A stretch of DNA of 51,306 nucleotides from contig CACWNV010000015.1 of NCBI GenBank assembly GCA_902762325.1, forward strand, positions 1 to 51,306, in the 5' to 3' direction. A program made the translations under genes and the position numbers. The notes under the pieces are model-generated. The model was given only the letters and a program-made list of their open reading frames with translations. It was not told the DNA's origin and did not search any database. This document shows, one piece after another, positions 1 to 51,306 of the stretch; positions within the stretch are counted from its first letter, which is position 1, and the number at the start of each line of letters is the position of its first letter. Origin of the DNA: an uncultured Prevotellaceae bacterium. GTDB lineage: Bacteria > Bacteroidota > Bacteroidia > Bacteroidales > Bacteroidaceae.

Positions 1-342
1 GAGGAAGTACTTCAAACGTCAAACATCAAACCTTGAAAACTGCGCGAAGCGCACCACTTCCTCCATCAACCGTCATCCTTCACACGTCAAAAACCGCATT
101 TTCCCCGAGGGGGATTAAGATTACAGGCAGGTGGTGGAGCGTAGCGAAACCCCTGTATGTTTGGAGTGAGTGGGTAGGAAGAACCCCAACGGGGTGACAG
201 AGATTCTGTCGTTCCTTCAGAACTTATTCATCTGCGGACTCTATGCAGGGGTTCCGTTTCACTTCACCCCTGCCTGTTTTCTGGTGCACTTTCAGCGCAC
301 TATAAGTAAAATCCAATATTGTTCGATTAAATTAAAACGACT
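1..342. repeat. Repeat-rich non-coding stretch upstream of the smalltalk peptide
   Basis: I see no gene here. The stretch carries several repeats. The 24 bp at 39-62 are an inverted copy (one mismatch) of 463-486. The 19 bp at 76-94 recur directly at 569-587. The segment 123-158 is a long imperfect inverted copy of 243-277, beginning ACAGGCAGG and ending ACCCCTG. A small hairpin, ACCCC-AAC-GGGGT, lies at 183-195. The inverted pair 39-62/463-486 and the direct pair 76-94/569-587 enclose the small gene at 343-438, so the whole 1-605 block may be one repeat-bounded unit. The left end continues outside the window. Confidence 0.6.
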
Positions 343-438
343 ATGAAGAAAGAAACCTGGAAACTGATCTTGCAACTCATCCTTTCGATTATCACGGCTA
401 TTGCCACCACGTTAGGGGTCACGTCGTGCTATATCTGA
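343..438 (+). CDS. Smalltalk family protein (31 aa)
   Basis: A 31-residue open frame starts MKKETWKLILQLILSI and ends VTSCYI. The basic N-terminus followed by one hydrophobic helix (about residues 8-28) and a final TSC matches my memory of the 'smalltalk protein' family of Bacteroides and Prevotella, whose function is unknown. Relatives usually sit beside an HU-like protein and an N-acetylmuramoyl-L-alanine amidase. No amidase follows here; the next gene is pyk on the other strand, so any partner would be outside the window to the left. It could be a membrane peptide or a lipoprotein-like peptide. The family call rests on the sequence pattern alone. Confidence 0.75.
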   Translation: MKKETWKLILQLILSIITAIATTLGVTSCYI

Positions 439-671
439 TGTAGGATGGATGAAGGAGGAGTTAGGAAGTAGTGCGCTTCGCGCAGTCACGAAGGGCTGAT
501 GTATGATGTACTTCACACTTCGAAACATCAACCTCGCCTTCGGCGACCACTTCATACTTCGTAAATCCTCCTTCACACGTCAAAAACACTTCCTACTTCC
601 TTCATAAAAAATGATTGGATTTATTTTCCAAAAATTCGAAGTTTTCTTGACAAAGGGACGAGAACGCTCTC
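439..671. repeat. Non-coding stretch with inverted repeats, smalltalk to pyk
   Basis: No gene is supported here. The stretch holds the second arm of the 24-bp inverted repeat (463-486, containing TGCGCTTCGCGCA), the second copy of the 19-bp direct repeat (569-587), a CGCCTTCGGCG hairpin near 535-545, and an imperfect inverted pair (about 449-473 with 587-606, built on ATGAAGGA and AGGAAGT). The sequence could form a large secondary structure. No clear terminator for the pyk transcript can be picked out. Confidence 0.55.
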
Positions 672-2129
672 CTATTCTATTCGCTGTTCTGCATATTGCG
701 GGAGGTGGAAGAAGTCGATGTTCTCGAAGACGCGCCGGACGGGATTTATCTCCAGGAATGTCGTCCCTGCTGCCAGTCCGAGATTACCGCTGAGGTAGGC
801 AATCTTATCGTCTAAGTCAACGTATCCTTTCTGACGAAGCATGCGAAGGGCGGCAAGGAAGATGTATTCAGGTGACTTTGAGTCGTGCTGATAGATTGGT
901 ATCACGCCATAGCTCAGGTTCAAGAGTCGCTGGGTCTTCTCCCTGTAGCAGATGGCAAGGATGGGTTTCGGACCTCTGAACGAAGCCAGATAACGCACCA
1001 CCTCTCCTGTCATCGAGTCGGCAATGATTCCTGCCACACCCAAACGGCGTGTGGAGTCGATGGCTGCATGGGCGAGGAACTCCTTTTGAGAACAATTCTC
1101 GCTCAGCGGAAGCTCGAAGCCATTCAGACGCTGGCGGTCTCTCTCTGCCTGTTCTGCAATGGTTGACATCGTCTCTACTGCCTCAACGGGATATTTACCT
1201 GTAGCGGTCTCACCGCTGAGCATGAGCGCATCAGTGCGCATATAGATGGCATTGGCTATGTCTGTCACCTCTGCACGTGTCGGACGAGGATTGTTAATCA
1301 TGGAGTGCAGCATCTGAGTTGCCACGATGACCGGCTTTCTCGCCGCCACGCACTTCCGGATGATCTCGCGCTGGATACCGGGGATTCGCTCCAAGGGTAT
1401 CTCTATTCCCAAGTCACCACGGGCTATCATGATACCGTAGGAAGCCTCGATGATCTCGTCGATATTGTCAACGCCTTCCTGGTTCTCAATCTTTGAGATG
1501 ATCTTGATGTCGCTATGGTGTTCATCAAGAATCTCCTGAATGGCATGAACATCTGAAGCCGAGCGGACAAATGAGTGTGCAATGAAGTCTATATCCTGCT
1601 CTATGGCGAATAGGATATTCTTCCTGTCTTTCTCCGTAAGTGCAGGCAGGTCAATGTGTTCTCCGGGTACATTCACGCTTTTCTTTGAACCGAGCGTTCC
1701 GTCGTTCTCTACCCTGGCAACAATCATCGGACCGATATTCTCCATCACGGTCAGATCGAGTGCGCCATCATCAAAGAGGACATGGTCACCCACTTTCACG
1801 TCATTACAGAAGTCAGGATATGACACGTTGATAATGTCATGGGTCGTCTCCATTTCCGGCCGTCCGAAAATCTTCACCACGTCACCTATCTTGTAGTTGA
1901 TGGGACTGGCCACGGCGGTGGTTCTCACCTCGGGTCCTTTCGTGTCAATCAGTATTCCAATGTGGGGAGATACCGAGCGCACGTTCTTAATGACCGTACG
2001 CATCCCCTCCTCAGTGGCATGGGCAGTATTCATGCGCACCACATTCATACCAGCAAAGAAGAGATGACGCAGAAACTCCGTGTCACATCTGAAATCACTG
2101 ATACTACATACAATTTTCGTCTGTTTCAT
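672..2129 (-). CDS. pyk: Pyruvate kinase
   Basis: Transfers phosphate from phosphoenolpyruvate to ADP in the last step of glycolysis; cytosolic. At 485 residues it has the usual length. Visible signatures are TKGPEVRT near residue 65, the catalytic-lysine strand SKIENQEG near 210, and MIARGDLGIEIP near 231-243, followed by VIVATQML and a C-terminal regulatory domain. The start MKQTKIVCSIS fits the family's first strand. Its start codon lies one base after the stop of the upstream nitroreductase gene, so the two are almost certainly cotranscribed from the promoter at 2792-2821. That is an unusual pairing of a glycolytic enzyme with an exported flavoprotein. Confidence 0.96.
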   Translation of the reverse strand: MKQTKIVCSISDFRCDTEFLRHLFFAGMNVVRMNTAHATEEGMRTVIKNVRSVSPHIGILIDTKGPEVRTTAVASPINYKIGDVVKIFGRPEMETTHDIINVSYPDFCNDVKVGDHVLFDDGALDLTVMENIGPMIVARVENDGTLGSKKSVNVPGEHIDLPALTEKDRKNILFAIEQDIDFIAHSFVRSASDVHAIQEILDEHHSDIKIISKIENQEGVDNIDEIIEASYGIMIARGDLGIEIPLERIPGIQREIIRKCVAARKPVIVATQMLHSMINNPRPTRAEVTDIANAIYMRTDALMLSGETATGKYPVEAVETMSTIAEQAERDRQRLNGFELPLSENCSQKEFLAHAAIDSTRRLGVAGIIADSMTGEVVRYLASFRGPKPILAICYREKTQRLLNLSYGVIPIYQHDSKSPEYIFLAALRMLRQKGYVDLDDKIAYLSGNLGLAAGTTFLEINPVRRVFENIDFFHLPQYAEQRIE

Positions 2130-2130
2130 G

Positions 2131-2757
2131 CTATTTTCCTATCGGATGGTTAAGTTCGAGTATTTGATTGTCAATCAGTCCAAGTTCTTTGGCAAGAACC
2201 TCTTTGTTCATTGTCGCACGCGGAACAGTCTTCAGTCCCATCGCGGTGCAGATCAGGCAGATGTTCTCCGACACATATCCTGCATCCATCGCCCCTAACT
2301 CAGCACGGGGAGAGCGGAACTTATTCAAGTCGCTTACCAGAACAAGGCTGACAGGTGCCACGGCAGAAAAAGCCTGGTTGGCAGCCACATCCTTGCGCAG
2401 GTCTTTCGAGGACACTTTAATCAGGGTATTATTCAGGGCATCGTAGCGGAAGGCACCGTCGGAACGGCAGACAAACACGATGACATCCTGAGCATTGATG
2501 GCTGAAGGAGCCGTGATTTTCTTCTCTGCCGGGCGGTTGATGCCGCAGGCAGCCCAAAGGACATTCGACAGCACTTGATCCGACAATGCCTCCTTTGAGT
2601 ATTCGCGTTCCGAACGCCTGTTCTTCAGCACAGCCACGAGCGTCGCCTTCCCCCCGTTATTGTCATCCCACTTCGGTTGCGGCAGACGAATCACATCCTG
2701 TGCAAACGCTCCTGCTCCAATCATCAGGGCTATTGCTATTGCATAAAATCTTTTCAT
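2131..2757 (-). CDS. Exported SagB/ThcOx-type nitroreductase family protein
   Basis: A 208-residue protein with a clear signal peptide (MKRFYAIAIALMIGAGAFAQ) and a nitroreductase-like FMN fold: KNRRSEREYSKEALS is the N-terminal FMN-contact region, TAPSAINAQ is the Ser-Ala-N motif typical of SagB-type members, and GYVSENICLICTAMGLKT is the helix before the active site. The likely role is an FMN-dependent oxidoreductase in the periplasm; the substrate is unknown. It is the first gene of a two-gene unit with pyk. Export of this fold is common in Bacteroidota but poorly understood. Confidence 0.85.
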   Translation of the reverse strand: MKRFYAIAIALMIGAGAFAQDVIRLPQPKWDDNNGGKATLVAVLKNRRSEREYSKEALSDQVLSNVLWAACGINRPAEKKITAPSAINAQDVIVFVCRSDGAFRYDALNNTLIKVSSKDLRKDVAANQAFSAVAPVSLVLVSDLNKFRSPRAELGAMDAGYVSENICLICTAMGLKTVPRATMNKEVLAKELGLIDNQILELNHPIGK

Positions 2758-2791
2758 AATAGGCTATAAATAAATGAGTTCAACAGATATG

Positions 2792-2821
2792 CAAAGATAC
2801 ACAAAAATAGAAAACCCTCAA
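2792..2821 (-). promoter_or_regulatory. Promoter of the nitroreductase-pyk unit
   Basis: On the minus strand a -7 box TATCTTTG (2799-2792) lies 19 nt from a TTG (2821-2819), matching the Bacteroidota sigma factor pattern. The leader to the start codon at 2757 is about 30 nt. Confidence 0.7.
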
Positions 2822-2913
2822 GTAATCATGCCTTTTTTAACATTAAATAATGCCTCGGTCTCTGATGGAGAAGATAACAGACTGACAGATAAGTTATTTT
2901 TTTGAGAATTCTC

Positions 2914-2944
2914 TTGTTTTTACTGAAAAATATATTTATCTTTG
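2914..2944 (+). promoter_or_regulatory. Promoter of the DUF4332 gene
   Basis: TTG at 2914-2916, then 20 nt, then TATCTTTG at 2937-2944. This fits the Bacteroidota housekeeping promoter. The leader to the ATG at 2987 is about 37 nt. Confidence 0.7.
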
Positions 2945-2986
2945 CGAAAGCAAAAGAAACCAATGTTTAACTAAAAACAAATAATT

Positions 2987-3394
2987 ATGGCTTACAAAAT
3001 TATTGACATCGAAGGTATAGGTGAAGTTTACGGCAAAAAGCTTGTTGATGCCGGCATTAACACAGTAGATGCCCTTCTGGAGAAATGCGCAAAGCCCGCA
3101 GGCCGCAAAGCTCTGGCAGAAGAGACGGGAATCAGTCCTAAGCTCATTCTGACGTGGACGAACCATGCCGACCTTATGCGTATCAACGGTGTAGGTCCTC
3201 AGTTCTCAGAGCTGTTAGAGGCAGCCGGCGTAGATACCGTGAAGGAATTCCGCCACAGAGTACCCGCCAACCTACAGCCGAAACTGGAGGAGATTAACAA
3301 CGAAAAGAATCTGGTGAACCGTGTTCCCAGCCTGAAGGAAGTAGAGAACATGATTCAGCAGGCGAAGGAATTGCCACCGGTAATGGAGTATTAA
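2987..3394 (+). CDS. DUF4332 helix-hairpin-helix protein
   Basis: A 135-residue cytosolic protein with two helix-hairpin-helix-like units: IEGIGEVYGKKLVDAGI near residues 8-24 and INGVGPQFSELLEAAGV near 65-81. This is the layout of DUF4332 proteins, which resemble the non-specific DNA-binding HhH modules of polymerases and repair enzymes. A role in DNA or nucleic-acid binding is therefore likely, but no reaction can be assigned. It stands alone, with its own promoter and a strong terminator just after the stop. Confidence 0.85.
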   Translation: MAYKIIDIEGIGEVYGKKLVDAGINTVDALLEKCAKPAGRKALAEETGISPKLILTWTNHADLMRINGVGPQFSELLEAAGVDTVKEFRHRVPANLQPKLEEINNEKNLVNRVPSLKEVENMIQQAKELPPVMEY

Positions 3395-3410
3395 ATTCTT
3401 TACAACCACA

Positions 3411-3446
3411 AAAGGAGGAAAGAGCGGAATCTTTCCTCCTTTTTTC
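3411..3446 (+). terminator. Rho-independent terminator after the DUF4332 gene
   Basis: A perfect 13-bp stem (AAAGGAGGAAAGA at 3411-3423 with its complement at 3430-3442) has a 6-nt loop and is followed by a T run. Confidence 0.9.
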
Positions 3447-3550
3447 TTGCATTTCCGATAATAGGCTGAAAATTAAGTAGTTCTGTCAATAAATAAGGGC
3501 TGTTTGTGCAAAAAAAACCAAATAAATTTTTTAATCACACGAAAAACTTG

Positions 3551-3558
3551 TATCTTTG
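3551..3558 (+). promoter_or_regulatory. Promoter -7 box for HU and RNase G
   Basis: TATCTTTG lies 54 nt before the HU start codon, with a T-rich stretch instead of a clear TTTG at the -33 position. No further promoter is visible before the RNase G gene, so it may serve the whole HU / 29-aa peptide / RNase G set. Confidence 0.6.
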
Positions 3559-3612
3559 CAATCCAAAGTGACAAGAAAGTAAAATTATCTAACAATAAAT
3601 ATTTAAAACGTA

Positions 3613-3894
3613 ATGACAAAAGCTGATATCATCAACGAATTGGCAGAGAATACAGGACTTCAGAAGCGTGAGGTTGCCATCGTTGTAGAGAATTTCATGG
3701 AGGCTATCAAGAACAGCCTGCTAAATAAGAAAGAGAATGTTTACCTTCGCGGTTTTGGAAGTTTCATCATCAAGCACAGAGCAGCCAAGACAGCCCGCAA
3801 CATTCAGAAGAACACCACTATCACGATTGCAGCTCACGACTTACCCAGCTTCAAGCCTGCCAAGAGTTTTGTCGAGAAGATGAAAGAGGAGTAA
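3613..3894 (+). CDS. HU/IHF family DNA-binding protein
   Basis: A 93-residue histone-like protein that bends DNA and organises the nucleoid as a dimer. It starts MTKADIINELAENTGL, then the dimerisation helices, then VYLRGFGSFIIKHRAAKTARN, the GFG(S/T)F turn leading into the DNA-grasping arm, and ends with SFKPAKSFVEKM. The arm has TTITIAAHDLPSFKP, where the usual proline-containing tip is modified. It heads a group with the tiny basic peptide and RNase G, an order I recall from other Bacteroidota, which links it to RNA and ribosome functions. Confidence 0.93.
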   Translation: MTKADIINELAENTGLQKREVAIVVENFMEAIKNSLLNKKENVYLRGFGSFIIKHRAAKTARNIQKNTTITIAAHDLPSFKPAKSFVEKMKEE

Positions 3895-3962
3895 GGCTTC
3901 TTACGAATCATTTCCGCAAATCAGATTACACATTATTATATAATATTTAAAACAAACAAACT

Positions 3963-4052
3963 ATGCCAAACGGTAAAAAGAAAAAAGGTCACAAGATGGC
4001 CACGCACAAGCGTAAAAAGAGATTAAGAAAGAACAGACATAAGAGCAAATAA
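3963..4052 (+). CDS. AURKAIP1/COX24-domain basic peptide (29 aa), probable small-subunit ribosomal protein
   Basis: A very short gene encodes MPNGKKKKGHKMATHKRKKR followed by LRKNRHKSK. Sixteen of the 29 residues are Lys or Arg. The pattern KMATHKRKKRLRKNRH matches the COX24 C-terminal domain, found in the mitochondrial small-subunit protein mS38 and in tiny actinobacterial ribosomal proteins (bS22). I infer that it binds 16S rRNA; this is from family knowledge, not shown here. It lies 68 nt after HU and 72 nt before the RNase G gene, separated from the latter by a strong hairpin. Confidence 0.8.
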   Translation: MPNGKKKKGHKMATHKRKKRLRKNRHKSK

Positions 4053-4064
4053 GCGTACTGTTCT

Positions 4065-4095
4065 AAGTGTTGGGTGAAGGGTCCACCCAACACTT
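4065..4095 (+). promoter_or_regulatory. Hairpin in the RNase G leader
   Basis: A perfect 12-bp stem (AAGTGTTGGGTG at 4065-4076 with 4084-4095) closes a 7-nt loop and ends 29 nt before the RNase G start codon. It lacks a T run, so it is not a classic terminator. It may be an RNase processing or autoregulation site, or a stabiliser of the 3' end of the upstream mRNA. Confidence 0.7.
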
Positions 4096-4124
4096 GTCAC
4101 CTAAAAAAGTAGTAAAAAAAGGAA

Positions 4125-5699
4125 ATGACCAGCGAAGTTGTAATTGATGTTCAAGAGAAAGAGATTTCGATTGCCCTGCTGGAGGATCAGAAACTGGTAG
4201 AATATCAGAATGAACCCCGTTCAGCATCTTTCTCCGTCGGAAACATCTACATTGCGAAGGTGAAAAAGCTCATGCCAGGACTTAATGCCTGCTTTGTAGA
4301 TGTAGGATATGAACGCGATGCCTTTCTTCACTATCTTGACTTAGGAGGCCAATTCAGTTCTTTCGAGAAATACCTGAAACAGGTACAGAGCGACAGGAAA
4401 AAACTATACCCCTTCAGCAAGGCATACCAGCTTCCCGAACTGAAAAAGGACGGAAGCGTCCAGAACACGCTAAGTGTCGGACAGGAGGTGCTTGTGCAGA
4501 TTGTAAAGGAACCCATCTCAACCAAAGGACCGCGCCTATCCGGCGAGATTTCATTTGCGGGGCGTTATCTGGTCTTAATTCCTTTCAATGACAAGGTATC
4601 AGTTTCTTCCAAGATTAAAAGCGGAGAGGAACGTGCCCGACTGAAACAACTCATTCACAGCATCCGACCAAAGAACTGCGGTGTCATTGTACGCACTGTA
4701 GCAGAAGGAAAAAGAGTTGCTGAATTAGACACTGAACTGAAGATTCTGTACAAGCGGTGGGAGGACGCTATTACAAAGGTACAGAAGACTCAACAGCGTC
4801 CACAACTGGTTTTCGAGGAGACGGGGCGTGCGGTAGCGTTACTGCGCGACTTATTCAACCCCACTTACGAGAGCATTCACATCAATGATGAATCTGTCTA
4901 TCATGAGGTGAAAGACTATGTCTCACTAATAGCCCCTGAAAAGGCGGGCATAGTAAAGCTCTTCACAGGAAAGCTCCCTATCTTCGACAGCTATAATGTG
5001 ACCAAACAGCTCAAGTCTGGTTTCGGCAAGACGGTGAATTACAAGCATGGTGCTTACCTGATTATTGAGCACACGGAAGCGATGCATGTGATTGATGTGA
5101 ACAGCGGTACACGTGCGAAGAAAACTAACGGACAGGAACAAAACGCATTAGAGACAAACCTTGGAGCCGCAGATGAAATAGCACGGCAGTTGCGTTTGCG
5201 CGACATGGGTGGTATCATCGTCATCGACTTCATCGACATGAATCTCGCAGAGGACCGTCAGATGCTATATGAGCGGATGTGTAAGAACATGCAACAAGAT
5301 CGTGCTCGCCACAACATCCTTCCATTAAGCAAGTTCGGCCTTATGCAGATCACTCGACAGCGTGTCCGTCCGGCAATGGATGTAAATGTAGAAGAGACTT
5401 GTCCCTCATGTTTTGGAAAGGGAACGATTAAGTCGAGTTTCCTGTTTACAGATCAGTTAGAAGGAAAAATTGACCGATTAGTCAATAAGATTGGCATTAA
5501 GAGATTCTACTTGCACGTCCATCCCTACATCGCTGCCTATATCAACAAAGGCGTTTTTTCGCTAAAGAGGAAGTGGCAGCTGAAATATGGACTTGGAGTG
5601 CATGTGATTCCATCTCAGAAACTTGCTTTTTTGCAATATGAGTTTTACGACCCTGATAAACATTTCATTGACATGAAAGAAGAGATGGAGACGAAATAA
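4125..5699 (+). CDS. rng: Ribonuclease E/G family endoribonuclease
   Basis: Cleaves single-stranded RNA in rRNA maturation and mRNA decay. At 524 residues it is the size of RNase G and lacks the RNase E scaffold tail. Order of parts: a short N-terminal segment, an S1 RNA-binding domain from about residue 35 (VGNIYIAKVKKLMPGLNACFVDVGYERDAFLH), the 5' sensor, the DNase-I-like catalytic part with metal-binding aspartates in VIDVNSGT (about 322) and IIVIDFIDM (about 363), and the zinc-link motif CPSCFGKG (about 426). It is the last gene of its group and is followed by a terminator. Confidence 0.95.
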   Translation: MTSEVVIDVQEKEISIALLEDQKLVEYQNEPRSASFSVGNIYIAKVKKLMPGLNACFVDVGYERDAFLHYLDLGGQFSSFEKYLKQVQSDRKKLYPFSKAYQLPELKKDGSVQNTLSVGQEVLVQIVKEPISTKGPRLSGEISFAGRYLVLIPFNDKVSVSSKIKSGEERARLKQLIHSIRPKNCGVIVRTVAEGKRVAELDTELKILYKRWEDAITKVQKTQQRPQLVFEETGRAVALLRDLFNPTYESIHINDESVYHEVKDYVSLIAPEKAGIVKLFTGKLPIFDSYNVTKQLKSGFGKTVNYKHGAYLIIEHTEAMHVIDVNSGTRAKKTNGQEQNALETNLGAADEIARQLRLRDMGGIIVIDFIDMNLAEDRQMLYERMCKNMQQDRARHNILPLSKFGLMQITRQRVRPAMDVNVEETCPSCFGKGTIKSSFLFTDQLEGKIDRLVNKIGIKRFYLHVHPYIAAYINKGVFSLKRKWQLKYGLGVHVIPSQKLAFLQYEFYDPDKHFIDMKEEMETK

Positions 5700-5700
5700 A

Positions 5701-5744
5701 GAAAGCCCGGAAAGCAATAACAGATGCTTCCCGGGTTTTCTTTT
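5701..5744 (+). terminator. Terminator after rng
   Basis: GAAAGCCCGG...AAAGC pairs with GCTT..CCGGGTTTTC, followed by more T residues. It lies between the convergent rng and MATE genes and probably works for both strands. Confidence 0.8.
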
Positions 5745-5753
5745 GCCTGTATT

Positions 5754-7127
5754 TCATCCTTTAATCCTTATTCTCCGGAAAAGCAGATGCTGAACGATTC
5801 CCCGTAAAGCAAGAAAGACTATCAGCGAGAGCCACAAAGCATGATTTGCCATGAAGGGGGAAAGAAGATAATAAAGGGTGAAGAACACCAGAGAGGCTAT
5901 CAGACAAGCGATAAGCATTCCGCGCGTTTCCGTGATACCGATAAAGATACCGTCATAGATAAAGGCTGCCACACCTGCTACCGGTATCAGCAATGCCCAG
6001 GAGAAATAGTTAAGCGATGCCTCCACGACATTCCCGCTATCCGTCAATAATGATAAGAAGCCGACTCCTCCCATTGCATAGACCGCCGTAAAGAGTATCG
6101 TGATTCCCCCACCCCATAGGAAAAGATGGTGCCACACCTTCCGAAGCGAAGCATCATCATTTGCTCCATAATACTTTCCGGCAAGTGCCTCACCGGCAAA
6201 GGCAAAACCGTCCATCACATACGAGAATAACGTGAAGAACGTCATCAACAGGGTGTTCACCGACAGAATCAAGTCGCCCTGACGAGCGCCGGCAGACGTA
6301 AAGAAGAGATTCACAGCCACAAGGCAGAATGTACGGAAGAAGAGATCTCCGTTCACGCGAAGTTCACGACGTGAAACCATGCGTATTCTATCGGCGGTTT
6401 TCTTCAGCGCCCATCCATATTTCCTTTTCAGCATTATGACCGCCCAAAGAGCGCCACACCACTGGGCAACAAGTGTACCAAGGGCAACGCCTTCTATCTT
6501 CATGCCGAACACGATGACAAACAACAGGGACATGGCAATGTTCACAAGATTCTGCATCACCGAGACAATCATTGGCGTACGCGTGTCCTGCATACCGATA
6601 AACCAACCAGTCAGCACATAAAGACTAAGCATTGCCGGAGCACCCCATATACAGATGTGGAAATAAACCCTGACGAGTTCATCAACCTCAGCCGACGGTC
6701 CCATCAACCATAGCATGAGCCACTGAAGCGGGACTTGCAATAATAACATTGCCAAAGCAATCATCCAGGCAAAGCGCATGGAGGAATGAAGCGTCGTTCT
6801 CAGCCCTTCCTGGGATTTGTAGATGACGGACTGTTCATCGGTCGTTCCCGACTTGTCCGATGACAATTCCATCTGCATCTTTTCCCCTTTGCCATACGCC
6901 TGTGCCGTCATTCCACTCGTACCCATGCGAAGGAAGCCGCAAAGCCAGTACATCACATTGAAAATCATTGTTCCAACAGAAATTGCAGCAATATAGGTCT
7001 CGTTACCGATATGGCCCACAATAGCCAAATCGACAAGTCCTAACAAGGGTACCGTAATGTTCGTGATGATAGACGGTACGGCAAGCTGCAAGATTTCCCT
7101 GTTCGTATTTACCAATGATCTTCCCAT
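5754..7127 (-). CDS. MATE family efflux transporter (DinF-like)
   Basis: A 457-residue inner-membrane protein of the multidrug and toxin extrusion family, which exports cationic drugs or metabolites using an ion gradient. The start NREILQLAVPSIITNITVPLLGLVDLAIVGHIG is typical of the DinF branch, and about 12 hydrophobic segments follow. An unusual hydrophilic insertion of about 30 residues (MELSSDKSGTTDEQSVIYK, near residue 80) sits between helices 2 and 3. Transcribed alone toward rng, from a -7 box at 7186-7193. The substrate cannot be deduced. Confidence 0.92.
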   Translation of the reverse strand: MGRSLVNTNREILQLAVPSIITNITVPLLGLVDLAIVGHIGNETYIAAISVGTMIFNVMYWLCGFLRMGTSGMTAQAYGKGEKMQMELSSDKSGTTDEQSVIYKSQEGLRTTLHSSMRFAWMIALAMLLLQVPLQWLMLWLMGPSAEVDELVRVYFHICIWGAPAMLSLYVLTGWFIGMQDTRTPMIVSVMQNLVNIAMSLLFVIVFGMKIEGVALGTLVAQWCGALWAVIMLKRKYGWALKKTADRIRMVSRRELRVNGDLFFRTFCLVAVNLFFTSAGARQGDLILSVNTLLMTFFTLFSYVMDGFAFAGEALAGKYYGANDDASLRKVWHHLFLWGGGITILFTAVYAMGGVGFLSLLTDSGNVVEASLNYFSWALLIPVAGVAAFIYDGIFIGITETRGMLIACLIASLVFFTLYYLLSPFMANHALWLSLIVFLALRGIVQHLLFRRIRIKG

Positions 7128-7185
7128 CTCTTTCCTTTCTCACAGATGATTCTTTTCCACCTGCTACTCTTTTTCTAATCAGATA

Positions 7186-7193
7186 CAAAGGTA
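7186..7193 (-). promoter_or_regulatory. Promoter -7 box for the MATE gene
   Basis: CAAAGGTA on the plus strand reads TACCTTTG on the minus strand, about 59 nt before the start codon. The -33 spacing is poor (CAA at 7210-7212). Confidence 0.5.
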
Positions 7194-7238
7194 CTAATAA
7201 TCCCCGAAACAATAGTAAACTCTGTTTACAAATTAAAG

Positions 7239-7270
7239 ATGCAAAGAAATTGCAAACCGTTGTCCTTGGC
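7239..7270 (+). promoter_or_regulatory. 32-bp upstream element, copy 1 (candidate operator)
   Basis: This segment (ATGCAAAG, then GCAAAC, ending CTTGGC) matches 8365-8396 at 24 of 32 positions. It ends exactly 18 nt before the TATCTTTG box in both places. It overlaps the -33 TTG and probably holds an operator. A separate perfect palindrome, GTAAAC-TCT-GTTTAC, lies just upstream at 7215-7229. Confidence 0.65.
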
Positions 7271-7296
7271 TTTTTGGTCGGGAAATCATATCTTTG
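7266..7296 (+). promoter_or_regulatory. Promoter of the membrane regulator gene
   Basis: TTG (7266-7268), 20 nt, TATCTTTG (7289-7296). The box is followed 17 nt later by the ATG at 7314, so the untranslated leader is about 10 nt or less. The short leader supports the start at 7314 over the upstream in-frame ATG at 7239, which lies before the promoter. Confidence 0.75.
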
Positions 7297-7313
7297 CAAA
7301 TAAATCGTCAACT

Positions 7314-8336
7314 ATGAAGAGAGTATTCATAATATGCGCATTGGCTCTTTTGCTTATCGGATGCAACGAGACCACAAAAAAGAAACAATCGTTTTGCCTG
7401 CAAGGGGCATGGAAGTTACGGAAAGTGGAGTTTCCTGAAGGCAAGACACGCGAGTACCCTACAGAAGAGGGAAGTACGTATTGCCGGATATACGGTCAGG
7501 ACAGCGTCTTCTATCAATGTCAGCTCACGACAACCGACAGGGGAATCGTCATCATGCCGATAGAAATGAGTGAGGTGACATTGATCAACAAAGGGAATGG
7601 CGAAGTGCTCTATTTAGAGGATGAAGACCCGCATCCTCTCACTCTGGCTGGCGATACTTCCCTCACCATCCAGCAGACAGGCGTACTCTACTCGTGGGTT
7701 CGGGACAACGACCTTTACAAAGACTGGGGCGATGATATACGCGACATCGTTTCACGGGAGATGCAAAACGCAGACAATGCCTACACACACAGCTATGTGC
7801 TCTCCGCAAAGGAACGACAACAGCAGAAAACCATTCATTGGCTTGTCTTTATTATCTGCCTTGTCATGATGGGCGTGATACAATATGTCATTGCGAGTCA
7901 TAAAAGCAAGCAACGGCTACGGTTGCAACTCCAACAGATACAGGAAGAACATGAAGAGCGTTCACAACATGTCCGCCAGGCAATCATGGCAGACGAAAAA
8001 CGCTTCTTTGCATCCGATGAGTATGAAGCATTACACAAGCGTATCATCAGCGGACAACAGCTGACAAAGCAGGAATGGACCGATGTGGAAAAGATGCTGA
8101 AGACCGTCTATCCCGGATTCACCATCCAACTAAGAGGTCTGCTCCCTATGTCAGAATTAGAGTATCAGACATGTCTGCTCATCAAGCTACGTATCCAGCC
8201 AAAGGACATTGCTTCTGTGCTGATTCGCGACGTGAGTACCATCAGCACCGTTCGGAGCCGACTATATAATAAGGTGTTCGGAAAGAAAGGAGGTACAAAG
8301 GACTGGGATAACTTCATTCTATCTATCGGTGCATAA
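7314..8336 (+). CDS. Membrane-anchored HTH regulator with lipocalin-like sensor domain
   Basis: A 340-residue protein. It begins with a lipoprotein-type signal (MKRVFIICALALLLIGC). Residues about 25-150 form an extracytoplasmic domain with GAWKLRKVEF, CRIYGQDSVFYQC and GIVIMPIEMSEV. One membrane helix follows (about 174-194, WLVFIICLVMMGVIQYVIAS), then a basic coiled coil, then a cytoplasmic LuxR-like helix-turn-helix at about 277-339 (YQTCLLIKLRIQPKDIASVL, then STISTVRSRLYNKVFG). That C-terminal module is the one used by many Bacteroidota transmembrane regulators. I infer that it senses an envelope signal and controls the secreted homologue encoded 132 nt downstream, and itself. Confidence 0.8.
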   Translation: MKRVFIICALALLLIGCNETTKKKQSFCLQGAWKLRKVEFPEGKTREYPTEEGSTYCRIYGQDSVFYQCQLTTTDRGIVIMPIEMSEVTLINKGNGEVLYLEDEDPHPLTLAGDTSLTIQQTGVLYSWVRDNDLYKDWGDDIRDIVSREMQNADNAYTHSYVLSAKERQQQKTIHWLVFIICLVMMGVIQYVIASHKSKQRLRLQLQQIQEEHEERSQHVRQAIMADEKRFFASDEYEALHKRIISGQQLTKQEWTDVEKMLKTVYPGFTIQLRGLLPMSELEYQTCLLIKLRIQPKDIASVLIRDVSTISTVRSRLYNKVFGKKGGTKDWDNFILSIGA

Positions 8337-8351
8337 AATCCTTGCAAAAAG

Positions 8352-8365
8352 TTTGCATCTGCAAA
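8352..8365. promoter_or_regulatory. Palindrome TTTGCA-TC-TGCAAA upstream of the secreted-protein gene
   Basis: A perfect 6+6 inverted repeat directly abuts the second copy of the 32-bp element. Together with the repeated GCAAA units it may form the regulator's binding site. Confidence 0.5.
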
Positions 8366-8396
8366 TGCAAAGGAAAAGCAAACTGGATTTCTTGGC
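8365..8396 (+). promoter_or_regulatory. 32-bp upstream element, copy 2 (candidate operator)
   Basis: Matches 7239-7270 at 24 of 32 positions, including ATGCAAAG, GCAAAC and CTTGGC, with the same 18-nt distance to the -7 box. See copy 1. Confidence 0.65.
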
Positions 8397-8422
8397 GGCA
8401 AGTATAAAAGCCTGTATCTTTG
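8392..8422 (+). promoter_or_regulatory. Promoter of the secreted lipocalin-like gene
   Basis: TTG (8392-8394), 20 nt, TATCTTTG (8415-8422). The leader to the ATG at 8469 is about 40 nt. Confidence 0.75.
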
Positions 8423-8468
8423 CATCGACAAATCATTCAAAGTAAAACCTGATTAAAAACTTAAACGT

Positions 8469-8963
8469 ATGAAAAGAGTAATGTTTGTAATGGCAGTTGT
8501 GCTCATGAGCGCACTGCATGTTAATGCCCAGACTACGAAAGTAGCGGATAAGGAACTCATTGGGGCATGGGTGATGGAATCCATGCAGTTTGAGGGAGAA
8601 AAGAAAATCATGTGTGGTAAGGAAAGCGGCTATAGTCAGTTCAAGTACTACGGTCCCGATGGCGAGTATGCCTGTGCTGAGATTGGCCTCAGTAAAGACG
8701 GCAAAGTGGTAATCATGCCTCACGAATATGGGACCTATACCTTCAAGAACGGTGTCTATACCGAGATGGGACGTTCCACTAAGGACGGAGACATGGTGCT
8801 TGTCGACAAGAACACCTTCAAAGGACGCTGGAAGAATCGTCATGATGTATGGAAGAAGACCGCTCTTCCGGAGAAGGTCGTAAAATACATCGTGAACTGT
8901 TGCAAGTCTAAGGAGACACCTGCTGACATTCAGCAGCTCATCAAAAAGAACATGTTCAATTAG
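8469..8963 (+). CDS. Secreted DUF4488/lipocalin-like protein
   Basis: A 164-residue protein with a signal peptide ending HVNAQ (about residue 21). The mature part has LIGAWVMESMQFEGEKK, SQFKYYGPDGEYACAEIG and KVVIMPHEYGTYTF, resembling DUF4488 or other lipocalin-like proteins of Bacteroidota. The order GAW / YG.D / VIMP.E is the same as in the extracytoplasmic domain of the preceding regulator, which suggests duplication or mimicry of the sensor. The C-terminal 35 residues (VKYIVNCCKSKETPADIQQL) look helical and carry a Cys-Cys pair. Ligand and function are unknown. Confidence 0.75.
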   Translation: MKRVMFVMAVVLMSALHVNAQTTKVADKELIGAWVMESMQFEGEKKIMCGKESGYSQFKYYGPDGEYACAEIGLSKDGKVVIMPHEYGTYTFKNGVYTEMGRSTKDGDMVLVDKNTFKGRWKNRHDVWKKTALPEKVVKYIVNCCKSKETPADIQQLIKKNMFN

Positions 8964-8997
8964 ATTAGTTTAGTTAGATAGTACTACCCGGGACATT

Positions 8998-9030
8998 CAG
9001 GAGGTGGCAGTGATGCTCCCTCCTGTTTTT
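8998..9030 (+). terminator. Terminator after the secreted lipocalin-like gene
   Basis: CAGGAGG (8998-9004) pairs with CCTCCTG (9019-9025), followed by five T residues. Confidence 0.75.
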
Positions 9031-9096
9031 GTAAAGAGCACGTTTACGAGTTGTAAAGAGCACATTTAGCACTCGTAAAGAGTATGTTTGCAATGG
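9031..9096. repeat. Three-unit 22-bp repeat array A
   Basis: Three consecutive 22-bp units start at 9031, 9053 and 9075. Each opens GTAAAGAGYRYRTTT and the ends diverge. Read on the minus strand the core is TAAACGTGCTCTTTA, the same core as the array at 21616-21681. The array lies between convergent genes, directly after a terminator. Confidence 0.8.
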
Positions 9097-9167
9097 GGAA
9101 AGAATCTATTGAGTATGGTGAAGACAGAGAGAGGATTAGGAGAGATTTAGGAGATAGTTTTAACGTC

Positions 9168-11024
9168 TCAATTGAGAAGTGATGTGTCTCCTGTATAAAG
9201 CTGATAATACTTTCCTTTGAGCTGCAAGAGTTCCTCATGAGTTCCATGCTCAATGATGCGACCATGATCGAGCACAATAATCTGGTCGGCATTGCGAACG
9301 GTGGAAAGACGATGGGCAATGACAAAAGTAGTGCGTCCCGACATCAGAGAGTCCATCCCCCTTTGTACAAGCAGTTCGGTACGCGTGTCGATGCTTGACG
9401 TAGCCTCGTCTAAGATAAGTACTGGAGAATGAGCCACCGCCGCCCGCGCAATGGCAAGCAGTTGTCTCTCACCTTGCGACAAGTTTCCTCCATCCCCTTC
9501 AAGTACGGTCAGATAGCCTTTGGCAAGTCTTCTGATAAAGTCATCCGCTCCAACCCTCCGGGCTGCCTCCCGACATTCTTCATCCGTTGCATCAAGACGA
9601 CCATAGCGGATGTTGTCGATGACGGTTCCTGTAAAGAGGTGGGTATCCTGTAATACTATTCCCATCGACTTCCTCAGAGATTCCTTACGGATGTTCTGAA
9701 TTGGAATTCCATCATATAGAATCTCACCGCTCTGTGCATCGTAGAAGCGGTTGATAAGGTTGATGACCGTTGTCTTCCCCGCTCCTGTTCCTCCTACAAA
9801 GGCAATTTTCTGGCTGGGATTCGTGTTAATCGTTATGTCAAAGAGTATCTGCTTTGAAGAGTCATAACTGAAATTGACGTTTCTAAAATCCACATCCCCC
9901 TGCGGATTCACCAGCACCTCACTTCCTTTATCCTCTTCGGGCTCGGCATCCAACAATCTGAATACTCGTTCTGCACCGACGGAAGCATTGAGAACACTAT
10001 TAATCTGCTGGCTGACATGGGTAATGGGTTGTGTGAAACTCTTGTTCAGCTGAAGGAAACTGACAAGAGTGCCAAGGGTAATGGAGAATTGAACGCCAAG
10101 AATAGAAGAGTGTCCAAGTGCAAGAGTCGCCCCAACGACAGCTATCAGCACGTACGTCAGACTTCCCAGACTACCATTGACGGGCATCACGATATTTGCA
10201 ATCTTATTGGCATTGCATGCGCTGGAACGCAACTGCTCGTTGATTGTCTCAAAATCGCTTATAGCCTTCTCCTCATGACAGAATACTTTAACGACCTTCT
10301 GTCCCGTCATCATTTCCTCAATAAAGCCATTGACCTTTGCCAGACTCTCCTGCTGGATGCGGAAGTAGCCACGCGACCGTTCGCCCAGCTTTGTCGTCGT
10401 AAACATCATGACAACAGCCATCACGATGCTTACCAAAGTCAGTGGAACGCTAAGCACGATCATTGACACGAATGTCACGGTAATCGTGATAATCGAATTG
10501 AAGACCTGCGCCATGCTCGTGGAAATCACCTGACGAAGGGAATCCACGTCATTCGTATAGGTGGACATCAGTTCTCCGTGAGAATGTGTATCGAAATAGC
10601 CTATCGGCAAACGCTGCATGTTCTCAAAGATATCTTTCCGAAGCCGGAGCATCGTACCTTGGCTCACATTGATCATCAGTCGATTGTAACTATAAGAACA
10701 GATCACGCCAAAGAGCAGGACAAGTCCCAGCTGGAACAACGTCTGCATCAAGGAAGTATACTGAGGATTGTCTGCCTGGGTGAGCGGTACGATATAATCG
10801 TCTATCAATGACTTTGTAAATAATGTCGAAGCCAAGGAAGTCACAGAAGAAATCATGATACATGCGAGTACCGTCAGCACAGACCACTTGTAGTATTTAA
10901 GAACAAAGCGCAACAACCTCAGAAGGGTGGTCTTCTTATTCGCATCCAGCCTTTGTCTTGCTGACTGAAAGCCACGACCAGGGTTGCGGGAGAATGCCTT
11001 GCCTCCGAATCTGTCTCCGTTCAT
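9168..11024 (-). CDS. Heterodimeric ABC exporter half-transporter with canonical catalytic site
   Basis: A 618-residue type I ABC exporter half: a basic N-terminal extension, six membrane helices (about residues 40-340), then the nucleotide-binding domain. Walker A is GGTGAGKTT (about 413), the Q-loop VLQDTHLF, the signature NLSQGERQLL (about 518), Walker B VLILDEATSSID with the catalytic Glu (about 537), and the H-loop IAHRLSTV. The signature is non-standard (SQGE for SGGQ), whereas the partner's is standard. That is the pattern of asymmetric exporters such as TM287/288 or BmrCD. Start and stop overlap by 4 nt with the partner. It is the last gene of the eight-gene operon. The substrate is unknown: drug, lipid or peptide. 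Confidence 0.93.
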   Translation of the reverse strand: MNGDRFGGKAFSRNPGRGFQSARQRLDANKKTTLLRLLRFVLKYYKWSVLTVLACIMISSVTSLASTLFTKSLIDDYIVPLTQADNPQYTSLMQTLFQLGLVLLFGVICSYSYNRLMINVSQGTMLRLRKDIFENMQRLPIGYFDTHSHGELMSTYTNDVDSLRQVISTSMAQVFNSIITITVTFVSMIVLSVPLTLVSIVMAVVMMFTTTKLGERSRGYFRIQQESLAKVNGFIEEMMTGQKVVKVFCHEEKAISDFETINEQLRSSACNANKIANIVMPVNGSLGSLTYVLIAVVGATLALGHSSILGVQFSITLGTLVSFLQLNKSFTQPITHVSQQINSVLNASVGAERVFRLLDAEPEEDKGSEVLVNPQGDVDFRNVNFSYDSSKQILFDITINTNPSQKIAFVGGTGAGKTTVINLINRFYDAQSGEILYDGIPIQNIRKESLRKSMGIVLQDTHLFTGTVIDNIRYGRLDATDEECREAARRVGADDFIRRLAKGYLTVLEGDGGNLSQGERQLLAIARAAVAHSPVLILDEATSSIDTRTELLVQRGMDSLMSGRTTFVIAHRLSTVRNADQIIVLDHGRIIEHGTHEELLQLKGKYYQLYTGDTSLLN

Positions 11025-12805
11025 GCATTCCCTCCTTTCTTGTCAAAATCCCCGATGTCTTTGTTCTGTATCTCACAGATCTCCCGATAGAGGTCATTCG
11101 TTTTCATCAGCTCTTCATGAGTCCCGAATCCTGTAACCATGCCATTATCCATGACGATAATCTTGTCACAGTCTTTCACACTCAATATGCGCTGGGCAAT
11201 GATAAGCTGTGTCATCTCAGGCAACTGCTTACGGAATGCCATGCGTATCTTTGCATCAGTAGCAGTGTCACACGCACTGGTCGCATCATCGAGTATCAGG
11301 ATGCGAGGATGCTTCAACAAGGCGCGGGCAATACAGAGACGCTGCTTCTGTCCGCCGGAAATATTTGTACCGCCCTGCTCTATTCGTGTCTCGTAGCCAT
11401 CCGGCTTTTCCATGATAAAATCATCAGCCTGCGCTATCTTGCAAGCCTCGCGACAATCCTCAAGGGTTGCATGCTCATTTCCCCACCGAAGGTTTTCAAG
11501 GATGGTACCGGAGAAGAGTGTGTTCTGCTGCAATACGACAGACACCGCATTACGAAGAGTATGGATATCATATTCCCTGACATCGCATCCTCCAACCATC
11601 ACCTGCCCTTTTGTGACATCATAGAGCCGACTGATCAGATTGACCAACGTGGACTTTCCCGAACCAGTACCGCCAATGATACCAATCGTCTGTCCCGGTT
11701 CGATTCTGAAAGAGACATTATAGAGTGCCGAACGCTTGCTCTGGTGAGAACCCGTGGCAGGCGATGGACTATCATTAACACTGTAGTCAAATCTCACATC
11801 GCGGAACTCGATGCTTCCATCGGCGACAACGGTCACGGGATTTTCAGGATTCGTGATGTCAGTCTTTAGGTTGATAACCTCTGTCACTCGTCTGCCACTG
11901 GCAGCACTCTGCGTGAGCATAATGAAGACCATGGACAACATCATCAACGACATCAGAATTGACATTACATAAGTGAACAGAGAAGTAAGTTCACCTGTTG
12001 TCAATGTACCTTCAACGATATAATGTGCTCCAAACCATGAAAGAGCTATCATGCACCCATATACGACCATATTCATGATAGGATGGTTGAGTGCCATTAG
12101 GCTCTCAGCACGGACATAAAGCCAATACAAGCCCTCAGCTGCCTTTGCAAATTTCTCGTTCTCGTATTTCTCACGCACAAACGCTTTCACCACCCGAATC
12201 GCCTGTACATTCTCCTGTACTTTCAGGTTCAGTTCGTCATACTGTTCGAAAACCTTCTGGAACATGCGGGCTACGCGTGAGATGATGTGATAAAGCGAGA
12301 AGGACAAGATAACCATTGCCAGAATAAAGATCACCGACAAACGAGCATCAATGAACAGACACATACAGATGGATAGAATGAGTCGAAAGGGAGCACGTAC
12401 CGTTACACGTAGTATCTGCTGGTAGGCATTCTGAAGATTACTGACATCGGTTGTCATACGGGTTACCAGTCCTGATGTCGAAAATCTGTCAATATCCGCA
12501 AAAGAGAAAGTCTGGATGTTCTTGTACATGGCTGAACGGAGATTGGCAGCAAAGCCCGTCGATGCATAGGCGGACATCCTACCGGCAAGAATACCAAACA
12601 GCAGGCTCACGCATGCCATGATAATCATGACAAACCCATAGAAATAAACATTCTGCATGTTGCCTGCACTGATACCCTTGTCTATCAATGATGCCGTAAC
12701 ATAAGGTATCAGCACATCCATAATCACCTCCAGTACAATAAAAACCGGAGTCAGTATGGAAGCCTTCTTGTATTCTTTTATCTGACCGTAGAGTGTTTTT
12801 ATCAT
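11021..12805 (-). CDS. Heterodimeric ABC exporter half-transporter with degenerate catalytic site
   Basis: A 594-residue half-exporter with six membrane helices and a nucleotide-binding domain. Walker A GGTGSGKST (about 382) and the signature ISGGQKQRL are standard. Walker B, ILILDDATSACD (about 503), has Asp in place of the catalytic Glu, and the H-loop reads IAQR instead of IAHR (about 535). These two changes mark the degenerate ATP site of a heterodimer. The partner gene follows with a 4-nt ATGA-type overlap, ensuring equal synthesis. The start codon directly follows the stop of the zinc-ribbon gene, so the exporter belongs to the tubulin/actin-like operon rather than standing alone. Confidence 0.93.
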   Translation of the reverse strand: MIKTLYGQIKEYKKASILTPVFIVLEVIMDVLIPYVTASLIDKGISAGNMQNVYFYGFVMIIMACVSLLFGILAGRMSAYASTGFAANLRSAMYKNIQTFSFADIDRFSTSGLVTRMTTDVSNLQNAYQQILRVTVRAPFRLILSICMCLFIDARLSVIFILAMVILSFSLYHIISRVARMFQKVFEQYDELNLKVQENVQAIRVVKAFVREKYENEKFAKAAEGLYWLYVRAESLMALNHPIMNMVVYGCMIALSWFGAHYIVEGTLTTGELTSLFTYVMSILMSLMMLSMVFIMLTQSAASGRRVTEVINLKTDITNPENPVTVVADGSIEFRDVRFDYSVNDSPSPATGSHQSKRSALYNVSFRIEPGQTIGIIGGTGSGKSTLVNLISRLYDVTKGQVMVGGCDVREYDIHTLRNAVSVVLQQNTLFSGTILENLRWGNEHATLEDCREACKIAQADDFIMEKPDGYETRIEQGGTNISGGQKQRLCIARALLKHPRILILDDATSACDTATDAKIRMAFRKQLPEMTQLIIAQRILSVKDCDKIIVMDNGMVTGFGTHEELMKTNDLYREICEIQNKDIGDFDKKGGNA

Positions 12806-13588
12806 TTAATAAAACTCTCTCTTCTCCATCCACATGCCGTCGCCGGCATCTATTCTTTCATTCTCTAAGTCTAATTTACGTACTTCCACCTCACCTTTAC
12901 CAAAGTCACAGAAAAGACATCCCTTCTCGTAATAGAATGTCCCATGACTTGTTTCTCCACCAGAGGCCTCTGCTATGTGGTTGCCATGGATGGTTATTCG
13001 TATCATCCCTTCTTCTGAATCAACAACCCAGCTGCCTTCAATCCAGTCGGGAGCCTTTTCGGGAGCAACCTCCTGAAACTCATCGGCCTCATCAATAACC
13101 TCCGGCTCTGGCAAAGCATTGGAGGTGGGAGCCTTTATCACTTCATCAGGTGTCTTGATGTCTTCGGATGTATATCTCTTTTCAGAGCCGCATGTCTGTA
13201 AAAAGAAAATGGCAAGAACAATAGAAACGACGATTCCAATGACACACCCTTTCATGTAGTTCTGCGTCTTTTCAGATGTACGTAACAGATTGGGAGGAGT
13301 GACATGCTTACTCTGCTTCCATCTGTTTGCATCAGAATCATGATAGTGAGATGCAGGGGGTACAGGCTGAGTCGTTCTGTGAACATGCCTGTTGTCCTGT
13401 ATAGCAGCTTCATCCGCTCCTGCCCTTTGAGTTTGATTCTCAACTCTCTTCTCTACATGAGGAGCATCTGTGGGAACTGTATAGGTGAACGGTGTACCAC
13501 ATCGCGGGCACACAGTCGCTAATTCTTTTATACCTGATGCAACGGACGCATCAAACCTATATCTGCATTTCGGGCATTTCACTTCCAT
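12806..13588 (-). CDS. Zinc-ribbon, single-helix membrane protein
   Basis: A 260-residue protein of unknown function. The N-terminus has a zinc ribbon of two CxxC pairs (CPKC at about 5 and CPRC at about 27, MJ0042-like). A polar linker follows, then a membrane helix (GCVIGIVVSIVLAIFFLQTC, about 114-133), an acidic proline-rich stretch, and a C-terminal domain beginning WIEGSWVVDSEEGMIRITIHG that looks like a small beta barrel. The topology suggests a cytoplasmic ribbon and an external beta domain, linking the cytosolic NTPases of the operon to the envelope. Adjacent to the ABC gene with no gap and 27 nt after the coiled-coil gene. Confidence 0.75.
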   Translation of the reverse strand: MEVKCPKCRYRFDASVASGIKELATVCPRCGTPFTYTVPTDAPHVEKRVENQTQRAGADEAAIQDNRHVHRTTQPVPPASHYHDSDANRWKQSKHVTPPNLLRTSEKTQNYMKGCVIGIVVSIVLAIFFLQTCGSEKRYTSEDIKTPDEVIKAPTSNALPEPEVIDEADEFQEVAPEKAPDWIEGSWVVDSEEGMIRITIHGNHIAEASGGETSHGTFYYEKGCLFCDFGKGEVEVRKLDLENERIDAGDGMWMEKREFY

Positions 13589-13615
13589 AATTCAAACACA
13601 CACGTTTTTCGGTTA

Positions 13616-14206
13616 TCATTCAAAGTGTACAATGGCTTTGCGGGTCACCTTCCAAATGCCGTTTTCCTTAGTCAACGCTCCCTCTTCATCTGTGATGATA
13701 TGACGGGGGAAAGCCGACGCATTGCCATTTACTTTACAAACAGGCTTAACAAACTGGGATATGCTGATGGAGGCTGTAGCAATCGCATCTGAGGTATCTA
13801 ATATCGAGAAGGTACCATTCATGTTATCGCTTGTTGTCAACAGATAGATGCTCTTGCCAATCTGCTCTTGCGATGACACACTGGGGAACGTACCGTCTGC
13901 TGTAGGAGCAGCCAAATACCATTGAGTAGGTTCATCAGCTTTCTGAGGAGTATCTGTTGCACTTATGACAGCAGCGGAAAGACCGAAATCAGATAGTCCC
14001 AAAGACTCTGAAGAAGATTCACTGACTTCTTCGGGCTTCTCTTCTTTCGTTTCTTGCTTCTCAAGAGCCTCAACCCGCTTTTCCAGACTCGCAATTCGTT
14101 TCTGCAAAGCTCTTATCCGGTCCTCGAGCAGACTCGTCAACTGCTCCCTTGCCTCCTCCTCTTCGACATTCTGCTTGCCGAACATATTAGAAAACATATT
14201 TGCCAT
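13616..14206 (-). CDS. Coiled-coil protein of unknown function
   Basis: A 196-residue protein that I do not recognise. Residues about 13-65 form a strong coiled coil (LLEDRIRALQKRIASLEKRV and onward), followed by an acidic Ser/Glu-rich linker and a C-terminal globular region with WYLAAPTADGTF and SIYLLTTSDNMNGTFSI, probably beta-rich. No signal or membrane helix, hence cytosolic. It follows the actin-like gene after 8 nt. By position it could be an adaptor that oligomerises or tethers the filament-type NTPases. Confidence 0.7.
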   Translation of the reverse strand: MANMFSNMFGKQNVEEEEAREQLTSLLEDRIRALQKRIASLEKRVEALEKQETKEEKPEEVSESSSESLGLSDFGLSAAVISATDTPQKADEPTQWYLAAPTADGTFPSVSSQEQIGKSIYLLTTSDNMNGTFSILDTSDAIATASISISQFVKPVCKVNGNASAFPRHIITDEEGALTKENGIWKVTRKAIVHFE

Positions 14207-14214
14207 AAGCTACA

Positions 14215-17200
14215 TCACATCAGGTTTTCAATCAGATTATCACGGATGCTACCGATGATTGGATAGAAGAATACCGTATCCTCTATCGGATCACTTCCAT
14301 TCTTATCATCTGCATTCTTATTCACAAAGTTCCATCCGTTGATAAGATGATGCTCAAGATCCTTGTTGACAAGTTCCTTGAAACGAGAGAGCGACTTGTT
14401 GTCTACGAGGAAGCGGTCTACTACATGTATATCATCACATAGCTTGCAGAAGAACTCATTGAATCTCTTCACCTCATTGACAATCTCCGTCCGAATCTCC
14501 AGCGAAGTCATGTCGTCATACGTCAGCTTCTCTTTGCCAATCATAGAGTAGTTATACTTCAGCTGGCTATCGAAATCATCCAACAGCTTGTTGAGACGGC
14601 TTACACTCTCACAACCACTTGGCTCTCGCACTTCCATCAACGCACCACGACAGGTAATCTGCTTCGGTTCTTTCTTCTCCATCACAACAGAGAATCCGTC
14701 AATATCATACTTCTCACCATAGACACGCTCAAAGACAGCCTGGGTAATCAGGTCGAGATCACGATTGGAACCGACAATGTCCAGCACCTTTGAGCCAGTG
14801 CCACTGAACATAACAGAACGAGGCTTAGCCAGTCCACGATGATGCATCACTTTGGCAACGTAATAGATGAGTGTCACATAGAAATAGATAAAGATAATCT
14901 TCCGTGTCCCGTCCTCATTAAGGCGCATGTTATAGGAGAACACATCATTACCTCCCACCACCTTATTATTAATAACAGAGAACAGGAACGCATTGATGTC
15001 CTCACTCTTCCGTTTACCCGTTATATCATCAAGGATGCCATTCAGCTCTCCGTAACGCTCATCATCAGCGTCAAACAACCGCTTGAAATAGTCCACGTAT
15101 TTAATCAGCATCGGATTGCTGTCTCCGTGTGGGACTTCAGAAAAGCCGTCACCAAACAACACATTGGCAGCAAAACGGAACGAAGTAAGAATTGTAGGCT
15201 GCTGGGCGTTGCTCTCGAAAATAACGACATCACTTGAACCGCCACCTATATCTATGCTTGCGACATTTGAAGCTGAGCCGCGGAACTGACTGGAACTCTT
15301 ATAGAAATAATACGGTGCGACAGATTCAGGCATCTGAATCAAGTTGCTTTCCGTTACGGGAATACCAAAGACTTCTTTGAATGTCTTTGCCCACATCTCT
15401 CCCATCTTTCGGATGTTACCCACCTTCATCGACAAAGGATAGAACCAGACGAGGCGCGTCTTGGTGATATCTCCATTCTCAAGCAACACCTTTGTCCTCA
15501 TCAGCTGGGCAAGTTCAGTAAGATATGAACGAACACGCTTAGAAGTCGCCATTTCCGTTGACCACTTCAAGTTAGGTACGACTCTGTTTCCATAGCCAAT
15601 ACTCTCTTTCTCATAGATGAAAGGAATATTTGCATCGCCAAGTGCAACGATCGCATCTACATTCTCAGCATCCAGACGTTCGCATTCCGATAGCACGGTA
15701 CGCTGGGGGAATCCATAGTCCTCTCCTAATGTCTTTGGCAGCAACTCCTGCTTCATGATGACATCATAGAGGATTTGCTCGCCGTTATATAAAGTAGCAA
15801 GGAGACGGTCTCGGGCAGCAGAATTCAGATGAATCGGCTCTGGCATGTTTCCTCCCTTCATGCACTCCAGATGTGTATTTGTCGTTCCGAAGTCAACGGA
15901 GAAGGTGAATGGTTCATGGCCTGGGATGTAATCTCCCCAGCGAGGACAAACCATACCCTCGGCAACACGGTTACCACGGTCATCTGTCAGCATGATGCTG
16001 ATATAGTCAAACTCAGAGACCAGCTTGTAATAGCATGAGCCGACGCGCTTTTCCGATTTCAGACTACGTTCACGTGCTGTAACGAATTCCTCTTTTACCT
16101 GATTCTGATAGCCATTCTTAAAGAACGTCATAGACAGGCTATAGTTCTGAAGCAGACCAAGTGCTCGGTCAATAAGCTGTACATTGTATTGGTTACCCTG
16201 TGGTATGCGGACAAAGGGGAAGATGCTCAAGGCAAACGGAACGGTGATGAAATAGCCCCGATTGTTTGCCACGTCATAACGTAAGTCAACACTACGAGCC
16301 GACACATAGTTTCTCTCAAGCGTGATGAACTTTCCCTGCTTCTGCACAGGAATACGAAGAATGGCACGTACCGTTTCAGTTGCACCCGTCTGGGTGTGTA
16401 TCATTTCAAACTTTGGACGTCCTCCTATTGTTCCCCACAAGTCTGACACTTTAAAATACTTGAAGAAAAGCGGCTTCAGCGGGAGCACAAAGTCACAGTC
16501 GTCGGTATCTCTGGAACCAATCGACAGATTGCCGTCGAAGAAACAGTCGCGGTCGATAGTATAATCGAGTTTTATCAAAGCGGGCTGGAAGAAGTCGTCG
16601 TCTGTCAGCCAAGGATACTGGTGAGTCGTTGCCGGCAACACGCGCTTCTCTGGAGGAAGGGCATAGTCGGCAGGTGTTATCACCGTTGAATCGGTCCACG
16701 GACTGGAAATGTACTTGAACGGGTCTGTCTGCGGGGCATTCAGATGATTCTGGAGAACCAACGGTAAACGGTCATCTACTTCCTGAGAAGGAACAATCAT
16801 AAAGTCACTTGACAAGATAGAGGCCTGAATGTCTTCGGCACGGGCACAATAGAAAGGTACTCCGAGTGCCTGAATACCCTCGTCCATCTTTGAGTAGTTC
16901 GAGTCAAGGAATGTCTTGGCCTTCTCAATGTTCTCATAATCATAGGCTGAAGGGTTACCAATCTCCTTCAAAATCTCAGTCTGCAATTCACCTGGCAGTA
17001 ACCGAAGATTAGTAATCAGGTAGGCATTCACCTCTCCGCAACATTTCTTAAGATCGGGATATGCGGTGAAAAGCGCATAGATATATTTTACAAACTTCGG
17101 GTCACGACGATACAAAGGACGCCACTGGTCAAAGAGATTCACGTTCTGTTCCACTGGGATGGAATAGACGCCCTCCCTTGCATTTGGCGTAGCCATGAAC

Positions 17201-17688
17201 AAAGTAACGGGTGAAGTGGAACCCAGCACTTGATTCCCATGCACAAGGAAATAGAGTCGGTCCATCTTGTCAAAATTGAACGCTTCCTTATCCTGATCAA
17301 GGAACATCTCAATGGTCTCTCCCAGTAATTTATGCTGAGGTGAATTCTTCAACATCTCAAGCTGAGTATCGCGATTCCACTCGACAATACGGAGCTGCGT
17401 GCGAAGCTCGCTATAGTCGAAGAACAGCTGAGCGACATCCAGGGCGTTTGCCACAAGCTTCTCATCCATGGCTTCTCCCTGTAGTGTCATGTGAGTGGAA
17501 AGACGTTTGAAGGCATTCTTCACCAGATCCATCTGTGCAAAAGGCGAAGGTATTGCCGTACGAGGCTGCTGCGACAATCCACCATTCGGATCATCTATCA
17601 TATCTATTTCATCAGCATTGTACTGACTCGTCAAAGGAATCCATCCTTCACCTGTTGTCTTATTATTGTATGAAAGTATCTTACTCAT
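14215..17688 (-). CDS. Large protein with Hsp70/actin-type ATPase domain (1157 aa)
   Basis: About 590 residues of unknown N-terminal region precede an actin/Hsp70-superfamily ATPase domain. The three nucleotide-binding motifs are visible in order: phosphate-1 FTFSVDFGTTNTHLE (about 597), phosphate-2 VASIDIGGGSSDVVIFE (about 809), and an adenosine motif VMFSGTGSKVLDIVG (about 961). The layout, a long N-terminal part then an Hsp70-like core, is reminiscent of SrfB-like proteins, but I cannot confirm the family. No signal or membrane helix. Its ATG shares one base with the stop of the tubulin-like gene, so the two are translationally coupled, which argues for a joint complex. Confidence 0.8.
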   Translation of the reverse strand: MSKILSYNNKTTGEGWIPLTSQYNADEIDMIDDPNGGLSQQPRTAIPSPFAQMDLVKNAFKRLSTHMTLQGEAMDEKLVANALDVAQLFFDYSELRTQLRIVEWNRDTQLEMLKNSPQHKLLGETIEMFLDQDKEAFNFDKMDRLYFLVHGNQVLGSTSPVTLFMATPNAREGVYSIPVEQNVNLFDQWRPLYRRDPKFVKYIYALFTAYPDLKKCCGEVNAYLITNLRLLPGELQTEILKEIGNPSAYDYENIEKAKTFLDSNYSKMDEGIQALGVPFYCARAEDIQASILSSDFMIVPSQEVDDRLPLVLQNHLNAPQTDPFKYISSPWTDSTVITPADYALPPEKRVLPATTHQYPWLTDDDFFQPALIKLDYTIDRDCFFDGNLSIGSRDTDDCDFVLPLKPLFFKYFKVSDLWGTIGGRPKFEMIHTQTGATETVRAILRIPVQKQGKFITLERNYVSARSVDLRYDVANNRGYFITVPFALSIFPFVRIPQGNQYNVQLIDRALGLLQNYSLSMTFFKNGYQNQVKEEFVTARERSLKSEKRVGSCYYKLVSEFDYISIMLTDDRGNRVAEGMVCPRWGDYIPGHEPFTFSVDFGTTNTHLECMKGGNMPEPIHLNSAARDRLLATLYNGEQILYDVIMKQELLPKTLGEDYGFPQRTVLSECERLDAENVDAIVALGDANIPFIYEKESIGYGNRVVPNLKWSTEMATSKRVRSYLTELAQLMRTKVLLENGDITKTRLVWFYPLSMKVGNIRKMGEMWAKTFKEVFGIPVTESNLIQMPESVAPYYFYKSSSQFRGSASNVASIDIGGGSSDVVIFESNAQQPTILTSFRFAANVLFGDGFSEVPHGDSNPMLIKYVDYFKRLFDADDERYGELNGILDDITGKRKSEDINAFLFSVINNKVVGGNDVFSYNMRLNEDGTRKIIFIYFYVTLIYYVAKVMHHRGLAKPRSVMFSGTGSKVLDIVGSNRDLDLITQAVFERVYGEKYDIDGFSVVMEKKEPKQITCRGALMEVREPSGCESVSRLNKLLDDFDSQLKYNYSMIGKEKLTYDDMTSLEIRTEIVNEVKRFNEFFCKLCDDIHVVDRFLVDNKSLSRFKELVNKDLEHHLINGWNFVNKNADDKNGSDPIEDTVFFYPIIGSIRDNLIENLM

Positions 17689-19232
17689 TATACAATTGCA
17701 TTATATTTCTCATCAATTAACTTCTCCAATGTCTCGTCTAACAAATCGAGCAGTTTCAAGGAAACTCCATCAGATCCGTATTTTGCGGTCTTTACCGCCA
17801 TCTGCGAAGCTTTGTTCATGGCAGAAAGAACAGATTTATAATCTATAGTCGACTTGAAGAGACCGCTCTTCGGTGTAATGTCTTTCAGGCAGTCGCTAAG
17901 CTTCTCCGTACCAAGATTAAACGGAACGAAGCTCCGCTGGTTTCCTTTCAGCTCCTTCAGCCATGTGCGATACCCAACGAAGAAGTCTGCCGTGAGCGTA
18001 TTATAAAAAGACGTAGAAAGGAAGCCGTTGCTTATCTCTGGCTTATCCTGGGTGTAACCACGCCCTATGTCTGCCTTGAACTGGTTCGTGATGTACATAT
18101 AGGCAAGGTGGAACTTCACGAATTGTCTGTTCACCAAAGCTCTTGTCTGTAAGCCAAAGTCCATCAGGCTCAATGTTGTCTTATCATTGGCAAGGCCAAA
18201 TTCCTTGAAGATAGGATTCTGTGCATTTCCCCCTACGGTCTGTAACTGATCGTTAGGAATGGAGAGGAAATCCATCACGGCAAGTGCTCCGACATACTCG
18301 ACGAGGTGAGCGTCATTACGCTGCCCGTTACCTCCCGGATCATTAAAATAGGGATTACTGGGTACCTGGTCACCAAGATAATAGCAGGCATTGATCTTCG
18401 ACATCGGCAAGTCTACACCATTCTGGTGCAATCCGGTCAGATTATCATGATAATAGAAAAGCGCCGACTTTGTCTTTGAAATAAAATCGCCACGGGAAAT
18501 GGGGCTGTTATCGTCCTGCTGTACATTAAAATACGGTAAGACGGTCAAGGCTCCGATACGGGCATCACGCAAGTCACCACGGTTGTTGATCTGGGTATTG
18601 TTACCTGCATTTCGGATATTCTTCACGATAATCGGATAGCCTGCTGCGCCGGTTCCTCCAAAGATACTTGACACGACAAAGATACGGTCGTTCTTCTGGA
18701 ACACATTAGAAAACTGGCGGAACTCCTCTGAGTCCTTGAACTGATTAAGAGCGACACTACCGATATTCGGGCTGCCGACAAAACCAATGTCCATCTTCGT
18801 GTTCAACTGATAGTCAGAGAACATCATGGAACAGAGAGCCTGATTACCGGTGTCAAGTGTTGAATAGTTGATGAAGTCGTGGAACTTCTTCGACTCAATG
18901 GCACCCATGTTAAACAGGAACGTATCGCTCAGCTGAGAGCCATTGGGAAGGATATCAGACAGAGTGCTGATCTTCACCGAGAAGAATCCTTTTCTCACAT
19001 CAGTCTGCTCTCCATATAATTGACGACGAATCTGTTTGTACCACCGCATCAGATTGTCTGTACGTTTCAAATCCTCATTAGCCTTATGAGGGTCGACGAT
19101 AATCGGAATTATCTCAAGTGGCATGGGCTGCCCTGACTCATCCATCGGATGGATACCTGCGGCACATTGCATGATCAACGGGCGCATCACACGCGACCCT
19201 GTACCACCTACTAAAAACAAAAAGAGTCTCAT
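17688..19232 (-). CDS. Tubulin-like GTPase family protein
   Basis: A 514-residue protein. The N-terminus, FLFLVGGTGSRVMRPL, has the glycine-rich first loop of tubulin/FtsZ-type GTPases, and VVSSIFGGTGAAGYPIIVKN (about residues 185-204) corresponds to the tubulin signature loop GGTG(T/S)G. This is the pattern of the 'Tubulin-like' family (PF13809, from memory), distinct from FtsZ, which would be encoded elsewhere. It probably binds GTP and may polymerise. The C-terminal helix (LKLLDLLDETLEKLIDEKYN) is amphipathic. It is directly adjacent to the four-helix membrane gene upstream and overlaps the actin-like gene downstream. Confidence 0.78.
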   Translation of the reverse strand: MRLFLFLVGGTGSRVMRPLIMQCAAGIHPMDESGQPMPLEIIPIIVDPHKANEDLKRTDNLMRWYKQIRRQLYGEQTDVRKGFFSVKISTLSDILPNGSQLSDTFLFNMGAIESKKFHDFINYSTLDTGNQALCSMMFSDYQLNTKMDIGFVGSPNIGSVALNQFKDSEEFRQFSNVFQKNDRIFVVSSIFGGTGAAGYPIIVKNIRNAGNNTQINNRGDLRDARIGALTVLPYFNVQQDDNSPISRGDFISKTKSALFYYHDNLTGLHQNGVDLPMSKINACYYLGDQVPSNPYFNDPGGNGQRNDAHLVEYVGALAVMDFLSIPNDQLQTVGGNAQNPIFKEFGLANDKTTLSLMDFGLQTRALVNRQFVKFHLAYMYITNQFKADIGRGYTQDKPEISNGFLSTSFYNTLTADFFVGYRTWLKELKGNQRSFVPFNLGTEKLSDCLKDITPKSGLFKSTIDYKSVLSAMNKASQMAVKTAKYGSDGVSLKLLDLLDETLEKLIDEKYNAIV

Positions 19233-19676
19233 TTATTCGGGTATTGGAGTATGACGACAATTAGAAGACCACCAACGGATGGAGAAAGAGGCTATAATGA
19301 AAAGCACCGCCTCAACCACGAAGTCCATCACACAGAAGCTGAACAGCTGTGCTGAGAAATCAAGTCCGTCTCCTGAGAAAATACTGTTGGGGTAGATATA
19401 ATTAATAGTTGGTGCTAATACTGCTGCAACTCCCAAGACAATCAGCCAATGATACCATCTGGAAAAACTGACAGAATTGATGGCATAATAATAAATACCG
19501 GCAGCTGCCCAGGCAATAAGAGCAGTGACAACGGCCACTACCAGATAAAGATTCTGATTGTACATTTCATTAGAGAACTCACGCTCATAATAAAGATTCT
19601 CGAAGATCGGGGTAGATAGAATCAGGAACAACAAGGTAATAACCAGTCCTGCTATCAACAAGATTGTATTCTTCAT
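19233..19676 (-). CDS. Four-helix inner-membrane protein, unknown
   Basis: A 147-residue hydrophobic protein with about four membrane segments (residues roughly 4-24, 43-66, 76-96 and 112-133) and a short charged tail. I do not recognise the family. It lies between the vWA lipoprotein (11 nt upstream) and the tubulin-like gene (no gap). It could be the membrane anchor joining the external lipoprotein to the cytoplasmic NTPases; this is inference from position only. Confidence 0.7.
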   Translation of the reverse strand: MKNTILLIAGLVITLLFLILSTPIFENLYYEREFSNEMYNQNLYLVVAVVTALIAWAAAGIYYYAINSVSFSRWYHWLIVLGVAAVLAPTINYIYPNSIFSGDGLDFSAQLFSFCVMDFVVEAVLFIIASFSIRWWSSNCRHTPIPE

Positions 19677-19687
19677 CTCAAAAATAT

Positions 19688-21184
19688 TTATTTATTAAAT
19701 TCCAAATCGATTTCAAAATAATAGGGCTCCTTTTCCGAATGCTTGCGGTAACTGTCGTAGATACCCTGAAGCAAGTACTTCAAGCCGAAGGTGGTGGTGG
19801 AGAAACCTGCGCCGCCGACATTGGTATCATCATCGCTCGACGACTCCTCAACCCAGTAAGGAAGTCTGTTCATCAGCTTAATCTCGACTTTCTGGTCGTG
19901 ATTGATGCCATCGCTGCCGAGGACGAAGATGTGTGTTGCCTTGCCGATGTATTTCTTCTCAGCAGGTGTAATGTCCTTCTGGTCGATTCTCCGGATTTGA
20001 AGTATCTCTACCTTATCATCCGATTCAATGCGATAGTTCTTCTTGTCGGTAAGATAAGACTCGTCAATCAGCATGCCGCTAAGGTCAACTGCAAGGGCGA
20101 GACGAATATCTCCGGAGTTGCGGTCTACCTCAATATCCTCTAAGTTCTTTATCTGAGACTCCTGTCCACGCTCAGGTGTGAAACGGCCACGGATATCATC
20201 ATTGCTCAGCAACAAGGAATAATAGGGCTTGTAAACATCATCTGTTTCGAAAAGATACATGTTCTCATAGCCTTTCAGCTCATTCAACCGACTAAATGCT
20301 GCATAGTTGTTGTCTTTCGTCAGTCGAGCGATAATGTCATTCGCCCCTACAATCACGATGTAATAAGGACGGCGTCCCGTGTAGCTCTGTCCACCCGGAG
20401 AATTATAGGAATAATAAGGACCGGAGTAGCTGCCGTTCATTTTGACAATCAGCATTCCCTTATCCTTCACTTCGCTCTTAAACACGGCGTTAGCCATACC
20501 CTGTGCTTCGGCAAACACCTTCTGAGCATTTACCCCAGCCATGTTCTTGGTTGAATAGATCATGTCTGTCACAAGAATACTCAGTTCATCAGCTCCCGTC
20601 TTGTTGAGTAGCTGTGAGAAGATGGCGGCAAAGTCGGTAAAGCTCGCATCACCGATTCCTTTCGTCGCCTCGAAGATATTGGGGTCGGAAATAAACTTAG
20701 AGAAGCCTTCGGGATAAGTGTTGATTTCACTATTGACAACATAGATGTGATGATCTTCATTCCCGCCCGGCAGGTTGTTCAGCATCTGCACAATGGCTGC
20801 CTTGAAGGAACCGTCACCATTGGGTGAGTCATAGGGAACCATTGAACCGGAACGCTCCAAATAGAAGTTTACTCCTAATGTCCGTTTCCCGATTATAAAC
20901 TGTATTTCCTTGGAAGGACGACGATGCTCGAAGAAATCCGACACATAGTCTTTCACGGCATCTACATCCAATTTTCCATCAACATAAAAATCGCGGAAAT
21001 TAGCCTTCTGCTCGTCTAAAAACTTTTCTATGGCTTCCCAGTCGTTAACGTCAATTGTCTTATCCTTGTCTGCCAGTTCAAGCAATAAACGATTCAACTC
21101 TTTTTTTCCGCCTCCACCACAGGCTGAAAGCACAACAGTCATCAGCAGCACTGCCATACTCATCATCAGTGATATATTCTTCAT
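19688..21184 (-). CDS. Lipoprotein with von Willebrand A-like domain
   Basis: A 498-residue protein with a lipoprotein signal (VVLSAC, Cys about 22, followed by four Gly). A vWA-like fold starts near residue 105: GVNFYLERSGSMVPYD holds a MIDAS-like motif in which the first Asp of DxSxS is replaced (ERSGSM). The later MIDAS Thr is likely in ASFTDFAAIF (about 183) and the Asp in LVTDMIYST (about 206). A C-terminal region of about 180 residues follows. It is first in the eight-gene operon and is probably anchored in the periplasm or on the surface, where it could bind a protein partner. Confidence 0.78.
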   Translation of the reverse strand: MKNISLMMSMAVLLMTVVLSACGGGGKKELNRLLLELADKDKTIDVNDWEAIEKFLDEQKANFRDFYVDGKLDVDAVKDYVSDFFEHRRPSKEIQFIIGKRTLGVNFYLERSGSMVPYDSPNGDGSFKAAIVQMLNNLPGGNEDHHIYVVNSEINTYPEGFSKFISDPNIFEATKGIGDASFTDFAAIFSQLLNKTGADELSILVTDMIYSTKNMAGVNAQKVFAEAQGMANAVFKSEVKDKGMLIVKMNGSYSGPYYSYNSPGGQSYTGRRPYYIVIVGANDIIARLTKDNNYAAFSRLNELKGYENMYLFETDDVYKPYYSLLLSNDDIRGRFTPERGQESQIKNLEDIEVDRNSGDIRLALAVDLSGMLIDESYLTDKKNYRIESDDKVEILQIRRIDQKDITPAEKKYIGKATHIFVLGSDGINHDQKVEIKLMNRLPYWVEESSSDDDTNVGGAGFSTTTFGLKYLLQGIYDSYRKHSEKEPYYFEIDLEFNK

Positions 21185-21274
21185 AAGTTCTCTAAATATT
21201 TTATTTCAGAATCTACTATTCAATAACCTTATACGCCACTGGAACCAACGCCAGTCCATATCCATAACAATTTG

Positions 21275-21282
21275 CAAAAGTA
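21275..21282 (-). promoter_or_regulatory. Probable promoter -7 box of the eight-gene operon
   Basis: CAAAAGTA on the plus strand reads TACTTTTG on the minus strand, about 90 nt before the vWA gene. No good -33 partner is visible. Confidence 0.45.
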
Positions 21283-21299
21283 CAAAAAATAAATGAAAA

Positions 21300-22109
21300 C
21301 TTACCATCATAATATATAATTTTTAGGAACCGTTCACATCATGTAAGTATTTTAAATACCCTCAGTGTTCTTGAAAGAGCATTCGTTCCGGTTTTAACAT
21401 GTTTAAAGAAGATGCTCAAAACAATGGTTTTGATTCCGCATTATTGTCGTCTTCTATATCTTATTTGAAAGCTTAACAATCTGCATTTTACTATCAAATA
21501 TATTGACAAAATTCTGTCGTAAGAAAATAATAAAAGAGTGGTTAATTTGTGTAAAATATGACCATTCACTCTTCATTCATAATTCTTCATTTTCCGAAAG
21601 GATAGGTTTAGACAAGCTAAACGTACTCTTTAAACACCCTAAATGGCTTGTTTAGCCGCCCTAAACATGCTCTTTATTACGATGAAACCATACTTTTTGC
21701 CCGAATAAGCCTAAGCTTTCGCAAAACCGGATTTTGTAAATAATAGGGCTAAAACAAATCATTCGCACAACCGTCTGTTATTCAACGATTTACGAAAAAC
21801 CTCAAAAAACGCGTTATTTTTGACCGAAGGACAATTTCTTCGCAAAGACGGCATTCTCGAGGGGCTAAAATCTGAATAAATCTTGACAAAACACAAAGAC
21901 TTCAAATTCCCATATACGAAGGTGAAACTTATAATAAGAACACAGGGAAAAGCAAATGAGGAAAACATTAGAAAAATATTAACAAGACACCACAAAACAA
22001 TGTTTTAGATGACAGAATGCAATAATAGACAGAAATTTACGTTTATTATAAATAAACGATCATTTAACTATCTGATTTTACTCCTTCACATAATATGACC
22101 TGACTAAAT
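21300..22109. other. 800-bp AT-rich divergent intergenic region
   Basis: It separates the minus-strand operon from the plus-strand CotH gene. No gene is supported. It contains the 22-bp repeat array at 21616-21681, a weak minus-strand -7-like box at 21495-21502 and a weak plus-strand one at 21815-21822, neither with a proper -33 partner. I see no clear promoter for the CotH gene. The length is unusual for this dense window. Confidence 0.6.
21616..21681. repeat. Three-unit 22-bp repeat array B
   Basis: Three 22-bp units start at 21616, 21638 and 21660. Each begins with CTAAA at position 2 and most have the core TAAAYRTRCTCTTTA. The same core appears, reversed, in the array at 9031-9096. Confidence 0.78.
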
Positions 22110-24125
22110 ATGAACAAGAAAATATTTTTACTGTTGTCAATTCTGATCTGGGCTGTTGAGATGAGTGGCCAATGGTCTTTAAAGACGAATCTGCCGACTA
22201 TTTACATCAACACCTTTGACGGAAAAGGCATCACAAGTAAGACTACCTATGTCAATGCAAAGATGGTTTATATGGATGAAGACAGCCATATCACGCAATG
22301 GGACACCATACAAATCAGAGGAAGAGGCAATTCAACGTGGGGTTTGAATAAAAAGCCTTACCGGATTAAATTCCTGAAGAAACAACGGCTCTTAGGTAGC
22401 GAAAAGGCTAATGCAAAGTCTTGGACCTTGTTAGCTAATGCGGCTGACAAGACGCTGATACGTAATGCGTTAGCTTCAGCCTATAGTGAGTTCTCTGCCC
22501 TACCCTTCAGCCCTTCCTATAAGTTTGTTGACCTGGTATTGAATGATACTTACATGGGCTGCTATCAGATAAGCGACCAGATTGACATCAAAAAAAAGCG
22601 AGTGAATATTGTAGAACAAGACGTGCCGCTTGCGGAGGATGCGGACATTTCTGGCGGTTATCTGTTGGAAGTCGACGGCTTTAAAGACGGCAACTGCTTT
22701 ACTACGTCTGTCTATAATGTACCCATCCGTATTCACTCTCCCGATGAAGACGAGATCGTTTCATCACAGAATCAGTACATTCGCGACTACATCAACCAGT
22801 TTGAGAATCGTCTTCGTGCCAACACGTTCTCAGATGCAGAAAAAGGATATAGGGCTATTGTGGACTCCACCACTTTAATTGACTGGTTCTTAGGAACAGA
22901 AATAACCGCTAATATAGACGGTTATTATAGCACCTATTTTTATAAGGACCAAAACGACTCTTTGCTTTATTGGGGGCCGATGTGGGATTATGACATAGCC
23001 TTTAACAATGATTACCGTATGCAGAGAGAGCAGGGAGTGTGGACAACTGCATATAGTTTGATGACTGACATCGGCTATGGACAGACAAAACTATGGATTA
23101 ACAGGATGTGGCAGGATCCCTGGTTCTCACGACAGGTGAACAGGAGATATAATGAACTGCTTGATAATGGACTTGTCGATTATCTCTATCAGAAAATAGA
23201 CAGCCTTACCCAGCTTTTGAATCGTTCCATCCAGCTCAATTACGAGAAATGGGGAATCAATCAAAGAACATACCACGAGATTGTCTTATACAGTTCATAC
23301 GACCAATATGTTACTGACCTGAAAGACTTTATCTCCGAACACTGCAATTACCTTAAAGATGCATTTGCCAACAAAATGCCTCCTGAGCCTACTCCCGACT
23401 TCGTTCCGGTGGAATACTTCTATCGTATCCTGAATGCCAAGACCGCAAAAGCATTCGACCTGTCAGGAACAAACGTATGCCAGTATTCGAACATTGTGAA
23501 CCGAGAGACGGAAGACTGGATCATCATCCCTGCAAATGGCTACTTCCAACTTATCAACAGGAGTAATGGATTAGCCCTGAATGACCCGACAATTGGAACG
23601 TCGACTCCAACAACGAACATAGGAACACAACTGAATGTCGCACAACGTGACACGACTGACACTAATCAGCTTTGGGAGATTATCCCACAAGGTACGGAAG
23701 GATATTATAACTTGCTGAATGTCAGTACACAACACATCGCGAATCTGAGCGGAGGCAACAGCAGCGACGGTACAACGATAATAAGTTACACCAATGATTA
23801 CAGGAATGGAGAAAGCCTGAACAGACTATGGTATTTCATTCCTACGAAAGAAGCCATCCCAGAAGAATATACGGGTATCAAAGAGCATGAACCAGAGAAT
23901 TATGCTTTAGCTTATAATCCAACTAGTCAACATCTGCATTTCGGTTCTGACACACGAGAAGAGCTGACCTTTGTCGTCAGTGTATATTCCGCAAATGGCG
24001 CAAAGATAGGAACATTCAAAGCAGATGAAGAGTTCTCAATGCTGAATCAGCCTTCAGGAACATACATCGTGACATGGCGTTGTGGCAACAAGACAAGAAG
24101 CGTGAAATTCCAGAAGACTAACTAA
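22110..24125 (+). CDS. Secreted CotH-kinase family protein with ricin-like and T9SS domains
   Basis: A 671-residue protein with a signal peptide ending EMSGQ. The CotH-type kinase region covers about residues 30-430: IQIRGRGNSTWGLNKKPYRI is the hallmark N-terminal motif, and GPMWDYDIAFNNDY (about 290) carries the metal-site aspartates. CotH proteins are atypical protein kinases known from spore coats. Residues about 440-590 resemble a ricin-type lectin (repeated NQLWEIIP and NRLWYFIP). The last 75 residues (VSVYSANGAKIGTF, then PSGTYIVTWRC) look like a type A T9SS sorting domain. I infer a cell-surface or secreted protein. It is monocistronic, convergent with the next gene with a 3-nt gap. 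Confidence 0.85.
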   Translation: MNKKIFLLLSILIWAVEMSGQWSLKTNLPTIYINTFDGKGITSKTTYVNAKMVYMDEDSHITQWDTIQIRGRGNSTWGLNKKPYRIKFLKKQRLLGSEKANAKSWTLLANAADKTLIRNALASAYSEFSALPFSPSYKFVDLVLNDTYMGCYQISDQIDIKKKRVNIVEQDVPLAEDADISGGYLLEVDGFKDGNCFTTSVYNVPIRIHSPDEDEIVSSQNQYIRDYINQFENRLRANTFSDAEKGYRAIVDSTTLIDWFLGTEITANIDGYYSTYFYKDQNDSLLYWGPMWDYDIAFNNDYRMQREQGVWTTAYSLMTDIGYGQTKLWINRMWQDPWFSRQVNRRYNELLDNGLVDYLYQKIDSLTQLLNRSIQLNYEKWGINQRTYHEIVLYSSYDQYVTDLKDFISEHCNYLKDAFANKMPPEPTPDFVPVEYFYRILNAKTAKAFDLSGTNVCQYSNIVNRETEDWIIIPANGYFQLINRSNGLALNDPTIGTSTPTTNIGTQLNVAQRDTTDTNQLWEIIPQGTEGYYNLLNVSTQHIANLSGGNSSDGTTIISYTNDYRNGESLNRLWYFIPTKEAIPEEYTGIKEHEPENYALAYNPTSQHLHFGSDTREELTFVVSVYSANGAKIGTFKADEEFSMLNQPSGTYIVTWRCGNKTRSVKFQKTN

Positions 24126-24128
24126 TTC

Positions 24129-25079
24129 CTATGAGTTAATGGCTCCACAGTGAGGGCACTTCCCCTTACTGTGGATTTCTTGTCCACAGTACCCACAAAT
24201 CATACTTGAATAATGGTGGGTGAAGTATTGTCTCAATGCGAAGTATATATAAAGAACCAATAAGAAATAGCCGACGTAATATAATGTCGTGATACTAAAA
24301 ACAACATAATTGATAGCACAAACTCCCACCAATCCGAACAGATAGGTTATCACATCGTCTAATGGTAACCTACGGCGAATATCATCCAAAACGGCTAAAC
24401 CGACTATTAGCATAGCCCAGACCAAGACAAGGAATATAGACAGAACCATCGGAACAGAGAAGGGATTCAATGTGGGATGGAAATAGAAATGCTGCCATAC
24501 GTCAGGGGCGAAATTCTGAATGCTTGCATACAAAGTAGCAGCAAGGGCAACTAACAAGGCCAATAGTGTCGGATAAATAGAGTCTATATCATTAAAATGA
24601 ACGATATAATCATTCTGGCGTTTCATTCTCCTTATTATATAAATAAAGAAAATCACCGATAAGATTATCAGAAACACGATTATATGTTTATCCGAGAAAG
24701 TGGAGATAAACTGGGAGATTGGGTCGTCAGGAACGACATCCTTCAACAGCTGTGACTCATGAATCCATCCGAAATCAGACCATTCTGTCGCAACCTGAAC
24801 CCAGACAGAGTCAACAGAGTCGTTGGGAACTATCCGAATGTCTGCTATCACAAGATGCTCATCTTTCTGGACGATAAATGAATCCGTCATTAACTTCAAA
24901 AGACGCTCCTCGGGTTGCTGCCTCAACAACATCAAAGAGTCGGACTTGACCACAACATTATAATTGAAAGAAATATATCTCTCAGAAGTATACTTACTGC
25001 TATTATAACATGATGACAACAGCAATAAGAAAAAGCCTGACACCGTCAAATGAAACAGAAAGGACAATTTATTCAGCAT
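24129..25079 (-). CDS. Lipoprotein-like multi-helix membrane protein with C-terminal zinc ribbon
   Basis: A 316-residue protein of unknown function. The N-terminus looks like a lipoprotein signal (LLLLSSC). A periplasmic region of about 110 residues containing VWVQVATEWSDFGWIHESQL resembles an SH3-like element. About five membrane helices follow, and a zinc ribbon CGYCGQEIHSKGKCPHCG closes the protein. The start overlaps the end of the U32 gene by 11 nt, so it is the third gene of the metA operon, although a functional link is not evident. Confidence 0.72.
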   Translation of the reverse strand: MLNKLSFLFHLTVSGFFLLLLSSCYNSSKYTSERYISFNYNVVVKSDSLMLLRQQPEERLLKLMTDSFIVQKDEHLVIADIRIVPNDSVDSVWVQVATEWSDFGWIHESQLLKDVVPDDPISQFISTFSDKHIIVFLIILSVIFFIYIIRRMKRQNDYIVHFNDIDSIYPTLLALLVALAATLYASIQNFAPDVWQHFYFHPTLNPFSVPMVLSIFLVLVWAMLIVGLAVLDDIRRRLPLDDVITYLFGLVGVCAINYVVFSITTLYYVGYFLLVLYIYFALRQYFTHHYSSMICGYCGQEIHSKGKCPHCGAINS

Positions 25080-26964
25080 AGATATTCATCTGACATTTAT
25101 TACAATCAAACTGCAAACGAAAGCGACGACCATCAGAGAGTCGTAAATAAAGAGGTTCATGGAGGGCACTTGCTGCCCCATCATGTCTCTTGCAACGTCC
25201 AAGAGAAAACAACAGGCAATAACGGCACTGCATCAATAAAGGATGCGAGAGCTTATCCGCATTCTGCTTGCCATGTAATTCAAGTGCTTCATCAACTTTC
25301 ACCTGCCGTTGCGAGTAAAAAGCACGGGAAAGACGATTAGACACATTATATAAATAAGGTAGATGATAAAGCGGAGTCTTGACATTCGAATCGCCTTCTA
25401 TATAAGGGGAAGTGCTCCGAGACTCTGCTAATGCCTCGTCAATCTTCCGCACAAGGTCTCTTCTTAACTCTGCCAACCGACTACTTGGAATAAAAAACTT
25501 GTCAACATCGGACTCAAAATCAAGTCCTGTACATAAATAAGGAGTATTACCTAATTTGGTCAATTGCCGGTACATATTCTCCCGTTGAGGCTTTTCTGCC
25601 AAATGTTTCTCACAAGACAAGTGAGAAGAAACTGACAAAGAAGGCATAAGGCTTGCAATCAACGAAAAGCCGTCAGCCACCTCCTTGAGAGCCATTCTTA
25701 TAGATATCTTCCGCTGAGCCGTCTCACCATTCATTAGTTTTTCGAAAGCAACATCCTTATTGCGATAAAGTGCCATTCCCGATTGTAAGCCTAATGGCAT
25801 CTTCAATGGAAACAGATGATTCCCTTCAACACGATTCACCCGAAACCCAACGAGTTCATTATGCCCATCGAAAAAACACAAGCCGTCACCATTTGAAAAC
25901 GAAGCGACACCAGCTACAATAAAGTACGAACGATGAGTCACTTTCACCTTTCCGACATATTCGCCCAAAGCTTTAGGAGTATCAAATGACGCTATATCCA
26001 TCCGACGGCCTTGAAGTCTTCCTTTCTCATCTACCGTTGAATGTAAAAAATAGTCAGTAAAGCCTCGATTGAAGGTCTTCGCCAGACATGGAGTAAAACT
26101 ATAGCTCACTTTCCCCAATGATGCACGCTGGTATTCTGCCGAACGACGATGAATCATTTCATCCAAACGCTGGCTATATGCAGCTACAACATTCTTCACA
26201 TAGTCAACATCCTTCAAACGTCCTTCTATCTTAAAGGAAACAACTCCAGCATCAGCCAACTGCTCCAGATAGTCAATACGACACATGTCCTTCAGGGATA
26301 GTAAATGGCGCTGGTGCTCAATGACATGGCCATCGGCATCAACAAGGTCGTATTTCATTCTGCACATCTGGGCACACTCGCCCCGATTCGCACTACGTCC
26401 CAAACAATATTGTGATGCATAACACTGGCCACTATAGCTCACGCATAATGCCCCGTGAACAAACACCTCAAGTTCTATATCCGGAACTTCCTGATGAATA
26501 TTACGTATCTCATCCAAAGACAGCTCACGGGCCAACACGACACGTTGAAATCCTAAAGAATGGAGCCATCTGACCTTATCAACCGTCCGATTATCAGTTT
26601 GAGTACTTGCATGAAGGACAGGTATGCATTTGGACTCAGTCTTCAATGAGCGAACAAGCTCGAGTAGTCCCATATCCTGAACCAACAACGCATCTACTCC
26701 AATATCGCACAACTTTTTTATCAGCGCTCGCGTATCGTCAATTTCAGTGTCATAAATAATTGTATTGACAGTAACATAGACTTTTGCTCCATACTGATGT
26801 GCGTACTGACATAAAGAAGCTAAATCCTCAACTGAATTACCAGCTGCCGCCCTCGCCCCATAGCGTGATGCACCAATATATACAGCATCTGCACCATGAT
26901 CAATAGCAGCAATGCCGCACGCCAAGTTTTTTGCAGGAGCCAATAATTCAAGTTTCTTCATCAT
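25069..26964 (-). CDS. Peptidase U32 family protein, RlhA-like (23S rRNA C2501 hydroxylation)
   Basis: A 631-residue protein. The N-terminal half is a U32 TIM barrel: ELLAPAKNLACGIAAIDHGA, then DAVYIGASRYGARAAAGNS. The cysteine cluster CVSYSGQCYASQYCLGRSAN with GECAQMC (about residues 167-205) is shared with RlhA and TrhP, enzymes now known as RNA hydroxylases acting with prephenate and an Fe-S cluster rather than proteases. Length and the second domain fit RlhA (653 aa in E. coli) better than TrhP. A second in-frame ATG three bases in is an alternative start. It lies 13 nt after metA. Confidence 0.85.
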   Translation of the reverse strand: MMKKLELLAPAKNLACGIAAIDHGADAVYIGASRYGARAAAGNSVEDLASLCQYAHQYGAKVYVTVNTIIYDTEIDDTRALIKKLCDIGVDALLVQDMGLLELVRSLKTESKCIPVLHASTQTDNRTVDKVRWLHSLGFQRVVLARELSLDEIRNIHQEVPDIELEVFVHGALCVSYSGQCYASQYCLGRSANRGECAQMCRMKYDLVDADGHVIEHQRHLLSLKDMCRIDYLEQLADAGVVSFKIEGRLKDVDYVKNVVAAYSQRLDEMIHRRSAEYQRASLGKVSYSFTPCLAKTFNRGFTDYFLHSTVDEKGRLQGRRMDIASFDTPKALGEYVGKVKVTHRSYFIVAGVASFSNGDGLCFFDGHNELVGFRVNRVEGNHLFPLKMPLGLQSGMALYRNKDVAFEKLMNGETAQRKISIRMALKEVADGFSLIASLMPSLSVSSHLSCEKHLAEKPQRENMYRQLTKLGNTPYLCTGLDFESDVDKFFIPSSRLAELRRDLVRKIDEALAESRSTSPYIEGDSNVKTPLYHLPYLYNVSNRLSRAFYSQRQVKVDEALELHGKQNADKLSHPLLMQCRYCLLFSLGRCKRHDGAASALHEPLYLRLSDGRRFRLQFDCNKCQMNIYAE

Positions 26965-26977
26965 GTAAAATACAAGA

Positions 26978-27895
26978 CTATCCTATATCTTCAATATTAT
27001 ATGGTGTTTCCTGATATACGTAATAGTTTATCCAATTAGAGAAGAGGAGGTTGGCATGTGCACGCCACGTAACCAAAGGACCGTTCTCAGGATTGTCATC
27101 AAGATAATAGTTTATCGGCATTTCAACATCCGTTCGCTTTCCCATGTCACGTTTGTATTCTTTGTCCAGCGTATCAGGAGCGTATTCAAGATGTCCGGTG
27201 ATATAGAATTCACGACCTGAGCGAGCCATGACTATTGACACGCCACTTTCAACAGATTCAGCAATAAGTGTAAGGTTGGGATTATTAGCAATATCTGCCA
27301 GATGAAGCTCTGTGTGCCTACTGTGAGGCATCATGAAATAGTCATCAAACCCACGGAAAATCGGCAATTGTTTATCTGTCGGTTTTTGTCTAAACACTCC
27401 AAACATCTTTTTAGGCAAATCGTATTTGGGAATACCATAATTATAATACAGACCTGCCTGGGCTGCCCAACAGATATATAATGTAGATGTCACGTGGGTA
27501 TGAGCCCATGTGAATATCTGCGTTATCTCATCCCAATAAGCCACATCCTCAAAAGGCATTGTCTCAACAGGAGCCCCCGTGATAATCATTCCGTCAAACT
27601 TCTGATCACGCAGCAAATCGAAATCTTTATAAAACATCATCATGTGCTCAATAGGCGTATTCTTAGGAGTATGGCTCTTGAGCTTCATGAATATGATTTC
27701 AAGCTGCAAAGGAGTATTTGAAAGCAAACGAACAAGGTCTGTCTCTGTCGTGATCTTGAGAGGCATAAGATTCAACACAACAATTCGAAGTGGGCGTATA
27801 TCCTGAGCATGAGCTCTCGTAGAATCCATCACAAAGATGTTCTCTTTTTTTAGGAGATCTATAGCTGGGAGCCTATCTGGTAATCTTAATGGCAT
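26978..27895 (-). CDS. metA: Homoserine O-acyltransferase (MetA)
   Basis: Acylates homoserine in the first committed step of methionine synthesis; cytosolic. At 305 residues it has the family length. Visible features: MPLRLPDRLPAIDLLKKENI at the start, IGLNxMP-like VVLNLMPLKITTETD, and the catalytic Cys in YICWAAQAG (about residue 142). His and Glu of the triad lie in the second half (YITGHLEY). Despite its name, this family often uses acetyl-CoA outside enterobacteria; I cannot tell the donor. It is first in a three-gene unit, driven by a well-formed promoter at 27956-27987. Confidence 0.95.
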   Translation of the reverse strand: MPLRLPDRLPAIDLLKKENIFVMDSTRAHAQDIRPLRIVVLNLMPLKITTETDLVRLLSNTPLQLEIIFMKLKSHTPKNTPIEHMMMFYKDFDLLRDQKFDGMIITGAPVETMPFEDVAYWDEITQIFTWAHTHVTSTLYICWAAQAGLYYNYGIPKYDLPKKMFGVFRQKPTDKQLPIFRGFDDYFMMPHSRHTELHLADIANNPNLTLIAESVESGVSIVMARSGREFYITGHLEYAPDTLDKEYKRDMGKRTDVEMPINYYLDDNPENGPLVTWRAHANLLFSNWINYYVYQETPYNIEDIG

Positions 27896-27955
27896 GACAA
27901 TGAAAGAATTATAAATCGGTTAATAATATCACTCTTTATCTTTTTCACCGACACG

Positions 27956-27987
27956 CAAAATTAAGAATTTATTCTCATTTCTGCAAA
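27956..27987 (-). promoter_or_regulatory. Promoter of the metA operon
   Basis: On the minus strand TTTG (27987-27984), 20 nt, TAATTTTG (27963-27956). The leader to metA is about 55 nt, too short for a known SAM riboswitch class with expression platform. Confidence 0.75.
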
Positions 27988-28006
27988 TTATCTCAGAATT
28001 ATTGAT

Positions 28007-28014
28007 TAACTTTG
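28007..28014 (+). promoter_or_regulatory. Promoter -7 box of the Rid-family gene
   Basis: TAACTTTG lies 17 nt before the start codon at 28032, back to back with the metA promoter. No good -33 box is visible. Confidence 0.55.
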
Positions 28015-28031
28015 CGCCAAAATAACATAAA

Positions 28032-29171
28032 ATGAATAAGATTATTGAATTTGACAATTCAACTGTAAAAGTTTTCAGCTTCAATAACGATACGGAGGTC
28101 AAAGAATATCACATCATCATCAGTGTGACAAATCCTTTGCTCTCTTATCGAAAACAACTGGAAACAATCATTGAAACATATTCTTTGATGCGCAATCAGT
28201 TAGACGGAAATCCAAGCGCTGTTTTCAAGCGGTATTTCCTGAGCGATGCAAGCAATCAAAGCGATGAACTGATGAACTATGAATTAGAGTCACCTGACTG
28301 TGCCCTTTCTGTTATCCAGCAGGCTCCGCTCAACGGAACAAAGATTGCTTTATGGGCATATATGATGACAAATGTGAAAACCCGTGCTCTTCATAGTGGT
28401 TTATACGAAGTTGAACACGGTGACTACAAACATCTATGGATTGGCAGTGCGAACAATAAAGCAAAGGATTCGGAACGTCAGACTCGCATTCTACTTAATG
28501 ATTATGTAATGCAGCTGATTAATGAGAATTGCTCTTTAGCAGACAACTGCATTCGCACATGGTTCTTCGTCAATGATGTGGACTTGAATTATCAAGGAGT
28601 TGTCAAAGCCCGAAATGAAGTTTTCATCACACAGAATCTTACTGACAAGACACATTTTATTGCCAGTACAGGTATCGGAGGCAGACAAGCAGACGCTCAT
28701 GTCTTATCTCAAATGGATGCTTATGCCATTAGTGGCATTCAGAGAAGTCAAGTACACTATCTGTATGCAGCAACCCATTTAAACCGGACAAGTGATTACG
28801 GAGTCAGTTTTGAGCGTGGCACTTACGTGGATTATGGGGACAGGCGTCATGTGTTCATATCAGGTACTGCCAGTATTAACAATAAAGGTGAAATAGTACA
28901 TCCACATAATGTTGAGGCACAATGCAGACGAATGTGGGAAAATGTAGAGACTCTATTGGCTGAAGCTGATTGCACTTTTGACAATGCAGCCCAGATGATT
29001 GTCTATTTACGCGATCCTGCAGACTATACAGTCATTAAGAAAATGTACGAAGAAAAATTCCCGAATAAGCCGTGGATTATCGTAAATGCAAAAGTCTGCC
29101 GGCCCGGTTGGCTGATTGAAATGGAGACAATGGCCATTAAAGCAATCAAAACGTCCCATAAGGCATTCTAA
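28032..29171 (+). CDS. Rid (YjgF) superfamily protein, chorismatase-like architecture
   Basis: A 379-residue cytosolic protein. The C-terminal 120 residues are a Rid fold: NVETLLAEADCTFDNAAQMI, VYLRDPADYTVIKKMYEEKF, then VNAKVCRPGWLIEMETMAI, which keeps the conserved Arg and Glu of RidA imine deaminases. The N-terminal 230 residues form a second, related-looking module, an arrangement seen in chorismatases such as FkbO. It could deaminate reactive enamines or act on a chorismate-like substrate; the sequence does not decide. Single gene, closed by a strong terminator. Confidence 0.72.
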   Translation: MNKIIEFDNSTVKVFSFNNDTEVKEYHIIISVTNPLLSYRKQLETIIETYSLMRNQLDGNPSAVFKRYFLSDASNQSDELMNYELESPDCALSVIQQAPLNGTKIALWAYMMTNVKTRALHSGLYEVEHGDYKHLWIGSANNKAKDSERQTRILLNDYVMQLINENCSLADNCIRTWFFVNDVDLNYQGVVKARNEVFITQNLTDKTHFIASTGIGGRQADAHVLSQMDAYAISGIQRSQVHYLYAATHLNRTSDYGVSFERGTYVDYGDRRHVFISGTASINNKGEIVHPHNVEAQCRRMWENVETLLAEADCTFDNAAQMIVYLRDPADYTVIKKMYEEKFPNKPWIIVNAKVCRPGWLIEMETMAIKAIKTSHKAF

Positions 29172-29183
29172 TACATCCCAAAT

Positions 29184-29220
29184 AAAAAATGAGCTGTCTT
29201 AACTGACAGCTCATTTTTTT
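29184..29220. terminator. Bidirectional terminator between the Rid gene and rny
   Basis: AAAAAATGAGCTGTC (29184-29198) is a perfect 15-bp complement of 29205-29219, with T runs on both strands. Confidence 0.9.
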
Positions 29221-29222
29221 AA

Positions 29223-29368
29223 CGAGAGTTCGACGAAATCTTATTGCCTGAAAATTTAGAATCCATATACATATCGTTTTTGATGCCTAAATGTATCGTT
29301 TACGCTCTCTAAATGTACCATTTACGAGGCGCAAATGCCATGTTTCAACATCTTACGTCGAACTCACG
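29223..29368. repeat. Dispersed element with terminal inverted repeats, copy 1, holding 22-bp array C
   Basis: A 146-bp element bounded by 13-bp inverted repeats (CGAGAGTTCGACG at 29223-29235 against 29356-29368, 12 of 13 matching). Inside are three 22-bp units starting at 29287, 29309 and 29331, with the core TAAATGTAYCRTTTACG. The left 60 bp are clearly similar to 38144-38203. It lies in the 3' region of the rny transcript between convergent genes. Confidence 0.75.
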
Positions 29369-29372
29369 ATAT

Positions 29373-30911
29373 TTACTTTGCATACGCAACACTTCGAGTT
29401 TCACGAATAACTGTAATCTTAACTTGTCCCGGATAAGTCATTTCGTTCTGAATCTTTGTAGCAATTTCACCACTCAAAGCTTCAGTCTCTTTATCATCCA
29501 TCTTGTCAGCACCTACGATAACCCTGAGTTCACGACCAGCCTGAATAGCATAAGTCTTCGTCACTCCGGGATAACTCATGGCTATTGCCTCCAAATCATT
29601 CAAGCGCTTGATATATGCTTCTACGATTTCCCGACGTGCACCAGGACGAGCACCACTAATAGCATCACAAACCTGAACGATTGGAGCAAGCAAAGTGTTC
29701 ATATCCATTTCATCATGGTGTGCACCTATCGCATTACAAATATCTGGTTTCTCCTTATATTTTTCAGCAATCTTAGCTCCATATAAAGCATGGGGCAATT
29801 CGTTCTCCTCATCTGGCACCTTACCAATATCATGGAGAAGACCTGCACGCTTAGCTTTCTTTGGATTCAATCCCAGCTCAGATGCCATCACCGCACACAG
29901 ATTTGCCGTCTCACGTGCATGCTGAAGAAGGTTCTGACCATAAGAAGAGCGGTATTTCATCTTACCAACAATACGTATCAGTTCAGGATGCAGTCCATGA
30001 ACACCCAAGTCTATAGCCGTGCGTTTTCCTGTTTCAATAATCTCGTTATCAAGCTGCTTCTTCACTTTTGCCACCACTTCCTCGATACGAGCTGGATGTA
30101 TACGTCCATCTGTAACTAATTGATGTAAAGCTAAACGGCATACTTCACGACGAATGGGATCAAATGCAGATATCACAATAGCCTCTGGAGTATCATCAAC
30201 AACGATTTCAACTCCTGTTGCAGCTTCTAAAGCTCGAATATTACGACCTTCACGACCTATAATACGCCCCTTTACTTCATCATTATCAATATGAAAAACG
30301 CTTACGGAATTCTCGATGGCAGTTTCTGTCGCTACACGCTGAATGGTCTGAATAACAATCTTTTTAGCCTGTGCATTAGCGTTAAGCTTTGCTTCGTCCA
30401 CGATCTCATTAATGTAGCTGGCAGCATCCATACGAGCCTCATCTTTCAGACTTTCAACAAGGCGGTTTTTAGCTTCCTCAGCACTAAGGCCAGAAAGTTC
30501 TTCAAGCTTTGCGCGTTCCTGACTCTGCATTCTCTCGAGTTCTTCCTGCTTAATACTCAGCAGTTTCTTCTCATTGTCAATACGCTTCTGGCTTTGTTCC
30601 ACTTCTTGTTTACGTCTGCCAAGTTCTTCCTGCCTTTGATTCAAAGACATTTCACGCTGCTTAAGCTTATTCTCACTTTGCTGAATTCGCTGATTCCGTT
30701 GCTGTACTTCCTTTTCAAGTTCACTCTTCTTGTTCAAGAACTTTTCCTTTACTTCCAGCAACTTTTTTTCCTTAATAACCTCAGCTTCTTTATCAGCAGC
30801 TGTTATCATTTCATTATATTTTCCCTTAATAACATAACGGAAAATCGCGTAGCCAGCCACACCTCCAACAATCAAAGCGATGGCAGCAGTTATCAATATA
30901 CCTAAATCCAT
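29373..30911 (-). CDS. rny: Ribonuclease Y
   Basis: A membrane-anchored endoribonuclease that starts mRNA decay. At 512 residues the family order is complete: an N-terminal helix ([20 protein letters not shown]), a long charged coiled coil (about 30-200), a KH RNA-binding domain with [15 protein letters not shown] (about 212), and an HD phosphohydrolase domain with LLHDIGK (about 355) and AIGAHHDE. It lies downstream of zapA and the coiled-coil gene in a three-gene minus-strand unit, an order I know from other Bacteroidota. Cells here thus carry both RNase Y and RNase G. Confidence 0.97.
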
Positions 30912-30940
30912 TTATTTTATAGTGTTATTTATTAAAATCA

Positions 30941-31249
30941 TCAACTTTTCAGCGCTTCTTCGATTTCTGAAGTCAACTTGTTGAGAATAACACTATAAGG
31001 AGCCGTATCATTCCGTGATGACTCTTTCTCATATCTCAATGCAATATCAAGAAGAGCCATATACAAAATGTCCTTATCCGTTCTTTTTCCTTTGAACAAA
31101 GAAGAATAAGTATTTACGGTATCTGTTATAAGTTTTGCAGCATTACGATAGAATCCTTCCTCAACATCGTCACGTGGAATTGTGACACTGAGATCTGTAT
31201 CGTAAAGATGCAACCTTATGTGCAATCTGTCTCTGTTTTCTTCAGCCAT
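30941..31249 (-). CDS. zapA: Cell division protein ZapA
   Basis: A 102-residue protein that bundles FtsZ filaments at midcell. The N-terminal part (LHIRLHLYDTDLSVTIPRDD, then EEGFYRNAAKLITDTVNTYS) matches ZapA's FtsZ-binding head, and a short C-terminal helix follows. The family is short and variable, but the position between the coiled-coil gene and rny supports the call. Gaps are 9 nt upstream and 29 nt downstream; the short downstream gap leaves no room for a 6S RNA, which sits beside zapA in some bacteria. Confidence 0.85.
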   Translation of the reverse strand: MAEENRDRLHIRLHLYDTDLSVTIPRDDVEEGFYRNAAKLITDTVNTYSSLFKGKRTDKDILYMALLDIALRYEKESSRNDTAPYSVILNKLTSEIEEALKS

Positions 31250-31258
31250 CGCTCCGAT

Positions 31259-31552
31259 TTATTTCTCACTCAGCAGCGTAATACATTTATTAACGTCCCG
31301 TATAAGCTTAGACAATCTTTTTTGCGATTCTTCCATATCAGAATCACTAATCTCAATCATCTTCGCCATTTTAAGACTGTTGTAATTATTTCGTGCCTGA
31401 ATCAACTTGTCTTCCAGTTCCTGGATTCTTGCATTACATTGCTCCACTTTAGCCATGAGCTCTCCATTCTCCTTTTGTATCTCTTTGTATTGAAGAATTA
31501 ATTGCCTGACACGAGTGGTAAAATGCGTTAATGTCTTTTCATTTGCACTCAT
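31259..31552 (-). CDS. Small coiled-coil protein (ZapB-like)
   Basis: A 97-residue protein made almost wholly of heptad-like helix (LILQYKEIQKENGELMAKVE and onward to about residue 60). It has no signal or membrane segment. Its size, coiled-coil nature and place directly before zapA suggest a ZapB-like division partner. Sequence identity to E. coli ZapB cannot be claimed. It starts the zapA-rny transcript at a well-formed promoter. Confidence 0.7.
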   Translation of the reverse strand: MSANEKTLTHFTTRVRQLILQYKEIQKENGELMAKVEQCNARIQELEDKLIQARNNYNSLKMAKMIEISDSDMEESQKRLSKLIRDVNKCITLLSEK

Positions 31553-31571
31553 AATTATTACAATTTGGCTA

Positions 31572-31603
31572 CAAATTTAACTTAAAAATCTGATACAGCC
31601 AAA
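31572..31603 (-). promoter_or_regulatory. Promoter of the coiled coil-zapA-rny unit
   Basis: On the minus strand TTTG (31603-31600), 20 nt, TAAATTTG (31579-31572), with a leader of about 15 nt. Confidence 0.7.
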
Positions 31604-31646
31604 AAATATTTACTTATTTAATTAATTATTGCTAATTTCGACATCA

Positions 31647-32279
31647 TTACTGCTTATCAGCAGCCTGTTTTGGTTCTTTTTTAGCCAACATAACAACTTG
31701 ATAAACGAAATCAGTTACCCAAGTCTGACTAAAATTCAATCGTTTATTATATTGCCGTACAGCAGCAACGGTTTTCAAGACTCCCGGATCTGTGTAGTCA
31801 TTTTTAGTAAAGACCTCACTTACAGTCTTCTCCGTCATCGAATAAATAATCTTCTTAAAAAACGAAGGAACACGAAGCTTGAATTTCATAAGATTACCCA
31901 TCAGCATCATCAAATCCTGGGTAAACCCTTGGAACTGATACAAATAAGTCTGTACATCCTGTAATTTATGACAATTCTTTTTTATACTTTGGTCTATCTC
32001 TTTAAAAAACAAATCATCTGTTTTATAAAGTTCCTTCATCATCTTTTTACATTGTTTTTTCTCCCCCAACCCCAACTTGTTATTTATAGTTGGAACTTTT
32101 AGGGTTGCTTTAAACATGCGCAAGTCAGGAAGCATAGACAAATTATTTATGCCCAATTCAGAAGCAATTGAAGCCTGGAAATAAACCCTTAGCAAAGACA
32201 TATAATCCTCCATTCCACCGGTTGATTTCTTGTTGCCTTCTTCTGTTTTCTTTCCAAACAACTTTGATATTATACCCAT
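31647..32279 (-). CDS. Hypothetical protein, alpha-helical
   Basis: A 210-residue cytosolic protein I do not recognise. It opens with MGIISKLFGKK and is followed by largely helical, Lys-rich sequence with short aromatic motifs (VYLYQFQGFTQDLMMLMGNL region, then FSQTWVTDFVYQVVML near the end). No catalytic motif is visible. It has its own promoter (32337-32366) divergent from the exopolysaccharide unit and ends 94 nt before the coiled-coil gene. Confidence 0.7.
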   Translation of the reverse strand: MGIISKLFGKKTEEGNKKSTGGMEDYMSLLRVYFQASIASELGINNLSMLPDLRMFKATLKVPTINNKLGLGEKKQCKKMMKELYKTDDLFFKEIDQSIKKNCHKLQDVQTYLYQFQGFTQDLMMLMGNLMKFKLRVPSFFKKIIYSMTEKTVSEVFTKNDYTDPGVLKTVAAVRQYNKRLNFSQTWVTDFVYQVVMLAKKEPKQAADKQ

Positions 32280-32336
32280 AAAAAATTATGTAATAAAAAT
32301 TAATCAACAAATCAAGTTATTAATATAAAATTGTGG

Positions 32337-32366
32337 CAAAGTTACAACAATATCATTAAAAACCAA
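32337..32366 (-). promoter_or_regulatory. Promoter of the hypothetical 210-aa gene
   Basis: On the minus strand TTG (32366-32364), 19 nt, TAACTTTG (32344-32337). The leader is about 52 nt. Confidence 0.65.
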
Positions 32367-32458
32367 AATATTTTTCACAAAAACCCACAAATCTCAATAA
32401 TCAAACTTAAAAATAAAACATTTTTTCTTTTATTCTTTTTTATATAAGCAATTTTTAG

Positions 32459-32466
32459 TACCTTTG
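32459..32466 (+). promoter_or_regulatory. Promoter -7 box of the exopolysaccharide unit
   Basis: TACCTTTG with a T-rich -33 region lies 56 nt before the first gene. No other promoter is seen down to 37.9 kb. Confidence 0.6.
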
Positions 32467-32522
32467 CCAAATAATTTGAGCGGCTCAATAGAGTTTCATC
32501 TCAGAACAACAGAACAGATAGT

Positions 32523-33989
32523 ATGAATCAGGACTCAAGCGGAACAGATATAATAAGATTCTTGGTAATGGCAGGAGACTTTGTGCTTCTGAACATTTTG
32601 CTTTATGTTTTAGGAACAGAACTTCCTAAAGACATAATACCAGATTATTTTAAAATGAATCCCAAGATCATTGTATTGGCTGCTAATTTCGCGTTAGTTA
32701 TTAGCGAATATTTCTTCCACACCATCATTCACCATAGAAGAGTGACATTTACTGCAATTACGATGAGGGTTTGTAAACTTGTCATTTGTCAATCGCTAAT
32801 AATGTTCGTTTTTCTTCGTTTCATGAGTGATGGTGGGCGTTTCTTTGAAATGATGGTCATCTTCACTGTCATTTATCTGGTGCTAATCCTATTCACAAGA
32901 CTTATTGAGCGCATTGTCCTCAGAACTTACAGAAAAAAGGGAGGAAACACTCGAAGCATCGTGTTTATAGGCAATGACCCGGCAAACCTCATGCTATATA
33001 GAGAAATGACGGATGACCCGACAACTGGATATATCATCAAAGGCTATTACAGTAATGGCTTCATTGAAGATTGTCCTCCTGAATTTGAAAAGTTAGGAAC
33101 CATCAGTGACCTTGATAAAGAAATTGGTTTGAACTATTCATTTTTCTCGAACGAAAAGGAAAAGAAAACCATTACAGAAGAGAGTGATTTTCAATTAAAC
33201 TTAGTAGATGAGATTTTCTGTTGTTTGTCACACGATGATTCTGAATTTATATCCAGGATCATGAAATTTTGTGACAATCACATTATTCACTTCCATTATG
33301 TACCTAGAATGTATGGTAATGTTCTATTAAACCTGAAACCAGAGCGTTTTGGGAAATTTTCATTGTTTACTAATTTGAGAGAACCTCTTACATACATGAG
33401 CAACAAATTCATCAAACGCACATTTGACATCATATTCAGTTCGATTGTTTGTTTATGTATGTTACCATTCATCCCCATCATAGCCTTAATCATTAAATGG
33501 CAAAGTCCAGGCCCGATGTTTTTCAAACAAGCAAGGACTGGCTTGAACGGGAAAACTTTCATGTGCTATAAATTCCGTTCTATGCACGTTAATAAAGATG
33601 CAGACAAGATACAAGCGACAGCAGATGATCCAAGAAAATTTAGTTTTGGAAATCTAATGAGAAAGACGAATTTAGATGAGTTTCCACAGTTTTTCAATGT
33701 TCTCAAAGGGGACATGAGTATTGTGGGACCCCGTCCACATATGTTGTTACATACAGAAATGTACAGAAAAGTAATAGACAAATACATGGTTCGTCATTTT
33801 AGTCGTCCAGGTATAACCGGATATGCTCAAGTTACAGGTTTCCGTGGTGAGACAAAAGAGCAATGGCAAATGGAAGAAAGAGTTAAAAGAGATATATGGT
33901 ATATTGAAAACTGGACATTTGGACTTGATTTAAAAATCATATTTTTAACCTTCAAGTCAATTTTTATTAATGATAAGAATGCATATTAG
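32523..33989 (+). CDS. Undecaprenyl-phosphate sugar phosphotransferase (WcaJ/WbaP type)
   Basis: Transfers a sugar-1-phosphate to undecaprenyl phosphate, starting an exopolysaccharide or capsule repeat unit at the inner membrane. Of 488 residues, the N-terminal third has about four membrane helices, the middle is a Rossmann-like domain (RSIVFIGNDPANLMLYREM), and the C-terminus is the bacterial sugar transferase domain from about residue 298: KRTFDIIFSSIVCL, then QARTGLNGKTFMCYKFRSM, then RKTNLDEFPQFFNVLKGDMS with the DE pair, and SIVGPRPH. The transferred sugar is unknown. Confidence 0.92.
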   Translation: MNQDSSGTDIIRFLVMAGDFVLLNILLYVLGTELPKDIIPDYFKMNPKIIVLAANFALVISEYFFHTIIHHRRVTFTAITMRVCKLVICQSLIMFVFLRFMSDGGRFFEMMVIFTVIYLVLILFTRLIERIVLRTYRKKGGNTRSIVFIGNDPANLMLYREMTDDPTTGYIIKGYYSNGFIEDCPPEFEKLGTISDLDKEIGLNYSFFSNEKEKKTITEESDFQLNLVDEIFCCLSHDDSEFISRIMKFCDNHIIHFHYVPRMYGNVLLNLKPERFGKFSLFTNLREPLTYMSNKFIKRTFDIIFSSIVCLCMLPFIPIIALIIKWQSPGPMFFKQARTGLNGKTFMCYKFRSMHVNKDADKIQATADDPRKFSFGNLMRKTNLDEFPQFFNVLKGDMSIVGPRPHMLLHTEMYRKVIDKYMVRHFSRPGITGYAQVTGFRGETKEQWQMEERVKRDIWYIENWTFGLDLKIIFLTFKSIFINDKNAY

Positions 33990-34013
33990 TGTTTTATTAA
34001 CTATCTAAGAAGA

Positions 34014-34886
34014 ATGAAAGGTATCGTTTTAGCAGGTGGATCTGGGACTCGTCTATACCCCATAACAAAAGGAATTAGCAAACAGCTCATTCCAATTTTC
34101 GACAAGCCAATGATATACTATCCAATATCTGTTTTGATGTTGGCGGGTATCCGTGAAATATTAATAATATCAACTCCTCACGATTTACCAGGTTTTAGAA
34201 GACTTTTAGGTACAGGTGAGGAGATTGGTGTACATTTCGAATACGCCGAACAACCCAGTCCTGATGGACTTGCTCAGGCTTTCATTATCGGTGAAAGTTT
34301 TATTGGTAGCGACAGCGTCTGTTTAGTACTTGGTGACAACATTTTCCATGGATCAGGGTTTACCGGATTGTTAAAACAAAGTGTTATAGATGCTGAAACC
34401 AAAGGAAAAGCATCCGTTTTTGGCTATTATGTGAATGATCCTGAGAGATATGGCGTAGCAGAAATTGACGATGAAGGCAATTGCATCAGTATTGAAGAAA
34501 AGCCTGCATGTCCAAAGAGTAATTATGCTGTAGTCGGCTTGTATTTCTATCCGAATAGTGTGGTAGATATTGCCAAGAGCATTAAGCCTAGTGCACGCGG
34601 AGAATTAGAAATCACTTCCGTTAACCAAGAATATCTTAACCAAGGTAATCTTTTGGTAAAAAAACTACAGCGTGGATTTGCTTGGTTAGATACCGGCACA
34701 CATGACAGCTTAAGCGAGGCAAGTACGTTTATAGAAGTAATCGAGAAAAGACAAGGTTTAAAAATTGCATGTTTAGAAGAAATAGCATTTAAAAAAGGTT
34801 GGATTTCCAAAGAAGATCTAAAGGAATTGGCAAAGCCTATGGAAAAAAACGATTATGGGAAATATCTAATTCAATTAGCAGAATAA
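34014..34886 (+). CDS. rfbA: Glucose-1-phosphate thymidylyltransferase
   Basis: Makes dTDP-glucose from glucose-1-phosphate and dTTP, the first step to dTDP-rhamnose and other dTDP sugars. At 290 residues it is full length, with the nucleotidyltransferase motif [29 protein letters not shown], and [19 protein letters not shown]. It follows the glycosylphosphotransferase gene after 24 nt. rfbB, rfbC and rfbD are not in this window, so the rest of the pathway must be elsewhere. Confidence 0.95.
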
Positions 34887-34921
34887 TAAAGAATAATAAT
34901 AATAAAAACAAATCATAAAAA

Positions 34922-37453
34922 ATGGAAGAAAACAAAGATTTGACGCTTATTAGCGTCATGGAACAAGAAGATCGAAATTCATTTGATTTTCAAACTATCC
35001 TGAAAACCATTGTGCTTAACTTGCAATGGTTTCTGCTCTCATTAATCATCTGCCTTGGCTTAGCAGCCATTTACTTGCGTTATACTACGCCTGTATATCA
35101 AGTTTATACAAAGCTGCTTATTAAAGATGATGAGGACACTAACAATAGAGGTCGTAACAGTATCATGAATTCTGAGACCTTGGGATTATTGAGTAATTCT
35201 ACTGGTATTGACAATGAGATGGAAATATTGAAATCTCATTCTATTGCTACTCAAACCGTACGTGATTTAAAATTGTACGTTACATATATGTCAGATGGGA
35301 AGATTAAAGACCAATTAATTTATAAGACCCAAGGTGTTAATGTAGATATTGACCCTGCACATCTTGATAAATTAACAGCACCAATTTATCTTGAAATAAC
35401 TCGTGCAGGAAAATCATATCATATTACAGGTACATATTATGTTCCATTAGCAGAAGGGGGAAGCGAAGGACCATTCTCAATAGAAAAAACCTTATCTAAG
35501 CTTCCTGCTACAATTGGAACCAGAGCCGGTATTCTTTCATTTACTAAGAATGGTTCCATGGATTTAATTGAAGGAACTAAATTGAAAGTTACAATTGTTT
35601 CACCTCATAATGCAGCTTATAAGTATGCCGGTTCTTTATCCGTTAGCCAGACTTCAAAAACAACAACAATAGCCCAATTAGTTTTGTCTGATCAGATTCC
35701 GCAAAGAGCTATGGACTATCTTAAGCAATTAGCTGTTTGCTATAACAGACAAGCAAATGAAGATAAGAATGAAATTGCTGTCCGTACAGAGGAATTCATC
35801 AACAGTCGTCTGGAAAAGATTAATGCAGAATTAGGTGCCACTGAAGGTGAGTTGGAGGCATACAAGAAGCGTAATAGAGTGGTTGAACTAAGAATGTCTG
35901 CCGGTCAAGCCGTTGGTAATGCCAGCGAGTATGAACAAAAACTTCAGGATGCGAACACACAAGTTGCATTATTGAATAGTATTCAAGATTACATGAACCA
36001 ACCTGGTAATAAATACCAGACATTACCTACGAATGTTGGATTAAGTGACGGAAGCGCCACTCAGCTTATTAATAAGTATAATGAAATTGTACTTGAACGC
36101 AACAAGTTATTACGCAGTTCATCTGAATCTAACCCGTCAGTGATTCCTCTAACGGCTCAACTTGATGATCTAAGTTCTAGTATCCGTGGAGCTATGGCTC
36201 AAAGTCGTCGCAACATGGAAATCCAACGTAACTCCATTGCATCACAATACGGGAAATATGCCAGCCAAGTAAGCCAGACACCAGAACAAGAACATATGCT
36301 GACACAAATTGGCCGTCAACAAGAAGTTAAATCTGGATTGTATTTGATGCTTCTCCAAAAACGTGAAGAGAACTCTATTTCTTTGGCAGCAACAGCTGAC
36401 AAGGGACGTCTCCTTGATGATCCAGAGTTTGCAGGAAAAGTTAGTCCTAAATCATCTATGATTATGTTAATTGCTTTACTCCTTGGTATTGCAATTCCTG
36501 CACTCGCGTTCTTCTTATTAAAGTTCTTCCGTTATAAGATAGAAGGACATGAAGACGTTGCACGTCTTACCAAACTTCCTATTCTTGCTGATGTTGCTGT
36601 TGCAAGTGACACAGCTAAGACAAAAGCTGACATTGTTGTGCATGAGAACAAGAACAACCAAATGGAAGAGATATTCCGTGCTATGCGTACAAATCTTCAG
36701 TTTATGCTTAAAGAGAATGAAAAAGTTGTCATGTTCACATCAAGTACGTCTGGTGAAGGTAAAACATTTAATGCAGCCAATATTGCTGTGAGTTTTGCAC
36801 TTCTTGGAAAGAAAGTAATTATCGTTGGTCTTGATATTCGTAAGCCACGTCTTGCAGAACTATTTGAGATTGATGACCATAAACACGGTATTACCCCATT
36901 ACTTTCGATGGAGAACCCAACATGGGAAAAAGTTAGCTCTCAGATTCTCCCATCAGGTATCAATAATAATCTTGACGTATTGCTTGCAGGTCCTATCCCA
37001 CCAAACCCGACCGAGTTGATTGCTCGCGAATCTTTGGAGATAGTCGTGCAGCACTTACGTGATAATTATGACTATGTTGTCATCGATACTGCGCCCGTAG
37101 GTCTTGTTACTGATACTCTGCAAATTGGTCGAGTGGCAGATGCTACTGTCTACATGTGTCGTGCCGACTACACACCTAAAGAGAGCTTTGGACTTATTAA
37201 TAGCCTTAGTATTGAGAAGAAGCTTCCCAATATGTGTATTGTCATTAATGGTATTGACATGTCCAAGAAGAAATATGGCTATTATTATGGTTACGGACGT
37301 TACGGACGCTACGGACGTTATGGACGTTACGGACGCTATGGACGCTATGGATATGGTTACGGAGGCTACGGAACTTATGGATCTTATGGCTCATACGGTA
37401 ATTATAGCAATAGCCACTATGGTGATAAGAATGACACATCTATCAAACGATAG
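34922..37453 (+). CDS. Polysaccharide export tyrosine autokinase (Wzc type)
   Basis: An 843-residue inner-membrane co-polymerase and tyrosine kinase for polysaccharide export. N-terminal Wzz domain with a first helix (about 35-55), a large periplasmic coiled coil, a second helix (about 512-535), then the BY-kinase domain: Walker A SSTSGEGKTF (about 607), Walker A' VGLDIRKPRL (about 634), Walker B DYVVIDTAP (about 717). The C-terminus is a Tyr/Gly tail from about residue 780 with six perfect Tyr-Gly-Arg repeats; I count 19 tyrosines from YGYYYGYG onward. Such clusters are the autophosphorylation sites. The matching Wza-type export protein is not in this window. Confidence 0.93.
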   Translation: MEENKDLTLISVMEQEDRNSFDFQTILKTIVLNLQWFLLSLIICLGLAAIYLRYTTPVYQVYTKLLIKDDEDTNNRGRNSIMNSETLGLLSNSTGIDNEMEILKSHSIATQTVRDLKLYVTYMSDGKIKDQLIYKTQGVNVDIDPAHLDKLTAPIYLEITRAGKSYHITGTYYVPLAEGGSEGPFSIEKTLSKLPATIGTRAGILSFTKNGSMDLIEGTKLKVTIVSPHNAAYKYAGSLSVSQTSKTTTIAQLVLSDQIPQRAMDYLKQLAVCYNRQANEDKNEIAVRTEEFINSRLEKINAELGATEGELEAYKKRNRVVELRMSAGQAVGNASEYEQKLQDANTQVALLNSIQDYMNQPGNKYQTLPTNVGLSDGSATQLINKYNEIVLERNKLLRSSSESNPSVIPLTAQLDDLSSSIRGAMAQSRRNMEIQRNSIASQYGKYASQVSQTPEQEHMLTQIGRQQEVKSGLYLMLLQKREENSISLAATADKGRLLDDPEFAGKVSPKSSMIMLIALLLGIAIPALAFFLLKFFRYKIEGHEDVARLTKLPILADVAVASDTAKTKADIVVHENKNNQMEEIFRAMRTNLQFMLKENEKVVMFTSSTSGEGKTFNAANIAVSFALLGKKVIIVGLDIRKPRLAELFEIDDHKHGITPLLSMENPTWEKVSSQILPSGINNNLDVLLAGPIPPNPTELIARESLEIVVQHLRDNYDYVVIDTAPVGLVTDTLQIGRVADATVYMCRADYTPKESFGLINSLSIEKKLPNMCIVINGIDMSKKKYGYYYGYGRYGRYGRYGRYGRYGRYGYGYGGYGTYGSYGSYGNYSNSHYGDKNDTSIKR
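37292..37345 (+). repeat. 9-bp tandem repeat in the kinase tail
   Basis: Six tandem copies of TAYGGACGY encode Tyr-Gly-Arg and degrade into Tyr-Gly-X units to about 37401. A multiple of three keeps the frame, so changes in copy number would alter tyrosine number without breaking the protein. Confidence 0.85.
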
Positions 37454-37491
37454 AGTTGTACAAAAACATTCAATGAATCAATAAGAAGATA

Positions 37492-37932
37492 ATGATTATT
37501 GCAGTTGACTTTGATGGCACAATCGTGGAGCATAAGTATCCAGAGATTGGTGAAGAATTACCATTTGCAACCGAAACTTTACGCATGCTTATAAAGGACA
37601 AGCATCAGTTAATTCTTTGGAGCGTGCGTGAAGGTAAGTTGCTTGAAGATGCTGTAAATTGGTGCAGAGAAAGAGGTGTTGAGTTCTATGCTGTTAACAA
37701 GGATTATCCTGAAGAAAAGCAGGAATGGAACAACCATTTCTCTCGCAAGTTAAAGGCTGACGTATGGATAGACGACCGAAACATTGGTGGTTTACCTGAT
37801 TGGGGACAGATCTATTATATGATAAAGAATGGTACAACATTTGCCGATTTGATTGCAGAAGCCAGACGAAACAGAATTGACAATTATGAAGATGCTCCTA
37901 AACGGAAAAAACCATGGTGGAGCTTTAAATAA
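37492..37932 (+). CDS. HAD superfamily phosphatase
   Basis: A 146-residue cytosolic hydrolase. Motif I is IIAVDFDGTIVEHKYP (nucleophile Asp about residue 6), motif II LILWSVREG, and motif IV VWIDDRNIGG. A basic C-terminal tail (KRKKPWWSFK) is unusual. It resembles small Bacteroidota HAD phosphatases such as the structurally studied BT0820. Placed 38 nt after the tyrosine kinase gene, it could dephosphorylate a sugar precursor of the exopolysaccharide; that link is only positional. Confidence 0.85.
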   Translation: MIIAVDFDGTIVEHKYPEIGEELPFATETLRMLIKDKHQLILWSVREGKLLEDAVNWCRERGVEFYAVNKDYPEEKQEWNNHFSRKLKADVWIDDRNIGGLPDWGQIYYMIKNGTTFADLIAEARRNRIDNYEDAPKRKKPWWSFK

Positions 37933-37954
37933 CAACAATTCTCTTATAGTATAT

Positions 37955-37983
37955 CCGAGGGTATGGTTTAGTCATACTCTCGG
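37955..37983 (+). terminator. Hairpin after the HAD phosphatase gene
   Basis: CCGAGGGTATG (37955-37965) pairs with CATACTCTCGG (37973-37983) with one G-T wobble. The following bases are A-rich, so it is a weak plus-strand terminator. Confidence 0.55.
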
Positions 37984-37984
37984 A

Positions 37985-38074
37985 ATAAAAAATAAAGCGA
38001 TGACCTTCTCAGGCAATCGCTTTATTATATTATAGGTATTAGTTTTCTAAGGTAAAAAGATTGTTTTCAGGATA
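37985..38074 (-). ncRNA. Candidate small RNA (about 90 nt)
   Basis: On the minus strand the promoter at 38112-38081 would start RNA near 38074. About 45 nt later the RNA reaches a perfect 11-bp stem (AATAAAGCGAT, 38026-38016, with 38001-37991) followed by a T-rich tail TTTTATT. No open frame of note lies between. The hairpin may alternatively just end read-through from the maf operon. End points are estimates. Confidence 0.45.
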
Positions 38075-38080
38075 ACTCTG

Positions 38081-38112
38081 CAAAGGTAACACTTTTCATT
38101 AATGATGCCAAA
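38081..38112 (-). promoter_or_regulatory. Orphan minus-strand promoter
   Basis: TTTG (38112-38109), exactly 20 nt, TACCTTTG (38088-38081): a full consensus match with no protein gene downstream before the terminator. Confidence 0.6.
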
Positions 38113-38138
38113 TTTTAAATTGACTTTTTTAGTTATAA

Positions 38139-38330
38139 AGCAAGTTTGTCGAAATCTAACTGTCTGAAAATCTGGAATTCATAAACATATTGTTTTTGAA
38201 GTATAAACGTATCGTTTACGCCGTCTAAATGTATCGTTTGCGAGGCGTAAATGGCATGTTTGCGAATGCCGTCTTTGCTACTTATGAAGGACAGCTATGA
38301 CTCTTACTATCGTCTTACGTCAAACTTACG
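38139..38330. repeat. Dispersed element with terminal inverted repeats, copy 2, holding 22-bp array D
   Basis: A 192-bp relative of 29223-29368. The ends (38139-38151 and 38318-38330) are inverted repeats matching at 10 of 13 positions. Three 22-bp units begin at 38203, 38225 and 38247 with the core TAAAYGTATCGTTTRCG. The left part has the same GAAATC and CTGAAAAT blocks as copy 1; about 45 extra bp separate the third unit from the right end. Confidence 0.72.
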
Positions 38331-38334
38331 TTAG

Positions 38335-38973
38335 CTATAAAGCATTCTTATCCTGAACTGGCGTATCCTTCGCATTTTTATCTTTCCCTTTTTTCCTGGG
38401 ACACAAGACATTTAGCTTAAAGACACTCGTAAGTTCTTCATATATACGTTGTATGGGAAGTCCCATCACATTGAAATAACTACCCTTAATGGATGTTACA
38501 CCGATATAGCCTATCCATTCTTGTATCCCATAACTTCCTGCTTTATCAAACGGGTGATAGTGTTGAATATAAAAGTCGATTTCCTCTTGGGACAAATCCT
38601 TGAATGTTACTTCTGTTGTAACAGAGAACGAACGTTGTCTTTCCAATGACATAATACATACACCCGTAATCACCAGATGAGTCTTACCACTTAAAGCAGC
38701 AAGCATTTGACGAGCTTCACTATCATTGTCCGGTTTCCCAAGTATTGTATTGTCAACAACCACAATAGTATCAGCTGTTATCAGAATCTCATCACTTGAA
38801 ATATCATAGAATGCCGCTTTCTTTTTCGCAATATACTGAGCTATTTCATGAACAGGCAAACTTAAAGGATAAGATTCATCAATATCTGGAACAACTCTAA
38901 TCTCGAATGGTACCCCCAATCCAGCTAAGAGTTCTTTTCTTCGAGGAGAATTACTTGATAGTACTAATTTCAT
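38335..38973 (-). CDS. maf: Maf family nucleotide pyrophosphatase
   Basis: A 212-residue cytosolic enzyme that hydrolyses non-canonical nucleoside triphosphates; family members also affect septum formation. It starts LVLSSNSPRRKELLAGLGVP, the hallmark SxSPRR motif, and has ITADTIVVVDN with the catalytic Asp and KPDNDSEARQML, then FDKAGSYGIQEW. The last 20 residues are a basic, low-complexity tail (KKGKDKNAKDTP) beyond the usual end. Third gene of the nitroreductase-kdsC-maf unit, 22 nt after kdsC. Confidence 0.93.
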   Translation of the reverse strand: MKLVLSSNSPRRKELLAGLGVPFEIRVVPDIDESYPLSLPVHEIAQYIAKKKAAFYDISSDEILITADTIVVVDNTILGKPDNDSEARQMLAALSGKTHLVITGVCIMSLERQRSFSVTTEVTFKDLSQEEIDFYIQHYHPFDKAGSYGIQEWIGYIGVTSIKGSYFNVMGLPIQRIYEELTSVFKLNVLCPRKKGKDKNAKDTPVQDKNAL

Positions 38974-38995
38974 CTATATATAATAATAGGTGTTA

Positions 38996-39514
38996 TTACC
39001 ATCCAAACGCTTTAGAATCCGAAAGCCATTTTCCTTGTGAACGTAACACCTGTTCAATTACATCACGTCCACATCCATGTCCACCAATTCTATTACTTAC
39101 ATAGGTGCTTATCCTCTTTATCTCATCACATGCATCCAACGGACAACAAGGACATCCCACCCTACTCATTATTTCATAGTCTGGAATATCATCACCCACA
39201 TAAAGAACTTCAGAATCACTCAAGTTGTACTTCTCTAAAAACTCAACATACGTCTGAATCTTTACCGAACAACTCAAATATACATCTTCAACACCAAGAT
39301 AATTATATCGTTTGCGAATTGACTCTGTATGCCCTCCCGTCATTATAGCAATACGCAAGCCCATTTTTTCTGCCAACTGGATAGCATATCCATCTTTAAT
39401 GTTGATTGTACGAAGAGGTTCGCCATTATCATCCATCAAGATTGTCTCCGCAGAAAGAACGCCATCGACATCAAATATGATAGCTTTAATTATCTTCAAA
39501 TCATAATTAATCAT
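38996..39514 (-). CDS. kdsC: 3-deoxy-D-manno-octulosonate 8-phosphate phosphatase
   Basis: Removes phosphate from KDO-8-P in lipopolysaccharide core synthesis; a HAD-IIIA enzyme. Motif I is IIFDVDGVLS, motif II IAIMTGGHTE, and the late motif YVGDDIPDYEIMSRVG; GGHGCGRDVIEQVL closes the active site as in KdsC tetramers. I chose the ATG at 39514 (MINYDLKIIKAI, 172 aa) over an upstream one at 39556, because the longer form would overlap the preceding gene and adds a non-conserved segment. Gap to the nitroreductase is then 11 nt. Confidence 0.9.
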   Translation of the reverse strand: MINYDLKIIKAIIFDVDGVLSAETILMDDNGEPLRTINIKDGYAIQLAEKMGLRIAIMTGGHTESIRKRYNYLGVEDVYLSCSVKIQTYVEFLEKYNLSDSEVLYVGDDIPDYEIMSRVGCPCCPLDACDEIKRISTYVSNRIGGHGCGRDVIEQVLRSQGKWLSDSKAFGW

Positions 39515-39525
39515 TCGACAAACAA

Positions 39526-40053
39526 TTAAAATTTTCCTACATGAACATTTTCCCACTTCAACTTATCCTCGTTCTGTGGCTTACGTTCATCTGCTTTGTA
39601 CCCAATGGCTATAATACACAACACGCTCTGAGAATCAGGAATATTAAGTATTCCTCGGATTACCTCATCTGCACTAACGCCATCGCTGAGTCCACGCCCA
39701 CGCATCTGAATCCAGCAAGAGCCAAGTCCTAAATCTTCAGCCTGATACTGCATGCTTATCGCTGCTATTGATGCATCTTCTATCCAGCAGTCATTCTCTT
39801 GCGGATTCCCTGTTACAACAATTGCTAAAGGAGCATTCTTTAAAAACTGACTACCGAAATCTTTTGCATCAGCCAGCTTTTCCATATCCGACTTATCATC
39901 AACAACAATAAATTGCCATGAGCGTTGCCCTTTTGATGTCGGTGACATCAATGCTGCACGAAGAATCAATCTTAAATCCTCTGCGTCTATTTCTTTATCA
40001 GTAAACTGCCGATGACTACGACGAATTTGCACTAAATCCTTAAAACTATCCAT
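39526..40053 (-). CDS. Nitroreductase family protein (cytosolic)
   Basis: A 175-residue FMN-dependent NAD(P)H oxidoreductase. It has the classic start LVQIRRSHRQFTDKEIDAED (FMN-binding Arg-Arg-Ser), SPTSKGQRSWQFIVV, and AISMQYQAEDLGLGSCWIQM, then IAIGYKADER near the end. No signal peptide, unlike the exported relative at 2131-2757. It is first in the kdsC-maf unit; the reason for the grouping is unclear. Confidence 0.92.
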   Translation of the reverse strand: MDSFKDLVQIRRSHRQFTDKEIDAEDLRLILRAALMSPTSKGQRSWQFIVVDDKSDMEKLADAKDFGSQFLKNAPLAIVVTGNPQENDCWIEDASIAAISMQYQAEDLGLGSCWIQMRGRGLSDGVSADEVIRGILNIPDSQSVLCIIAIGYKADERKPQNEDKLKWENVHVGKF

Positions 40054-40084
40054 CTTACTATCTATAATTTAGTTATGATTGCTA

Positions 40085-40092
40085 CAAAGATA
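40085..40092 (-). promoter_or_regulatory. Promoter -7 box of the nitroreductase-kdsC-maf unit
   Basis: CAAAGATA on the plus strand reads TATCTTTG on the minus strand, 31 nt before the start codon. No clear -33 box. Confidence 0.6.
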
Positions 40093-40135
40093 ACAAGTTT
40101 TCTTTAAAAAATTATATTTTAACACGAAGATTTAG

Positions 40136-40143
40136 TAATTTTG
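40136..40143 (+). promoter_or_regulatory. Promoter -7 box next to the GNAT/FemAB-like gene
   Basis: TAATTTTG ends only 4 nt before the ATG at 40148, so the mRNA would be nearly leaderless unless translation begins at a later ATG. Confidence 0.45.
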
Positions 40144-40147
40144 TGCT

Positions 40148-41122
40148 ATGAATATCAATATAAGGATTATTTCCAAAAGTGAAGAACTTCCACAGATGGA
40201 ATGCCAGAACTTCTTCCATAGTACGGATATGTTTAAGATTATTGAACAAACTCCGCACCATCATCCTTATATGATAATTGCATCGCGTGCTGACGGAAGT
40301 ATCGCTGCCCACATGTTTGCATGCATCCGTCAGAGAGGTTCTCTAATTCCTCCTTATTTATTTTCGCAAGGACGCATCTATGGGGAAGGTGAATACGACG
40401 AAGACATTAATAAAGACGAAGTGTTCGCACTAATGCTGGAAGCAATAACCAAAATGTTCCGTCGGAAATTATGTCTGTATACTGAGTTTAGCAACATTAG
40501 CCAGAAAATGTTTGGGTATCGTCATTTCAAACGTAACGGTTATTTCCCCATTCCATGGCAAGAGGTTCACAATTCTTTACACAGCATGACCCCAGAAAAA
40601 CGTCTGTCTCTTAAAATGAGAAATCGCCTGCAGAGAATTAAGGATGTCGATATAATGACAAAAGAGGTAGAAACTGAAGAGGAGTTGTCTCAATTCTATA
40701 AAATCATTAAGAGTTTCTATAGAATGAAATTCCGCCGGTACATTCCATCTGAAACATTCTTTCAACTCATAAACAAGCATGAATCTGGGCACTTATTCAT
40801 TACAATATACAAAGAAAAGATTATTGGCTGCTCCGCATGCGTTTACTCAGAAGCGAATGCTTACCTTTGGTACTTAGCATCAAAACGTAAGAGTTACAAA
40901 CATGTTCATCCTGATGCCGTAACTATATGGAACACCATTCAACATGCTCATAAAAATCATTATGCACATCTGTATTTTATGGATGTTGGATTACCTTACA
41001 AAAACAATAAGTTCAGAAGCTTCATCTTGAAGTTTGGAGGGAAACCTGTTGCGAAATACAGATGGTTTCGCATATCATTACCTTGGATAAATAAAGTACT
41101 GTCATGGATATATAGTGAGTAA
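40148..41122 (+). CDS. GNAT/FemAB-like acyltransferase
   Basis: A 324-residue cytosolic protein with two GNAT-like halves, as in FemAB or BioF2-type enzymes. The C-terminal half shows LFITIYKEKIIGCSACVYSE, AYLWYLASKRKSYKHVHPDA and LYFMDVGLPYKNNKFRSFIL, the core strands and a 'fixed-position' substrate region. Such proteins transfer amino acids or acyl groups to peptidoglycan or lipid precursors. The substrate is unknown. It precedes a TonB-dependent receptor gene by 49 nt. Confidence 0.75.
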   Translation: MNINIRIISKSEELPQMECQNFFHSTDMFKIIEQTPHHHPYMIIASRADGSIAAHMFACIRQRGSLIPPYLFSQGRIYGEGEYDEDINKDEVFALMLEAITKMFRRKLCLYTEFSNISQKMFGYRHFKRNGYFPIPWQEVHNSLHSMTPEKRLSLKMRNRLQRIKDVDIMTKEVETEEELSQFYKIIKSFYRMKFRRYIPSETFFQLINKHESGHLFITIYKEKIIGCSACVYSEANAYLWYLASKRKSYKHVHPDAVTIWNTIQHAHKNHYAHLYFMDVGLPYKNNKFRSFILKFGGKPVAKYRWFRISLPWINKVLSWIYSE

Positions 41123-41171
41123 AACATCTGTTTATGGCAATAATCACATTATTTTTCCGTTTGATATATAT

Positions 41172-43604
41172 ATGAATCGGAAAGTTCTATATCTCATCAT
41201 AACTTTATTAGTTTTAGTAACTAAAGCATATTCGCAGACATTTACTCTTCAAGGGCGAGTGACCGATGCGAATATGAATCCGATAGAACTGGCTTCTGTA
41301 CAGGTAGTGAAACAAGGAAAAGCATCGCTGACATCATTTAAAGGAGAATTCAGCATGCAACTACAGTCAGAAGACAGTGTCGTTGTTGTGTTTTCCATGA
41401 TCGGCTATAAAAGCAAGTCACGGGTTCTACGGAATCCTCGAGGGAAACAAACTCTCCAAGTTGTACTTAACGAAGAAGACTATACACTTAAAGATGTGAC
41501 CGTCACAGAAATGAAAAGACAGACGGGACAGACTCAAGAGTTGAAGAAGGAGAACATGAAGAATATGCCTTCTACGACAGGAAATGCCGTAGAGGAAATG
41601 ATTCAAATGCAGGCAGGCGTTTCTACTCATAACGAACTGTCCTCTCAATACAACGTGCGAGGAGGTTCTTTTGACGAGAACAGTGTATATATAAATAATG
41701 TGGAAGTATATCGTCCTTTTCTCGTTCGTTCTGGACAGCAAGAAGGACTATCAGTCATTAATCCTGACATGGTTGAAAAGATTGGCTTTTCAACAGGTGG
41801 TTTCGAAGCAAAATATGGAGACAAGATGTCATCAGCACTCGACATCACTTATAAGACTTTAAGAACCAATGACAGAAAGAAGATAAAAACTGAGGGTTCT
41901 GTTTCTGGGAGTCTTCTTGGTGGTAGTGCATATTTAGGAGTAGCAACAAAGAACTTTTCCTGGCTCAATGGAATCCGATACAAGACGACACGATACCTCT
42001 TGGGTTCTCTACAGACAACGGGTGAATACAAACCTAATTTCCTTGATTACCAGACGAGTTTCAATTACATGCCTAACAAAAGGTGGCAGATCGATTTTAT
42101 TGGGAATATATCTGAGAATCATTATAATTTTCATCCCAAAGATCGTGAGACATCATTTGGAACGATGGAAAGTGTGAAGTCATTCAAAGTATATTTTGAC
42201 GGTCAGGAAAGAGATTTGTTCCGCACGTTTTTTGGTACACTTTCCATCACCAACCACATCACTCCCAACACTCATCTGACACTTCTTGGTTCTGCGTTCT
42301 ATACAAAAGAACAGGAAAAATACGATATACAAGGACAATATTGGCTCACACAAACGGAGACAAGTAAGAATCTGGGAGTCGGCACCTATTTTGAGCATGC
42401 ACGTAACTACCTCGAAGCAAATGTCAAGAGTGTCAAGTTAATGCTTAAGCACAAAACTGCTAAGCATAATTTTGAAACAGCATTAACATACAAAATAGAA
42501 CACATCAAAGAGAATAGTGTTGAATACGAGATGCGCGACTCAAGTGGCTATAGTATTCCACATACAGGGCACGACCTCAATATGATTTATTCGCTAAGAG
42601 CTCGAAACGAATTGAATGCCAACAGATTAGAGACATACATCCAAGACACCTACCGCTTCACTTCCGGAGCTGAGGAAGAGAATGATAATGGAGAAATTAT
42701 TAGCCATCCTTCATTGTACACTCTAACTTATGGAATTCGTTTCAGTCATTGGAATTTTAATAAGGAGTCGATTGTCAGTCCTCGTGTATCTTTAGGAATC
42801 ATTCCATCTTTTAATCAGAATCTCACCTTCCGATTGGCTGCCGGTCTTTATTATCAAGCACCTTTCTTCAAAGAATTGCGCGATACCACCACGACCAATG
42901 GGATTACGTATGCTCCTTTGAATCGAAAGATTAAAAGCCAGCAGTCAATTCAATTCATTGCTGGAATGGATTATCGCTTCAACATGAATAACCGACCGTT
43001 CAAGTTTACTGCTGAAGCATATTTTAAAGCCCTGTCAAATCTGATTCCTTATAGTGTAAGCAACGTGAAGGTTGTTTACTATGGTAATAATGAATGTAAA
43101 GGACATGCAATGGGAATCGACTTTAAGCTGTATGGTGAATTCGTTCCAGGAACAGATTCCTGGATTAGTTTCTCCATCATGAATACCCGGATGAAACTCA
43201 ACGGACATAGCATCCCGTTACCAACAGATCAGCGATACTCGTTAAATCTCTATTTCACCGATTACTTCCCAGGCACAGAACGCTGGAAGATGTCTTTAAA
43301 ATTAGCCTATGCTGACGGTCTTCCTTTCTATGCTCCCCATCAGGAACTGGAAACACATTCTTTCCGTGCTCCTGCCTATAAAAGAGCAGATATCGGTATG
43401 AGTTTCCTGGCTTACAGACCTAACACCTCAAGGAAGTCTGCATACATCAAGAGCGTTTGGCTTGGACTCGACTGCCTGAATCTTTTTGGTATTAGCAATG
43501 TCAACTCATACTATTGGGTAACTGATGTCACAAATCAACAATATGCGGTGCCAAACTATCTCACGGGCAGACAACTGAATTTTCGTGTAAACATCGACTT
43601 TTAA
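41172..43604 (+). CDS. TonB-dependent receptor
   Basis: An 810-residue outer-membrane receptor. The signal peptide MNRKVLYLIITLLVLVTKAYSQ at the ATG of 41172 decides the start; an upstream in-frame ATG at 41115 would add 19 residues before it and overlap the previous gene. A carboxypeptidase-regulatory-like domain follows (FTLQGRVTDANMNPIELASV), then the plug (VSTHNELSSQYNVRGGSFDE, then STGGFEAKYGDKMSSALDI), and a beta barrel ending LNFRVNIDF with a terminal Phe. There is no SusD partner, so a small ligand such as a siderophore or cofactor is as likely as a glycan. Confidence 0.92.
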   Translation: MNRKVLYLIITLLVLVTKAYSQTFTLQGRVTDANMNPIELASVQVVKQGKASLTSFKGEFSMQLQSEDSVVVVFSMIGYKSKSRVLRNPRGKQTLQVVLNEEDYTLKDVTVTEMKRQTGQTQELKKENMKNMPSTTGNAVEEMIQMQAGVSTHNELSSQYNVRGGSFDENSVYINNVEVYRPFLVRSGQQEGLSVINPDMVEKIGFSTGGFEAKYGDKMSSALDITYKTLRTNDRKKIKTEGSVSGSLLGGSAYLGVATKNFSWLNGIRYKTTRYLLGSLQTTGEYKPNFLDYQTSFNYMPNKRWQIDFIGNISENHYNFHPKDRETSFGTMESVKSFKVYFDGQERDLFRTFFGTLSITNHITPNTHLTLLGSAFYTKEQEKYDIQGQYWLTQTETSKNLGVGTYFEHARNYLEANVKSVKLMLKHKTAKHNFETALTYKIEHIKENSVEYEMRDSSGYSIPHTGHDLNMIYSLRARNELNANRLETYIQDTYRFTSGAEEENDNGEIISHPSLYTLTYGIRFSHWNFNKESIVSPRVSLGIIPSFNQNLTFRLAAGLYYQAPFFKELRDTTTTNGITYAPLNRKIKSQQSIQFIAGMDYRFNMNNRPFKFTAEAYFKALSNLIPYSVSNVKVVYYGNNECKGHAMGIDFKLYGEFVPGTDSWISFSIMNTRMKLNGHSIPLPTDQRYSLNLYFTDYFPGTERWKMSLKLAYADGLPFYAPHQELETHSFRAPAYKRADIGMSFLAYRPNTSRKSAYIKSVWLGLDCLNLFGISNVNSYYWVTDVTNQQYAVPNYLTGRQLNFRVNIDF

Positions 43605-43681
43605 TTATTTATACAACGACCACTTTACAAGGTGAAAATGGAATTTAGAGAAGATTGTTTTCCCCTTTAGTAGTTTTTTTG

Positions 43682-43689
43682 TACCTTTG
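43682..43689 (+). promoter_or_regulatory. Promoter -7 box of the carboxylase unit
   Basis: TACCTTTG with a T-rich -33 region lies 46 nt before the carboxyltransferase gene. Confidence 0.65.
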
Positions 43690-43734
43690 CAAAAATTTTA
43701 GGAAAAAGAATATTGCATTAACAAATTATATCGT

Positions 43735-45300
43735 ATGAGCAAACAAACTGAAAAGATCAAAGAGCTGATTGCCAAACGCGAGAAAGCTCGTCTCGGAGGT
43801 GGAGAAAAGGCTATTGAGAAACAGCATCAACGTGGTAAATATACTGCCCGTGAAAGAATTGAGATGCTAGTTGATAAAGACTCTTTCGAAGAGTATGACA
43901 TGTTTAAACTACATCGTTGCCACAACTTTGGAATGGAAAAGAAACAATTCTTGGGTGATGGTGTTGTTGTAGGTAGTGCCACAATCGACGGAAGATTAGT
44001 ATATGTTTCTGCACAGGACTTTACCGTGAATGGCGGTTCTTTGTCAGAAACAATGAGTCAGAAAATCTGCAAAGTGATGGATATGGCCATGCAGAACGGT
44101 GCCCCGATGATTTGCATGAATGATTCCGGCGGTGCCCGAATCCAAGAGGGAATTTGCTCACTCGCTGGTTATGGTGAGATTTTCGAGCGCAACATTCTTG
44201 CCTCTGGCGTAATTCCGCAAGTTTCTGCCATTATGGGCCCATGTGCCGGTGGTGCTGTATATAGTCCGGCTCTGACTGATTTTATTCTGATGATGGAGAA
44301 CACCAGTTACATGTTCCTTACAGGTCCTGCTGTTGTTAAGACTGTTACTGGTGAAAATGTGGATGCTGAGAGTTTAGGTGGTGCCAGTGTACATGCTTCA
44401 AAGAGTGGTGTGACTCATTTCACCGCGAAGACTGAAGAAGAGGCAATGGAAATGATTAAGACTCTGCTCAGTTACATTCCTTCAAACAACATGGAAGAAG
44501 CACCGAGAATCGAGTGCACCGATCCCATCGACAGGAAAGAGGATTTGCTTAATGAGATAATACCAGATGATCCGAATAAGGCTTATGACATGTACAAAGT
44601 GATTACAGCACTTACGGATAATGGGGAGTTCTTTGAAGTTCAGCCTAAATTTGCAAAGAACATCATTACTGGATTCGCCCGGTTTAATGGTCAGAGCGTA
44701 GGTGTTGTGGCTAATCAACCTGCCGCTTATGCTGGTGTGCTTGACACAAACGCATCTCGCAAAGGTGCACGTTTTGTACGTTTCTGTGACGCTTTTAATA
44801 TTCCTATTATTTCTCTCGTCGACGTGCCAGGGTTCCTTCCTGGAACTGGTCAGGAGTATAACGCCGTTATCCTGCATGGTGCCCAGTTACTTTATGCGTA
44901 TGGAGAGGCCACCGTTCCCAAGATTACCATTACCTTGCGCAAGTCCTATGGTGGTAGCCACATCGTAATGGGATGCAAGCAGTTGCGTGCAGACCTCAAT
45001 TTCGCATGGCCGTCAAGTGAGATTGCCGTTATGGGTGCAAGTGGTGCTGTTGCCGTACTTTATGCACGAGACGTAAAGGCTAAGAAAGAAGCGGGTGAGG
45101 ACGTAAAGGCATTTATTGCAGAGAAGGAAGATGAATATAGCGATCTGTTTGCCAATCCTTACCAAGCAGCTCAATACGGTTACATTGATGACGTTATTGA
45201 ACCTCGGAACACCCGTTTCCGTATTTGTCGCGGGCTTGCCCAGCTTGCTTGTAAGAAGCAGAATCTGCCAGCAAAGAAGCATGGATGCATGCCTATGTAA
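43735..45300 (+). CDS. mmdA: Biotin-dependent acyl-CoA carboxyltransferase (methylmalonyl-CoA decarboxylase alpha / propionyl-CoA carboxylase beta)
   Basis: A 521-residue carboxyltransferase that moves CO2 between biotin and an acyl-CoA. Crotonase-fold signatures: GGSLSETMSQKICKVMDMA, MICMNDSGGARIQEG (first oxyanion hole), IMGPCAGGAVYSPALTDFIL, and in the second half LVDVPGFLPGTGQEY and KSYGGSHIVMGCK. With an OadG-like fragment and a biotin carrier downstream, methylmalonyl-CoA decarboxylation in propionate formation is likely. A membrane OadB/MmdB subunit is not in the window, so propionyl-CoA carboxylation cannot be excluded. Confidence 0.93.
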   Translation: MSKQTEKIKELIAKREKARLGGGEKAIEKQHQRGKYTARERIEMLVDKDSFEEYDMFKLHRCHNFGMEKKQFLGDGVVVGSATIDGRLVYVSAQDFTVNGGSLSETMSQKICKVMDMAMQNGAPMICMNDSGGARIQEGICSLAGYGEIFERNILASGVIPQVSAIMGPCAGGAVYSPALTDFILMMENTSYMFLTGPAVVKTVTGENVDAESLGGASVHASKSGVTHFTAKTEEEAMEMIKTLLSYIPSNNMEEAPRIECTDPIDRKEDLLNEIIPDDPNKAYDMYKVITALTDNGEFFEVQPKFAKNIITGFARFNGQSVGVVANQPAAYAGVLDTNASRKGARFVRFCDAFNIPIISLVDVPGFLPGTGQEYNAVILHGAQLLYAYGEATVPKITITLRKSYGGSHIVMGCKQLRADLNFAWPSSEIAVMGASGAVAVLYARDVKAKKEAGEDVKAFIAEKEDEYSDLFANPYQAAQYGYIDDVIEPRNTRFRICRGLAQLACKKQNLPAKKHGCMPM

Positions 45301-45342
45301 TTTATCGGAAGCTATAATCAACTGAAGTCGTTATTATAAGAA

Positions 45343-45501
45343 ATGGACAAGAATATATATGCTGCGATTGCCCTTGCCTTGCATGAGTTTAAAGGAAACA
45401 ATGTTCATGATAAGGAGCCGGGTATTATCACCATTAAGCCGCGTCACACTCTCTGGAACGCAAAGTTCCTGAGCATGACGCAAAAGCCTATAAAGAATTA
45501 A
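45343..45501 (+). CDS. Short OadG-like protein (52 aa)
   Basis: A 52-residue frame between the carboxyltransferase and the biotin carrier: MDKNIYAAIALALHEFKGNN, then HDKEPGIITIKPR and TLWNAKFLSMTQKP. From memory this matches the conserved C-terminal end of OadG-type gamma/delta subunits of Bacteroidota decarboxylases, but the membrane helix usually found at their N-terminus is absent. It may be a soluble remnant linking the carboxyltransferase and carrier. Spacing is 42 nt from the upstream stop and 30 nt to the next start. Confidence 0.7.
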   Translation: MDKNIYAAIALALHEFKGNNVHDKEPGIITIKPRHTLWNAKFLSMTQKPIKN

Positions 45502-45531
45502 GTAATCATCTTAAGGAGAATTCTGAACAAC

Positions 45532-45954
45532 ATGAAAGAATACAAATATACAATCGACGGAAAAGAATACGTCGTAGCCATTGGCGAGATTGTCGAGAAC
45601 ACAGCTACTGTGACTGTCAATGGTGAAGAGTTCAAGGTAGAGATGGAACCTGAAAAGGAGCCAGAAAAGAAGAAAGTGGTTCTTGGACAGCCTTCTGCCG
45701 AAAAGACAGAAGAAACAAACACTGCTGTTAATGCCAACACCAGCAATGCTGTCAAGGCTCCTCTGCCTGGAGTAATCACATCTATTGAAGTGGTTGTCGG
45801 ACAAGAAGTAAAAGCTGGAGACACAGTGGTTATCCTTGAGGCTATGAAGATGGCCAACAACATTGAAGCAGAGAAAGACGGCAAGGTTACTGCTATCTGT
45901 GTTAAGCAGGGAGAAAATGTTCTGGAAGACGCTCCACTTGTGGTAATTGAATAA
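45532..45954 (+). CDS. Biotin carboxyl carrier protein
   Basis: A 140-residue carrier that shuttles carboxyl groups between subunits. N-terminal beta segment (YKYTIDGKEYVVAIGEIVEN), a charged, Ala/Asn-rich linker, and a biotinyl domain with APLPGVITSIEVVVGQEVKA and the biotin site VILEAMKMAN, biotinylated Lys about residue 106. It is the last gene of the unit and is followed by a terminator. Confidence 0.94.
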   Translation: MKEYKYTIDGKEYVVAIGEIVENTATVTVNGEEFKVEMEPEKEPEKKKVVLGQPSAEKTEETNTAVNANTSNAVKAPLPGVITSIEVVVGQEVKAGDTVVILEAMKMANNIEAEKDGKVTAICVKQGENVLEDAPLVVIE

Positions 45955-45990
45955 AAATTGGGTTAAAAATTGCCAATTTAAGTTTTGAAG

Positions 45991-46033
45991 CTGAGGGTTT
46001 TGAATAAAAGATTCGAAACTCTCAGTTTTTTTT
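45991..46033 (+). terminator. Terminator of the carboxylase unit
   Basis: A 15-bp stem (45991-46005 with 46011-46025, two G-T wobbles) with a 5-nt loop and an eight-T run. The next promoter's -7 box begins 3 nt later. Confidence 0.88.
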
Positions 46034-46035
46034 CG

Positions 46036-46043
46036 TATCTTTG
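46036..46043 (+). promoter_or_regulatory. Promoter -7 box of the GT5/DUF4270 unit
   Basis: TATCTTTG directly follows the preceding terminator, 64 nt before the start codon. The -33 region lies inside the terminator stem. Confidence 0.6.
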
Positions 46044-46107
46044 CATGTCTGATAATTGTGTAAACAATAAGATGACAGTAAAAGAATCTATTTTTTAACA
46101 AAGACGT

Positions 46108-46917
46108 ATGGCAAAGAAAATTCTATTCATCAACCAAGAAATAGCTCCTTATGTTCCAGACTCAGAGATGTCGCTGTTGGGTCGGCAAGTCCCCCAAAAG
46201 ATTCAAGAAGCGGGATATGAGATTCGCACATTCATGCCCAAATGGGGAACGATCAATGAGCGCAGAGGTCAGCTACACGAAGTAATTCGTCTTTCTGGTA
46301 TGAATCTTATCATTGATGATACTGACCATCCGTTGATTATTAAAGTAGCATCTATTCCAACCACACGCATACAGGTTTACTTCATTGATAATGATGACTA
46401 TTTCATGAAGCGTCAGATGACAGTTGATGAAAGCGGAGAAGAATATGCAGACAATGGCGAACGGGCAGTCTTCTTTGCTCGTGGCGTGTTGGAAACTGTC
46501 AAGAAGTTACGTTGGGCTCCGGACATTATTCATTGTCAGGGCTGGATGGGGGCCGTGGTACCACTTTATATCAAGACAGCCTACCACGACGAGCCTTCTT
46601 TCGCCAATACAAAGATTGTAACTTCGTTGTTTCAGAATCAATTAAAGAATGATCTTGGAAATAATTTCAAGAAATGTGTGGAATTCCGTGATGCAAAGGC
46701 TGAGTTGTTGAAGCCATACCATGAAGTATTCGATTTCCTCGAATTAGGGAAAATGGCAATCGACTATAGTGACGGTATTATTGAAGCCAGCGATCATGTC
46801 AATGCAGAACTGATGGACTATGCATCAAAGAAGGGGATTCCCGTATTAAAATATCAAGGAGAGGATTTTGCTGAAAGTTACAATTCATTCTATCAGCAAA
46901 TCTGCCCGGAAGAATAA
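46108..46917 (+). CDS. Glycogen/starch synthase N-terminal domain protein (GT5, truncated)
   Basis: A 269-residue protein similar only to the N-terminal Rossmann half of glycogen synthases: KKILFINQEIAPYVPDSEMS, FFARGVLETVKKL, and PDIIHCQGWMGAVVPLYIKT, the last being the usual HxxxW region. The KxGGL motif that binds ADP-glucose is replaced (EMSLLGRQVP), and the C-terminal catalytic half is missing, so glycogen synthase activity is unlikely. Similar short proteins precede DUF4270 genes in other Bacteroidota (memory). A regulatory or binding role is inferred. Confidence 0.82.
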   Translation: MAKKILFINQEIAPYVPDSEMSLLGRQVPQKIQEAGYEIRTFMPKWGTINERRGQLHEVIRLSGMNLIIDDTDHPLIIKVASIPTTRIQVYFIDNDDYFMKRQMTVDESGEEYADNGERAVFFARGVLETVKKLRWAPDIIHCQGWMGAVVPLYIKTAYHDEPSFANTKIVTSLFQNQLKNDLGNNFKKCVEFRDAKAELLKPYHEVFDFLELGKMAIDYSDGIIEASDHVNAELMDYASKKGIPVLKYQGEDFAESYNSFYQQICPEE

Positions 46918-46944
46918 AAAGAATTATTACAATCCACGATAGAA

Positions 46945-48339
46945 ATGAAACTCAGAACTCTTGCGGGAATACTTCTCGCTACTCTATTTCTCTCAGCATG
47001 TGATGATACAACCAATGATATTGGTATCTCACTTGTGAACAACATGGATAACTTGAACATTTCAACTGACACGTTTACTGTATCCACCCGTTCTATCGTT
47101 GCTGACTCTGTGCTTTCACGTACCACGACAGGTTTCCTGGGAAGAATCAAGGATCCGGAGACTGGCAATTTCATTACTGGTAACTTCATGACACAGTTTC
47201 ATGTCCTTGAAAGCTATACATTTCCTGACAAAGATAAGATAGTAAGCAAAAAGGACGGAAAAATTATTTGCGACTCTTGCTATATTCGTTTGTCTTATAA
47301 CACCTTCTTTGGAGACTCTTTGGCTGTAATGAAGGTTAGAGCCCACGAGATGGACAAGCCGATGTTGGAAGATCAGAAGTACTATTCGAATTTTGATCCG
47401 ATTTCCAAAGGATATGTTAGTACCGACAGATTGAAAGCCGATGTGATGTATACGACATCCGACCTCTCTGTTACAAAGAGTAACATCAATAAGAAAAGAA
47501 TTACAATTCCTTTGAATGAGGAGTATATTGACAGGAACGGCAATAAGTATAACAATATCGGGTCATATCTGATGAACACTTATTATGAGCATCCTGAATA
47601 TTTCAAGAACTCAATAACCTTTATCCGTAACGTAATTCCTGGCTTTTATTTTGAGAGCATTGGTGGTCTAGGGTCCATTGCATATATTGAAAGAACTCAA
47701 TTGGCTATTGACTTCCGATTTTTAGAAGGTGATAGCGTTGCCAGTACTTCAGCTGTCTTCTCAGGAACAGAAGAGGTGTTGCAAACGTCAAAACTGACAA
47801 ACAGCAAGGATGTATTAGAAGAATTAGCAGCCGACAATTCTTGCACCTACTTAAAATCTCCAGCAGGTATTTTCACTGAGATGACTATTCCTGTTGACGA
47901 CATTCTTAAAGGGCACATCAATGACTCCATTACTACTGCGAAAGTTGTTATCACCCGCATGAATGATGAAAAGAGTAATAAATACGCTTTGCCTGTTCCA
48001 AAGATGATTCTGATGATCCCGGCAGACAGTCTTTATACATTCTTTGAGAACAATCATGTAACAAATAACAGGACATCATATACTTCCACTCTTTCAACCT
48101 CGAACAACACCTATACATTTACGAATATTGGAAATCTGATCTCCTATATGAATGCCAACCGTCATTCTTCTAATTGGAATAAGGTTGTGTTGATTCCTGT
48201 GGTGGAAACGAAGAACTCTTCGGGCAGTACCACAAAGATCATCCACGACATGACACTCCGAAGTACGCGCTTAGTTGGCGGTGAGGATAATAAGGATAAT
48301 CCGATAAAGATAAGTGTTATATATAGTAAGTTCAATTAG
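46945..48339 (+). CDS. DUF4270 lipoprotein
   Basis: A 464-residue protein with a lipoprotein signal (LLATLFLSAC, Cys about residue 19) and DDTTNDIGISLV directly after, the typical DUF4270 start. The rest is beta-rich with repeated YTF.. and TRxxV patterns and KIICDSCYIRLSYNTFFGDS. Function is unknown; the family is restricted to Bacteroidota and probably faces the outside. It follows the GT5-like gene after 27 nt. Confidence 0.88.
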   Translation: MKLRTLAGILLATLFLSACDDTTNDIGISLVNNMDNLNISTDTFTVSTRSIVADSVLSRTTTGFLGRIKDPETGNFITGNFMTQFHVLESYTFPDKDKIVSKKDGKIICDSCYIRLSYNTFFGDSLAVMKVRAHEMDKPMLEDQKYYSNFDPISKGYVSTDRLKADVMYTTSDLSVTKSNINKKRITIPLNEEYIDRNGNKYNNIGSYLMNTYYEHPEYFKNSITFIRNVIPGFYFESIGGLGSIAYIERTQLAIDFRFLEGDSVASTSAVFSGTEEVLQTSKLTNSKDVLEELAADNSCTYLKSPAGIFTEMTIPVDDILKGHINDSITTAKVVITRMNDEKSNKYALPVPKMILMIPADSLYTFFENNHVTNNRTSYTSTLSTSNNTYTFTNIGNLISYMNANRHSSNWNKVVLIPVVETKNSSGSTTKIIHDMTLRSTRLVGGEDNKDNPIKISVIYSKFN

Positions 48340-48345
48340 AAGACT

Positions 48346-48474
48346 ATGGCCGATAACTTTTTGGAGCGTCATCAACTTGAATACGAAGAAAAAAAGGAGA
48401 ATTGGTTACGCAAGAAAAAACATCTTCCGAAACTGACAAGGAAGCCCGAACCGCCTGAAGATGAAACTCTATAA
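48346..48474 (+). CDS. Small charged protein (42 aa)
   Basis: A 42-residue frame 6 nt after the DUF4270 stop: MADNFLERHQLEYEEKKENW, then KKKHLPKLTRKPEPPE. It is highly charged, helical at first, then proline-rich, with no membrane segment. I recall similar tiny proteins in Bacteroides, sometimes mislabelled 'dehydrogenase'. Function is unknown. The tight spacing and the terminator right after it support it as a real last gene of the unit. Confidence 0.7.
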   Translation: MADNFLERHQLEYEEKKENWLRKKKHLPKLTRKPEPPEDETL

Positions 48475-48492
48475 TAAAGACCTTATATTTGT

Positions 48493-48532
48493 TCAGGACG
48501 CAGCGTCATATACGTTGCGTCCTGATTTTTTT
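48493..48532 (+). terminator. Terminator of the GT5/DUF4270 unit
   Basis: A 14-bp stem (48493-48506 with 48512-48525, one wobble) with a 5-nt loop and seven T residues; it ends one base before the stop of the convergent gene. Confidence 0.88.
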
Positions 48533-48533
48533 C

Positions 48534-49121
48534 TTATTTCCTCCATGCATTTACGACCTCGCCGATATACATTGAGTGGATGCCGGCAGGGAAGAATTGA
48601 TACATTCTCTTAGGTACATCGCTCTTGAAGTATTGAGGATTGAATGGCGCAGCATACATGATTTTGCATTCAATCACCATTTCAGCCTCAGTATAATAAG
48701 GTGTGCCATTTGAAGTATAAGCTGTGTGCAGGCCAAGAGCCGCTGCTTTGTCTCCGTCACGTCCACTTTTACTTCCCATATAGTTCAGCACCTTACTGTT
48801 CTCCACACCAAGAGTCATCACGGTAAAGTATTCAGCCTTATCCATAAATTCCTTGGTATAGCGTTTCTCTGCTACATAGACGGTCAAGGATGTTCGTCCC
48901 CAAAGCGTTCCGATGCCACCCCACCCGATTGTCATAGCATTGCTTTTTTCCTTATTCCCTGCTGCAAGTAGCTCTGCATCATGGAACCATTGAAAACCAT
49001 TCTCCGTAAAGTCCTCCCTTACGTTTATCTTCTTAAATCCGTTCTCTTCCTGAGCGGACATACTATTTGGTAATGACATCATCAGACTTACCAACAAAGC
49101 GGTGATCATACTTTTCTTCAT
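48534..49121 (-). CDS. Exported flavin reductase-like protein
   Basis: A 195-residue protein with a signal peptide ending SMSAQ (about residue 24) and an FMN-binding split-barrel domain: NAMTIGWGGIGTLWGRTSLT, then VYVAEKRYTKEFM and YFTVMTLG, the motif order of flavin reductase family proteins. EMVIECKIMYAAPFNPQYF lies in the C-terminal half. It is the second apparently exported flavoprotein in the window. Single gene, from a TATTTTTG box at 49208-49215. Confidence 0.85.
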   Translation of the reverse strand: MKKSMITALLVSLMMSLPNSMSAQEENGFKKINVREDFTENGFQWFHDAELLAAGNKEKSNAMTIGWGGIGTLWGRTSLTVYVAEKRYTKEFMDKAEYFTVMTLGVENSKVLNYMGSKSGRDGDKAAALGLHTAYTSNGTPYYTEAEMVIECKIMYAAPFNPQYFKSDVPKRMYQFFPAGIHSMYIGEVVNAWRK

Positions 49122-49207
49122 ATTGTTAATATTTCAGTTTATATTATTCCTTCACTCTCGGCAATTCTAAAGTACACTGTTTACGGACAGGCTCGATTTA
49201 TCCGTCA

Positions 49208-49215
49208 CAAAAATA
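49208..49215 (-). promoter_or_regulatory. Promoter -7 box of the flavin reductase-like gene
   Basis: CAAAAATA on the plus strand reads TATTTTTG on the minus strand, 86 nt before the start codon. No convincing -33 box. Confidence 0.4.
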
Positions 49216-49278
49216 CAAAAAAACAACCAAATTAATACATTCTAAGGGTAAATACGTACATTTTTAAAGATTTCTGAG

Positions 49279-49286
49279 TACTTTTG
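49279..49286 (+). promoter_or_regulatory. Promoter -7 box of the cyclohexadienyl dehydratase-like gene
   Basis: TACTTTTG. It overlaps a possible TTG start at 49284, which argues that translation begins at the ATG of 49311 or 49320 instead. Confidence 0.5.
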
Positions 49287-49310
49287 TATGCTGTATTAAA
49301 GAAACTGAAT

Positions 49311-50489
49311 ATGATTGATATGATAAGAAGAAAGCGCTGGTTGCATTCCCTCTTCCTGCCCCTGTGCTGTGTATTGTTATTAGAGGCTTGTTCCAAGAAT
49401 GACAACCACACTGAGAGTGACAGAATATCTGCTATTGCTGATAAGGTCTGGGCTTTCAGTCAAAGCCATCCTGACGGTTTCACAATTGACATCCGTACAA
49501 TGACGGAACCCACAGAGGGTATCGCTGTCAATTATGCCGCCACACAGAATAGCCATTCACGAAACCAGCTCGATAAGGTAGTCCGTCACGCTTTGAAGCA
49601 CGAAAGATATGTGGGTGGCTGGTACAACACTGAAGAGGGGTTATACTACTTCGACAGCACACGTTTGTATTCTGAGGACTCACTCCGGACTGCAATCCAG
49701 TTCGGTAAGGATAACGGTCAACATTCTATATTTATCCTCTCTTCCTACTCTGAAATTCCTCTTTCTGGAAAAGTTGCCGAGATTGTTGAGCGTGGCACCT
49801 TGCTTATTGGTACGACAGGAGATTATCGCCCTCTCTCCTACTGCGAACCTACTACAGGTGATTACTGGGGCTTTGGTATAGAAATGGCGAAGGAGATTGC
49901 TAACAGGATAGGAGTAAATATAGCATTCGTCAAGACATCATGGCCTACATTGACTGCTGACGTGCTGGCTGTTCCCCAGACCTTCGACCTTGCCATCGGT
50001 GGCATCACGATTACTGACACCCGACGAGAGACCATGCTAATGAGTGACGGCTATCTGACTAACGGGAAAACCATTCTTTGCCGGGCATCTGACGCTAACC
50101 GCTTTCATTCGTTGGAAGACATAGACAAACCTGATGTACGTGTGATGGTTAATCCGGGAGGATTAAACGAGAAGTTTGCTAATGAGAATCTCACTCATGC
50201 CCGAATAATCGTTTGGCAAAGGAACGAGGAGATTCCAACACGTATTGCAAACGGAGAGGCTGATGTCATGATTACAGAGATAACTGAGGCTCCTTATTAT
50301 GTAAAGACTGACCCACGTCTCGCCGCCCCGCTTTTAAACGAGCCTTTCACACATGGTGAGATAGGTGTGTTGATGCAAAAAGGGCAGGAAGATTTATTGC
50401 AGATGGTGAACAATACCATCAAACAGATGAAATCCGACGGCTCACTGCGCAGCCTACATGAGAAGTATGGGCTGGTTTACGGCTACTAA
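49311..50489 (+). CDS. Lipoprotein with solute-binding / cyclohexadienyl dehydratase-like domain
   Basis: A 392-residue protein (ATG at 49311; the ATG at 49320 is equally possible) with a lipoprotein signal (CCVLLLEAC). Residues about 30-155 form an N-terminal module I do not recognise. The C-terminal 235 residues are a type 3 periplasmic binding fold: LLIGTTGDYRPLSYCEPTTG, VKTSWPTLTADVL, GGITITDTRRETMLMSDGYL, VMVNPGGLNEKFANENL and ADVMITEITE. These resemble PheC cyclohexadienyl dehydratase more than amino-acid binding proteins. It may thus dehydrate prephenate or arogenate, or only bind a ligand. Followed 17 nt later by a GNAT gene. Confidence 0.75.
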   Translation: MIDMIRRKRWLHSLFLPLCCVLLLEACSKNDNHTESDRISAIADKVWAFSQSHPDGFTIDIRTMTEPTEGIAVNYAATQNSHSRNQLDKVVRHALKHERYVGGWYNTEEGLYYFDSTRLYSEDSLRTAIQFGKDNGQHSIFILSSYSEIPLSGKVAEIVERGTLLIGTTGDYRPLSYCEPTTGDYWGFGIEMAKEIANRIGVNIAFVKTSWPTLTADVLAVPQTFDLAIGGITITDTRRETMLMSDGYLTNGKTILCRASDANRFHSLEDIDKPDVRVMVNPGGLNEKFANENLTHARIIVWQRNEEIPTRIANGEADVMITEITEAPYYVKTDPRLAAPLLNEPFTHGEIGVLMQKGQEDLLQMVNNTIKQMKSDGSLRSLHEKYGLVYGY

Positions 50490-50506
50490 CCAAGACACGA
50501 AAAGGC

Positions 50507-51040
50507 ATGGAACTGATTAGGATTACAGGCAGTCATGACCCGTTGCTGAGCGGAGTACCCGCCCTTTATGAATCGGCGTTCCCAGCTGTGGCACGCATCC
50601 CTTCCAAGAAACTACTACAACTCATCGACAAAGAGCCTCAGATGGCATTCAACGTCATTACTGTGAAGGGGAAGTTCTGCGGGATGGCTATCGTATGGGA
50701 CCTTAATAAGTTCCGCTATCTGGAATACTTTGCCATGCTACCCCACTGTCGTTGCCAAGGCATCGGAACGGAAGTACTAGGTGAACTATGCCGTCAATCC
50801 AGCCAGCCAATCGTGGCAGAAGTGGAACCGCCTGAGACGGACATCCAGCGGCGCCGCATTGCTTTCTACTTCCGCAATGGCTTCCACGTGGATTCACAGT
50901 ATCCTCCCATCCTCAACGGTTTCCACAAAGATAATCCTCTATGGCTCGTCGCCTCACAGTCTCTTGTAGATTCCGATGACTGTCAACGTGAAATCATCAG
51001 ATCTGTTTATTCAAAGGTGCTTTATTCACTAAACACATAA
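50507..51040 (+). CDS. GNAT family N-acetyltransferase
   Basis: A 177-residue acetyltransferase. The acetyl-CoA site is FAMLPHCRCQGIGTEVLGEL (R-x-x-G-x-G/A variant), followed by PIVAEVEPPE and RRIAFYFRNGFHV, as in the typical GNAT C-terminal half. The substrate is unknown. It probably shares a transcript with the preceding lipoprotein gene. Confidence 0.88.
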   Translation: MELIRITGSHDPLLSGVPALYESAFPAVARIPSKKLLQLIDKEPQMAFNVITVKGKFCGMAIVWDLNKFRYLEYFAMLPHCRCQGIGTEVLGELCRQSSQPIVAEVEPPETDIQRRRIAFYFRNGFHVDSQYPPILNGFHKDNPLWLVASQSLVDSDDCQREIIRSVYSKVLYSLNT

Positions 51041-51042
51041 AA

Positions 51043-51072
51043 AACATCAACGCCAATCCTGACGTTGATGTT
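51043..51072 (-). terminator. Terminator for the M16 peptidase gene
   Basis: AACATCAACG (51043-51052) pairs with CGTTGATGTT (51063-51072). On the minus strand it is followed by a T run, so it ends the leftward transcript. Confidence 0.75.
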
Positions 51073-51093
51073 GAAACTCTTTTATAGCAGTGC

Positions 51094-51306
51094 TTATTTC
51101 CTGAACAAGTCTTTCTCCTTCAAAAAGACAATGCGTCCGTATTTCTGCAACTCCTTTAAGTTCAGTTTCTTCTTGCTGCCTATGATACCGATGACACGGT
51201 GCCCTTTGTTGTTCTTGATGTTTGCCTCATAGAAGCGTTGCAAATCGTCCAACGTGACACTCTTGGCGATGGAAACCACACCCGTGGCAGGATCGCTGTT
51301 ATAGCC
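51094..51306 (-). CDS. M16 family peptidase (insulinase-like), C-terminal end, partial
   Basis: The last 70 residues of a larger protein that continues beyond the right edge. The frame runs open through the window end (GYNSDPATG upstream of VSIAKSVTLD). TLDDLQRFYEANIKNNKGHR followed by VIGIIGSKKKLNLKELQKYG matches the C-terminal part of M16 zinc peptidases, where a helix 'DLQRFYEANI' precedes the last strand. The HxxEH catalytic motif would be outside. It has no signal of truncation. Confidence 0.75.
   Translation of the reverse strand, partial: GYNSDPATGVVSIAKSVTLDDLQRFYEANIKNNKGHRVIGIIGSKKKLNLKELQKYGRIVFLKEKDLFRK

What the first reader, a model, noticed from the sequence alone, without database searches (positions are those of the whole stretch)
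9168..21184. Eight-gene operon pairing a tubulin-like GTPase with an actin/Hsp70-like ATPase and envelope proteins
Seen: eight minus-strand genes with gaps of 27 nt or less, several overlapping by 1-4 nt. They encode a vWA-like lipoprotein, a four-helix membrane protein, a protein with tubulin loops (VGGTGSRVM, FGGTGAAG), a protein with all three actin/Hsp70 motifs, a coiled-coil protein, a zinc-ribbon membrane protein and an asymmetric ABC exporter. Known: tubulin-superfamily genes next to vWA genes have been proposed as membrane-remodelling systems (from memory). Inference: this is an envelope-spanning machine powered by two cytoskeletal-type NTPases, perhaps for lipid handling, surface export or remodelling. 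I know of no characterised example with this composition.
Basis: partly seen in the sequence, partly recalled or inferred. Interest (0 to 1): 0.88.

Follow-up and report, generated by a model that had tools for sequence, protein, structure and literature searches.

The report
Tubulin-plus-actin envelope gene module
A tubulin relative and an actin/Hsp70 relative sit side by side with envelope proteins in this bacterium, and the same small gene set recurs in distant bacteria, often beside a motor like that of a known phage-defence system, so it looks like a widespread but unstudied cell-envelope machine.

Summary

The conserved unit is smaller: exported vWA protein, small membrane protein, tubulin-like GTPase, actin/Hsp70-like ATPase and usually a coiled-coil adaptor. 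Among 60 tubulin loci the ATPase is adjacent in 60, the membrane protein found in 49, a MIDAS-type vWA in 46, the adaptor domain in 45. The order recurs in Clostridia and on a cyanobacterial plasmid.

The ABC exporter is a local neighbour, not a component.

New: 24 of the 60 loci continue into a MotA/MotB-like pair resembling ZorA/ZorB of the Zorya anti-phage system, sometimes with exported nucleases or proteases. The window's clade lacks that pair.

A tubulin-vWA pairing was published in 2010 (FtsZl1). I found no report of the actin-type partner or Zorya-like motor in the open-licence papers searched. Most likely an envelope-surveillance, perhaps anti-phage, machine; function is inferred, not shown.

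The parts
19688..21184 (-). Exported lipoprotein-type protein (498 aa) with a vWA-like MIDAS motif (ERSGSM); core gene 1
   Evidence: Signal-peptide/lipobox-like start and MIDAS-like motif in the translation. Same cluster at the matching place in 51 loci; crude lipobox pattern in 33 of 51 and D/E-x-S-x-S seen in most of them.
19233..19676 (-). Small membrane protein, four predicted TM helices (147 aa); core gene 2
   Evidence: Hydropathy. Membrane protein of similar size found upstream of the tubulin gene in 49 of 60 loci. Y63 in 42 of 42 and W77 in 41 of 42 aligned rows.
17688..19232 (-). Tubulin/FtsZ-superfamily GTPase (514 aa); core gene 3
14215..17688 (-). Large ATPase (1157 aa): residues ~591-1034 actin/MreB/Hsp70 fold, residues 1-590 a front part of unassigned fold; core gene 4
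13616..14206 (-). Coiled-coil adaptor (196 aa) with a conserved C-terminal domain
   Evidence: Profile of the C-terminal domain found near the module in 45 of 60 loci at E<=0.01; the domain is fused to the C-terminus of the ATPase in Bacteroides luti, L111 residues 1071-1176, E 1.2e-10.
12806..13588 (-). Zinc-ribbon protein with one TM helix and an outer domain (260 aa); accessory of the window's clade
   Evidence: Weak zinc-ribbon matches, one TM helix at 115-133. Cluster 7: 12 proteins in 10 loci, all in the clade around the window.
11021..12805 (-). ABC exporter half-protein 1 (594 aa); neighbour, probably not a component
   Evidence: PF00664 and PF00005; distribution.
9168..11024 (-). ABC exporter half-protein 2 (618 aa); neighbour, probably not a component
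   Evidence: PF00664 and PF00005; distribution.
21275..21282 (-). Possible Bacteroidota -7 box (TACTTTTG) upstream of the first gene
   Evidence: Read by eye; consensus recalled. The strict two-box pattern does not occur there, so weak.

Best explanation
The core genes encode an envelope-spanning machine with two different NTPases on its inner side. Shown: the folds, conserved nucleotide-binding residues, and conserved gene order. Inferred: the tubulin-like protein is a GTP-dependent switch or scaffold rather than an FtsZ-like treadmilling filament, because the region after helix H7, where polymerising relatives carry the catalytic acid (recalled), has no conserved acid. The actin/Hsp70-like protein is an active ATPase whose 590-residue front part binds partner or client. 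The small membrane protein and the exported vWA protein carry the signal across the inner membrane; the coiled-coil protein joins the ATPase to the rest. In many relatives the assembly is coupled to a ZorA/ZorB-like ion-driven, peptidoglycan-anchored motor with a long cytoplasmic tail, and in some to exported nucleases and proteases. The most likely role is envelope surveillance against an invader such as phage, working like Zorya without being Zorya. In the window's clade the motor is absent, probably lost, and a zinc-ribbon membrane protein follows the adaptor instead.
For: Folds. Conserved active-site residues. Core order in 60 tubulin loci including Clostridia (L114, L115) and Gloeothece plasmid NC_014503.1. 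MotA/MotB-like pair in 24 of 60 loci; PADLOC ZorB1 best E 2.7e-13 with 4 of 4 tested, ZorA1 best E 5e-6 with 3 of 4 tested; the MotB-like rows keep the TM aspartate (D15 at 90% or more) and have an OmpA-type domain. Exported-looking trypsin-like, aspartyl protease, SNase and Endonuclease_NS neighbours; two TerD proteins in L061. Patchy: 100 of 398 in the genus, 16 of 395 in the class by the ATPase, 9 of 296 in the phylum. On the ATPase tree the genus label needs 6 changes, 5 forced by well-supported branches; 5 of 100 positive genomes hold two tubulin matches. In the published Zorya work ZorAB is a 5:2 motor needing peptidoglycan binding and the ZorA tail (PMC11890865, passages).
Against: No functional data. 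None of the window proteins matches a defence model strongly. The window's genome gave no ZorA-like match and only an OmpA-type partial match for the ZorB-like profile; those searches had no positive control genome. The flank scan for defence genes (104 of 119 listed proteins) was inconclusive, without a control. No match in phage records. In the window's clade the module sits at a stable site beside metA/U32 or MatE, which fits a housekeeping role as well as defence. One ATPase locus (L089) has no tubulin gene beside it.
Confidence: 0.42

Rival explanations
1. Membrane-remodelling or vesicle-forming system, as proposed for FtsZl1: the tubulin- and actin-type proteins form membrane-bound polymers on the 4-TM protein and shape the inner membrane.
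For: Tubulin-vWA-OmpA linkage and this hypothesis in PMC2875224 (parts 1-3 of 5 read). Both folds belong to polymer-forming superfamilies.
Against: No conserved acid between tubulin residues 313 and 426 at the 85% level, where FtsZ-type polymerisation would need one. The vWA protein and many accessory enzymes are on the other side of the membrane. Patchy distribution.
Confidence: 0.2
2. Envelope stress or protein quality control: an Hsp70-like ATPase with a tubulin-like regulator controls folding, export or anchoring of envelope proteins, and the exported hydrolases are its clients or helpers.
For: Hsp70-like fold; exported proteases and nucleases in relatives; stable chromosomal site in the window's clade.
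Against: No Pfam Hsp70 match in the window protein or among the families listed for 28 relatives. The exported enzymes vary between loci. A peptidoglycan-anchored ion motor is not expected for a chaperone.
Confidence: 0.2
3. NTP-dependent conflict system of the kind described by Kaur and co-workers (2020), with tubulin and Hsp70 assemblies acting as thresholding platforms.
For: They describe tubulin, vWA and HSP70 genes in GTPase-centred systems (PMC7159879, passages). TerD in one locus.
Against: They place the tubulin and HSP70 themes in non-overlapping neighbourhoods, mainly Firmicutes and Actinobacteria, always with TRAFAC GTPases. No such GTPase was seen among the window's ten scanned proteins.
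Confidence: 0.12
4. One reading: the two cytoskeletal NTPases power the ABC exporter for lipid or surface export.
For: Zero and -4 nt spacing of the ABC genes to the zinc-ribbon gene in the window; same arrangement in L042, L142 and L143.
Against: ABC orthologues in only 12 of 28 module-positive genomes, and in 3 of 14 without the module; separated or elsewhere in L144, L145, L146, L149, L150 and L156; absent from the other phyla's loci.
Confidence: 0.06

Closest known systems
FtsZl1 / Pfam Tubulin_2 systems (Makarova and Koonin 2010, PMC2875224)
   Same: Divergent tubulin-family protein next to an exported vWA protein, OmpA-type proteins in some genomes, patchy spread; a Bacteroides caccae sequence is in their figure 1. 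The window family's profile finds a Gloeothece plasmid protein annotated 'tubulin-like doman-containing' at E 2.8e-62.
   Different: Window protein is below the Tubulin_2 cut-off, has no long coiled coil and keeps a conserved Q-x-N-x-A-H-x-x-E stretch at the likely T6-H7, which they could not find. No kinase or separate GTPase in the core. The main text has no mention of Hsp70, MotB or TerD; its supplements were not readable here.
Zorya anti-phage defence (ZorA/ZorB; PMC11890865, passages)
   Same: 24 of 60 loci carry a MotA-like protein with a long coiled tail and a MotB-like protein with TM aspartate and OmpA-type domain; nucleases nearby in some.
   Different: Tubulin, actin/Hsp70-type, vWA and 4-TM genes are not Zorya genes; the nucleases seen look exported; the window itself lacks the pair.
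GTPase-centred tubulin or HSP70 conflict systems (Kaur et al. 2020, PMC7159879, passages)
   Same: Tubulin, vWA with outer-side placement, HSP70.
   Different: No TRAFAC GTPase or GAP1 seen; tubulin and Hsp70-type proteins always together here.
SrfABC operon (PMC6950479, passages; SrfB Pfam family PF07520)
   Same: 2 of 28 relatives of the large ATPase match PF07520 at E<=0.1, best 0.065: a weak lead only.
   Different: Not tested further; no tubulin gene is part of that operon as described.

Membership tests
Tubulin/FtsZ superfamily | Tubulin/FtsZ nucleotide-binding fold | tested here: met
Tubulin/FtsZ superfamily | Glycine-rich T4 loop | tested here: met
   G192 G193 G195 in 60 of 60, T194 in 59 of 60.
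Tubulin/FtsZ superfamily | T7 catalytic acid for filament-coupled hydrolysis (recalled) | tested here: inconclusive
   No acid kept in 85% or more of rows between 313 and 426, but T7 was not placed residue by residue.
FtsZl1 / Tubulin_2 (PF13809) | Score above the curated cut-off | tested here: not met
   Window protein 18.2 bits against 27. As a family: 27 of 28 members match at E<=0.1, best 4.1e-10.
FtsZl1 / Tubulin_2 (PF13809) | Extended coiled coil after the FtsZ-like domain (majority of members, PMC2875224) | tested here: not met
   514 aa; the model shows separate helices of at most about 23 residues.
FtsZl1 / Tubulin_2 (PF13809) | Operon with a vWA gene | tested here: met
   46 of 60 loci by a motif test.
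Actin/Hsp70/MreB superfamily | Two-phosphate-loop ATPase fold | tested here: met
Hsp70 chaperones proper | Pfam Hsp70 match with substrate-binding domain | tested here: not met
   No Pfam match at E<=1 in the window protein; Hsp70 not among the 12 families listed for 28 relatives.
Zorya | ZorA and ZorB genes at the locus | tested here: not met
   Not in the window nor found in its genome beyond an OmpA-type partial match. Met in 24 of 60 related loci.
Zorya | ZorC/ZorD, ZorE or ZorF/ZorG effector | tested here: inconclusive
GTPase-centred conflict systems (Kaur 2020) | TRAFAC GTPase with GAP1 partner | tested here: not met
   No P-loop GTPase above cut-off in ten window proteins scanned; GAP1 models as such were not searched.
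Defence function | Protects against phage | not testable with these tools
   Needs an experiment.

The most novel reading that the evidence does not exclude
A previously unrecognised class of envelope machine in which a tubulin-type GTPase and an actin-type ATPase together form the cytoplasmic clutch or effector of a Zorya-like, peptidoglycan-anchored ion motor, with an exported vWA sensor and exported nucleases: a cytoskeleton-based immune device. The window holds a simplified, motor-less descendant.
Probability: 0.27. Interest if true: 0.9.

Novelty: new variant of a known kind. Interest (0 to 1): 0.7.

Why it matters
Tubulin-like and actin-like proteins are seldom fixed partners in bacteria. 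Here they are adjacent in all 60 tubulin loci examined, across Bacteroidota, Clostridia and a cyanobacterial plasmid. That turns a 2010 prediction about FtsZl1 into a concrete complex with named parts, and the Zorya-like motor gives a testable link between cytoskeletal-fold NTPases and ion-driven defence machines.

Tried and rejected
ABC exporter as a core part: rejected. Relatives of the upstream genes at 24129-27895 as part of the module: they are a zinc-ribbon membrane protein, a U32 peptidase and MetA, a syntenic housekeeping flank, though the 316-aa gene stays a candidate. Mobile element: no phage record matches; six plasmid records do, one being the 1.77-Mb Prevotella replicon and five cyanobacterial, of which I read only one neighbourhood; three viral-collection contigs match, two of them nearly the same, and I did not establish whether they are viral or host DNA. 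Defence-island test by PADLOC on flanks: inconclusive. The ZorB-profile match of L047's coiled-coil protein (E 6.8e-4 at first pass) was judged false and taken out of the count of 25. A weak adaptor-domain match at the end of L082's ZorA-like protein (E 0.017) was not used. Divergent pairs in L056, L060, L061, L108 and L109 gave no MotA/MotB match in Pfam. Foldseek on the tubulin model gave no match at E<=0.001; the second aligner did. No solved fold was established for residues 1-590 of the ATPase: one domain filled the list, so this is untested, not new.
Full report
WHERE. The window is a contig of a Bacteroidota genome (G000). A genome of the same genus, G275, holds a contig of 1,770,419 bases, the length of Prevotella sp. 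oral taxon 299 record NC_022111.1, with the tubulin gene at the same place. The window is therefore very probably Prevotella.

OBSERVATION. Eight minus-strand genes lie at 9168-21184 with gaps of 11, 0, -1, 8, 27, 0 and -4 nt. No second copy of the core was found among the window's ORFs.

THE CONSERVED UNIT. In 59 loci with the ATPase, the tubulin gene directly precedes it in 56, a vWA-type cluster lies at -3 in 47 and the small membrane protein at -2 in 42. With profiles and motifs on 60 tubulin loci: ATPase adjacent 60, small membrane protein with three or more helices 49, MIDAS-type vWA 46, adaptor C-terminal domain 45 at E<=0.01. Many loci were found with the ATPase itself, so the fair figure is for those found by tubulin queries: 27 of 27 (L042-L061, L094-L097, L190, L191, L194), plus 3 of 4 new ones from the phylum search (L123-L125 yes, L126 no). 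Against the rule: L089 has the ATPase but no tubulin gene next to it. The set reaches Defluviitaleaceae and Clostridiales (L114, L115) and a mobilizable Gloeothece verrucosa plasmid, where the vWA gene is on the other strand. In Bacteroides luti (L111) the adaptor domain is fused to the ATPase's end, which suggests physical contact.

THE MOTOR. Downstream of the core, 25 of 60 loci have a MotA-like protein and 24 a MotB-like one, 24 both (after removing one false match). The MotA-like protein has weak MotA_ExbB matches (E 1.7e-4 and 8.2e-4, below cut-off) and a long coiled tail; the MotB-like has OmpA (best E 1.1e-7) and MotB_plug matches. In PADLOC, 4 of 4 MotB-like proteins matched ZorB1 (best E 2.7e-13) and 3 of 4 MotA-like ones matched ZorA1 (best 5e-6; L106 had none). 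On the ATPase tree the pair needs 8 changes, 6 forced by well-supported branches; it sits on both sides of the main Bacteroidota fork, so several losses, one in the window's clade, are likelier than several gains, but nearby branches are only moderately supported. The own genome gave no ZorA-like match and one OmpA-type partial match, without a positive control.

ACCESSORIES. Neighbours in some loci are a trypsin-like protease, an aspartyl protease, SNase and Endonuclease_NS proteins (one or two members of each cluster tested), most with signal-like starts judged by eye, and two TerD proteins in L061. These vary from locus to locus.

THE ABC PAIR. Orthologues at E<=1e-150 occur in 12 of 28 module-positive and 3 of 14 module-negative genomes. 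The pair directly follows the module in the window, L042, L142 and L143; is upstream with one gene between in L098; and is separated in L144-L146 or on another contig in L149, L150 and L156. MetA, U32 and a 316-aa gene lie upstream of the module in several relatives and MatE downstream in several. The module in this clade is thus at a steady site and the ABC pair comes and goes.

SPREAD. 100 of 398 genomes of the genus, 16 of 395 of the class by the ATPase, 9 of 296 of the phylum by the tubulin profile. Five of the 100 hold two tubulin matches. On the tree the genus occupies several deep lineages (6 changes, 5 forced), which points to horizontal spread or old duplications.

HOW IT PROBABLY WORKS. 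See Best explanation. Steps shown: folds, conserved residues, gene order, one fusion, the Zorya-like pair. Steps inferred: complex formation, location, switch rather than filament, surveillance role.

KNOWN OR NEW. Tubulin-vWA systems with OmpA-type partners were described as FtsZl1 (PMC2875224, parts 1-3 of 5 and passages). A 2023 survey sets Tubulin_2 sequences aside as a sparse group (PMC9871819, passages). Zorya structure and function: PMC11890865, passages; 'tubulin' occurs 0 times there. Only two papers in the library hold both 'Zorya' and 'tubulin'; in the relevant one (PMC12904381, passages) tubulin is in a reference title. Searches gave no description of a tubulin plus actin/Hsp70-type pair with a Zorya-like motor; the library holds open-licence papers only, and supplements were out of reach.

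Noticed in passing
window 24129-25079 (-): 316-aa protein with lipoprotein-like start, about five further TM helices and a C-terminal zinc-ribbon-like end; directly upstream of the vWA gene in several relatives (L044, L152, L154), next to a U32 peptidase and metA.
   Followed up: partly
window 22110-24125 (+): CotH-kinase-domain protein with a ricin-type lectin domain and a weak secretion-tail match, lying between the 316-aa gene and the module in the window.
   Followed up: no
L061:1840-3161: Two TerD-domain proteins (E 7.9e-44 and 1.1e-41) downstream of the most divergent genus members of the module: a possible tie to the tellurite-resistance/stress proteins.
   Followed up: partly
L111:9872-13405: Bacteroides luti: adaptor domain fused to the C-terminus of the large ATPase.
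   Followed up: yes
L194 (NC_014503.1:30747-47550): Cyanobacterial mobilizable plasmid carries the core plus two coiled-coil proteins; four other cyanobacterial plasmid records match but were not read.
   Followed up: partly
A2 members: 2 of 28 relatives of the ATPase weakly match the SrfB family (best E 0.065); SrfB may be a distant relative.
   Followed up: no
L193 (NC_022111.1): A 1.77-Mb Prevotella replicon is catalogued as a plasmid and carries the module.
   Followed up: no
L096:2308-3468: DUF4357 protein (E 2.9e-19) between the Zorya-like pair and an Endonuclease_NS gene; unexplained.
   Followed up: no
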